NCBI GenBank assembly: GCA_023705985.1 | Contig: BPTO01000015.1 | Span: 1 to 33,303 of the forward strand | Direction of reading: 5' to 3' | DNA: 33,303 bases | DNA from: Candidatus Heimdallarchaeota archaeon | GTDB taxonomy: Archaea > Asgardarchaeota > Heimdallarchaeia > Heimdallarchaeales > Heimdallarchaeaceae | Part shown: positions 1 through 33,303 of the stretch, in pieces | Position numbering within the stretch: position 1 is the first letter of the stretch | Layout of the letters: each line of letters opens with the position of its first letter | The notes under the pieces: model-generated | What the model saw: only the letters and a program-made list of their open reading frames with translations | What the model was told of the DNA's origin: nothing | The model's database searches: none | Translations under genes and position numbers: made by a program

Positions 1-41
1 CGAGATCTACACTCTTTCCCTACACGACGCTCTTCCGATCT
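1..41 (+). other. Illumina adapter remnant (assembly artefact)
   Basis: The first 41 bases match, from memory, the 3' portion of the Illumina TruSeq universal adapter/P5 arm without a mismatch, ending in the characteristic CGCTCTTCCGATCT. Genomic-looking AT-rich sequence starts at about base 42. This is sequencing-library DNA left on the contig end, not part of the organism. The contig edge lies here, and the gene that follows is cut by it. Confidence 0.97.
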
Positions 42-381
42 CTCTGCTTTAGAAATATTACATTTTTACGATCTTCTCCCTTTTAAAATAGATGGAATGA
101 AAGTTGGTCTAAGAGAAGTTCCCATTACTTTGAATGAAATAATAGATATTTACCTAAGAGAACTATCAAAAAATAAGATAAAAATTAAGAAGAATGATTT
201 TATGGAATCAATGAAAGCAGCCATTTTCTTTCAATTAGCAAACTACTGGGCTCCAAGATTAAAACCATTTACTGTTTATTTACGGGGTGGTAGCTATTTT
301 ATTGGAAGAACTTTGAGATTACTGCCTTCAAGAAGCAAGTTAAGAGCACATTTCAAAAATTTATTAGAGCATACTAAATAA
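42..381 (+). CDS. Unknown protein, C-terminal fragment (5' truncated at contig edge)
   Basis: The reading frame that ends with TAA at 379-381 stays open upstream of the first ATG (97) all the way to the adapter junction at about 42. The upstream codons read as plausible protein (SALEILHFYDLLPFKIDG), so this is most likely the last ~113 residues of a longer gene rather than a 94-residue protein starting at 97. The fragment is basic and rich in Lys, Arg and Leu, with a short aromatic stretch (FFQLANYWAP) and no motif I recognise. No function can be assigned. It is on the same strand as the aminotransferase gene, which has its own promoter-like sequence. Confidence 0.6.
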
Positions 382-427
382 CAGTTCAAGTAAATAATCT
401 GAATTTTCAAGTAATATTTCGCAAAAA

Positions 428-436
428 CTTTTAAAC
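428..436 (+). promoter_or_regulatory. TATA box of the aminotransferase gene
   Basis: CTTTTAAAC lies with its centre at about 432. Archaeal transcription normally begins about 25 bases after the TATA centre, i.e. near 457. This puts the ATG at 447 upstream of the expected transcript start and favours ATG 456 (or 465) as a leaderless start. Confidence 0.5.
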
Positions 437-455
437 ACAAGTTATTATGCGTTCA

Positions 456-1538
456 ATGAACTATATGCTGGAAATACACATACAATTATGTACTGAGGAC
501 CAAAAAAAAGAAAAGATACCTGATGACAAGCTAGAATTTGGGAAAAAATTTACTGATCATATGTTTTTGATGAAATATAAAGATGGAAAATGGGGTAACC
601 CTAAAATTATGCCTTACCAAAATTTCAGCCTAGACCCAGCTGCTATGGTACTCCATTATGGTCAAGAAATCTTTGAAGGAATGAAGGCGTATATTAATCA
701 AGAATCTGGTTCTGTATATATCTTTCGTCCACATGAAAATGCTGAAAGATTCAATGAATCTGCAGAAAGAATGTGTATGCCTTCTGTTAACAAGGATTTA
801 TTTGTCAAAGCCATAGTAGAATTAATTAAAATCGATAGAGAGTGGGTTCCAAAATTACCAGGGACAACATTGTACATTAGACCTACCATGATTGCAACTG
901 AAAAAGCATTAGGAGTACATGCAAGCAAAGAATATTACTTTTATATCATCTTATCTCCTGTAGGTCCATACTTCTCGACAGGATTCAATCCTACAAAAAT
1001 ATATGTCGCAGATAAACATGTTCGAACATCTATTGGAGGAACAGGAGAAGCAAAAACCGGTGGTAATTATGCTTCGACTCTTTATGAAACTCAATTAGCT
1101 AAAGAAGCTGGTTATAGTCAAGTATTGTGGTTGGATGCCAAAGAGAGACGTTATGTCGAAGAAGTAGGAGCAATGAACATTATGTTTGTGATTAACAATG
1201 AGATTGTTACACCGCCTCTTGATGGCACAATTCTTCAAGGGATCACTCGTAAATCAGTAATGCATCTAGCAGAAAATCTAGGTTATACTGTGAATGAGGA
1301 ATCAATTGAAATCGAAATCTTAATTGACCAAATTGAGAAAAGTCATTGTACTGAAGCTTTTGGGACAGGAACTGCAGCTTCAATAACTCCAGTAGGATCT
1401 CTATTCTTTAAGAATAAGGAGTATACAATTAACGGTTTTGAAGTTGGACCTATCACTAAGAGACTATATGAAGAGTTGATAGGAATTCAAACAGGTAAAA
1501 GAGAGGATACAAATAATTGGAGAATGAAAGTTATTTAG
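456..1538 (+). CDS. ilvE: Branched-chain amino acid aminotransferase (fold type IV, PLP)
   Basis: The protein is about 360 residues, the usual length of the long BCAT form (class IV aminotransferases). It transfers the amino group between Leu/Ile/Val and 2-oxoglutarate in the cytosol, the last step of branched-chain amino acid synthesis or the first of breakdown. Visible family motifs are HYGQEIFEGMKAY near the N-terminus, the PLP-lysine segment GGTGEAKTGGNYA, and EVGAMNIMFV plus FGTGTAASITPVG in the C-terminal half. In-frame ATGs occur at 447, 456 and 465. I chose 456 because the TATA box at 428-436 predicts transcription starting near there; the usual longest call would be 447. No linked ilv genes are seen, so it appears monocistronic. 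Confidence 0.93.
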   Translation: MNYMLEIHIQLCTEDQKKEKIPDDKLEFGKKFTDHMFLMKYKDGKWGNPKIMPYQNFSLDPAAMVLHYGQEIFEGMKAYINQESGSVYIFRPHENAERFNESAERMCMPSVNKDLFVKAIVELIKIDREWVPKLPGTTLYIRPTMIATEKALGVHASKEYYFYIILSPVGPYFSTGFNPTKIYVADKHVRTSIGGTGEAKTGGNYASTLYETQLAKEAGYSQVLWLDAKERRYVEEVGAMNIMFVINNEIVTPPLDGTILQGITRKSVMHLAENLGYTVNEESIEIEILIDQIEKSHCTEAFGTGTAASITPVGSLFFKNKEYTINGFEVGPITKRLYEELIGIQTGKREDTNNWRMKVI

Positions 1539-1549
1539 AAAGAAAATAG

Positions 1550-1558
1550 TTTTTATAC
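1550..1558 (+). promoter_or_regulatory. TATA box of the MazG-like gene
   Basis: TTTTTATAC is centred at about 1554, exactly 26 bases before the ATG at 1580. This is the classic geometry of an archaeal leaderless transcript. No Shine-Dalgarno sequence is visible before the start. Confidence 0.55.
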
Positions 1559-1579
1559 TTCTCTTTTTCGTATTTTTCT

Positions 1580-1888
1580 ATGACAAACATTAAAGAGATA
1601 ACTCAAGAAATTATAAGGTTTAGAGATCAAAGGAAATGGAAAAAATTTCACACACCTAAAAATTTAGCTCTTTCTATGATTATCGAGACAGGGGAACTTT
1701 TTGAGATATTTCAGTGGTTATCAGATGACGAAATTTATAGTAAATTAGAAGAGGAAAAAGATCTTTTATCTGACGAATTAGCAGATGTAGCTATCTATTT
1801 ATTTTCACTAGCCAATGTACTTGAGGTTAATTTAGAAGAAGCTATACGTATAAAATTAAAGAAAAACGCTGAAAAATATCCTGTTTAG
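1580..1888 (+). CDS. MazG-like nucleotide pyrophosphohydrolase (dCTPase/RS21-C6 type)
   Basis: This 102-residue all-helical protein carries the Mg-binding pattern of the MazG/dCTPP1 superfamily: ETGELFEIFQW (residues ~36-46) and, after an acidic linker, DELADVAIYLF (~65-75). These acidic clusters hold metal and the triphosphate of a non-canonical or excess (d)NTP, giving NMP and PPi. The length fits the short single-domain MazG-like/iMazG or RS21-C6 group that cleans nucleotide pools; the exact substrate cannot be read from sequence. The start is supported by a well-placed TATA box. It converges with the gene ending at 1904, with only 15 bases between them. Confidence 0.88.
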   Translation: MTNIKEITQEIIRFRDQRKWKKFHTPKNLALSMIIETGELFEIFQWLSDDEIYSKLEEEKDLLSDELADVAIYLFSLANVLEVNLEEAIRIKLKKNAEKYPV

Positions 1889-1903
1889 AATAATGAATAG
1901 TAA

Positions 1904-2671
1904 TTAGCTGATTAAGGCTCCCCACCTTTTTGTAAGAACGTGAGACCTGATTCTTCCATTCCCATCATATTTAACATCATAAAATTTAAACTCCAATTGT
2001 TTAGTCAATTTCTCTAGATTTCTCAAAGGAGTGATGATTTTTCTCCCTTTTATTTTAGCATAAAAACTCTTAAAAGCTTCTAAAAGGACTACAAGGGGCA
2101 ATAATATTACATTTTTAGGATAAAACTCATCAACAATTATTAATTGACCTTCTCTAAACAATATCCTTTTGCAGTGAGTTAATATTTCAATCCTTTCTTC
2201 TTTTGTTAATTTTTTCAGAATAAAGAAAAGAATAATGTTAGAAAACTGATCCCTACTAGAAAGAAATTTATCAAGCTTGAAAGGTTTCATATCTATATGA
2301 GCTAGATTTTCTTTGTTTCCGATTTCTACTTTAGGTGAGACATATGTTACAGAACTATCCCTAACTACAACCTTATTTCCAAGAGTAGCTACTTCTTCAG
2401 AAAATCCAGCTATTTTATCACCCACAATGAGTGTTGGACCTTCTTTGAGCTTACTTAAAATCCACTCCTCTATTTCTAATCTAAGTAGCTCGACATTTAT
2501 TGTTTCTTTAATTTTGGAAGTAAATAATTGAAATATCTTATATATTTTCGATTCGCTTTTACTTTTAGCTTCATTGTTATCAATAGTACCATCAGATATT
2601 TCCCCGTTTTGTTTGATTTTAGGAATCTCCTTTAGTGTATTTTCATCGTTATTGGTCTCTTCAATTCCCAT
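1904..2671 (-). CDS. Methyltransferase-like protein (degenerate class I fold)
   Basis: With the start at 2671 the protein has 255 residues; a longer in-frame start at 2701 exists but overlaps the upstream gene, whose TGA ends at 2677, six bases before the ATG I chose. The first ~60 residues are hydrophilic and probably disordered. The rest has a Rossmann-like pattern: TLIVGDKIAGFSEEVATLG in the place of methyltransferase motif I, and a later strand-turn-strand RILFREGQLIIVDEFYP that resembles the post-motif III of UbiE-type enzymes. The usual Asp-x-Gly-x-Gly SAM loop is not recognisable, so activity is doubtful. It appears to be co-transcribed with the unknown gene upstream. A SAM-methyltransferase fold is an inference. 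Confidence 0.5.
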   Translation of the reverse strand: MGIEETNNDENTLKEIPKIKQNGEISDGTIDNNEAKSKSESKIYKIFQLFTSKIKETINVELLRLEIEEWILSKLKEGPTLIVGDKIAGFSEEVATLGNKVVVRDSSVTYVSPKVEIGNKENLAHIDMKPFKLDKFLSSRDQFSNIILFFILKKLTKEERIEILTHCKRILFREGQLIIVDEFYPKNVILLPLVVLLEAFKSFYAKIKGRKIITPLRNLEKLTKQLEFKFYDVKYDGNGRIRSHVLTKRWGALIS

Positions 2672-2676
2672 CTTAT

Positions 2677-3321
2677 TCACTTCATGATTTTTTCTTGCCA
2701 ATCATAAGATGAATCCAAAATATCAGATTTCATAGGTAATTCTTCTTCTCTAGCTTTCCTTAATTGTTGACATACTTGACTAATATCATGTAGAATCGCA
2801 CCAACAACACCTATTTCCATTAGATCATCTTTAAGCTTAGATAATATCTTTTCAATTTCTTTTGCGTTATCAAGCGTTATTTTGCTATATTTAGTAAGTT
2901 GATTACGCATATCAATAATTCCTTCTTCAGGATTTAAGCTAATTGAAACAACTCCGCGTCCGATGTTTTGGACTAAGTCTAATACTTTTTTTTCTGCTTC
3001 TTCTATTGAATCGACAACATTAGTGTTATAATATGTTTTGGCTAAACGGACTGCTACTTGATGTAATGCTAATTCCAAGACATGATCAGACATATCAGGA
3101 ATTGTATGAATTAGTCCCATTCTTAAGAGGATTAAATCTCTATTTTTTCTAGCATAAGATAGTTCATTTTCGTTTAACTCTTTGATATCTCTCAACCTTA
3201 TAATCAACTTAGAATATCTATCTGCGTCTAAAAAAACGAGATCGTCACTTGTTAAATATGGTTTAATTTTGGAGATAATAACCTTCCATAGGAGTTCAGT
3301 ATTATCTTTATTAATATCCAT
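2677..3321 (-). CDS. Unknown alpha-helical protein
   Basis: I do not recognise this 214-residue protein. It is predicted to be almost wholly helical, charged and soluble, with heptad-like stretches around residues 45-70 and 105-190 (for example EEAEKKVLDLVQ and KEIEKILSKLKDDL). No signal peptide, metal motif or nucleotide-binding loop is visible. An AT-rich TATA-like element about 30 bases before ATG 3321 fits a leaderless promoter. The gene ends six bases before the likely start of the methyltransferase-like gene, so the two probably form a two-gene transcript and may act together. Confidence 0.7.
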   Translation of the reverse strand: MDINKDNTELLWKVIISKIKPYLTSDDLVFLDADRYSKLIIRLRDIKELNENELSYARKNRDLILLRMGLIHTIPDMSDHVLELALHQVAVRLAKTYYNTNVVDSIEEAEKKVLDLVQNIGRGVVSISLNPEEGIIDMRNQLTKYSKITLDNAKEIEKILSKLKDDLMEIGVVGAILHDISQVCQQLRKAREEELPMKSDILDSSYDWQEKIMK

Positions 3322-3380
3322 GAATATGCTATATTTAGACCATATTAAAATTTATCTAAAATTCATCTAAAAACTACTTT

Positions 3381-4247
3381 TTAATTCTCTTCCTTGTTTC
3401 TTTGATTTTCAATCTCGTCCAAGATAATCTTTGCAAAGTGCTTATTATGAGTATCAGAATTAACAGGTACTGTCACAAATTTCGCTTTGGGAAGGAAAGC
3501 TTCTATTTTTGACATTAGACCGCTATCGTGAGTTTTGTCTGCTCCTGGGTTTACAATAACAATTGGATAATGAAGGTTTCTTGTATGTTCTTCAGACATT
3601 ACGTAAGGTTTACTTAGAGGATTTAATCTAAGCCATGCCATACTTTTTTTCTTGAGCATTCTGCTGACACCATGTTTCATAGTTTTGACTTGGGATTTGT
3701 CATTCCTGAACATTATTGTTATTATTAAGTAGAAAAAAGGTTTAAGCAGTTGAGCAACATAAAAAGGCATCCAAAGCGTCGTATCAATAAGATTAGTTCT
3801 TTCCATTATTGCCATTGGTGTGGCTAAAACTGCCAAAAAAGGCTTCAAATGATATTTATCCATGGAGAGTAATATTCCATTAGAACCGATAGACGAACCC
3901 GTAAAAACGCACTTGCTAATATCTAGCCCTAATTCATCAAGTGCATATTTAAAATCTTCAGAAAGTATAGGTACGCTGTAATCTTTATTGTTTTCTGGCA
4001 TTTCGCAGAATTCTTTTTCTCTTGTTTCGATGAAGTAAATGTTATGATATTTTCTTAGCTCCTCAACAGATTCGAGCCAGATATAAACATATGAATTAAA
4101 ACCTGAATTATAAACGATATTGAGAGTATTTTCTGATTTCGTGATAGCAGGATAATAGAGAACTCTTAACTTAGTTCCGTTTTTTAAGTTAATAAAAATC
4201 TTCTCAGCTTCCCATTCTAGGTAGTATTCCTTCTTTGGCTTACGCAT
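3381..4247 (-). CDS. Alpha/beta hydrolase family protein
   Basis: This 288-residue protein follows the alpha/beta hydrolase plan. There is an N-terminal beta region, an oxyanion-type turn NSGFNSYVYIW (~residues 47-57), a nucleophile elbow TGSSIGSNG (~116-124, matching G-x-S-x-G), a lid-like insertion with hydrophobic segments (around MPFYVAQLLKPFFYLIITIMF), a late Asp in NPGADKTHDSG and a His near NSDTHNKHFAK close to the C-terminus. These give a plausible Ser-Asp-His triad. The hydrophobic lid could bind lipid or lie against membrane. The substrate is unknown. It is transcribed in the same direction as the gene starting at 3321, but a 59-base gap with a TATA-like element suggests separate promoters. 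It diverges from the TnpB element. Confidence 0.7.
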   Translation of the reverse strand: MRKPKKEYYLEWEAEKIFINLKNGTKLRVLYYPAITKSENTLNIVYNSGFNSYVYIWLESVEELRKYHNIYFIETREKEFCEMPENNKDYSVPILSEDFKYALDELGLDISKCVFTGSSIGSNGILLSMDKYHLKPFLAVLATPMAIMERTNLIDTTLWMPFYVAQLLKPFFYLIITIMFRNDKSQVKTMKHGVSRMLKKKSMAWLRLNPLSKPYVMSEEHTRNLHYPIVIVNPGADKTHDSGLMSKIEAFLPKAKFVTVPVNSDTHNKHFAKIILDEIENQRNKEEN

Positions 4248-4326
4248 TAAATGATTTGTAACGAAGTATTTTATAAAATTTATTATTTTGCTTTTATATT
4301 TTCATAACACTAATATGCATGGTTGA

Positions 4327-4348
4327 TTTTCCCCACTTTTCCCACATT
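4327..4348 (+). repeat. Left imperfect inverted repeat of the TnpB element
   Basis: This 22-base stretch matches the reverse complement of 6062-6083 at 20 of 22 positions; both contain CCACTTTTCCCA. Within the left end GATTTTCC (4325-4332) is also inverted as GGAAAATC at 4366-4373, so the left end could form its own hairpin. Confidence 0.6.
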
Positions 4349-4395
4349 CTAGTTAGCTTTTTATAGGAAAATCTAATAGAAATAATGATTCAAGA

Positions 4396-5874
4396 ATGGC
4401 GAGAAGTGGGGTGAGAACGACTGTAAAAGTGAGAATTAAAGCGGAAGTAATCACAACACGGAAAAGAAGAAGACTAGAACAAATTACGGGGAGAGATACG
4501 AGAACAATCAAACAGTACCTCAAAGTAATATATCACAATGAAGAGCAACTAGTAAACAAAAAGAAGGGAAAAAAGAAGGTGAGTAAGGCAAAACTAGACC
4601 ATCTTACGCTTACCACGTATAAGAAGAGTAAACTACCCAATCGACTTACAGTTAGACATGATTTGAAAAAGAACTTTCCTCGCCGCTCCCAGAATGAATT
4701 TCAAGAATGTAGAGAGAATGCTGTAGCCATCTACCACGGTCAACAAGCAAGCAACTCAGCTCCTGCTAAAAATCCTCCACTAAAAAAAATCCCTCGGACA
4801 CAGCTAGCCCATAGTAAAAGATTTATTCTTACTTGTTCTCCTTCCAACTCTATTGCCCGATGGTGGGTAGGGATAAGAGACTCCCTCGATACAAAGAAGA
4901 ACAGAACTCACAAACACGAGAAATTGTGGTTACCTTTAGCCTGTTCCCCTTATCATGAACATAGCCTCCACCAGGGAAAAATACAGGCGCTCGAAGTGCT
5001 CTACTATCCCAAGAAGAAGGAATGGTGGGTACATTTCATCTTGCTTCATGTACCAGATAAGTACTTTTCCTCTCGTCCTCCAGCTGTGCTGGGGATAGAT
5101 CTAGGAATCAACAAACGTGCAGTAAGTGCACTGTTAACTCCGAAAGGAACCATCAATCGTCATGAGATCAGATTCTGGTCTGATAAGACACGAAAAAAAC
5201 TACTAAAGGAAAAAGAAAGAAAAATAACTGAACTGCAGAAAATTTTAGCTAAAACTAGTTTGAGTGTAAACAAGAGAAAAAGTCTTCTCCACCAACTAAA
5301 ACAACTCAGAAAGAGAGAAAGAACTGAATATAAACTAACTGACCACAACTATGTCAACAAGTTAGTAAAATATATACTCTCTGTTGGTAAGAGATATGAT
5401 CTCTACGTGGTTGTAGGTTTCCCCTTTCATATCCGTAAGAGCCACTTCAGAGGTAACTTCCACCCTCGTTCCCGTAAAAGTATCCACAAATGGAACTACA
5501 GGAGGGTGGTAGAATTACTCAAATTCAAGCTCTCTCTACATGGATGGGAGGAGCACAGGGTACTAGCAATCAGTGAATCGTGGACCTCTTCTTACTGTTC
5601 TCGTTGTGGATCCTATCACACTATCCGTCCTAACCAACCTACATTTATCTGCAACACTTGTGGGTATAACCTTAATGCAGACTTGAATGGAGCGAAAAAT
5701 ATAGCTAAAAGACTGATAAAATACGTTCTGCAACCAAAATATAACTCCATTAAAGACCAAGTTAGTGGAAAGTTCTTTCCACTCAGTTCTTTTCGTGTCT
5801 TCCCTGTCTTGAGCCAATGGCTACAGACAAAGCAGAGTCATCTGCTTACCCCCGGAGCTGGAGTGAGTGCCTAA
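4396..5874 (+). CDS. tnpB: TnpB RNA-guided nuclease with rearranged catalytic glutamate
   Basis: The 492-residue protein has the TnpB order: a basic N-terminal region, a WED/REC-like part, a RuvC-like nuclease and a zinc ribbon. RuvC-I is GIDLGINKRA with Asp235. The canonical RuvC-II glutamate is replaced by Gly341 (VVVGFPFHIRK), but a Glu394 sits in ISESWTSSYC, in the position where Fanzor proteins and related TnpBs carry an alternative catalytic glutamate. RuvC-III is NADLNGAKNI with Asp429. The zinc ribbon uses Cys401, Cys404, Cys419 and Cys422. TnpB proteins cut DNA next to a TAM, guided by an omega RNA from the element's 3' end. This copy is full length with no internal stop and therefore could be active. 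No tnpA is present, so movement would need a transposase in trans. Confidence 0.92.
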   Translation: MARSGVRTTVKVRIKAEVITTRKRRRLEQITGRDTRTIKQYLKVIYHNEEQLVNKKKGKKKVSKAKLDHLTLTTYKKSKLPNRLTVRHDLKKNFPRRSQNEFQECRENAVAIYHGQQASNSAPAKNPPLKKIPRTQLAHSKRFILTCSPSNSIARWWVGIRDSLDTKKNRTHKHEKLWLPLACSPYHEHSLHQGKIQALEVLYYPKKKEWWVHFILLHVPDKYFSSRPPAVLGIDLGINKRAVSALLTPKGTINRHEIRFWSDKTRKKLLKEKERKITELQKILAKTSLSVNKRKSLLHQLKQLRKRERTEYKLTDHNYVNKLVKYILSVGKRYDLYVVVGFPFHIRKSHFRGNFHPRSRKSIHKWNYRRVVELLKFKLSLHGWEEHRVLAISESWTSSYCSRCGSYHTIRPNQPTFICNTCGYNLNADLNGAKNIAKRLIKYVLQPKYNSIKDQVSGKFFPLSSFRVFPVLSQWLQTKQSHLLTPGAGVSA

Positions 5875-6083
5875 GGTTCTCAATAACGTAGTCTCCAGTA
5901 ATGAGTCCCGGTGAGGAGATGAACCCCTCACCTCTGTTAACACTGTGTGTTGGAGGTGTAATCCCAGAGCTTGAAGTTCCCTAAGCTACTGCTTGATGCT
6001 ATGCGACCTTAAACGTTCCTGGGTTGGGAAGAGTCCTCAAAATTGTCTTCCACTTTCCTTCAATCTGGGAAAAGTGGAGAAAA
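5875..6083 (+). ncRNA. Candidate omega RNA / right end of the TnpB element
   Basis: This 3' non-coding part of the element holds the kind of structured sequence from which TnpB guide scaffolds are made. A strong stem GGTGAGG (5910-5916) pairs with CCTCACC (5926-5932) around a nine-base loop, preceded by CTCAATAACG and followed by further GC-rich segments. A second hairpin, TCCACTTT (6049-6056) with AAAGTGGA (6071-6078), lies at the right end. The known arrangement places the omega RNA across the tnpB 3' end with the guide just outside the right border. The 5' start and exact 3' end cannot be set from sequence alone. Confidence 0.5.
6062..6083 (+). repeat. Right imperfect inverted repeat of the TnpB element
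   Basis: This is the partner of 4327-4348 (20 of 22 bases as reverse complement). Its GGGAAAAGTGGA also pairs locally with TCCACTTTCC at 6049-6058, forming a right-end hairpin with one bulged A. The same motif is thus both a terminal inverted repeat and one arm of a subterminal hairpin. Confidence 0.55.
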
Positions 6084-6138
6084 TAACTCATAAGTACATT
6101 CACAATTTTTTTAAGATAGTAAAAATATATAGTAAAAT

Positions 6139-6765
6139 ATGAATGTTTATCAAGTTATTCGTAAAAAGTTAAAAAAACTCCAAGAACCTTATAAGTTCAA
6201 CAATGGAGATGTTTATCTAGTCATTACACCATTAAATGTCTGGATCTGGATTGGGTCAAAATCTTTTGCTGATGATAAAGCTGTTGGGGTATGGGGAGCA
6301 AAGGTTGTTGAAGAAGGAAATAAGGAATTACTCATCAAAACTATTTCAGAAGGCGACGAACCAGAAGAATTCAAGAGCATTATAAATTTTGAAGTTGTAG
6401 AAGGTGACACTCCTGGCTTCTTAAAACACTTTGAGAAGAAAGTGGACATTGATTACAAACTTCTAAGAATCATTCAGAGAGATGATGGTGAAATAGAAAC
6501 CAAAGAAGTTCCTATTAAAATGAAATCTTTCAAATCGGGAGATACTTTTGTTTTAGATGCTTGGGATGACATTTATGTCTGGATAGGTAAGGATTCACAA
6601 GTTAGAGAAAAGTATGAAGCGGGAAAAATTGCCCGAAAATTGGATGTTGAAAGAAAAAGAAAGCCTTTTGTTTATACAGTAGAAGAAGGTCAAGAACCTG
6701 AAGGCTTCAAAGAGTTCGTCATCGAAGCAGCAAGAATAGATAAAGAGCTAGAAAAGAAGAAGTAG
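6139..6765 (+). CDS. Two-domain gelsolin-like actin regulator (2DGel)
   Basis: The 208-residue protein is built of two gelsolin-type repeats. Repeat one (~residues 15-100) contains DVYLVITPLNVWIWIGSKS and a Lys/Glu-rich helix. Repeat two (~115-203) contains DTFVLDAWDDIYVWIGKDS, a helix KYEAGKIARKL and the closing strand PFVYTVEEGQEPEGFKEF, the typical gelsolin ending. There is no signal peptide, so it is cytosolic. Asgard archaea have actin homologues and gelsolins of this short form, which have been shown to sever or sequester actin in a calcium-dependent way. That this copy does so is inferred from family membership. Acidic residues suitable for calcium (DAWDD) are present. A T-rich TATA-like element at ~6106-6115 lies about 26 bases before the ATG. 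The gene directly follows the TnpB element. Confidence 0.88.
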   Translation: MNVYQVIRKKLKKLQEPYKFNNGDVYLVITPLNVWIWIGSKSFADDKAVGVWGAKVVEEGNKELLIKTISEGDEPEEFKSIINFEVVEGDTPGFLKHFEKKVDIDYKLLRIIQRDDGEIETKEVPIKMKSFKSGDTFVLDAWDDIYVWIGKDSQVREKYEAGKIARKLDVERKRKPFVYTVEEGQEPEGFKEFVIEAARIDKELEKKK

Positions 6766-6824
6766 ATGACTTAATTCTTATTTTTCTCTACTTTTTTTTA
6801 TTATCATTAACAAGAAAGATTAAT

Positions 6825-6840
6825 AAGGAAAATTTTCCTT
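6825..6840. promoter_or_regulatory. Perfect 16-base palindrome, candidate operator
   Basis: AAGGAAAATTTTCCTT is a perfect palindrome lying between a TATA-like ATTAATAAGG (6819-6828) and the ATG at 6853. It overlaps the TATA element's downstream edge, so a dimeric regulator bound here would block transcription of the phosphoesterase gene. In AT-rich DNA such palindromes also arise by chance. Confidence 0.4.
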
Positions 6841-6852
6841 TTAATATTTGGG

Positions 6853-8688
6853 ATGAAAAAAGTAAAGATTATTCCACCAAAAAGAAAACCTAGATTAACT
6901 AAAAGACTTTCTTATAGAGTAAAAATAGAAGAAGCTAGCGAAGATAAAATATATGAAGAAAACAATTTCCCTTCATTAGATTTGACCAAATTCCCTTTTG
7001 TTGTTCTTAAGCATTTTGAAGAGGAAGAACAAGGAAACTACATTCCTTTAAAAGCTCCGATTATATTCAATAAAACATATTTACTTCGACCAAGTGAAGA
7101 TCCAACTCAGCTATTGTTTATGTTATATATTGATTATGGATATGTTAAAAAGAATAGGTTAGATTTTTTTGTAGAAAAAGATGAAAGTTCAGAAAGAAGT
7201 TACAAATTGAAAAGTACTTGTCTAATTAGAATTTTTAATCATAATAAGTGTGAAATAGGGTTAACCCCTATGCTTCATTCCTCTTTCTTTCCAGAACATC
7301 CCATTTCCTTTAAACCTCAATTATTTGTAGGGTACATAAACAATCTAGCTGAAAAAACACTTTACTATTATGTTATAGAATGCTACGATGAGAACAAGAA
7401 GTTAATCGCTTCTACGGAATTAAAATGGTTGAAAACAGGTCACAGAGATTTAAAAAGTCCTTTCTTCTTTCTTGCAACTTCTGATTTACACGGAGGAAAA
7501 GGAGCATGGTTTAGAAGGGGAAAAGCTTGGGGTCTTTTTCCAAGACAAAATAAGAGATTAGTCAAATTAATAGATCATATAACTTCTAACCAGAATGATT
7601 ATTCCTTCAATAAGGGTTATGACTTAGCAGTTTCTTCAGGAGATACTACTGAAAATGCCTCTTATCACGAATATTGGAGTGATTTATTTAATTGCTGTTC
7701 TCCCCTATTCTCATCTGTCCCCTTTGTTCCAGCAATAGGGAATCATGACTATTATCAAGGGGGTTTTTGGAGAGGTAATTGGACAGGCAATAAAAAAACT
7801 AGAACTAGTAGACATTTCCATGCTTTTGTTCACACACCAAGAGAACATGGGAAAGAAGGTCATTACTATTCCTTTGACCATGGAAACGCTCACTTACTTT
7901 ACATAGATTCAAATGGTGATAAATGGGGAAACGAGAAAATGGGGTGTGATAGTGATCTATGGAGATGGGTGGAAAAAGATTTAGCTGACTGGAGGTCAAG
8001 GTTACATCAGCAAAAGGGGCCTCAGTTTTGTTTAGCTTTCCTTCACAGTTCTATTCTTACTTTGGGATACTTTGGAAGTTCAAGAGAAGGATCAGATGAA
8101 AAAGCTCAAAGATGCCTAACACCACTTTTTAGAAAATATGGTGTTAATGCATGTTTTTTTGGACATGACCATATTTATCAGAGGTCAAAGTGGGAAGATA
8201 CACAATATATTTGTGTTGGAAGTTCTAGTGGAACTATAGCAGATTTCTTTGCTTCCAAACAGAAAAAAACTGATTACACAATATATAGGGCAGAAGATTT
8301 CAAAAAAGCTCGGGGATATGGTGTTGTCTTTATTCCACCAAGATTGGATCTTATGAATGATACAGAGCAAAAGAACTATATTGTGTGGTTAAACTCGCTC
8401 AAAGGACAACTTATGAATAGTAAAGTGAAAGAATACTTCAACATTGATTATTTAGATGATTTTAACTATTCATATAAAGAAATTGAAAAACCGAAGAATA
8501 AGGATAGAAAGGAAGCTCTAATTAAAAATGAAATACTTGCAAATCTTTTGAAAAACATTTGGTGGAGATATTATACTGTAAGTGGACACTTCTTTGATCA
8601 CGCATTTATGACTCCTAATTTGGATAATTTCGATTCATCGGGTAAAAAAAATTATGAAATAAGTTGTCTAGAAGAGCACGTAAGATAA
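6853..8688 (+). CDS. Purple-acid-phosphatase-like metallophosphoesterase
   Basis: The 611-residue protein has an N-terminal beta-sandwich-like part (~residues 60-195, with the fibronectin-III-type ending NLAEKTLYYYVIECYD) followed by a calcineurin-like phosphoesterase domain (~205-480). The metal-binding motifs are all present: D211-x-H213 (SDLHGG), G-D264 (SSGDTTEN), GNHD at 296-299, His398 (FLHSS) and GHDH at 437-440. It should hydrolyse a phosphoester with two metals. The arrangement resembles purple acid phosphatases, but there is no signal peptide, so it appears cytosolic, unlike most of that family. The C-terminal ~120 residues match nothing I know. The substrate is unknown. It converges with the membrane protein gene ending at 8711. 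Confidence 0.82.
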   Translation: MKKVKIIPPKRKPRLTKRLSYRVKIEEASEDKIYEENNFPSLDLTKFPFVVLKHFEEEEQGNYIPLKAPIIFNKTYLLRPSEDPTQLLFMLYIDYGYVKKNRLDFFVEKDESSERSYKLKSTCLIRIFNHNKCEIGLTPMLHSSFFPEHPISFKPQLFVGYINNLAEKTLYYYVIECYDENKKLIASTELKWLKTGHRDLKSPFFFLATSDLHGGKGAWFRRGKAWGLFPRQNKRLVKLIDHITSNQNDYSFNKGYDLAVSSGDTTENASYHEYWSDLFNCCSPLFSSVPFVPAIGNHDYYQGGFWRGNWTGNKKTRTSRHFHAFVHTPREHGKEGHYYSFDHGNAHLLYIDSNGDKWGNEKMGCDSDLWRWVEKDLADWRSRLHQQKGPQFCLAFLHSSILTLGYFGSSREGSDEKAQRCLTPLFRKYGVNACFFGHDHIYQRSKWEDTQYICVGSSSGTIADFFASKQKKTDYTIYRAEDFKKARGYGVVFIPPRLDLMNDTEQKNYIVWLNSLKGQLMNSKVKEYFNIDYLDDFNYSYKEIEKPKNKDRKEALIKNEILANLLKNIWWRYYTVSGHFFDHAFMTPNLDNFDSSGKKNYEISCLEEHVR

Positions 8689-8710
8689 AAAGAAAAAGAA
8701 GAAAAAGGAG

Positions 8711-10171
8711 TTATTTAGCAGGTTTCATGCTTGCGCCACATTTGATGCAGAAGCTTGAATCAGCTGGATTCTTAGCATCACAGAATGGACAAAGGATTTC
8801 TTCACTTGGGCCTACAACTGCATCAAAATCTTTCTTTGATGGAGCTTTCTCTTTCTGCTCAGTTGTGATAGGTTTTTCTTCTGGTTTATCCTCTTGAATT
8901 GGTTCTCTTTTTACTACAGGTTTGCTCTTCTTAATCTTAGAAGGATCTACTTGAGTGTAATCAAATAGAATTCCTCTTTCGACATCAAAAGCATAAGGAG
9001 CAAGTCCAAGATTAATTATTTTCCAAGCATCGCTTCTTACGAATTCTGTTGAAGTGTTTATTAATCTGGCAATATCACGTAAATAGATAGCTTTGTTTCC
9101 TTTAACCATTCTTATCACTTTGTCGCGTCGATTACGATTTGCGAAGAAAACTATGATTGATATACCAACTAAAGTTAGTGGCATAGCAGCAATACAGAAC
9201 CAACTAGTTTGAGTAAGACCAAGAATGAAGAAGAATAAGGCAATCACTGAAAGAACTCTTTCAGCTAAGTAAGTTTGATCCCATGTCTCTTCAACCCATT
9301 TTAAGAATCGTGGTCTTTTAGTAGAATATTCTTTTCTTCCACTTGCGCTAACATAATTTGGAGATATGTTTTCTATAGCTGGAAGTAAAGGTTTTGATTC
9401 ATATCTGTGGCGAGTACGAACGGATGAGCGAGGTTTAGAAGTTGCAGCGGGAGCTATAGGAGCTACAGAAGCTGCAGGAGCTCCAGGTACATCAACTTCT
9501 TTTTCAGATACAGTCTTTTCAGATGGTGGGGAATATCTGTAGTATTTGTCTCTAGTCCTTTCACGCTTATCTCGAACTCTTCTATCATAACCATTAGATC
9601 TGTAATCATAAGTTCTTCCAGATCCAGTGATGGGCCAGATGATCAGATATTTAATGAAGTAGCCAAAAGTTAGTAAAACCATAATAGCTGTGAAGAAGGC
9701 AAGAATTATACCTAAAACACCCACTGTAATCATTATAGCTTTGTGTGTAGTCAATACAAACAACTGTATTTCCAGAGTACCATTAGCATTATTGAAAGCA
9801 ACTATGAAGTAGTCACCTGAATAATCAGCTTCTATAAACTTAAAAGAGCGGAAACTGTCAGAATGATATTCGAATTCGTCTATCGTACTAGCATTTTCCT
9901 TATCCCAAAAGTAATAAGAATTAAGTGAGAGTACGTATATATCATAATCATTAGAATCACCATGTTTCATGTATGCAAAGAGAATTTGACCATCATTTTC
10001 TATTTGAAAAATATTATATGAATACGGATCCACGGAATATTCTTGGGTCATAATCCCTCCATTACTAAAAACGAAACCTGCTAATATTCCAATAGGAATT
10101 ATTGTAATTGCTATAAAAACTATTGAAACTATTGCCAGTCCATTTAAGTATTTAACATCTCTACGAGCCAT
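8711..10171 (-). CDS. Four-helix membrane protein with extracellular beta domain, winged-helix-like domain and zinc ribbon
   Basis: I do not recognise the family. The 486-residue protein begins with a membrane helix (~11-34), then an outside domain (~40-140) of beta-rich sequence ending SGDYFIVAFNNANGTLEIQLFV, a second helix (~145-180), a long basic and Ala/Pro-rich cytoplasmic linker (~185-285), two more helices (~305-323 and ~326-345), a helical domain resembling a winged helix (~350-405) and a C-terminal zinc ribbon (Cys461, Cys464, Cys475, Cys478). The outside domain loosely resembles GOLD or PPC beta-sandwiches; this is only an impression. The start has a good ribosome-binding site (AGGTGAAAAT before ATG). 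It diverges from the TrmB-like gene, which suggests a shared control region. Confidence 0.7.
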   Translation of the reverse strand: MARRDVKYLNGLAIVSIVFIAITIIPIGILAGFVFSNGGIMTQEYSVDPYSYNIFQIENDGQILFAYMKHGDSNDYDIYVLSLNSYYFWDKENASTIDEFEYHSDSFRSFKFIEADYSGDYFIVAFNNANGTLEIQLFVLTTHKAIMITVGVLGIILAFFTAIMVLLTFGYFIKYLIIWPITGSGRTYDYRSNGYDRRVRDKRERTRDKYYRYSPPSEKTVSEKEVDVPGAPAASVAPIAPAATSKPRSSVRTRHRYESKPLLPAIENISPNYVSASGRKEYSTKRPRFLKWVEETWDQTYLAERVLSVIALFFFILGLTQTSWFCIAAMPLTLVGISIIVFFANRNRRDKVIRMVKGNKAIYLRDIARLINTSTEFVRSDAWKIINLGLAPYAFDVERGILFDYTQVDPSKIKKSKPVVKREPIQEDKPEEKPITTEQKEKAPSKKDFDAVVGPSEEILCPFCDAKNPADSSFCIKCGASMKPAK

Positions 10172-10192
10172 ATTTTCACCTATATATTTTAG

Positions 10193-10210
10193 TTACTACG
10201 TTAGTAGTAA
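10193..10210. promoter_or_regulatory. Inverted repeat between divergent genes, candidate TrmB-family operator
   Basis: TTACTAC (10193-10199) and GTAGTAA (10204-10210) form a perfect inverted repeat around GTTA. It lies in the 86-base space between the membrane protein gene (start 10171) and the TrmB-like gene (start 10258). The core TACT-N8-AGTA resembles the haloarchaeal TrmB site as I remember it (TACT-N7/8-GAGTA). Binding here could control both genes and provide autoregulation. Confidence 0.5.
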
Positions 10211-10222
10211 ATAATAAATAGC

Positions 10223-10231
10223 TTTATATAA
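10223..10231 (+). promoter_or_regulatory. TATA box of the TrmB-like gene
   Basis: TTTATATAA is centred at about 10227, which predicts transcription from ~10252-10254, just before the ATG at 10258. The element is nearly palindromic, so it could also serve as a TATA box for the divergent gene. Confidence 0.55.
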
Positions 10232-10257
10232 ATGTATCTTTTCATATTATATTGAAG

Positions 10258-11190
10258 ATGAGTAAACAGACTGAATTAGTGGATAAATTGAAGATGTTAG
10301 GTTTTTCTGAGTATGCTTCTAGAGCTTATCTTGCAATTGTCAAATTAAAAGAAGGAACAGCTCCAACTATTGCTGATGAATCTAAAGTTCCTAAAGCTAA
10401 AATCTATGAAGTACTAGACGATTTGTATAAGAAAGGTTTTGTAGGTAAAGATGAAGATTCAAAGCCTGCTGTTTTCATTGCACACAACCCTTTACAACGT
10501 TTTCAACAATGGATGGAGCAATTTACTGATCTTTCTGAATACCTTGAAAGTATTTTTGATACTTCTGGTCCTACTCGCGAATATGGCTTTTACACTGTTG
10601 GAAATTTTTCTGAAAAGCTTGATGCTAGAGATTACATTTACATCTTTGAACAATTCGATGAACCCCAAGATAGTCTTTTTAGTAGATTCTTCGAGGGTAA
10701 AATTACTAATTACTATAATGTAGGAGGACCTACTTCTTCTCTCTTAGCAATAACTGAAAAGAATATGGTAATATTATTAGAGAAGGAATCTAGAGTTCAG
10801 TTTATAGCTATTGAAGACTTACTCTTCAACAAGTTCATCAATATGCTTTTTGCTCTAACGCCTGTTAATCGAGCAATTACCGAAGAAATGGAAAGTACAG
10901 CAAGAGGAGAGAAGATTCTCTATATAGATTCAATCATATCGACAACAGGTGCAATAACTGGGCAAGACGGGAATATTTGGGTAACTGAGGAAAGATTATT
11001 TATAAGAACTCCAGGTAAAAGCGTTTATGCACGCCCAATCTCCACAGTTTCAGCTATACAAGAGTTTGAGGATGGTAGTCTGAATTTAGTTATTTCTTTA
11101 AGAGACGGTTCAATGGAAGAAAGTCAAATATTCACTTATTCTGATCCTGCAATTATTATCAATTTGATAACATTTCTGAGAGATAAATAG
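10258..11190 (+). CDS. TrmB-family transcriptional regulator
   Basis: The protein begins with a TrmB-type winged helix (~residues 8-75): KLKMLGFSEYASRAYLAIVKL, a recognition-helix region ADESKVPKAKIYEVLDDLYKKGFV and a wing. A dimerising helix follows (~85-100). The remaining ~200 residues are a mixed alpha/beta sensor region unlike the sugar-binding domain of the classical TrmB, so the ligand is unknown. An in-frame TTG at 10252 would add two residues; I prefer ATG 10258 because of the TATA box position. It probably controls itself and the divergent membrane protein through the inverted repeat at 10193-10210. It could also act on genes elsewhere. Confidence 0.85.
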   Translation: MSKQTELVDKLKMLGFSEYASRAYLAIVKLKEGTAPTIADESKVPKAKIYEVLDDLYKKGFVGKDEDSKPAVFIAHNPLQRFQQWMEQFTDLSEYLESIFDTSGPTREYGFYTVGNFSEKLDARDYIYIFEQFDEPQDSLFSRFFEGKITNYYNVGGPTSSLLAITEKNMVILLEKESRVQFIAIEDLLFNKFINMLFALTPVNRAITEEMESTARGEKILYIDSIISTTGAITGQDGNIWVTEERLFIRTPGKSVYARPISTVSAIQEFEDGSLNLVISLRDGSMEESQIFTYSDPAIIINLITFLRDK

Positions 11191-11251
11191 AATAAGAGAT
11201 TCGCTTCTAAGTTTTTATCTTCATAACTTTTTTTTCATGCAATTAAACCTA

Positions 11252-12313
11252 TTATTCTTCCCTTATAACTTGAAGTTCCTTTGTTCTATATCTTTCTGCT
11301 ACTTCTTCAAATTCTCCTAAATATTCTGTTTTTGGGGGTATGAGAGGTTCTTCTTTCATTATATCATCGATAATTTGCTCTATAGTAATTATAGGCTTAT
11401 AACCAAGAGCTTCAAGTTTTGAAGTCTCAAAGATCCAGTCTTTTCCAATCATAACAGCGTATTCTCGGTTGAAAAAAGGCTCTCTCTTTGGAAAAGTAAC
11501 AAAACCTATTAATTCGATTAAAAATGCTCCTAGATAAGCAATGAGATAAGGAATATGGATTTTGAAACGGTTTTTCCCTACTAACTTCTTTTCTAACCTT
11601 CGAATAAAGTCTTTAATTGTTATGTTAAATGAGACTACGTTATATGTCTCAACTTTTGTTGTTTTTTCCATCAGTGTTAATTCAACTGCTTGAGCAATGT
11701 CATATGGATGAGCAAATGCAACGAGATGTTCTGCTTTCCCTATAATCGGAAAAATGTTTCTTTTTACTAGATTTTTCACAATGGGATAGAAGTGTCTATC
11801 GTATCTCCCTGAGATTATAGGAGGACGTAGAATGACTGCATTCAAACCATTTTCTTCGCAATAAATTTGAACTAAGAACTCTGCTGCTAGCTTTGATTTA
11901 GAATAGTGCCCTATAGATTTCGTTTTATGTTCTTCTTTTACTGGGAATTCTAATTTCGTACCATAAACACTTGTTGTGCTCACAAACAGGAAATTTTTAA
12001 CGTTCGCATTTTTGCATGCTTTCAAGAGATTATTTGTTCCATCAACATTTACTCTATAAAAATCCTTATTCTTTGTTTTTTGTCTAATAGCTCCTCCTAT
12101 ATGTAGTACTGTATCTATATCTTTTCCTTTTAATGCTTCTAGAAGAGAACTATAATCTGTAAAATCTCCTGTGACATATGTTACACCATCAAGTGGTTGT
12201 GTAGGTATTTTACGAACTAAACCATATAATTCATATCCATTTCGATAGCTAAAATACCTTAGAACACCTAAACCTGTACAACCAGTTGCTCCAGTTATTA
12301 ATAGCTTCTCCAT
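11252..12313 (-). CDS. NAD(P)-dependent epimerase/dehydratase (extended SDR)
   Basis: The 353-residue protein is an extended short-chain dehydrogenase/reductase. It starts with the nucleotide-binding TGATGCTGLG (residues 8-17, pattern TGxxGxxG), has NVDGTNNLLKAC and FVSTTSVYG in the middle, the catalytic Tyr-x-x-x-Lys as YSKSK, and RPPIISGRYD after it. The C-terminal part, with the hydrophobic IAYLGAFLIELIGFVTF, resembles the 3-beta-hydroxysteroid dehydrogenase/isomerase branch that acts on sterol-like or lipid substrates and may touch the membrane; a nucleotide-sugar substrate is also possible. It follows the hydrogenase operon on the same strand after 62 bases, but a TATA-like element inside an inverted repeat at 12332-12350 indicates its own promoter. 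Confidence 0.82.
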   Translation of the reverse strand: MEKLLITGATGCTGLGVLRYFSYRNGYELYGLVRKIPTQPLDGVTYVTGDFTDYSSLLEALKGKDIDTVLHIGGAIRQKTKNKDFYRVNVDGTNNLLKACKNANVKNFLFVSTTSVYGTKLEFPVKEEHKTKSIGHYSKSKLAAEFLVQIYCEENGLNAVILRPPIISGRYDRHFYPIVKNLVKRNIFPIIGKAEHLVAFAHPYDIAQAVELTLMEKTTKVETYNVVSFNITIKDFIRRLEKKLVGKNRFKIHIPYLIAYLGAFLIELIGFVTFPKREPFFNREYAVMIGKDWIFETSKLEALGYKPIITIEQIIDDIMKEEPLIPPKTEYLGEFEEVAERYRTKELQVIREE

Positions 12314-12331
12314 AACAGAATAGAAAAAAAG

Positions 12332-12350
12332 AAGCTTTTACATAAAGCTT
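12332..12350. promoter_or_regulatory. Inverted repeat over the SDR promoter
   Basis: AAGCTTT (12332-12338) and AAAGCTT (12344-12350) are perfect inverted copies separated by TACAT. Read on the minus strand, the spacer and inner arms give a TATA-like CTTTATGTAAAAG about 28 bases before the SDR start at 12313. It may be an operator, or a weak stem-loop ending the hydrogenase operon transcript, which reads through it. Confidence 0.35.
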
Positions 12351-12375
12351 GCTCTTGCTTTATGAATTAAATTTG

Positions 12376-12792
12376 TCATGGAGTTATTTGTAATGAAATG
12401 GGACCTATTTTTTTCAATTCTTCTACAAATTCTCTTACAACATCTGCAAATCTGTGACCTTCAGATGCTGAGACGAATTCGAAACGCACTCTATTTGGAT
12501 CTACTCCCATCTCCTTAAGGTATTTTTTCAATAGTTTAATCCTACGATTTGCTTTGTAATTACCTGATTTATAGTGACATTCACCGAAATGGCATCCTGA
12601 AATTAGTACACCATCAGCGCCTTTTTTTAGAGATTCTAGTATAAAAACTGGTTCTATTCTTCCTGAACACATTACTCTTATTATCTTAATATTAGTAGGA
12701 TATTGTATCCTGCTTGTACCAGCTAGATCTGCTCCTGCATAACTACACCAATTACAGAGAAATCCTATGATGTTTGGTTCAAATTCATCCAT
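12376..12792 (-). CDS. mvhD: MvhD-like [2Fe-2S] electron-transfer subunit, second copy
   Basis: The ~138-residue protein carries the conserved cysteine pattern of MvhD/FlxD: CNWCSYAGAD, VMCSGRI and GCHFGECHY. In methanogens MvhD passes electrons from the Mvh hydrogenase into HdrA. This copy closes the eleven-gene operon and lies next to the NuoG-HdrA fusion, so it likely connects to the split HdrA. I chose ATG 12792 because it lies one base after the upstream stop and has a GGAGA ribosome-binding site seven to eight bases ahead; a TTG at 12807 would add five residues. It is clearly paralogous to the protein at 22556-22996 (shared EPNIIGFLCNWCSYAGADLA). Confidence 0.92.
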   Translation of the reverse strand: MDEFEPNIIGFLCNWCSYAGADLAGTSRIQYPTNIKIIRVMCSGRIEPVFILESLKKGADGVLISGCHFGECHYKSGNYKANRRIKLLKKYLKEMGVDPNRVRFEFVSASEGHRFADVVREFVEELKKIGPISLQITP

Positions 12793-12793
12793 T

Positions 12794-14557
12794 TCAATTC
12801 TCTCCAAATGCTTTTATTATTGTCAATATTTGACCATCAGTATAGCCTAATTGACGAATAGCTCCATTAAGACATGCAGCTGCACACGTTCCACATCCTT
12901 TACAAAGAGCTTCATTAACTCTTGCGACATCTGTTGTATGTCCTAAATACTGTATTCTCACTAGTTCAATAGCTTGGTAAGGACAAGCATCAACACAAAA
13001 ACCACAAGCACGACAAAGTGTTTCATCAACATACGCTATTGTTGCTTCAATCTCAAGTTCTTTTTGGGAAAGAATGTTACAAACTCTAGAAGCAGCACTA
13101 CTAGCTTGAGCTACGGTATCTGGAATATCTTTAGGACTTTGACAGCTCCCTGCTAGAAATATTCCATCAGTAAAAGTATCAACAGGTCTAAGTTTGGGGT
13201 GAGCTTCTAAGAAGAAACCATCAGCACTAAGATTGATATTCAAAGTCTGTGCTAATTCTTTCGAATCTTCTCTTGGTATAAGACCTGTAGCTAATACAAC
13301 AAGATCAGCCTCTATGTCAGGATGACCTTCCGCTTTAACCACTACGCCATTACCATTTTGCACTACTTGTATAGTGTCATCTAATTCTCTTCTTAAATAG
13401 ATTATATTTTCACCTTGCACGCGATTGTAAAATTCCTCAAAGCCTTTACCAAAAGCTCGAACATCCGTAAAATAAATAGTCAGTTCTGAATCTGGAAACT
13501 TATCTCTAACCATGTGAGCTTGTTTAGCTGTGTACATGCAGCAGACCCTAGAGCAGTACTCATTTCCATCCTTATCTCTTGAGCCTACACATTGAATAAA
13601 AACTATATTCGTAGGTTCTTTGCCATTAACTTCAATATGACCTTCTGTTGGACCAGATGCTGAAACTAGTCTTTCGAATTCCATTCCAGTGATTACGTTT
13701 GGAAATTCTCCATAACCATATTTTGTCTCTGCAGTAGGATCAAATGAATCAAAACCTGAAGCTACTACAATTGCTCCTATATCTAGTTCGATAATTTCAT
13801 CTTCTTGATCATATTTTATTGCTTCTGCTTCACAAAAAATTGAGCAAGTTTCACATTCATCAAGTAGAAAATGTATACACTTCTCTCGATCTATAACCGG
13901 TATCTTCGGAACAGATTGTGGAAAGGGAATATAAATCGGATGTCTTTTAGCTAATCCTTCATTAAATTCAGATAAGATTGGATTAGGTTCTCTTAAAGAA
14001 AGCTCTTTTAATTCGAGCGTTCTGGCACCAGTTGGACAAACTGAAGCACAAGCACCACAAACTCTACATATTTCTGAATGGGTTTCAAAAGGTGGTTTAA
14101 TATCCCTTTCAATTCCTCTATTGATAAAATCTATAGTACCAACACCCATTCTTTCTTGACAAATACGAGCACATAAACCACAGAGTATGCAATCTTCATC
14201 CTTTTTCTTAAATCTAGTTTCTTTGACACCAAATTGTTCTGCAAGTTCTTGTATCTTCTCAGATTCAGGACATCGAGCAAGCATTAATTCAACCATTATT
14301 TTACGTCCTTTCAAGACTCTTTCCGTATTTGTTTGTACTTCTATACCTTCCATCACTGGAAATTGACACGAAGTATGATACATAATATTACCATTATGAT
14401 TTATCTCAACTACACAGAGTCTACAAGCGCCATAAGGACTTAATGCTTTATGATAACAAAGTGTTGGTATTTCAATACCAATAGAATTAGCAGCTTCCAA
14501 TATAGTTTGTCCTTCTTTTACTTCAACTTCTTGTCCATTTATAGATAATTTTACCAT
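12794..14557 (-). CDS. NuoG-type Fe-S N-terminus fused to the C-terminal half of HdrA
   Basis: The 587-residue protein is a chimera. Residues 1-80 are a plant-type [2Fe-2S] ferredoxin as at the N-terminus of NuoG or HydA (Cys34, 45, 48, 64). Residues ~120-180 bind two [4Fe-4S] clusters (Cys123, 126, 129, 133 and Cys164, 167, 170, 174). From ~195 onward it aligns with HdrA from about residue 258 to the end: Fe-S insertion with Cys227, thioredoxin-reductase-like core with TIVV-type strands, [37 protein letters not shown], and two C-terminal [4Fe-4S] motifs. The HdrA N-terminal Rossmann segment (GGGIAG) is missing and is supplied by the gene at 16466-17731. In trimeric HydABC the corresponding subunit carries the hydrogenase H-cluster at this place. 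The start overlaps the NuoF stop (TAATG). Confidence 0.9.
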   Translation of the reverse strand: MVKLSINGQEVEVKEGQTILEAANSIGIEIPTLCYHKALSPYGACRLCVVEINHNGNIMYHTSCQFPVMEGIEVQTNTERVLKGRKIMVELMLARCPESEKIQELAEQFGVKETRFKKKDEDCILCGLCARICQERMGVGTIDFINRGIERDIKPPFETHSEICRVCGACASVCPTGARTLELKELSLREPNPILSEFNEGLAKRHPIYIPFPQSVPKIPVIDREKCIHFLLDECETCSIFCEAEAIKYDQEDEIIELDIGAIVVASGFDSFDPTAETKYGYGEFPNVITGMEFERLVSASGPTEGHIEVNGKEPTNIVFIQCVGSRDKDGNEYCSRVCCMYTAKQAHMVRDKFPDSELTIYFTDVRAFGKGFEEFYNRVQGENIIYLRRELDDTIQVVQNGNGVVVKAEGHPDIEADLVVLATGLIPREDSKELAQTLNINLSADGFFLEAHPKLRPVDTFTDGIFLAGSCQSPKDIPDTVAQASSAASRVCNILSQKELEIEATIAYVDETLCRACGFCVDACPYQAIELVRIQYLGHTTDVARVNEALCKGCGTCAAACLNGAIRQLGYTDGQILTIIKAFGEN

Positions 14558-16473
14558 TACAAATCACCACTTGAAATTGATATTGCATCAAATCTACAGC
14601 TATCTAAACATATACCACATTTTATGCACTTTTCACTATTGATAAAGTGAGGTTCTTTTGTCTTTCCTGTAATTGCTTCTTCAGGACATAATTTGAAGCA
14701 TATTCCACACCCAGTACATTTATCTGGGATAATTGTGTAATGGATTAATGCTCTACAAACTTTAGCTGGACACTTTTTCTCCTCTATATGTGCTATATAT
14801 TCATCCTTGAAATATCTTAAAGTCGTTAGTACAGGATTTGGAGCTGTTTTACCAAGTCCACATAATGAAAAATCAATGATTACATGACTTAATTCTTCTA
14901 AAAGATCAAGATCACTAATTTCTGCTTTACCTTCTGTTATTCTGTTAAGTATATCATATGAAGCATCCAAACCTTCTCGACATGAATTACATGTTCCACA
15001 AGATTCTTCACGAGTAAAACCTAAGAAGAACTTAGCAAGGTCAACTATACAGGTATCTTCATCAAGAACTATCATACCACCAGAACCCATGATAGAACCT
15101 GCTTCAGAAAGACTATCATAATCGACTGGAAGGTTTATTGAATCCTCCGGTAAACAACCACCAGATGGTCCTCCTGTTTGTATTGCTTTGAATTTCTTCT
15201 CTTCTAGAATTCCCCCTCCTATGTCATATATGATTTCTCTTAAAGATATACCCATTGGAACTTCAACAAGTCCTGTATTTTGTATCTTTCCTACTAAGGA
15301 GAATACTTTTGTTCCTTTGCTTTTTTCAGTTCCTAATGAGGAATACCAATCGCTTCCTCTTGCAATTATAGGTGGAATGTTTGCCCAAGTTTCGACATTA
15401 TTGATATTTGTTGGTTTACCCCATAAACCAGAATGTGAAGGAAATGGAGGTCTCATTCTTGGGTCTACAGGTCTCCCTTCTAAGGATGCTATTAGAGCAG
15501 TTTCTTCTCCACAGACAAATGCTCCCGCACCTTTAACTATTTTGATATTAAAATTAAATCCAGTATCAAGAATGTTTTTACCTAATAAACCAAAGCCTTC
15601 TGCCTGTTTAATTGCATTTCTTAATTTCTCGATAGCAATAGGATATTCGGCTCGAACATAAATGATTCCCTCATTGGAACCTATAGCATACGCTCCAATT
15701 AACATGCCTTCAAGGATTGAATGAGGATCGCCTTCTAAGATACTTCGATCCATATAAGCACCAGGATCACCTTCATCAGCATTACAAATAATATATTTAA
15801 TGGGAGAATCTTCTTTAGAACACATCTCCCACTTCAATCCTGTGGGAAAACCAGCACCACCTCTCCCTCGAAGTCCAGACTTTTTGACTTCCTCTATAAC
15901 TTCATGTGACTTTAAATTATTTATTACTTTGTAAAAGGATGAGTAACCTCCTCGTGCAACATATTCGTCTATACTATTAGGATCAATAAAACCGCAGTTT
16001 CTTAAAGCTATTTTCAGCTGTTTAGCGAAAAATGGATAATCTTTGTATAATGGTACATCTTTGAGATTCTCATTTTTTCCTAAGTGATATTTTTCTTCGT
16101 TTATAATAGATTCTTCATCTTCAATTTTCCACAGAATCCAATCTTGTTTGATGTCACCAGCAGCTAATGCTTTGATTAACTCCCTTGCTTTTTTTTCAGT
16201 TAAATTACCATAAAACAATTTGGGTTTCCCAGGAAAATGAAAATATAAGAGAGGTTCTATCTGACAAAAACCTATGCATCCTGTTTCAGTTATAATCCAA
16301 TCTAGGTTTTGGTCCTTTACTTCTTTCTTTATTACTTCATAAATTTTACCAGCACCAGCTGCTAAACCACAAGTTGCCATACTAATTGCAATTCTTGGTT
16401 TATCTGGGTAGAGAATCTCTTGTCCTTTTGATTGTATATCCTCTAGAATTTGAAAACGAATTACTTCAGTCAT
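14557..16473 (-). CDS. NuoF/HydB-type NAD(H)-dependent diaphorase subunit
   Basis: This 638-residue protein matches HydB/HndC of electron-bifurcating hydrogenases more than plain NuoF. It has an N-terminal thioredoxin-like [2Fe-2S] domain (Cys35, Cys66, Cys70), the FMN/NADH-binding core ([15 protein letters not shown] at ~201-215, [33 protein letters not shown]), the N3-type cluster motif [12 protein letters not shown], and a C-terminal two-[4Fe-4S] ferredoxin ([23 protein letters not shown]). The expected reaction is electron exchange between NAD(H) and an Fe-S chain through FMN. It lies between the two halves of the split HdrA, overlapping the HdrA-NuoE gene by eight bases. NAD versus NADP preference is not readable. 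Confidence 0.94.
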
Positions 16474-17731
16474 ATTTACTAATCACCTTAGCTATTTTAT
16501 CTGGTCGAAGATTACCAAATGCTTCCCCATCTATGGTTATAACAGGTGCTAAACTACAGCATCCAAGACATCTGACAGGTTCCAGTGTAAATTTCATGTC
16601 TTCTGTAGTTTCACCTACATCAATTTTCAATTCACTTTTAATTGCTTCTATAATCTTAGGAGCACCTCTGACGTGGCAAGTTGTACCTATACAGACATTG
16701 ATAAGATGTTCCCCTCTTGGTTCCAAACTGAAAACATTGTAGAAAGTAGCAATTCGGTAAACTGTACTCAAAGGATAATCTATTTGAGCGGCGACATATT
16801 TCAGACTTTCTTCTGGCAAATATTTGAATTCATCATTGATATCTTCGAGGATAGGCATTATTGCCCCTCTTTCATCTTTATACTTGTTTATTATTTCATC
16901 CAGAATTACTTGTTCTCCATTTTTTAATTCTGCTTTAAATTCCAAAGGTTCAAGATAAGCTCTGTATTGCGTTGGACAATTTTCCCAACAATCCCCGCAA
17001 CCAGTACATAAGGATTCATCAATTGACTTTGCTTTCTTGTTAATTTCAACCTTGAAATTGCCAACATATCCTTTAACATTTGTAACTTCAGCATACGTAA
17101 TAAGTTCAATATTAGGGTGTTTAGCTACATCAACCATTTTTGGTGTTAAAATACAAGCAGAACAATCTAGAGTTGGGAAAGTTTTATCAAGTTGAGCCAT
17201 TCGCCCTCCAATACTTGGAGTTTTTTCTACTAAATAGGTTTTATAACCCATGTTTCCAATGTCTAATGCTGCTTGAATACCTGCAATTCCTCCTCCTATT
17301 ACCAATGCATTAGGAGTTACACTAACTTTTTTCTTTTCTAATGGTCTCATTAGAGAAGCACGAAGAACAGATCCTTTAACTAGCGATATAGCTTTTGCTG
17401 TTCCTTTCTCTTTATCTTTATGAACCCATGAAACCTGTTCTCTTATATTTACCATCTCAAGACAGTAAGGATTCAGGTTTTCTTCTTCAAGTACAACTCT
17501 AAAGGTTGGTTCATGCATTCTGGGCGAACATGAAGCGACAACAACTCTATCTAGTTTTAATTCTTTAATATCTTTCTTAATTAGTTCTTGACCAGGATCT
17601 GAACACATATATTTGTAATAACGACTTATAACAACATTTGGTAAAGATTTTGCACTATTAGCAACCTTTTCAACATCAACAGTAGCTGAAATGTTGATTC
17701 CACATTCACAAACATATACACCTATTCTCAT
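16466..17731 (-). CDS. N-terminal half of HdrA fused to a NuoE-type [2Fe-2S] domain
   Basis: The 421-residue protein is a chimera. Residues 1-~255 are nearly collinear with the N-terminus of the full HdrA encoded just upstream: start motif [24 protein letters not shown]-binding [14 protein letters not shown] (~146-159), [20 protein letters not shown] and a [4Fe-4S] motif [12 protein letters not shown] (~242-252). Then, instead of the C-terminal half of HdrA, a NuoE domain follows (~275-420): helical region with [16 protein letters not shown] and thioredoxin-like [2Fe-2S] ligands Cys347, Cys352, Cys388, Cys392 (CIGTTC, CLGCC). NuoE normally partners NuoF, the next gene. The missing HdrA half is found two genes on, fused to a NuoG N-terminus. 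ATGA overlap with the HdrA gene upstream. Confidence 0.92.
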
Positions 17732-19692
17732 ACAATCAAACTCCTTCGCTTCTCCAAGATTCCTCCTATTTGTGCAATAACTTGCTTATTGCTAAAATGG
17801 TTCATTGAAATTGCTCCAGTGGGACATGCAGCAGCACATGATCCGCATCCCTTACAAACTACATCATTAACTTTCATAATTTTATTTTCACTATCAAATT
17901 CCAAAGCTGAAAATGCACAAAGTTTTTCACAAATCCTACACCCACTGCACAGATCCTCATTAATCACCGCAGAAATAGCTTCTATGACCACTTTTCCTTG
18001 TGCTAAAGGTATTGTTGCTTTTACTGCAGCACCGCTTGCTTGAGCTACTGCATCAGGAATATCTTTAGGACTTTGACAACATCCAGCTATAAATATTCCA
18101 TCTGTAAAAGTATCTAAAGGTCGAAGTTTGGGATGAGCTTCTAAAAAGAAACCATCTGCACTTTGACTAATATTTAGCGTTTTTGCAAAATCTTTCGAAT
18201 CAGCTCTAGGAACTAGTCCTGTAGCAAGTACAACAAGATCAGCTGCTATGTCAGGATGACCTTCAGCTTTAACCATTACCGCACTACCATTATGTACTAT
18301 CTGTATAAAATCATTTAATTCTCTTCTTAAATAGATTACATTTTCGTTTTGCACGCGATTGTAAAACTCTTCAAAACCTTTACCAAAAGCTCGAATATCA
18401 GTATAATATACGAATATTTCAGAATCTGGAATTTTATCTCTAACCATATGAGCTTGTTTTGCTGTGTACATACAGCAAACTCTAGAACAGTACTCGTTAC
18501 CATCTTTATCTCTAGAACCTACACACTGAATGAAAACTATTTTCTTAGGTTCCTTACCATTTATTTCAAGATGTCCTTCTGTAGGGCCAGCTGCATTCGC
18601 TATTCTTTCAAACTCCATTCCAGTGATTACATTTGGAGATTCTCCATAACCATATTTTTTTTCTGTAGAAGGATCAAATGAATCAAAACCTGTTGCTACT
18701 ACAATTGTTCCCACATCTAGCTCAATAATTTCTTCTTCTTGGTTGAAATCTATTGCATCTCTTTCGCATGCTGCAACACAAAGCAATTCACTACCACATT
18801 TTCCAAATTTAAGCATATTACAGCGTTCTGGATCGATTGTATATTTCAGTGGAACAGCTTGGGGAAAGGGTACATAGATAGCACTTCTTTTACTCAGATT
18901 TTCATCAAATTCGTTTAACACTTTTCCTTTTAATCGACAAGCTTCTGCGCACAACCCGCAACCTACACATTTTTCAATATCAACATATCTAGGCTTCTTC
19001 TTTACTTTAACATTAAAATTACCAATATAACCACCTACCTCTTCAACTTCAGAGTAGGTGAGTAGTTCGATTTTTGGGTGTCTTGCTACATCCACCATCT
19101 TTGGTGTTAAAATACAAGCGGAACAATCTAAAGTTGGGAAAGTTTTATCAAGTTGAGCCATTCGCCCACCTAGACTAGGACTGCTTTCGACAAGATAGAC
19201 TTGAAAACCATTATTTGCAATTTCAAGAGCAGACTGTATACCGGCTATCCCACCACCTACAACAAGTGTTTTGGGAATAACATCAACTTCTTTTCTTTCT
19301 AAAGGTTCTAAAAATGCTGCTCTAGCAACGGCACCAGCGACTAGATCTATTGCTTTCAGAGTAGCTTTCTCTTTATTAGAATGAACCCAAGAAACATGCT
19401 CTCTAATGTTAACCATTTCAAAACAATATGGATTTACTCCTGTTTCTTCAACAACTGATCTAAAAGTAGATTCATGCATTCGTGGAGAACATGAAGCAAC
19501 AACTACTCTATCAAGATTAAAATCTATGATATCTTTTTTTATCGATTCTTGACCAGGATCTGAGCATGTGTATTTGTTAAGTCGACTAATGACTACATTA
19601 GGGAGAGATTTAGCTTCTTCTACTACTTTGCCTACATCTACTGTAGCTGCTATATTAATACCACATTCACAAACGTATACGCCTATATTCAC
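17728..19692 (-). CDS. hdrA: HdrA, flavin-containing bifurcating subunit (complete)
   Basis: The 654-residue protein has the full HdrA plan: N-terminal domain ([21 protein letters not shown]), FAD-binding Rossmann motif [14 protein letters not shown] (~146-159), [11 protein letters not shown] (~242-251), an inserted ferredoxin-like part, the thioredoxin-reductase-like core with [19 protein letters not shown] (~389-407), and two C-terminal [4Fe-4S] motifs ([24 protein letters not shown]). In methanogens HdrA bifurcates electrons from H2 to ferredoxin and to HdrBC. Here HdrBC are absent and Flx- and Nuo-type genes surround it. The start is GTG (19690-19692) with AAGGATGG just upstream. It is followed by its own N-terminal paralogue through an ATGA overlap. 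Confidence 0.96.
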
Positions 19693-19707
19693 TTTTATCC
19701 ATCCTTT

Positions 19708-20547
19708 TCACATATCGCCTTGAAGATTTTTTAATTGATTATACGAAAAAACAGGACCATCTTTGCACACATAGAGATTTCCTATATTACATCTTCCGCA
19801 GAATCCTATACCACATTTCATTCTCATTTCTAAAGTTGTAAATATCTGATCTTCAGAAAAACCTAGTTTCAATAGGTTTTGCATAACAAATTTAATCATA
19901 ATTGGCGGACCGCAAGTAATTGCAATAGTATTCTCTGGAGAGGGATCAAATCTCGTTAAATTATCTGGGACGAACCCTACATAATGATTCCATCCTTCTT
20001 CCTCTACATCTATCGAAAGATGAACATCACTATCTTCTCTTTTTTCTAAATCAGCTAATTCTTCCTTATAACAAAGATCTCCAGTAGTTCTTGCTCCATA
20101 GATAATATCTAGCTTGTTGTATTTTTCTCTATTATCAATTGCATAATTAATGAGAGCGCGAAGTGGAGCTTGACCTATCCCTCCTCCAATAAAGAGTAAG
20201 TTCTTATTTTTCCAACCATCAACATCAAAATGGTTTCCATATGGGCCTCGAACTCCCAATGTATCTCCAACTTCACATTCATGTAAGGCTGATGTTACTT
20301 TACCTAGTTTCATTACACTAGCTTCAATATAGCCTTTTTGAGTAGGTGAAGAGGAGATAGCAAAGAAACATTCTCCTGAGCCAAATAGACTTACCATAAT
20401 ACATTGACCAGGTAAAAAAGTGAAATTCTTTTTAACCTCTTCGTCTTGAAAAACTAACTTAAATGTTTTAATTGCTCTTTCTCCTATTACTTCATTTCTT
20501 ATTTCATCGATTGTTACTATCCAAGGTTGATAAGGATTCTCTGTCAT
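19708..20547 (-). CDS. FlxA/HydG-like FAD- and NAD(P)-binding reductase
   Basis: The 279-residue protein belongs to the ferredoxin-reductase-like family that includes sulfhydrogenase gamma (HydG), FlxA and dihydroorotate dehydrogenase electron-transfer subunits. It has an FAD-binding barrel (FLPGQCIMVSLFG, AISSSPTQKGY, RGPYGNHF), an NAD(P)-binding domain (LFIGGGIGQAPLRALI, CGPPIMIKFV) and a C-terminal [2Fe-2S] site (MKCGIGFCGRCNIG plus a later Cys). It would link pyridine nucleotide to the Fe-S chain of the next two proteins. It is the first of two nicotinamide-binding modules in this operon, the other being the NuoF-like protein. ATGA overlap with the FlxB-like gene; a paralogue lies at 26971-27831. 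Confidence 0.9.
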   Translation of the reverse strand: MTENPYQPWIVTIDEIRNEVIGERAIKTFKLVFQDEEVKKNFTFLPGQCIMVSLFGSGECFFAISSSPTQKGYIEASVMKLGKVTSALHECEVGDTLGVRGPYGNHFDVDGWKNKNLLFIGGGIGQAPLRALINYAIDNREKYNKLDIIYGARTTGDLCYKEELADLEKREDSDVHLSIDVEEEGWNHYVGFVPDNLTRFDPSPENTIAITCGPPIMIKFVMQNLLKLGFSEDQIFTTLEMRMKCGIGFCGRCNIGNLYVCKDGPVFSYNQLKNLQGDM

Positions 20548-21569
20548 ACTTTAACCTCCCTAACTTTAGCAATTACATCTATGATATCAATATTTACAGG
20601 ACAGAATTCAATACATCTTCCACAACCCGTACAAGCTGTATATTCACTGTTTTTTGGAAAGTAACTAAATTTGTGATAAACCCTGTTTCTTACTCTGTTC
20701 ATCCTTGCAGGTCTTGGGTTGTGACCTGATGCATGCATAGTATATTCTGAGTACATACACGAATCCCATACACGAATTCTAGCACCTTCTTTTAGGGTTG
20801 CTTCATCTTGCATATCAAAACAATGACAAGTTGGACAAAGGAAAGTACAAGTTCCACAACCAATACATTTCATTGCTATTGAATGCCATAATTGACTTTC
20901 AAATATTTCATCTAGTTTTTCTACAACACCCTCTAATTTCATATTGCGCTTTATTGTGTCAATTGCTTCTTTTTCAGCTGAATCCTTAAGGTTTTTATCT
21001 TCTTCAGTAGCTTTTTCGAATAAGTCAGTTATTTTTTCTACAAGTTTCTTACCTTTGTCACTTATAGTTTCAACAAAAAACTTTTCACCAATATCTGTAA
21101 ATAAGATATCCACAAACTTAGAAGAAGTGGGACTGTCTCCGAAAGATGTACAAAAACAATTAACTCCAGGATTATTACAACTCAATCCTATAAGAACACT
21201 ATTTTCTCTTTTAGATAAATACAAGGGATCCTTAAAATCACTATCAAAAACAGTATCCAAAATGCTAAAGCTCTTTGCATCACAAGGACGAATTGCGAAA
21301 ATTATTTTTTTATCTTCAGAAATTTCTTTTGGTAGTATTTTTCCTTTCCTTCCAGGTTTAAATTTAAACAAAGTCTCAGTTTGTTGAAGTAGAATAGATT
21401 TAGGTGGTAATCGTGAATTAACAAAGTCTAAGTTAATATCTGAGGGTTTGGAGATTAGTTTATATTCAAAAATATTATCTTTTCTCGTTGGAGCAAAAAC
21501 ATCATATTCATCTGACAGTTTTTCAATGAAAGTTGGGAGTGTTTTTTTTAGTAAGACAAAGCTATCCAT
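20544..21569 (-). CDS. FlxB/HydB-like two-[4Fe-4S] electron-transfer protein
   Basis: The 341-residue protein matches the sulfhydrogenase beta (HydB/AsrA) family. An N-terminal ~220-residue region with FAIRPCDAKSFSILD and GLSCNNPGVNCFC is followed by CIGCGTCTFLCPTCHCFD (~236-253) and CTGCGRCIEFCPVNIDI near the C-terminus, giving two [4Fe-4S] clusters. In sulfhydrogenase this subunit conducts electrons between the hydrogenase small subunit and the flavoprotein; the corresponding Flx subunit serves HdrA. A good ribosome-binding site (GAGGTTA) precedes the ATG. The homologous gene of the divergent operon is at 25928-26968, so each hydrogenase has its own copy of the beta-gamma pair. Confidence 0.88.
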   Translation of the reverse strand: MDSFVLLKKTLPTFIEKLSDEYDVFAPTRKDNIFEYKLISKPSDINLDFVNSRLPPKSILLQQTETLFKFKPGRKGKILPKEISEDKKIIFAIRPCDAKSFSILDTVFDSDFKDPLYLSKRENSVLIGLSCNNPGVNCFCTSFGDSPTSSKFVDILFTDIGEKFFVETISDKGKKLVEKITDLFEKATEEDKNLKDSAEKEAIDTIKRNMKLEGVVEKLDEIFESQLWHSIAMKCIGCGTCTFLCPTCHCFDMQDEATLKEGARIRVWDSCMYSEYTMHASGHNPRPARMNRVRNRVYHKFSYFPKNSEYTACTGCGRCIEFCPVNIDIIDVIAKVREVKV

Positions 21570-21578
21570 TTTTTAACC

Positions 21579-22562
21579 TCACAAAATAAATTCCTCGGGA
21601 TCATCCGGTTTAAACGTACCTAGTAATGGTTTCGCCTCTTCACTTATACCCGGAATGTAATCATATATCTCCATAATATTCTTCTCAAGTTTCTTATTTA
21701 GTTCAGTGAGTGGAATATCCATTGGACAAACACGTTCACATTCACTACAACCAACACATCTGCCTGCTAGATGTAGTGCACGCATTATATTCCAAGCTGT
21801 ATTTTCCGATAGATTCACTGAACGTCTAACCCATCGAGGATCTAGCTGATCAACCATACATTCCTTACAATAGCATAAAGGGCATGCATCACGACAAGCA
21901 TAACAACGGATGCATCGTTGAAAATGCTCTTCCCAATAAGCCCATTTTTCTTTTTGAGATTTGCTTTCAACAACTTTTACTTTTTCATAAGTTTCTTTGT
22001 TTGTTGATTTTATTTCTTCACCGATTAAAATATCATAAATAGGAGGATTAGGGTATTCACAATTTATACAAGCATCAAAAAGTAATTCTTCTTTTGGAAT
22101 AGTATGATTCTCTTCATTGAATTTGATAGAGAAACTGCTGTCTTTTTCCTCAATTTCAACAATTTCTGCGTAATTTGGATACCTAGACTTCAGTTTTTTT
22201 GGGTTTACCACGCCTGTACAAGGAATACCAATTAGAACAACATCTTCTCTTTTTAGACCCTTTTCTTGAATGATTTGTACAACTGCTCTAGAATCGCATC
22301 CTTTAACTACAAGTCCAATTTTCCGAGTATCTTCTTTCTCATCTCTACCCAAAGGGAGTTTCTCTTCTAACTTTGGATAGATTGCTAAATTGTGAACACA
22401 TAAAGGAGTAAAAATGAATTTTTCAGCTTCTTCAGAAGAATGAGCAAAAGAAGGAGTTACTTCACATCCATATGTTCCTTTTTCGTACCCCACAACGTAT
22501 TTTACATCTTCTCTAGAAACAGTTTTCTTCACTGCATCTACTAGTTGTTCTTGATTTACCAT
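21579..22562 (-). CDS. FlxC-like iron-sulfur protein with FrhB-like N-terminal part
   Basis: The 327-residue protein has a first half reminiscent of FrhB/FdhB-type proteins (GLVVKGCDSRAVVQIIQEKG, LIGIPCTGVVNP, DACINCEYPNPP) and a second half with several clusters: CIRCYACRDACPLCYCKEC (~217-235) and CVGCSECERVCPMDIPL (~270-286). I place it as FlxC-like by gene order (MvhD/FlxD, FlxC, FlxB, FlxA next to HdrA), which matches the Flx-Hdr gene set of sulfate reducers; family assignment by motif alone is less sure. F420 or flavin binding cannot be judged. It overlaps the MvhD gene by seven bases. Confidence 0.75.
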   Translation of the reverse strand: MVNQEQLVDAVKKTVSREDVKYVVGYEKGTYGCEVTPSFAHSSEEAEKFIFTPLCVHNLAIYPKLEEKLPLGRDEKEDTRKIGLVVKGCDSRAVVQIIQEKGLKREDVVLIGIPCTGVVNPKKLKSRYPNYAEIVEIEEKDSSFSIKFNEENHTIPKEELLFDACINCEYPNPPIYDILIGEEIKSTNKETYEKVKVVESKSQKEKWAYWEEHFQRCIRCYACRDACPLCYCKECMVDQLDPRWVRRSVNLSENTAWNIMRALHLAGRCVGCSECERVCPMDIPLTELNKKLEKNIMEIYDYIPGISEEAKPLLGTFKPDDPEEFIL

Positions 22563-22996
22563 TCGTTTACCCTCCTTATTTGTTTCATAGGGCCAATTTT
22601 CCGAATATCTTCAGTTATTTCTTCAACAACTTCAGCAAATTTTCTTCCTTCTGCTGCTGATACCCAAGTCATACGAACTCTTTCTGGTTCGATTCCTAAA
22701 AATTCAAGTAAATTCTTTAAAATAGTTATTCGTCTTCTTGTAAAATAATTTCCGTGTTGATAATGGCAATCACCAGGATGACATCCACCTATTAACACAC
22801 CATCAGCTCCTTGTTGAAGTGCATTAACAACAAACATGGGATTTATCCTTCCTGAACACATTACTCTAATTATTTTTACATTTGGTGGATATTGCATCCT
22901 GCTCGTACCAGCTAAATCAGCACCAGCATATGAACACCAATTGCAGAGAAATCCAATAATGTTTGGTTCAAATTCTTGGATAGTTTCTACTGTCAA
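22556..22996 (-). CDS. mvhD: MvhD/FlxD-like [2Fe-2S] electron-transfer subunit, first copy
   Basis: The 146-residue protein has the MvhD cysteine pattern (CNWCSYAGAD, VMCSGRI, GCHPGDCHY). It lies directly after the hydrogenase large-subunit gene, as in mvhAGD-type clusters, and should carry electrons from the hydrogenase to HdrA. The start is TTG (22994-22996), only four bases after the upstream stop, with the sequence AGAGGAGAT as ribosome-binding site inside the end of the large-subunit gene; no ATG lies near the N-terminus. A second copy ends the operon at 12376-12792. Confidence 0.93.
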   Translation of the reverse strand: MTVETIQEFEPNIIGFLCNWCSYAGADLAGTSRMQYPPNVKIIRVMCSGRINPMFVVNALQQGADGVLIGGCHPGDCHYQHGNYFTRRRITILKNLLEFLGIEPERVRMTWVSAAEGRKFAEVVEEITEDIRKIGPMKQIRRVNEW

Positions 22997-23000
22997 AATC

Positions 23001-24461
23001 CTAATCTCCTCTTTCTATTGTTTTAAGTAATTTCTGTTCATGAGAGTATAGTTCTATTTTCAAAGGCATTTTTCCTGGAAGAGAATGTGTTGCACATGCA
23101 AAACAGGGATCATATGCTCGAAATGCCATTTCAACCATATTCAATAAGCCGTCATTAACTACTCCCTTCTTTATAATTCCTTTCGCTGCGTCTCGTATTG
23201 ACATGCTTATTGCAGCAGAATTATTAGTGGTTGCTACTACTAAATTAGTTTTTTCGATTAGACCTTTTTCATCTAGTTTATAATGATGAATCAAAGTACC
23301 TCTTGCAGCTTCAGTAACGCCTATACCCTCTCCTGGTTCTCCAACAGGATTTCTGATATCGCTTGAAGTTATTTCAGGATCGTTGACTAATTCCATTGCT
23401 CTTTCAGTAGCATATAGTAATTCTATTAATCTAGCCCAATGAAAAGCTAAAGTAGAATTGACAGGTCTCCCGCCTAGTGTTTCATACATCCTTTTGTATT
23501 CATCATTAGCTAACGAAGTAGCCATTCCGTCTGCAGCATTCAACCTTCCTAATGGACCTACTCTATAAATTCCGCTTTCTTTGCCATCAACAAATCCTTT
23601 CCAACCTACTTTTGTGAGATAGGGGAATTTAATGTAACTCCATTCTTCAACGTGCTCGTCTATATGTTTGAAATAATCATTAACATCAAATTTGAGAAAT
23701 TCTTTACCAGATTGATCTGAAACCCTGATTAATCCATCATAGAAATTTACTTTGTTATTTTCATCAACTAATCCCATATTATAAGTTTTCAAAGTATAAG
23801 GATCGCTCAGAATTAAATTAACATAATCTTCATTTTTTAATACAATGTCATCAAATAATTTAAGAGAGAATTGTGCAAAATCTATACAAGATTTCGTCAG
23901 ATTTTTAATTTCATCAGCTTCGTCTTTAGAAAGAGATTTAGAAACTCCACCTGGAAGTCCACAAACTGGATGAGTTGCCTTACCACCAAGTATTGCAGTT
24001 ATTCTTTGTCCATATGACCTATGTTTGATAACTTCTTTTCCTATTTCTATACCAGCTTTTTCTATAACTCCAATAATATTTCTCTTTGCAGCTGGAGCAG
24101 TAGGGCCTACAACAAAATCCGGTCCTCCTAAGTAATAGAAATGGAGTATGTGATCATAAATGAAATAACCACAATACATGAGTTCTCTTAGTTTTTTAGC
24201 TGTAGGAGTAGGATCAACATTGAAAGCAGCATCAAGTGTCTTTGTAGATGCAAAATGATGTGCTACAGGACAAACTCCACATATTCTAGAAGTAATTTGT
24301 GGCATATCTTCTGCTCTTCTTCCCTGAGAAAAGCGCTCAAAACCCCTAAGTTCAGGTATTTGAAGATAAACATTCGCAACATCTCCTTCAGGATCTAAAA
24401 AGATAATGATTTTTCCATGTCCTTCCAAACGTGTAATGGGATTAATTGTTACAGTTTTCAT
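23001..24461 (-). CDS. mvhA: [NiFe] hydrogenase large subunit, Mvh-type (group 3c-like)
   Basis: The 486-residue protein holds the NiFe active site. The L1 motif is RICGVCPVAHH with Cys61 and Cys64; the L2 motif is DPCFACATH with Cys453 and Cys456. After His459 a 27-residue tail (SLPGK... to GD) remains, expected to be cut off by a maturation protease after metal insertion. All four nickel ligands are Cys codons, so no selenocysteine is involved. The neighbourhood (MvhG-, MvhD- and HdrA-like genes) supports group 3c, the H2-oxidising partner of Hdr. ATGA overlap with the small-subunit gene. The only protease gene nearby lies in the divergent operon (29931-30386). Confidence 0.95.
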   Translation of the reverse strand: MKTVTINPITRLEGHGKIIIFLDPEGDVANVYLQIPELRGFERFSQGRRAEDMPQITSRICGVCPVAHHFASTKTLDAAFNVDPTPTAKKLRELMYCGYFIYDHILHFYYLGGPDFVVGPTAPAAKRNIIGVIEKAGIEIGKEVIKHRSYGQRITAILGGKATHPVCGLPGGVSKSLSKDEADEIKNLTKSCIDFAQFSLKLFDDIVLKNEDYVNLILSDPYTLKTYNMGLVDENNKVNFYDGLIRVSDQSGKEFLKFDVNDYFKHIDEHVEEWSYIKFPYLTKVGWKGFVDGKESGIYRVGPLGRLNAADGMATSLANDEYKRMYETLGGRPVNSTLAFHWARLIELLYATERAMELVNDPEITSSDIRNPVGEPGEGIGVTEAARGTLIHHYKLDEKGLIEKTNLVVATTNNSAAISMSIRDAAKGIIKKGVVNDGLLNMVEMAFRAYDPCFACATHSLPGKMPLKIELYSHEQKLLKTIERGD

Positions 24462-25471
24462 TCTTTCACCTTCTTGTTTATTATAGCAGTAGGTAAGCCA
24501 TATTTGTAAAAAGTACCAACTGGATCAACCACTTGTTCAATCAGCTTTTCTACTTCTTCATCACTCATGTTTTCTTCATCTTCTAGACCTAGAATTGAAG
24601 CAATAGCTGATATCATACTTGCACCTTGGTCAAGTGAATTGGGCGCGGGACCACCACAACCAGTACAAGGCATATTAGCATCTAAACACTGAGCTTTACA
24701 CCCTCCTCGTGTCGCAGGACCTAAACATATAACTCCTTGTTCAAGAAGACACTTTTCCTCAATTGTTTCAAGTTCGTAGATTCGTTTTATCTCTTTTATT
24801 GTCTTTTCAGATTTTTCAAACCTACATTCATCACAAACAGATTTTAGTGGTCCAATAATAGACCCTTTTGGGGGTAATTTATTCTCAGCAATAGCTCCTA
24901 TAGCTGTCATAATCAAATCAGGATGGGGAGGGCAACCAGGTAGAAAATAATCTACCTCAACAACTTGATCAAGACTCTTAACAACATCATAGAATTCAGG
25001 TAGAGTTAAAATCCCTTCTTCAACTTCTGTAGATGTTTTTGGTAAAATTTTTTGAGGATTTGATGTGGAAGGATTTTCAAGATAAGAAACACGAAAAACT
25101 TCATCTTTACTCGCTAAATTAGCTAATCCTGGGATTCCTCCATTAACTGCACATGCTCCAAAGGCGATTAGAGTTTTGGATTTCTTTCTGAGAAGATTTG
25201 CTAGATGTTCATGTTCAGATGTTCTTATCGATCCATTGAAAAAACAGACATCAATATGATTATCTTCCATTTCTTCAACATCTTTGTATTTAAAATCAAG
25301 AGCTACTGGCCAAAAAAGAATGTCTGCAATAGCAATAACATCTAATATTTTCTCATCTATGTCTAAAACAGCAATTTCGCAACCACCACAGCTGGCTGCC
25401 CAATAAAAAGCTAATTTTAACTTACTAACGGTATTAGTAGTAGTTTTTTCATCACTTTCTTCTATATTCAT
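24458..25471 (-). CDS. mvhG: [NiFe] hydrogenase small subunit, Mvh-type
   Basis: The 337-residue protein carries Fe-S ligands of a group 3 small subunit: CGGCE (Cys28, Cys31), FGACAVNGG, FLPGCPPHPD, CDECRFEK and the C-terminal run CLGPATRGGCKAQCLDANMPCTGCGGP, split here for clarity as CLGPATRGGCKAQC and CTGCGGP. There is no twin-arginine signal, so the enzyme is cytosolic. It transfers electrons from the NiFe site to MvhD. It is the first gene of the eleven-gene operon. AAAAGGTGAA upstream of ATG serves as ribosome-binding site; the promoter probably lies at TTTAATTAA (25525-25533) or the TATA-like element at 25583-25592, both read on the minus strand. The acidic, low-complexity N-terminal ~15 residues are not part of the conserved fold. 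Confidence 0.93.
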   Translation of the reverse strand: MNIEESDEKTTTNTVSKLKLAFYWAASCGGCEIAVLDIDEKILDVIAIADILFWPVALDFKYKDVEEMEDNHIDVCFFNGSIRTSEHEHLANLLRKKSKTLIAFGACAVNGGIPGLANLASKDEVFRVSYLENPSTSNPQKILPKTSTEVEEGILTLPEFYDVVKSLDQVVEVDYFLPGCPPHPDLIMTAIGAIAENKLPPKGSIIGPLKSVCDECRFEKSEKTIKEIKRIYELETIEEKCLLEQGVICLGPATRGGCKAQCLDANMPCTGCGGPAPNSLDQGASMISAIASILGLEDEENMSDEEVEKLIEQVVDPVGTFYKYGLPTAIINKKVKE

Positions 25472-25709
25472 ATATTCACCTTTTGAAGGTAATAGATGTT
25501 GTAGAGCTTAATGAAGTATCTTAGTTTAATTAAGTATTGGGCTATAATGGGTTTTTTTGATGCAGCTTTAAGCATCTTAACAATTTATATAGATATTTCT
25601 GCAATATGATATATTATAAATCTTTCTTGTGCTAAAACAGTTCAAATATCCAAAAATACTGTTAAATAATTAAAAAAAAATTCATTTGCGTCTAAGTAGA
25701 AGTGAAATA

Positions 25710-25730
25710 ATATGTATCGATAATACATAT
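25710..25730. promoter_or_regulatory. Inverted repeat in the hydrogenase control region
   Basis: ATATGTAT (25710-25717) and ATACATAT (25723-25730) are perfect inverted copies with the spacer CGATA. The site sits near the middle of the divergent region and has the size of a dimeric regulator's operator. Chance occurrence in AT-rich DNA is possible. Confidence 0.4.
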
Positions 25731-25894
25731 ATTAAATTGCAAATTTGTGCATTTTGGGAATCCACAGACTTTATAGATTCATTAAAACTATTCTTATTTA
25801 TTAGTATACTAGGATTACTCGTGAAAGTGAGATCGCTTATGTTTGAATGAAGTTCTAGATATAGTGATATAATATAAGATGACGTTTTAGAATA

Positions 25895-25905
25895 CCTTAT
25901 AAATA
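25895..25905 (+). promoter_or_regulatory. TATA box of the group 3b hydrogenase operon
   Basis: CCTTATAAATA is centred at about 25900, 28 bases before the hydB ATG at 25928, the geometry of a leaderless archaeal transcript. No Shine-Dalgarno sequence precedes hydB, in contrast to the internal genes of the operon, which have them. Confidence 0.55.
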
Positions 25906-25927
25906 CGATGGAAAATCCTACTGCAGA

Positions 25928-26968
25928 ATGAAAACATATAAGATGTCTAAAGAAAAGTTTCCAGAATTCGTAGAACTCATAAAGACCAAAGGGAAACTTT
26001 ATGGACCAGTTAAACAAAAGGAGAAATATTCTTTTGAGGAAATTAATGATCATTCAGATTTAGATTTCGACTATCAAAGAACAGTTATTAGTCCAAAGAA
26101 GTTTCTCACTCCACCTCGTTACAATACTTTACGTTTTGTAAAATTTGGACAAACAGATGTTTTTCCTGATGATGAGCTACAAATAGTTCTGGGAGTACAT
26201 CCGTGTGATATTCATGCTATTAAGATCTTAGATAGATTATTTCTAGGTAACATCAAAGATCCATACTACGCAAAAAGAAGAGAAAATCTAATAATAATCG
26301 GTCACTCTTGCCTTCCTGATGAGAATTGTGTATGTCAATCAACAGGAACTGATATGGTTGAAGATGGATTTGACATGTTTTTCACAGAATTAAAAGATTA
26401 TTTCTTAGTTTGGGTGGGTTCAGATAAAGGACTTAGTATTGCTATAGATGCAGGAGACCTATTGAATGAAACTATTTCGGAAGAAGAAATTCAAGAGTAT
26501 GTCAGATGGCAACAAGATAGATCAACAATGTTTAAGAAAGAAATCCCTTCTTTCAAATACTTAGCCGATATTATTCACTTGAACTATGATAGTAATGTGT
26601 GGGAGCAGTTTGGAGAAAAATGTCTTTCTTGTGGAACATGCAGCTTAGTCTGCCCAACTTGTAATTGTTTTAATGTTAATGACAAAATTAGTATGAATGC
26701 AGAAGAAGGTTTCAGAGAAAGAATGTTAGATAGCTGTACTCTTCCACACTTCTCCATGGTTGCAGGAGGGCATGATTTTAGACCAGATAGAACATCAAGA
26801 TTGAAATTATATTTTACTCACAAATTAAAAGAATATATCGGGAAATATGGACAACCCAGCTGTGTAGGATGTGGACGTTGTATAGCATACTGTCCAGTTG
26901 ATATAAATGTAATCTCTGTTTCTGAAGCGCTTCTTGAAGAAGTATGCAAAAAAGTGGAGGAGTGTTAA
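25928..26968 (+). CDS. hydB: Sulfhydrogenase beta subunit (two-[4Fe-4S] protein)
   Basis: The 346-residue protein is the HydB/AsrA-type electron carrier of group 3b hydrogenases. The N-terminal domain contains VLGVHPCDIHAIKILDRLF and GHSCLPDENCVCQ. The cluster motifs are CLSCGTCSLVCPTCNCFN (~231-248) and CVGCGRCIAYCPVDINV near the end. It carries electrons between the hydrogenase dimer and the flavoprotein HydG. It opens the operon in the order beta, gamma, delta, alpha, the same as hydBGDA in Pyrococcus. It is paralogous to the FlxB-like protein at 20544-21569. The start is leaderless with a well-placed TATA box. Confidence 0.93.
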   Translation: MKTYKMSKEKFPEFVELIKTKGKLYGPVKQKEKYSFEEINDHSDLDFDYQRTVISPKKFLTPPRYNTLRFVKFGQTDVFPDDELQIVLGVHPCDIHAIKILDRLFLGNIKDPYYAKRRENLIIIGHSCLPDENCVCQSTGTDMVEDGFDMFFTELKDYFLVWVGSDKGLSIAIDAGDLLNETISEEEIQEYVRWQQDRSTMFKKEIPSFKYLADIIHLNYDSNVWEQFGEKCLSCGTCSLVCPTCNCFNVNDKISMNAEEGFRERMLDSCTLPHFSMVAGGHDFRPDRTSRLKLYFTHKLKEYIGKYGQPSCVGCGRCIAYCPVDINVISVSEALLEEVCKKVEEC

Positions 26969-26970
26969 AT

Positions 26971-27831
26971 ATGACATTAGCTAGTAATGGTAAAAAAATA
27001 GAAACTTACAAAACTAATCCAGTAGAAATATTGACTCTTAAGGATCTGACCAAAGATACTCGATATTTTAAAGTAAGATTCAAAGAGGAGAAGTTGAATG
27101 AGAATTTCAAGTATAGACCCGGTCAATTTGTTATCTTTTCTATTCCTGGTGTTGGAGAAGCTACTTTTTCATTATCATCCCCTCCAACGAGAAGAGGTTT
27201 CATAGAATTTGGTATCAGAAAAGTAGGTACTTTTACTGATGCACTTTTCAAGCTTAAAAAAGGTGACACTTTTCATTTAAGAGGTCCTTATGGAGATGGT
27301 TTTGAACTTGAAAGTCTAAAAGGAAGAGATCTAATAATAGTTACGGGTGGATTGGGTGCTATTCCTTTACGTTCAGTACTGCTTTACGTTGAAGATAGGA
27401 GAGAAGAATATAACCAAGTTTTCTTCTTGAATGGAGCAAGAAATCCTGGAGAAATGCTTTACAAAGAAGACTTCACTGCAATGGCTCATAGAGAGATAAT
27501 TGAAACACATCTCTCCGTTGATAACGATGACACTGGAGAATGGCCTTACAATATTGGTGTGGTTACAACACTTTTTCCAAAAATATCTGATAGAGTGGTT
27601 AGCGAGAACACTACAGCGATAATCTGTGGTCCGCCAATCATGTACAAATACGTAATTCAAGAGCTTTTGAAATTGAATGTACCAAAAGATCAGATACTAA
27701 TGACACTTGAAAGAAGAATGAAATGTGGTCAAGGACATTGTGGACACTGTGCAATCGAAGGGAGATATACTTGTCTAGAAGGACCTGTTTTCACGTATTA
27801 TGATGTTCAACATATTAAGGAGCTGATTTAA
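26971..27831 (+). CDS. hydG: Sulfhydrogenase gamma subunit (FAD/NAD(P)-binding)
   Basis: The protein binds FAD and NAD(P)H and carries one [2Fe-2S] cluster: YRPGQFVIFSIPG, FSLSSPPTRRGF and RGPYGDGF for FAD; VTGGLGAIPLRSVLLY and CGPPIMYKYV for the nucleotide; MKCGQGHCGHCAIEG plus a later Cys for the cluster. It exchanges electrons with NAD(P)H in the cytosol. A longer frame begins at ATG 26944 inside hydB, but I chose ATG 26971: it follows the hydB stop by two bases and has a clear GGAGG ten bases ahead (26956-26960). That gives 286 residues. It is paralogous to the FlxA-like protein at 19708-20547. Confidence 0.94.
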   Translation: MTLASNGKKIETYKTNPVEILTLKDLTKDTRYFKVRFKEEKLNENFKYRPGQFVIFSIPGVGEATFSLSSPPTRRGFIEFGIRKVGTFTDALFKLKKGDTFHLRGPYGDGFELESLKGRDLIIVTGGLGAIPLRSVLLYVEDRREEYNQVFFLNGARNPGEMLYKEDFTAMAHREIIETHLSVDNDDTGEWPYNIGVVTTLFPKISDRVVSENTTAIICGPPIMYKYVIQELLKLNVPKDQILMTLERRMKCGQGHCGHCAIEGRYTCLEGPVFTYYDVQHIKELI

Positions 27832-27832
27832 A

Positions 27833-28627
27833 ATGTGGATAAGAGAAAAGAAACCAGTTGTTGGTGTTTTCGGTTTTTCAGGATGCGCTGGAGATCAACT
27901 TGCGATTTTACATATGGAAGATGATTTAGTAGATTTCTTTACTAGTGCTGATATCAAATTCTTCCACATGGCTCAATCACATCAAGAAGTACCTGAAGTT
28001 GATATAGCTTTAGTTGAAGGAAGTATTAATACTTCGAAACAAGAGAATGAATTAAAGGAAATAAGGGAAAAGGCTAAAATTGTTGTTTCCTTAGGAACAT
28101 GCGCTTGTTACGGTGGTATCCAGTACTTAGGTGAAAATGAAACTGAATTCAAAGAAAGAATGGAATATGTTTATGGAAAAGATGGTAAAAATCCCGAATT
28201 TCTAGATTTAGTTGGACAACCTCAAGCAGCTGAACCTATAAGTAAATACATAAAAGTCGATATAATGATTCCAGGCTGTCCTATAGCCCCAGAAAACTTC
28301 GTACCTATTTATACAAAATTAATATCTGGACTATTTCCACAGAAATATCCTTACCCTGTTTGTGTAGAGTGTAAATACAAAGATAATGACTGTTTCCTAT
28401 TGAAAGGTAAATATTGTCTTGGTCCAGTAACAGCTGCTGGTTGTGATGCTATCTGTCCTTCTCTAGAAGTTTCTTGCGTAGGTTGTTTTGGTCCATACGA
28501 AGGTTCAAACTATCCTTCCATGATTGAAAAACTGAAGGAAATAGGCTTAACTGAAGAAGAAATTAAACGAAAACTTAGAATGTTCGGGGGCGATGTCCTC
28601 GAAAAGAATTTAGATGGTGATAACTAA
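27833..28627 (+). CDS. hydD: Sulfhydrogenase delta subunit ([NiFe] hydrogenase small subunit)
   Basis: This 264-residue small subunit has the Fe-S ligand pattern of group 3b: FGFSGCAGDQ at the N-terminus, GTCACYGGIQ, MIPGCPIAPENF, then CVECKYKDNDCFLLKGKYC and CLGPVTAAGCDAIC, ending with SCVGCFGPYEG. It has no signal peptide and no membrane anchor. It takes electrons from the alpha subunit to HydB. AAGGAG (27817-27822) precedes the ATG and the gene starts one base after hydG ends; its stop overlaps the next start (TAATG). Confidence 0.94.
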   Translation: MWIREKKPVVGVFGFSGCAGDQLAILHMEDDLVDFFTSADIKFFHMAQSHQEVPEVDIALVEGSINTSKQENELKEIREKAKIVVSLGTCACYGGIQYLGENETEFKERMEYVYGKDGKNPEFLDLVGQPQAAEPISKYIKVDIMIPGCPIAPENFVPIYTKLISGLFPQKYPYPVCVECKYKDNDCFLLKGKYCLGPVTAAGCDAICPSLEVSCVGCFGPYEGSNYPSMIEKLKEIGLTEEEIKRKLRMFGGDVLEKNLDGDN

Positions 28628-29916
28628 TGACAGAAAAGACAATAAGAGTTGATGTGTTATCTAGAGTTGAAGGTGACGGTGGGATTCAAGTTCATGTTAA
28701 AGATGGTAAAGTTGAAGGTGTTATAGTAGATATCTTCGAAGGCCCAAGAATGATTGAGGCTTTAGTAAGAGGTAAAACAATTCATGAAAGCATCTCACTT
28801 GTATCTAGAATTTGTGCTATATGCACAGTTTCTCATAGGTATGTTTCGATTAAAGCAATTGAGAACGCTCTAAAGTTTGAAGTTCCTGAAAAAATTAAAC
28901 TTTTAAGATATTTGATGCATTTAGCAGAATTTATTGAATCACATGTTTTACACGTTTATTTCCTAGCTTTACCAGATTTCTTTAGGAAACCTTCAGCTAT
29001 AGCTCTACTTCCAACACATGGAGAGACAGTTGTAGAAGCAATCACACTTAAGAAATACGGAACAGAGTTGATGAAACTTACCATGGGAAGAAAAATTCAC
29101 GGAGAAAACCCTCAAATCGGTGGTTTCGGAAGAATACCTACTAACAAGGAACTAGATGATTTTGCAGAAAAAGCTAAAGAATATGCACCAATGATAGCAT
29201 CAACAATAGATGTTCTTGCATCTCTTGAAATTCCAGATTACTGCGAAAGAGAAACAGTTTTCATGTGTTGCAATCCAGCTGATGGAAAATTTGGCTTTGA
29301 AGGTGATTCAATCTTGATTTCTACTGGAGAAGAATATCCAGTAGATGAATACAAAAAACTAACAAATGAAAGAGTTGTCCCACATAGTTACGCAAAGCGC
29401 TCTCGATATAACAACAAACCTTTCACCGTTGGTGCTCTTGCTAGATTATTACTAATAGGTGATAGATTAACAGGCATAGCTAAAGAAAAGTTCGAGAAAT
29501 ACAAGACAGATAGATGGAAAGTAAATCCTCTCTATAACAATATTTCTCAAGCTATTGAAGCCTTATGGGCATTTGAACAAATACCTGATTTAATAGAGAA
29601 AATAAAAGCTCTCCCTGATACAGAAATTATCGTACCAGAAGTCAAAGATGGAATAGGAACAGCTGCAGTAGAAGCTCCAAGAGGGGTACTATACCATTCT
29701 TATGAGATTAAAGATCATAAGATTGTAAATGCAGATATTATTACTCCAACAGCACAATTTCTGGATGATGTAGAAGAATTCATTAGAACAGCTGCAGAAA
29801 AACTTGTAGAAGAAGATAATGAAGAAACAGAATTACATCTAGAAATGATTGCTAGAGCTTATGATCCATGTATTAGTTGTTCTTGTCATATGGTTAAACT
29901 AGTAAAACACGATTAA
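28627..29916 (+). CDS. hydA: Sulfhydrogenase alpha subunit ([NiFe] hydrogenase large subunit, group 3b)
   Basis: The 429-residue catalytic subunit has L1 as RICAICTVSH (Cys63, Cys66) and L2 as DPCISCSCH (Cys415, Cys418), the extra cysteine and the short tail being typical of group 3b. After His421 only eight residues (MVKLVKHD) remain, the peptide expected to be removed at maturation. The enzyme couples H2 production or uptake to NADP(H); some members also reduce sulfur. Together with HydB, HydG and HydD it forms a soluble heterotetramer. All nickel ligands are cysteine. The maturation protease gene follows after 14 bases. Confidence 0.95.
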   Translation: MTEKTIRVDVLSRVEGDGGIQVHVKDGKVEGVIVDIFEGPRMIEALVRGKTIHESISLVSRICAICTVSHRYVSIKAIENALKFEVPEKIKLLRYLMHLAEFIESHVLHVYFLALPDFFRKPSAIALLPTHGETVVEAITLKKYGTELMKLTMGRKIHGENPQIGGFGRIPTNKELDDFAEKAKEYAPMIASTIDVLASLEIPDYCERETVFMCCNPADGKFGFEGDSILISTGEEYPVDEYKKLTNERVVPHSYAKRSRYNNKPFTVGALARLLLIGDRLTGIAKEKFEKYKTDRWKVNPLYNNISQAIEALWAFEQIPDLIEKIKALPDTEIIVPEVKDGIGTAAVEAPRGVLYHSYEIKDHKIVNADIITPTAQFLDDVEEFIRTAAEKLVEEDNEETELHLEMIARAYDPCISCSCHMVKLVKHD

Positions 29917-29930
29917 TGGAGATCTATTAA

Positions 29931-30386
29931 TTGTCTTTTTTCTCTTTTTTTCATAAAGAACAAGAGAATTTCATTTTTCTTTGCTTTGGGAATGTTGACA
30001 GATCCGATGATGGTCTTGGATTATTGATAGCAAAGAGTCTTAAAGAGAAATTTCCTGACAAAGTAATTTCAGAGGATGAAATAGATATAACATCCTATCT
30101 TCTAGAAATAATTGATAATACAGCGATCGAAGTTGTAATAATTATAGATGCTATAGATTTTGGAGCACAACCTGGAACTTTGTTAATTACCTCTAGAATA
30201 GATAAAGCTGTTAGACAAATATCCTCTCATCAGCTACCATTCCAACAAATAGTAAAAATCCTAACAGATAATAATAAAGAAGTGGTTCTATGCGGAATTC
30301 AAATCAAAACAACAGAATTTATGGGTAAAATGTCAGATGAAGTACTCGAAGGAATCAGAAATTTATTATCTTATTTTGTTGATTAA
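29931..30386 (+). CDS. Hydrogenase maturation protease (HycI/HyaD family)
   Basis: The 151-residue protein has the family's nickel-sensing motifs: FGNVDRSDDGLG (residues ~19-30), IIIDAIDFGAQPGT (~70-83) and SSHQLPFQ (~97-104), giving the usual acidic, acidic and His ligands. It clips the C-terminal peptide from the large subunit once nickel is in place. The start is TTG (29931), supported by GGAGAT at 29918-29923; no suitable ATG exists. Because it ends the group 3b operon, HydA is its likely substrate. Whether it also processes the longer tail of the Mvh-type subunit is open, as no second protease is in the window. It converges with the nitroreductase gene. Confidence 0.92.
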   Translation: MSFFSFFHKEQENFIFLCFGNVDRSDDGLGLLIAKSLKEKFPDKVISEDEIDITSYLLEIIDNTAIEVVIIIDAIDFGAQPGTLLITSRIDKAVRQISSHQLPFQQIVKILTDNNKEVVLCGIQIKTTEFMGKMSDEVLEGIRNLLSYFVD

Positions 30387-30396
30387 GCGTTTCTGG

Positions 30397-31290
30397 CTAG
30401 GTTTTTGAATTCCAATAAATCAGTTTAGGCTCTGGTCGTGACACAACTCTTTTGAAATTGTGCTTGAGTTTTCCAACAGCTAAAACTGCATAGAGGCTAT
30501 GGTTTATCGGTAAATTAATCAATTCTCTAACATCTTTGGAGTGTTCCCAAGCTTTTACTAGATAACCAATATAGGTTGCCCCCAGTTCGATACTCTGAGC
30601 CCCTAACATTATATTCTCAGCTGCTATTACGCAATCTTCAAAAGGAGAAGGCATGTTTTCATCTGCGTGTATAAGTATCAGAGAAGAAGCATTGTGGAAC
30701 ACTTTATCTATTTTAGCTTCCCAATAAGTAATGTGACTGTTAAGTCGGTAAAGACTCCTCCTTACTTTTTCTACTTTTTTTCTCTTACCAATAAGCAACG
30801 CAAGAAACCGCAAAATAGGCTTAGTCACCTGCTCTCTGATCTTCTTGAATGCTTCAATTACTTCGGATAATATTGTTACAACTTTTTCTCTACCCATCAC
30901 AATAGTATAATTAACTTTTCGTGCATTATGACCAGTTGGAGCATACCTACCAAATTGAATAAGTCTGAGTATTTGTTCTTTCGATAGTGTTTTATCAGAG
31001 AAATATCTAATAGATCTCCTCTGTCTTATTAGCATTAGTGTTTGATCGTAATTGAAATGTTCATTAGCTAAAGGATATTCCGCTTCAACAGAATCTTTGA
31101 TTAGTCTGTTGTGATAGATTGCGTCAACAGGACAAATTGCTATACAATGACCACAATCATTACATGTTTCTAAGTTTCTAAGTTTTATCTCGTTTTTAGA
31201 AGGAAAGAAAATGTATCTAGGACATATGTCTACACATTTATTACACTTAATACAAGTTTTGTCTATTTTTATTATAGGTAAAGAGCGCAT
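30397..31290 (-). CDS. Ferredoxin-nitroreductase fusion protein
   Basis: The 297-residue protein joins a two-[4Fe-4S] ferredoxin domain (residues ~8-60: CIKCNKCVDICP and CNDCGHCIAICPVDA) to an FMN-binding nitroreductase domain (~75-290: RQRRSIRYFSDKTLS, FGRYAPTGHNARK, and ENIMLGAQSIELGATYIGYL). Such fusions take electrons from reduced ferredoxin or similar donors to a small organic substrate; the natural substrate is not known. A basic insertion with KRKKVEKVRR lies in the middle. The hydrogenase operons nearby could supply reduced ferredoxin, but there is no direct link. It may have its own promoter. Confidence 0.9.
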   Translation of the reverse strand: MRSLPIIKIDKTCIKCNKCVDICPRYIFFPSKNEIKLRNLETCNDCGHCIAICPVDAIYHNRLIKDSVEAEYPLANEHFNYDQTLMLIRQRRSIRYFSDKTLSKEQILRLIQFGRYAPTGHNARKVNYTIVMGREKVVTILSEVIEAFKKIREQVTKPILRFLALLIGKRKKVEKVRRSLYRLNSHITYWEAKIDKVFHNASSLILIHADENMPSPFEDCVIAAENIMLGAQSIELGATYIGYLVKAWEHSKDVRELINLPINHSLYAVLAVGKLKHNFKRVVSRPEPKLIYWNSKT

Positions 31291-31356
31291 TGATTTAGTT
31301 TTCAGAGGTTTTACATAAATATTTAGTAAGAGGTTTCTCTGATATTGTTTGAAGAA

Positions 31357-32700
31357 TTAGACATAATCTATTAGTGCTCTCATTCTTTCTATTGTTTCTA
31401 ATCCTTTTCTTGTTATTTTGTACTTTTTCTGCTTCATTTTTGGTTCTATAACACTTATCAACCCTTTTTTTTCTAATTGGTTTAAGTGTTGATAAATGGA
31501 CTGCTTAGTAGGACTTTTCCCTAGCGAATTCCAAATCGAGATACCATAGTTCGCTTTATTATTCGCAATGAAGTTTAGAATCTCAAACTTAGTTGTTGAA
31601 CTCTGAGAAAGCCCCCAAACAGCTTTCTGATGTCCTCTTAATTGTGAAGCAAAGATATTCAATGCATTTATTCCTGTTCCTGTAAGTATTCCTACTGTTC
31701 GGCTAACATTAATCTGTTCTGTTTCAACTAGTTGATGAGCTGCAGCTATAACTGAAGCTGATGCAGGTTCAATAAATAATCCTTCATTCTTAGCTAGTTT
31801 CATTGCCTTATCTATCATTACACTTGCATCTATCTCAATATCTTTCCCCTTTGTTTGAACTAGAATTTTTTTCACTTCCTCATGTAATTTAGAAGGTTTT
31901 GATTCTAGGGATTCAGCGAAGTGAGAAACATGGGTCTTTTTTAGAGATACTGCATAGATACTTGGAATATCCTCGATCCATCCAGATTTAATTGCATCTT
32001 CATATCCTCTGAAGATAGAAAGAATCAAAGTTCCTGAACCCTTTGGAACTATTATGGAGCTTATTTCTTTCTTTTGGATGACTAACTCTAGCGCTATTGT
32101 TTTCTGTCCCTCTATTGTTAGTATATTACTCTCAGGAGTTGCTAGATAACTGCTTGTAGTTCTTGAATATTCACTAGCAAATTCCACTGCTTCTTCTACT
32201 GTTTCTCCTATCTCTTTAACTTCTCCTCCGTATAATTGTATTTGTTCTTTTTTTGAAAGATCAAGATTAAGAGGTAATATGTTGGTCGATTTAATTCCAG
32301 CTTTTGCGGAATAAGCGGCTAGACTAATATTAAACGATCCTGTACTTGCTCCAACTATTTTCTTTTGTTTCTTATTTAATGCATCAGATACAATTACTGA
32401 AGCTGCTCTATCTCTAAAAGAACCTGTTGGATTACGGAACTCTAGTTTAAGTATCAAATCCTTAATTGGTTTATCTCTAGATATTTTTGTACAAGGAGTG
32501 TTACCTTCAGAAAGAGTCATTATTTTACTGAATTGAGGGAGAAAATCGTTTAATGACCACATTGTTGAAAGTTCATAATTCGAATAAGAACAGGCTTCTA
32601 TAGGCTGTACTTTGTTTAATTCTTTGCATTTTTCACACCAAAGTTGTGTTGTGTTTGCAATCGTCTTGCATTTTTCACAGAATACTTCAATATTAGTCAT
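31357..32700 (-). CDS. Threonine-synthase-like protein without PLP lysine, fused to a winged helix (putative regulator)
   Basis: The 447-residue protein starts with a zinc ribbon (CEKC...CEKC, residues 8-25), then a fold-type II PLP domain like threonine synthase (~45-355), and ends with a winged helix (~368-447: TTKFEILNFIANNKANYG, SIYQHLNQLEKKGLI, YKITRKGLETIERM). In threonine synthases the segment NPTGSFKDR holds the PLP-binding lysine. Here it reads NPTGSFRDR, with Arg96 (AGA, 32413-32415). The PLP O3' loop STGN is STGS followed by F, and the phosphate loop GNGG is GSGT. The cofactor site therefore appears lost or reshaped, and the protein is more likely a ligand-sensing DNA-binding regulator than an enzyme. 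It follows a small gene by 20 bases. Confidence 0.85.
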   Translation of the reverse strand: MTNIEVFCEKCKTIANTTQLWCEKCKELNKVQPIEACSYSNYELSTMWSLNDFLPQFSKIMTLSEGNTPCTKISRDKPIKDLILKLEFRNPTGSFRDRAASVIVSDALNKKQKKIVGASTGSFNISLAAYSAKAGIKSTNILPLNLDLSKKEQIQLYGGEVKEIGETVEEAVEFASEYSRTTSSYLATPESNILTIEGQKTIALELVIQKKEISSIIVPKGSGTLILSIFRGYEDAIKSGWIEDIPSIYAVSLKKTHVSHFAESLESKPSKLHEEVKKILVQTKGKDIEIDASVMIDKAMKLAKNEGLFIEPASASVIAAAHQLVETEQINVSRTVGILTGTGINALNIFASQLRGHQKAVWGLSQSSTTKFEILNFIANNKANYGISIWNSLGKSPTKQSIYQHLNQLEKKGLISVIEPKMKQKKYKITRKGLETIERMRALIDYV

Positions 32701-32720
32701 TCTTATCCCAGATATGTTGA

Positions 32721-32921
32721 TTATTTGAGAATCTCAGTTGCTTGTTCATTTTTATCGATTTCGATATCACTTAAACATAATTCCACCCAAAATTCCTCTA
32801 ACTGAAAGGATAAAGGATCTTCAAAATCTAAGTAAAAGTCTATATCTTTATTCTTGAGATAATCAAGCAATTTTATCATAATATCTCTCTCGCTCTTTGA
32901 ACTAACGACAAGCTTCATCAT
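32721..32921 (-). CDS. Small unknown acidic protein
   Basis: This 66-residue protein is not recognised. It begins MMKLVVSSKSERDIMIKLL and is predicted alpha/beta with an acidic C-terminal half (DFYLDFEDP, LSDIEIDKNEQ). It sits 20 bases upstream of the threonine-synthase-like regulator gene on the same strand, so the two are probably co-transcribed. Two adjacent ATGs (32921 and 32918) could serve as start. The length, normal codon use and position argue for a real gene, but no motif confirms it. Confidence 0.55.
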   Translation of the reverse strand: MMKLVVSSKSERDIMIKLLDYLKNKDIDFYLDFEDPLSFQLEEFWVELCLSDIEIDKNEQATEILK

Positions 32922-33085
32922 GTTAAGTGTGGAAAACAGAAAGAAAAAGGTTTTGTTTTAAAATCTATTACATATTTTCGTTGGATTTGCAGTATATTGG
33001 ATATATATTGTTAAACTAGTTTAAGAAAATATTAGAACGTGTTTAGGTGCTCTTTTTTTCATTTTTATTTAGGTTTTTTCGAAAA

Positions 33086-33094
33086 TTATATAAG
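33086..33094 (+). promoter_or_regulatory. TATA box upstream of the acyl-CoA synthetase gene
   Basis: TTATATAAG lies in the 220-base AT-rich gap between the small gene (minus strand) and the synthetase gene. It predicts transcription from ~33116 and a leader of about 26 bases before ATG 33142. The rest of this gap shows nothing else I can identify. Confidence 0.45.
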
Positions 33095-33141
33095 TAACCT
33101 AGTTGAAAATCCCTAATTAGAAGAGTAGTGGACAGATTTTT

Positions 33142-33303
33142 ATGGAGCAAAAACGATGGAAATATTGTGAGGGAATAACTCATGAAATGTCTATTCCTGA
33201 CATAACATTAATAGATATTTTTCGAAAATCAGCTGATAGTTATCCAGAACGTCCTTCAATATATTTTCAAGGAAAAATAAAATCATATAAAGAAGTAGAA
33301 GAA
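33142..33303 (+). CDS. AMP-forming acyl-CoA synthetase, N-terminal fragment (cut by window end)
   Basis: From ATG 33142 the frame stays open for 54 codons to the end of the window. The residues IPDITLIDIFRKSADSYPERPSIYF followed by a strand-turn GKIKSYKEVEE are shown here in parts (SYPERPSIYF, KIKSYKEVEE) and match the start of long-chain fatty acyl-CoA ligases (FadD-like, ANL superfamily), where the segment precedes the first adenylation subdomain. The AMP-binding motifs lie beyond the window, so the assignment rests on the N-terminal pattern alone. The 3' part is missing. Confidence 0.7.
   Translation, partial: MEQKRWKYCEGITHEMSIPDITLIDIFRKSADSYPERPSIYFQGKIKSYKEVEE

Follow-up and report, generated by a model that had tools for sequence, protein, structure and literature searches.

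HdrA has been described in combination with several redox modules. According to the available text of the respective sources, FlxABCD-HdrABC has been reported from Asgard archaea (PMC7015854), HdrA occurs together with BfuABC in the Bam complex (PMC9304861), and nuoEFG/mvhD/hdrA gene units have been noted in Desulfotignum phosphitoxidans (PMC4046663). A HdrA with an inserted GltD/NfnB domain, termed HdrL or type III HdrA, is treated in passages of PMC2702500, PMC9012536, and PMC12054007. Here we describe an operon of Candidatus Heimdallarchaeota archaeon (GCA_023705985.1, contig BPTO01000015.1, positions 1 to 33,303; hereafter the window) in which a [NiFe] hydrogenase, a Flx module, and a Bfu-type trio lie together with two HdrAs, one of which appears to be encoded in two halves.

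Gene content of the operon

Eleven open reading frames lie on the minus strand, with successive gaps, in operon order, of -4, 4, -7, 9, -4, 15, -4, -8, -1, and -14 bases. All eleven, which the first-pass annotation had listed as overlapping or at most 15 bases apart, are present; each of its protein labels is backed by Pfam and NCBIfam, and its overall description as a group 3c (Mvh) hydrogenase with a FlxABCD-type NAD(P)H module, HdrA, and a NuoEFG-type trio holds. No membrane subunit is found among the eleven genes. The operon begins with MvhG/VhuG (24458..25471, 337 aa), the small subunit of a group 3c [NiFe] hydrogenase (PF01058, E 4.6e-27), and the catalytic subunit MvhA/VhuA (23001..24461, 486 aa; PF00374, E 1.4e-39), with the motifs RICGVC and DPCFAC. 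The best NCBIfam models, VhuG (217.6 bits, cut-off 450) and VhuA (425.8 bits, cut-off 800), both score below their curated cut-offs; both metal-binding cysteine pairs are present and MvhD and HdrA are linked to the hydrogenase, as in group 3c (Mvh/Vhu).

The adaptor MvhD1/FlxD follows (22556..22996, 146 aa; PF02662, E 1.1e-58) and is 85% identical to FlxD of a separate Flx-HdrABC operon, complete with HdrC and HdrB, on contig C55 of the same genome. FlxC (21579..22562, 327 aa) is an FrhB/FdhB-family iron-sulfur protein with Fer4 and a weak PF04432 match just below the cut-off; it matches the F420 formate dehydrogenase beta-type chain 9t1s_M (E 8.7e-27) and is syntenic with the FlxC of contig C55 (63%). 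FlxB (20544..21569, 341 aa) is a HydB/AsrA-like iron-sulfur protein (PF17179; ShyB model, 247.6 bits), and FlxA (19708..20547, 279 aa) is a HydG/AsrB-like FAD/NAD(P) reductase with a C-terminal 2Fe-2S site (PF00175, PF00970, PF10418, and motifs). HdrA1 (17728..19692, 654 aa) is a complete HdrA, as judged from its motifs, its alignment to 5odc, and its match to positions 2-645 of the HdrA2 model (847.9 bits). After HdrA1 come the fusion HdrA-N~BfuC (16466..17731), BfuB (14557..16473, 638 aa), the fusion BfuA~HdrA-C (12794..14557), and, as the final gene, a second adaptor, MvhD2 (12376..12807, 143 aa; PF02662, E 8.4e-57).

On the plus strand, at 25928..30386, a divergent group 3b-type [NiFe] hydrogenase operon (B, G, D, A) with a HycI-type maturation protease was recognized by Pfam. 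It is a neighbor outside the proposed complex and adjoins the eleven-gene operon in relatives too.

A HdrA divided around a Bfu core

The labels HdrA/NuoE and NuoG/HdrA of the first-pass annotation name the right domains but overlook how the two proteins belong together. HdrA-N~BfuC covers positions 1-257 of the HdrA2 model and BfuA~HdrA-C positions 255-642, so that between them lies one complete HdrA; to judge from this coverage, they are complementary halves of a single HdrA placed around the NuoE-F-G trio. The cut falls at residue ~256, inside the inserted ferredoxin domain of HdrA. The first protein comprises HdrA residues 1-256, namely the N-terminal domain, the first half of the FAD domain, and the first ferredoxin motif, and then, at residues 275-420, a NuoE/HydC-like BfuC (PF01257, E 5.4e-51, and PDB matches). 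The second begins with a NuoG/HydA-type ferredoxin domain (residues 1-180; PF13510) and continues as HdrA 255-642, that is, the second half of the FAD domain and the C-terminal ferredoxin, an assignment that PDB matches and an alignment of the junction agree with. The complementary breakpoints and the recurrence of the fusions led us to reject two unrelated HdrA fragments or pseudogene debris. No description of a split HdrA was found in the full-text literature searched, the coverage of which is incomplete.

A Glu and a Lys are tied to bifurcation by HdrA in the available text of PMC12054007 (Glu356 and Lys409 in its numbering). HdrA1 retains both residues, together with the FAD motif and the Cys197 equivalent, and so does the split HdrA when its halves are taken together; the positions were assigned manually from the alignment to 5odc. 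In BfuA~HdrA-C, they are E295 and K345 and are invariant in all 11 aligned rows, the window included; the Cys197 site of the split HdrA is likewise kept in a 13-row alignment. AlphaFold models of the two half-HdrA proteins are poor (mean pLDDT 67.1 and 56.9). The half FAD domain of HdrA-N~BfuC is the worst modeled part, with most residues below 50 falling within 131-264, which could reflect a need for the other half or, equally well, the shallow 13-row alignment.

The NuoF-like subunit BfuB (PF01512, E 1e-47; best PDB matches 9bov_B and 7t2r_B) has the motifs ESCGTC, CPAKVC, GCIGFC, and two CxxCxxCxxxC, which can be aligned to 7t2r_B and 9bov_B; the assignment of motifs to individual B clusters is in part provisional. 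Its N-terminal thioredoxin-like 2Fe-2S region, CPAKVC, and two C-terminal 4Fe-4S motifs agree with the BfuB signature as defined in the available text of PMC9304861 (N-terminal 2Fe-2S domain, CPAKxC, and two C-terminal 4Fe-4S motifs). With B1-B5 cluster motifs in BfuB and a BfuC of family PF01257, the trio has the features that mark the Bfu family. Its NuoEFG-type identity in the earlier annotation stands; since it bears the BfuB/HydB signature, the trio looks like a bifurcating core of the Bfu/HydABC type, as opposed to the complex I type, and not simply like an NADH dehydrogenase. A complex I-type NADH dehydrogenase was rejected because the NuoF has Bfu-type motifs and because BfuB is the sole PF01512 match found in the genome, which is 90% complete. 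In BfuA, neither a His-Cys3 motif nor a PF10588 match was found, which favors Bfu Type 2, in which BfuA lacks clusters A3 and A5 and a third substrate is left to other subunits, whereas the half flavin domain fused to BfuA is reminiscent of Type 1.

These features bear on whether the split HdrA bifurcates at all. Its FAD could instead be a relay or scaffold, the Bfu FMN core being the only bifurcation site. The B-cluster motifs of the window BfuB would suit such an arrangement, and it has been argued, in the available text of PMC9304861, that the NADP-binding FAD of Nfn-BfuA is no bifurcation site. However, the invariance of E295 and K345 and the presence of the same Glu/Lys pair of PMC12054007 in HdrA1 speak for a bifurcating flavin, and we regard the relay as rather unlikely.

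Relatives in Asgard archaea

Conserved synteny in relatives, which the first-pass annotation had put forward as a check, was borne out: genome G027 carries all eleven genes in identical order, over two contigs that share an exact overlap of 119 bases, and also has the divergent group 3b hydrogenase beside the operon. The arrangement is therefore not due to chance. One additional gene, for a 164-aa HycI-type maturation protease (Pfam), lies in G027 between BfuA~HdrA-C and MvhD2; a HycI-type gene stands before MvhD2 in six NfnB-type loci as well, so the gene string is not invariant. An assembly chimera or a misjoined contig, which the earlier annotation had named as a refuting outcome, might be suspected given that the genomes compared here are mostly fragmented metagenome assemblies. 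It is exceedingly improbable, because G027 repeats the order and the split-HdrA/Bfu junction was recovered in 51 loci from 49 assemblies.

Five further relatives carry the operon with one module altered. In sister species, the HdrA at the same operon position is one chain with an NfnB/GltD-like insert that replaces Bfu; L041 and L046 have the GltD/NfnB insert within one HdrA chain that marks type III HdrA, and the window has Bfu in its place. The NAD(P) module of one HdrA slot has thus been exchanged. Sequence identities flanking the insert look like a recombination mosaic, although the likeness to G010 beside the insert could alternatively reflect selection to hold BfuA. In a topology test on FlxA, HdrA1, and MvhD2, a tree that sets the two Bfu genomes as one group apart from the five NfnB genomes was rejected (p-AU 0.029, a weak rejection with only seven rows), a result that points to two or more swaps of the insert. 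In the tree of the HdrA flanks, one of nine inner branches is well supported and the bootstrap is unsettled.

Parts of the operon also occur in separate loci, as the first-pass annotation had considered, namely in the Flx-HdrABC operon of contig C55 and in G010, yet the joined form is conserved too. Among 227 Asgard genomes searched, 19 have a FlxC match at E <= 1e-80, and in 12 of these MvhA immediately precedes MvhD-FlxC. G010 has the split-HdrA/Bfu cassette with Mvh and HdrBC and without Flx; HdrC-HdrB lie immediately before the cassette and MvhD after it. This order, and the HdrB and HdrC encoded beside another Flx-HdrA in the window genome, would suit a complex that is essentially a disulfide reductase driven by Flx/Mvh and takes its HdrB/HdrC from the other operon. 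We consider this quite improbable, as no HdrB match occurs in any of the 14 family loci that carry parts of the operon and HdrC matches in these loci are weak (25-31%), falling by position in ferredoxin motifs of HdrA chains or of a neighboring nitroreductase.

The junction in bacteria

Forty-nine of the 51 junction loci are bacterial, and the cassette occurs in deltaproteobacteria and several other bacterial groups. Flx lies beside it in 18 of the 51 loci (17 of the 49 bacterial ones) and Mvh in seven (six bacterial), and none of the 51 has both; the G027 locus is counted among these because it starts inside FlxB. The complete set of Mvh, Flx, and cassette was found only in the window and, across the contig break, in G027. 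In a NuoF tree built from a single row for each locus with a match over 330 residues (69 rows in all, with L049 and L050 omitted as copies of L039 and L040), the three Asgard rows group together (100/100), weakly with Stahlbacteria (84/46), and with TA06, Planctomycetes, and Gemmatimonadota at 93/96. This topology, the root of which is arbitrary, fits a transfer of the cassette from bacteria. The 45 split-HdrA rows require five label changes, so a single origin is not demonstrated.

In 38 of the 51 loci, all bacterial, a second HdrA follows the C half of the split HdrA in one chain; L057, L058, L060, and L061 belong to the 38 only with an in-frame TGA read through. The second HdrA has the N-terminal domain in the 37 of these that were scored and the DCSxCIL-type (Cys197) site in none, and 11 of 12 bacterial HdrA-N~NuoE open reading frames are without the N-terminal domain. 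In the available text of PMC9012536, complementary loss of the N-terminal domain and Cys197 is argued to mark HdrA heterodimers in ANME archaea. The bacterial junction loci show the same complementary pattern as the ANME tandem HdrAs, whereas the two window HdrAs do not; both are complete, and so nothing in their sequence forces them to pair.

The operon could hold two enzymes, one of Mvh, Flx, and HdrA1 with MvhD1, and another of the split HdrA, Bfu, and MvhD2 whose partners are different ones. Each of the two HdrAs has an MvhD copy of its own; elsewhere in the window genome, a FlxD-C-B-A-HdrA set is not linked to any hydrogenase; and in G010 and several bacteria, the cassette with MvhD has no Flx beside it. 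Against this, all genes of the operon overlap or nearly touch, the split HdrA of bacteria often forms one chain with a second HdrA, and the operon of sister species holds a one-chain HdrA with the NfnB-like insert at the same position. On balance, we think two enzymes unlikely.

Discussion

We propose that the operon encodes one soluble electron-bifurcating/confurcating complex of three joined modules, a reading of gene content and order in which our confidence is evenly balanced. The first module would be the Mvh [NiFe] hydrogenase; the second, FlxD-C-B-A with the intact HdrA; and the third, a second HdrA broken within its inserted ferredoxin domain, the BfuC-B-A core around which its halves are rejoined, and the MvhD that comes after them. 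Such an assembly would most likely work reversibly, as a bifurcating-confurcating complex for H2, ferredoxin, and NAD(P)H that contains two HdrAs and one Bfu core. The two HdrA halves would fold together as one FAD domain, and the two HdrAs may associate in the manner of the established HdrA dimer. BfuA would occupy the docking place of free ferredoxin on an ordinary HdrA, so that the ferredoxin exit of HdrA would be wired into the Bfu FMN core. NADH and reduced ferredoxin would converge on this core, from which electrons would pass through BfuA, the split HdrA, and MvhD2 to the hydrogenase, and Flx would link a second NAD(P)H entry via MvhD1 and HdrA1. In a fermenter, the likeliest direction would be from ferredoxin and NAD(P)H to H2, the reverse being H2 uptake.

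Taken jointly, a bifurcating FAD domain made of two polypeptides, a Bfu engine replacing the free-ferredoxin site, two different bifurcation chemistries connected serially within a single hydrogenase complex, and a socket for NAD(P) modules exchanged by recombination form a tentative proposal that we would place somewhat short of evenly balanced. It suggests that HdrA can serve as a socket in which a whole NAD(P) module, differing between close relatives, replaces docking of free ferredoxin. If the Bfu core and HdrA work in series, two dissimilar bifurcation sites would be united in a single enzyme, which would offer a test of whether bifurcation engines can be stacked. The host belongs to a Heimdall-type Asgard lineage, and so the operon bears on hydrogen handling by relatives of the eukaryotic host.

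Comparison with known systems

The first-pass annotation knew of no described complex with this composition. The exact combination of Mvh, Flx, two HdrAs, and Bfu was indeed not found in the full-text literature searched, but relatives of it are published: combinations of HdrA with Bfu and of HdrA with NfnB are known, and it is the split of HdrA around Bfu that is undescribed in that literature. MvhADG-HdrABC, the methanogen H2:heterodisulfide/ferredoxin complex (5odc), shares MvhA, MvhG, MvhD, and HdrA with the operon, and residues 5-650 of the 654-residue HdrA1 can be aligned with 5odc_A; unlike that complex, the operon is without HdrB/HdrC, has two HdrAs, one of them split, and has Flx and Bfu in addition. 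The order FlxD-C-B-A-HdrA is shared with FlxABCD-HdrABC, whereas in the window it is joined to a hydrogenase and Bfu and is without HdrBC.

NiFe-Bfu (HydABCSL, 7t2r) likewise has BfuB and BfuC with the bifurcating signature. The window BfuA keeps a 2Fe-2S and two 4Fe-4S motifs without His-Cys3, the Type 2 cluster set, but one half of a HdrA is attached to BfuA and the other to BfuC, the flavin domain on BfuA being a Type 1 trait, and the hydrogenase is a group 3c Mvh. In Bam-Bfu (the BamB-I benzoyl-CoA reductase), BamF is MvhD-like. Bam-Bfu shares the HdrA module and BfuABC with the window, to go by the available text of PMC9304861, and has a W-enzyme substrate module where the window has a hydrogenase. 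The Desulfotignum phosphitoxidans units, from a cultured sulfate reducer, share the grouping of NuoEFG with HdrA and MvhD; they are known by the described gene grouping alone, and a split HdrA is not mentioned in the available text of PMC4046663. HdrL or type III HdrA is the form that sister species carry at the same operon position; compared with it, the insert in the window consists of three Bfu subunits, enters ~45 residues earlier, and leaves the host HdrA in two chains.

Architecture of the hydrogenase operon

Eleven ORFs lie on the minus strand of the window, from 25471 down to 12376, with intergenic gaps of -14 to +15 bases. Domain searches identified them, in order of transcription, as MvhG, MvhA (which keeps both pairs of metal-binding cysteines), MvhD1, FlxC, FlxB, FlxA, HdrA1, HdrA-N~NuoE, NuoF, NuoG-N~HdrA-C and MvhD2 (tildes denote fusions), confirming the near-contiguous gene set and the labels proposed in the first-pass annotation. 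The parent assembly, G000 (3.6 Mb, 387 contigs, 89.9% complete), contains on contig C55 an FlxD-C-B-A-HdrA operon that is the gene-for-gene counterpart of MvhD1-FlxC-FlxB-FlxA-HdrA1. At this locus (L139, 5512-17142), three subunits of a 2-oxoacid:ferredoxin oxidoreductase precede FlxD, and HdrC, HdrB, a ferredoxin-type protein and an FAD_binding_2 protein are encoded after HdrA; the HdrA reading frame is interrupted before 13234 and resumes in another frame. Based on the gene-for-gene match, the operon of the window seems to be composed of three blocks joined together, namely MvhG-MvhA, FlxD-C-B-A-HdrA1, and HdrA-N~NuoE, NuoF, NuoG~HdrA-C, MvhD2.

The earlier interpretation, a merger of hydrogenase, Flx, HdrA and NuoEFG-type parts, stands in that all of these occur in one operon, but the two HdrA hybrids are halves of one HdrA and the NuoEFG trio is, judged by its sequence, a Bfu core (NuoG, NuoF and NuoE as BfuA, BfuB and BfuC). 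The hybrids cover positions 1-257 and 255-642 of the HdrA2 model, and residues 5-259 and 261-642 of 5odc chain A. The cut falls within the inserted ferredoxin domain of HdrA, so that the FAD domain is divided between two chains, one with its first half and one with its second. HdrA-N stops right after the first CxxCGxCxxxC motif and continues into NuoE; the second CxxCxxCxxxC motif of NuoG occupies the place of the HdrA motif, after which the HdrA sequence picks up. HdrA1 and the split HdrA both retain the FAD motif, the Cys197 equivalent and the bifurcation-linked Glu and Lys. The latter, E356 and K409 in the numbering of PMC12054007, where they are tied to bifurcation, were mapped by hand, on alignments with 5odc, to E295 and K345 of BfuA~HdrA-C, which are invariant in 11/11 aligned rows; D189, C190 and C193 of HdrA-N are invariant in 13/13.

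NuoF (638 aa) has an N-terminal thioredoxin-like 2Fe-2S region, a CPAKVC motif and two terminal 4Fe-4S motifs, and aligns near full length with 7t2r_B, the B subunit of the electron-bifurcating NiFe-HydABCSL (best match 9bov_B). Such clusters define the bifurcating Bfu family, the non-bifurcating relatives being without B2-B5 (PMC9304861). The NuoG part resembles Type 2 BfuA in having no His-Cys3 motif and Type 1 BfuA in being joined to a flavin domain. NuoF was the sole PF01512 match found in the 89.9% complete genome.

Conservation in Asgard genomes

Of the 227 genomes from the phylum that were searched with BfuA~HdrA-C (at most five candidates scored in each), 215 contained matches at E <= 1e-60. 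Among the matches listed (down to ~352 bits), those of full length, from residue 1, came from G000 and two other genomes, G027 and G010. One G027 contig carries FlxB to MvhD2, and a second carries a group 3b hydrogenase, MvhG, MvhA, MvhD, FlxC and the start of FlxB; because the pair share an exact 119-base overlap within FlxB that keeps its frame, G027 carries the full set of eleven genes in the order of the window. The G010 operon differs, reading HdrC, HdrB, HdrA-N~NuoE, NuoF, NuoG~HdrA-C, MvhD, MvhG, MvhA. On G010 contig C76 (L145) there is a different Mvh-Flx arrangement, whose MvhA is 49% identical to that of the window. A search with FlxC returned 28 matches in 19/227 genomes: MvhA stands directly ahead of MvhD-FlxC at 12 (one in each of 12 genomes), is absent from the displayed stretch at 15, and one match is cut by a contig end.

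Probable exchange of the HdrA insert

In G024, G016, G009, G013 and G019, a single protein of 1117-1121 aa replaces the three Bfu-bearing ORFs of the same operon (the G019 locus ends inside MvhA), with the layout HdrA-N, an insert of ~460-500 aa, and HdrA-C. Domain scans at two loci, L041 and L046, and PDB matches for L041 show the inserted segment to be an NfnB/GltD-like FAD/NAD(P) protein; the remaining three of the five genomes were assigned by length and position. Four truncated loci (G026, G023, G018, G012) hold portions of this operon; as judged from ORF layout, three encode long HdrA proteins built in the same way, and the fourth ends too early to judge. HdrA proteins with NfnB inserts have been published as HdrL (PMC2702500), HdrA 9-11 of ANME-1 (PMC9012536) and type III HdrA (PMC12054007); the NfnB insert enters HdrA ~45 residues beyond the point at which the Bfu cut falls.

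G027 has an extra ORF (164 aa; 2484-2978, minus strand, of its locus L039) for a HycI-type hydrogenase maturation protease between BfuA~HdrA-C and MvhD2. Its closest G000 match is on contig C157 (62%), with none at the operon position in the window. Such an ORF precedes MvhD2 in six NfnB-type loci (G024, G016, G009, G013, G026 and G023, two of them domain-scanned), and neither the window nor the G019 locus has one at that place; HycI-type ORFs lie at 15325-15816 (plus strand) in L041 and 15369-15863 (plus strand) in locus L042.

Compared in 40-residue segments, the HdrA flanks of G000 and G027 share 60-95% identity with three NfnB-bearing HdrAs at a distance from the insert, and are there always less similar to G010. 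In the segment adjoining the insert, three of four comparisons favour G010 (65 vs 52-58, 64 vs 43-48 and 78 vs 43-48) and the fourth is about even (62 vs 60-65), just 21 columns on the C side being comparable with the NfnB type. These identities form the mosaic expected from insert exchange by recombination in the flanks; the likeness to G010 near the insert could instead be due to selection at the BfuA contact. Uniting the two Bfu genomes was weakly rejected (p-AU 0.029; FlxA+HdrA1+MvhD2), so at least two exchanges probably occurred. Within this family, HdrA1 appears to be the sister paralogue of the HdrA that bears the insert, with modest support.

Bacterial loci with the split-HdrA/Bfu junction

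GTDB contigs were scanned once, non-exhaustively, with a 167-residue junction alignment and two peptide patterns; 81 loci were confirmed and 80 kept. The whole junction was matched at 51 loci from 49 assemblies (two loci each in CP070692.1 and DAOWCM01), the match at the remaining 29 being largely on the NuoG side. Two of the 51 are Asgard (G027, G010) and 49 bacterial, by title mostly Desulfobacteraceae and other deltaproteobacteria, with further titles from Planctomycetes, TA06, Gemmatimonadota, Stahlbacteria, Spirochaetes, Acidobacteria and Eisenbacteria, and two titled 'bacterium'. With in-frame TGA read through, HdrA-N~NuoE is a single ORF at 14/51 loci and NuoG~HdrA-C at 50/51; a second HdrA follows in the same chain, mostly near 1080 aa, at 38/51 (four need TGA read-through). 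Within flanks of at most 10 kb, limited by contig ends, Flx lies beside the cassette of split HdrA and Bfu trio at 18/51 loci, Mvh at 7/51, and both at 0/51.

The N-terminal HdrA domain was matched in 3 of the 14 HdrA-N~NuoE ORFs (two Asgard and L053) and unmatched in the other 11. All 37 two-HdrA chains scored have this domain in the second HdrA, and none has a DCSxCIL-type site there (L060, with no match to the first FAD lobe, was left out); pattern matches in L051, L056, L073 and L085 fall in the C-terminal ferredoxin. At 4/6 deltaproteobacterial loci inspected by eye (L069, L074, L078, L117), the Cys197 position of a short HdrA N-lobe ORF before NuoE is an in-frame TGA, compatible with selenocysteine. 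Complementarity of this kind has been used to argue for HdrA heterodimers in ANME archaea (PMC9012536). The bacterial pattern suggests that the split HdrA is tied to another HdrA copy; in the window, the neighbouring HdrA1 points the same way, although both HdrAs there are complete.

Three loci (L051, L052, L056) have BfuB ORFs of 1017-1038 aa with an extra NfnB-like match in the same chain, a hybrid of which no description was found in the literature examined. At L059 (Stahlbacteria), split HdrA/Bfu, a tandem HdrA-HdrA chain, HdrC and FlxC-B-A all occur at one locus.

Neighbouring genes

A second [NiFe] hydrogenase operon, of group 3b type by its Pfam matches (genes B, G, D and A, plus a HycI-type protease), runs divergently from the eleven genes (25928-30386, plus strand). 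Group 3b genes adjoin the 3c operon at L041, L042, L043 (B only, contig end), L045, L171 and L172. Elsewhere in the window are a TnpB-like protein with a Cas12f1-like TNB domain (4396-5874, plus strand), a gelsolin-repeat protein (6139-6765, plus strand), of a kind typical of Asgard archaea, and a PALP-family enzyme with weak C-terminal PadR/winged-helix-like matches (31357-32700, minus strand).

Proposed electron flow and relation to known systems

Mvh-Hdr and Flx-Hdr have been reported in Asgard archaea (PMC7015854), HdrA with BfuABC in Bam (PMC9304861) and nuoEFG/mvhD/hdrA units in D. phosphitoxidans (PMC4046663). In the literature searched, which covered part of the relevant papers, neither an HdrA divided by NuoEFG/Bfu nor a Mvh, Flx, two-HdrA and Bfu set was found described; the architecture is unusual.

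All parts may form a single particle, and both flavin sites may bifurcate. The Bfu FMN core would handle NAD(H) and ferredoxin, and Flx would provide a further entry for NAD(P)H by way of MvhD1 and HdrA1. H2 release could be driven when ferredoxin and NAD(P)H are oxidised together, and the reverse could take up H2; the potentials are ~-280 mV for NADH, ~-380 for NADPH, ~-500 for ferredoxin and -414 for H2 (PMC9304861). In the methanogen complex, H2 electrons pass through MvhA, MvhG and MvhD to the HdrA FAD and are divided between HdrBC and free ferredoxin via the inserted ferredoxin domain (PMC9012536). We infer that electrons would here travel between the FAD of the split HdrA and the FMN core of Bfu, because the methanogen complex has HdrBC, whereas the window operon is without it, and because the methanogen ferredoxin domain serves free ferredoxin, whereas its window counterpart is continuous with BfuA.

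Follow-up and report, generated by a model that had tools for sequence, protein, structure and literature searches.

A threonine-synthase-like protein fused to a winged helix as a predicted regulator of vitamin B6 supply in Asgard archaea

The 447-amino acid protein encoded by an open and intact reading frame at positions 31357-32700 (reverse strand) of the window, i.e., the whole stretch of 33,303 nt of Heimdallarchaeaceae DNA analysed here, probably regulates vitamin B6 supply at the level of transcription, and would do so as a non-covalent PLP sensor and as a repressor of B6 import and of pdxST. With somewhat less assurance, it is considered to represent an Asgard-wide family of transcription factors derived from a fold-type II PLP enzyme. 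Having repeatedly lost its lysine, the enzyme domain would now sense PLP non-covalently and control B6 synthesis and import, which would make the family a non-homologous counterpart of bacterial MocR/PdxR.

The protein is composed of an N-terminal zinc ribbon (32596-32688, reverse strand as for all features of this gene) with C8, C11, C22 and C25 invariant in a 12-member family alignment, a PALP (threonine-synthase) domain covering residues 62-341 (31678-32517; PF00291, E 7e-49), which is the proposed PLP sensor, and a PadR-like winged helix covering residues 366-446 (31363-31605), recognized from Pfam, relatives and the structure model. The winged helix of the window protein itself scores below the Pfam cut-off for both HTH_45 and PadR (PF03551; 22.6 bits against a cut-off of 27), whereas that of relatives lies above the PadR cut-off (47 against 27 bits in one relative; E 2.6e-12, with 10 of 10 members matching). 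It is also clear in a structure model built with 89 relatives as input (pLDDT 90.4), which superseded an earlier model from 12 sequences (pLDDT 75.7), and hence the C-terminal winged-helix fusion proposed in the initial annotation was borne out. Unlike in PadR regulators, this winged helix is joined to an enzyme-derived sensor domain. The best PDB matches of the model in Foldseek are threonine synthases (target-normalised TM of about 0.8, rmsd of about 3 Å). Similarity to the threonine synthase model NF004170/PRK05638 extends over the full length including the winged helix (E 1.9e-77), but the score of 260.7 bits is below the cut-off of 421, and the score against TIGR00260 (81.3 bits) is likewise below its cut-off of 167.1. 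Directly upstream of the fusion gene lies a 66-amino acid ORF (32721-32921, reverse strand), which is present in most family orthologues having upstream sequence and has no Pfam match; downstream of the fusion gene, a NiFe-hydrogenase-like cluster with putative maturation protease and ferredoxin-nitroreductase genes occupies positions 23001-30386.

The PALP domain has Arg96 (AGA codon, 32413-32415) in the motif NPTGSF-R96-DR, at the position where threonine synthase has its Schiff-base lysine for PLP, and judged by this lysine the protein does not qualify as a threonine synthase, while the PALP fold and the phosphate loop of this enzyme are present. This substitution, as initially described, was confirmed and is no sequencing error at 32413-32415, since NPTG[ST]FRDR with Arg is found in all family orthologues covering the site; these orthologues, 52-61% identical, come from independent MAGs and from the complete genome CP084167 (Ca. 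Heimdallarchaeum endolithica), and all of those that extend to the C-terminus have the winged helix. The further proposal that two more cofactor loops are altered holds in part. Alignment places Ser122 (32335-32337) at the position of the Asn contacting PLP O3', and the phosphate-binding loop (residues 219-225, PKGSGTL; 32026-32046) reads GSG where the enzyme form has GNAGN, but the glycines of this loop and the ring-nitrogen contact Thr340 (31681-31683) are kept.

Fusions were traced through Asgard archaea using NF004170, a model long enough to cover the winged helix, and by scanning genome contigs, for which a single protein gave no match and a winged-helix alignment as query worked. Key residues were compared in an alignment of 122 proteins, including 32 stand-alone relatives from Asgard archaea, and all 32 of these have Lys at the PLP position and Asn at the O3' position. 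In the fusions, this lysine position is occupied by Arg in Heimdall and several other lineages, by Leu in f6 and others, and by Ile, Val, Thr, Asn or Ser elsewhere among the lineages sampled, requiring at least 12 changes on a quick tree. Lys is found among Asgard fusions only in Lokiarchaeota (f8), with the motif NPTNSFKDR. The phosphate-loop glycines and Thr/Ser340 are invariant across all fusions, and the O3' Asn is replaced by Ser or Ala in the Heimdall Arg clades and kept elsewhere, with a few Asp. Such a pattern, with the lysine lost and the cup kept, would be expected of a PLP pocket relieved of its catalytic role, although the loss of the O3' Asn, as judged from the alignment, weakens PLP as the putative ligand in the Heimdall Arg clade. 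Bathyarchaeota and one Archaeoglobi record also have fusions. The Archaeoglobi fusion (Mnemosynella, L165, 319-1320) carries Glu in place of the lysine, and just before its own start there is a related palindrome (TATTAAAGTGCATACTTTAATA).

It is very hard to maintain that the window protein is an active threonine synthase, with a tolerated Arg96 and the winged helix as an accessory DNA-binding tail. This reading draws on the Lokiarchaeota fusions, which keep the lysine and may be enzymes, but it is opposed by the presence of R, L, I, V, T, N or S at this position in all other fusion lineages sampled and by the uniform lysine of stand-alone relatives. Moreover, a separate Lys-bearing ThrC homologue, scoring above the TIGR00260 cut-off, is encoded in its own genome (G000:C6), and the fusion is thus not needed as the enzyme. 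The lysine is also kept at f8 loci such as L051 and L061, and some of those genomes have a single TIGR00260 match; from their sequences, Lokiarchaeota fusions may combine the roles of enzyme and regulator. Hence, Arg and the fusion occur together within Heimdallarchaeaceae but not in Lokiarchaeota, and the combination that had been named as refuting a regulatory role, namely the same fusion with an intact lysine and threonine synthase activity, is found as regards the lysine, the enzyme activity being only putative.

In most Asgard lineages the fusion gene adjoins either pdxS-pdxT, encoding the PLP synthase, or a gene for a PF07155 ECF S-component. At all seven f6-type Leu loci pdxS and pdxT are divergent from the fusion, as they are in G060, and in G043 the order is fusion-pdxS-pdxT, co-directional. 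The PF07155 gene adjoins the fusion in Lokiarchaeota, in f9, f12, f16 and f21-f24, and in one Odinarchaeia and one Helarchaeota record, accompanied by EcfA and EcfT in several cases. Within the family of the window protein, most genomes whose contig is long enough have an S-A-T operon after the fusion, and in G005 its place is taken by pdxT-pdxS. Ten family genomes have PF07155 and lack pdxS, G005 being the reverse, and pdxS and PF07155 thus replace each other within this family. At L202, EcfS immediately precedes a co-directional PdxS. The window itself contains no B6 gene, and the proposed target of its fusion is on another contig (C150). No B6 neighbour was seen for fusions with flanks from Odin/Baldr (L131-L132), Jord, Frey and Bathyarchaeota. 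The Bathyarchaeota-type Arg fusions at L142, L146, L148 and L162, without B6 neighbours seen, are located directly 3' of apparent archaeal GatD/GatE genes and may have another role.

The B6 transporters PdxU and HmpT belong to PF07155 (PMC9997740), and HmpT has pyridoxamine as substrate (PMC4860826). The PF07155 protein of the window's own genome scores 67.8 bits, above the cut-off, and HmpT (4HZU_S) is the sole significant PDB match of Asgard ECF-S proteins; the HmpT substrate residue His84 is Lys in one aligned Asgard ECF-S. From these relationships we infer that the substrate of the ECF-S-A-T system is a B6 vitamer.

The upstream regions of the ECF-S and pdxS genes have in common the palindrome TATWCAAG-N6-CTTGWATA, positioned near the start codon and shortly after a TATA-like element, and the predicted operator DNA of the fusion protein is given by TATACAAGTTGTAACTTGTATA. 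A scan of 59 Heimdall-class genomes revealed 25 exact sites in 23 genomes, as compared to two sites for a reversed control pattern. All but one of these (24 of 25) directly precede an ECF-S or pdxS gene and come from fusion-bearing lineages, in 22 genomes, a count that includes G037, which is possibly mis-binned and has an f1-type fusion contig, and G018, which has only a winged-helix remnant. The remaining exact site, in the fusion-less G175, has no recognised B6 gene nearby and was regarded as stray. In G018 the remnant (L270, G018:C37, 5028-5249) is beside an intact ECF S-A-T operon with an exact operator. In G037, a Heimdallarchaeaceae-type fusion (L030/L157, G037:C27) is found on a contig of a genome assigned to another family, and it is this contig whose mis-binning is possible. 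The window's genome has two exact copies, which overlap and both precede the ECF-S-A-T operon on its contig C150. When the pattern is relaxed to TATNYAAG-N6-CTTRNATA and up to two mismatches are allowed, a site precedes 44 of 49 unique ECF-S genes, as opposed to 12 of 978 other genes, and of these 12 three are divergent partners of target operons; since the pattern was derived from some of the loci counted, these locus counts are partly circular and the genome-wide count is the cleaner one. In f11 the operator is degenerate (3-4 mismatches), and a version of the same operator is present before the ECF-S gene in Lokiarchaeota. Regarding autoregulation, no palindrome within two mismatches was found in the window. 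One-mismatch sites on contigs C26 and C30 of the same genome are inside coding sequence and were judged to be due to chance.

Binding of this operator by the fusion protein is inferred from the co-occurrence of the two and from the recognition helix. No operator is found before pdxS in fusion-less genomes (f3, f4, G047, G048, G065, G072 and G099); G065 and G072, with neither fusion nor site, are congeneric with G088, where both are present. The helix residue compared is two before the conserved YQH (xYQHL preceded by one small residue) and corresponds to Gln400 in the window protein (31501-31503). Among distinct helix-site combinations, the 20 whose site carries C at base 5 have Gln here without exception, and the 38 with T or A at this base have Ala, Pro or Ser and never Gln; because the helix/site groups follow the tree, this complete match amounts to about two independent events. 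The contrast in the predicted site forms for the Gln400 preference is given by TATATAAG versus TATACAAG. That a different regulator binds the palindrome, with the fusion merely adjoining B6 genes in some different role, has in its favour the location of fusion and proposed target on separate contigs in the window's genome, but this is improbable given that sites track the presence of the fusion across genomes, even within one genus, and that its recognition helix covaries with the site.

Thus, the conversion of an enzyme into a transcription regulator, as initially suggested, is well supported by gene context, the shared operator and helix-operator covariation, while the suggested sensing of an amino acid or a phosphorylated intermediate found no support, the apparent targets being genes of B6 synthesis and uptake. 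A regulator of amino-acid metabolism whose former active site senses threonine, homoserine phosphate or some other amino acid would fit the threonine-synthase ancestry and the name of the closest NCBIfam model, but is quite improbable, as the operator and the neighbours are those of B6 genes and not of threonine genes. Since the apparent targets serve B6 synthesis and uptake, the ligand is likely to be PLP or a different B6 vitamer, and with the PLP-bonding lysine lost, binding would most likely occur without a covalent bond and without catalysis. In the proposed mechanism of B6 control, the threonine-synthase-derived domain would be the sensor, in which the PLP cup is kept (phosphate loop and ring-nitrogen contact), and the PadR-like winged helix would bind TATWCAAG-N6-CTTGWATA as a dimer, with the TATA-like element on one side of the site and, on the other, the start codon of the ECF S-A-T importer operon or of pdxST. 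Plentiful PLP would then cause repression of the B6 importer and pdxST genes. Repression is favoured because the operator is promoter-proximal. Control of the B6 genes by an activator that is switched off by PLP has a precedent, since PdxR of several bacteria activates pdxST as apo-protein with PLP as anti-activator (PMC5320631); it is nevertheless unlikely, if the least unlikely of the alternatives, as a site 3' of the TATA-like element and near the start codon fits repression better.

In bacteria, pdxST and pdxU are under the control of PdxR, a member of the MocR group, and MocR regulators are reported to be absent from Archaea (PMC5320631). As in MocR-type PdxR, a PLP-enzyme domain as the proposed sensor is combined with a winged helix (PMC5320631), the gene is divergent from or next to pdxST, and the predicted regulon includes B6 synthesis and transport (pdxU in PdxR). 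However, PdxR has a fold-type I aminotransferase domain with an N-terminal GntR winged helix, whereas the archaeal fusion has a fold-type II PALP domain with a C-terminal PadR-like one and has mostly lost the lysine. The fusion is not a MocR/PdxR member but, judged by its predicted regulon of pdxST and B6-transport genes with a shared operator, appears to work like PdxR. In the literature searched, with subscription papers mostly outside it, neither a ThrC-winged-helix regulator nor an archaeal B6 regulator is described, and for vitamin B6 in Asgard archaea the present analysis predicts a regulator together with its operator and regulon. It also points to a substrate for an ECF transporter that is widespread. 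Among database entries labelled threonine synthase, many are probably regulators, and the findings suggest that the change from PLP enzyme to PLP sensor arose twice, from unrelated folds.
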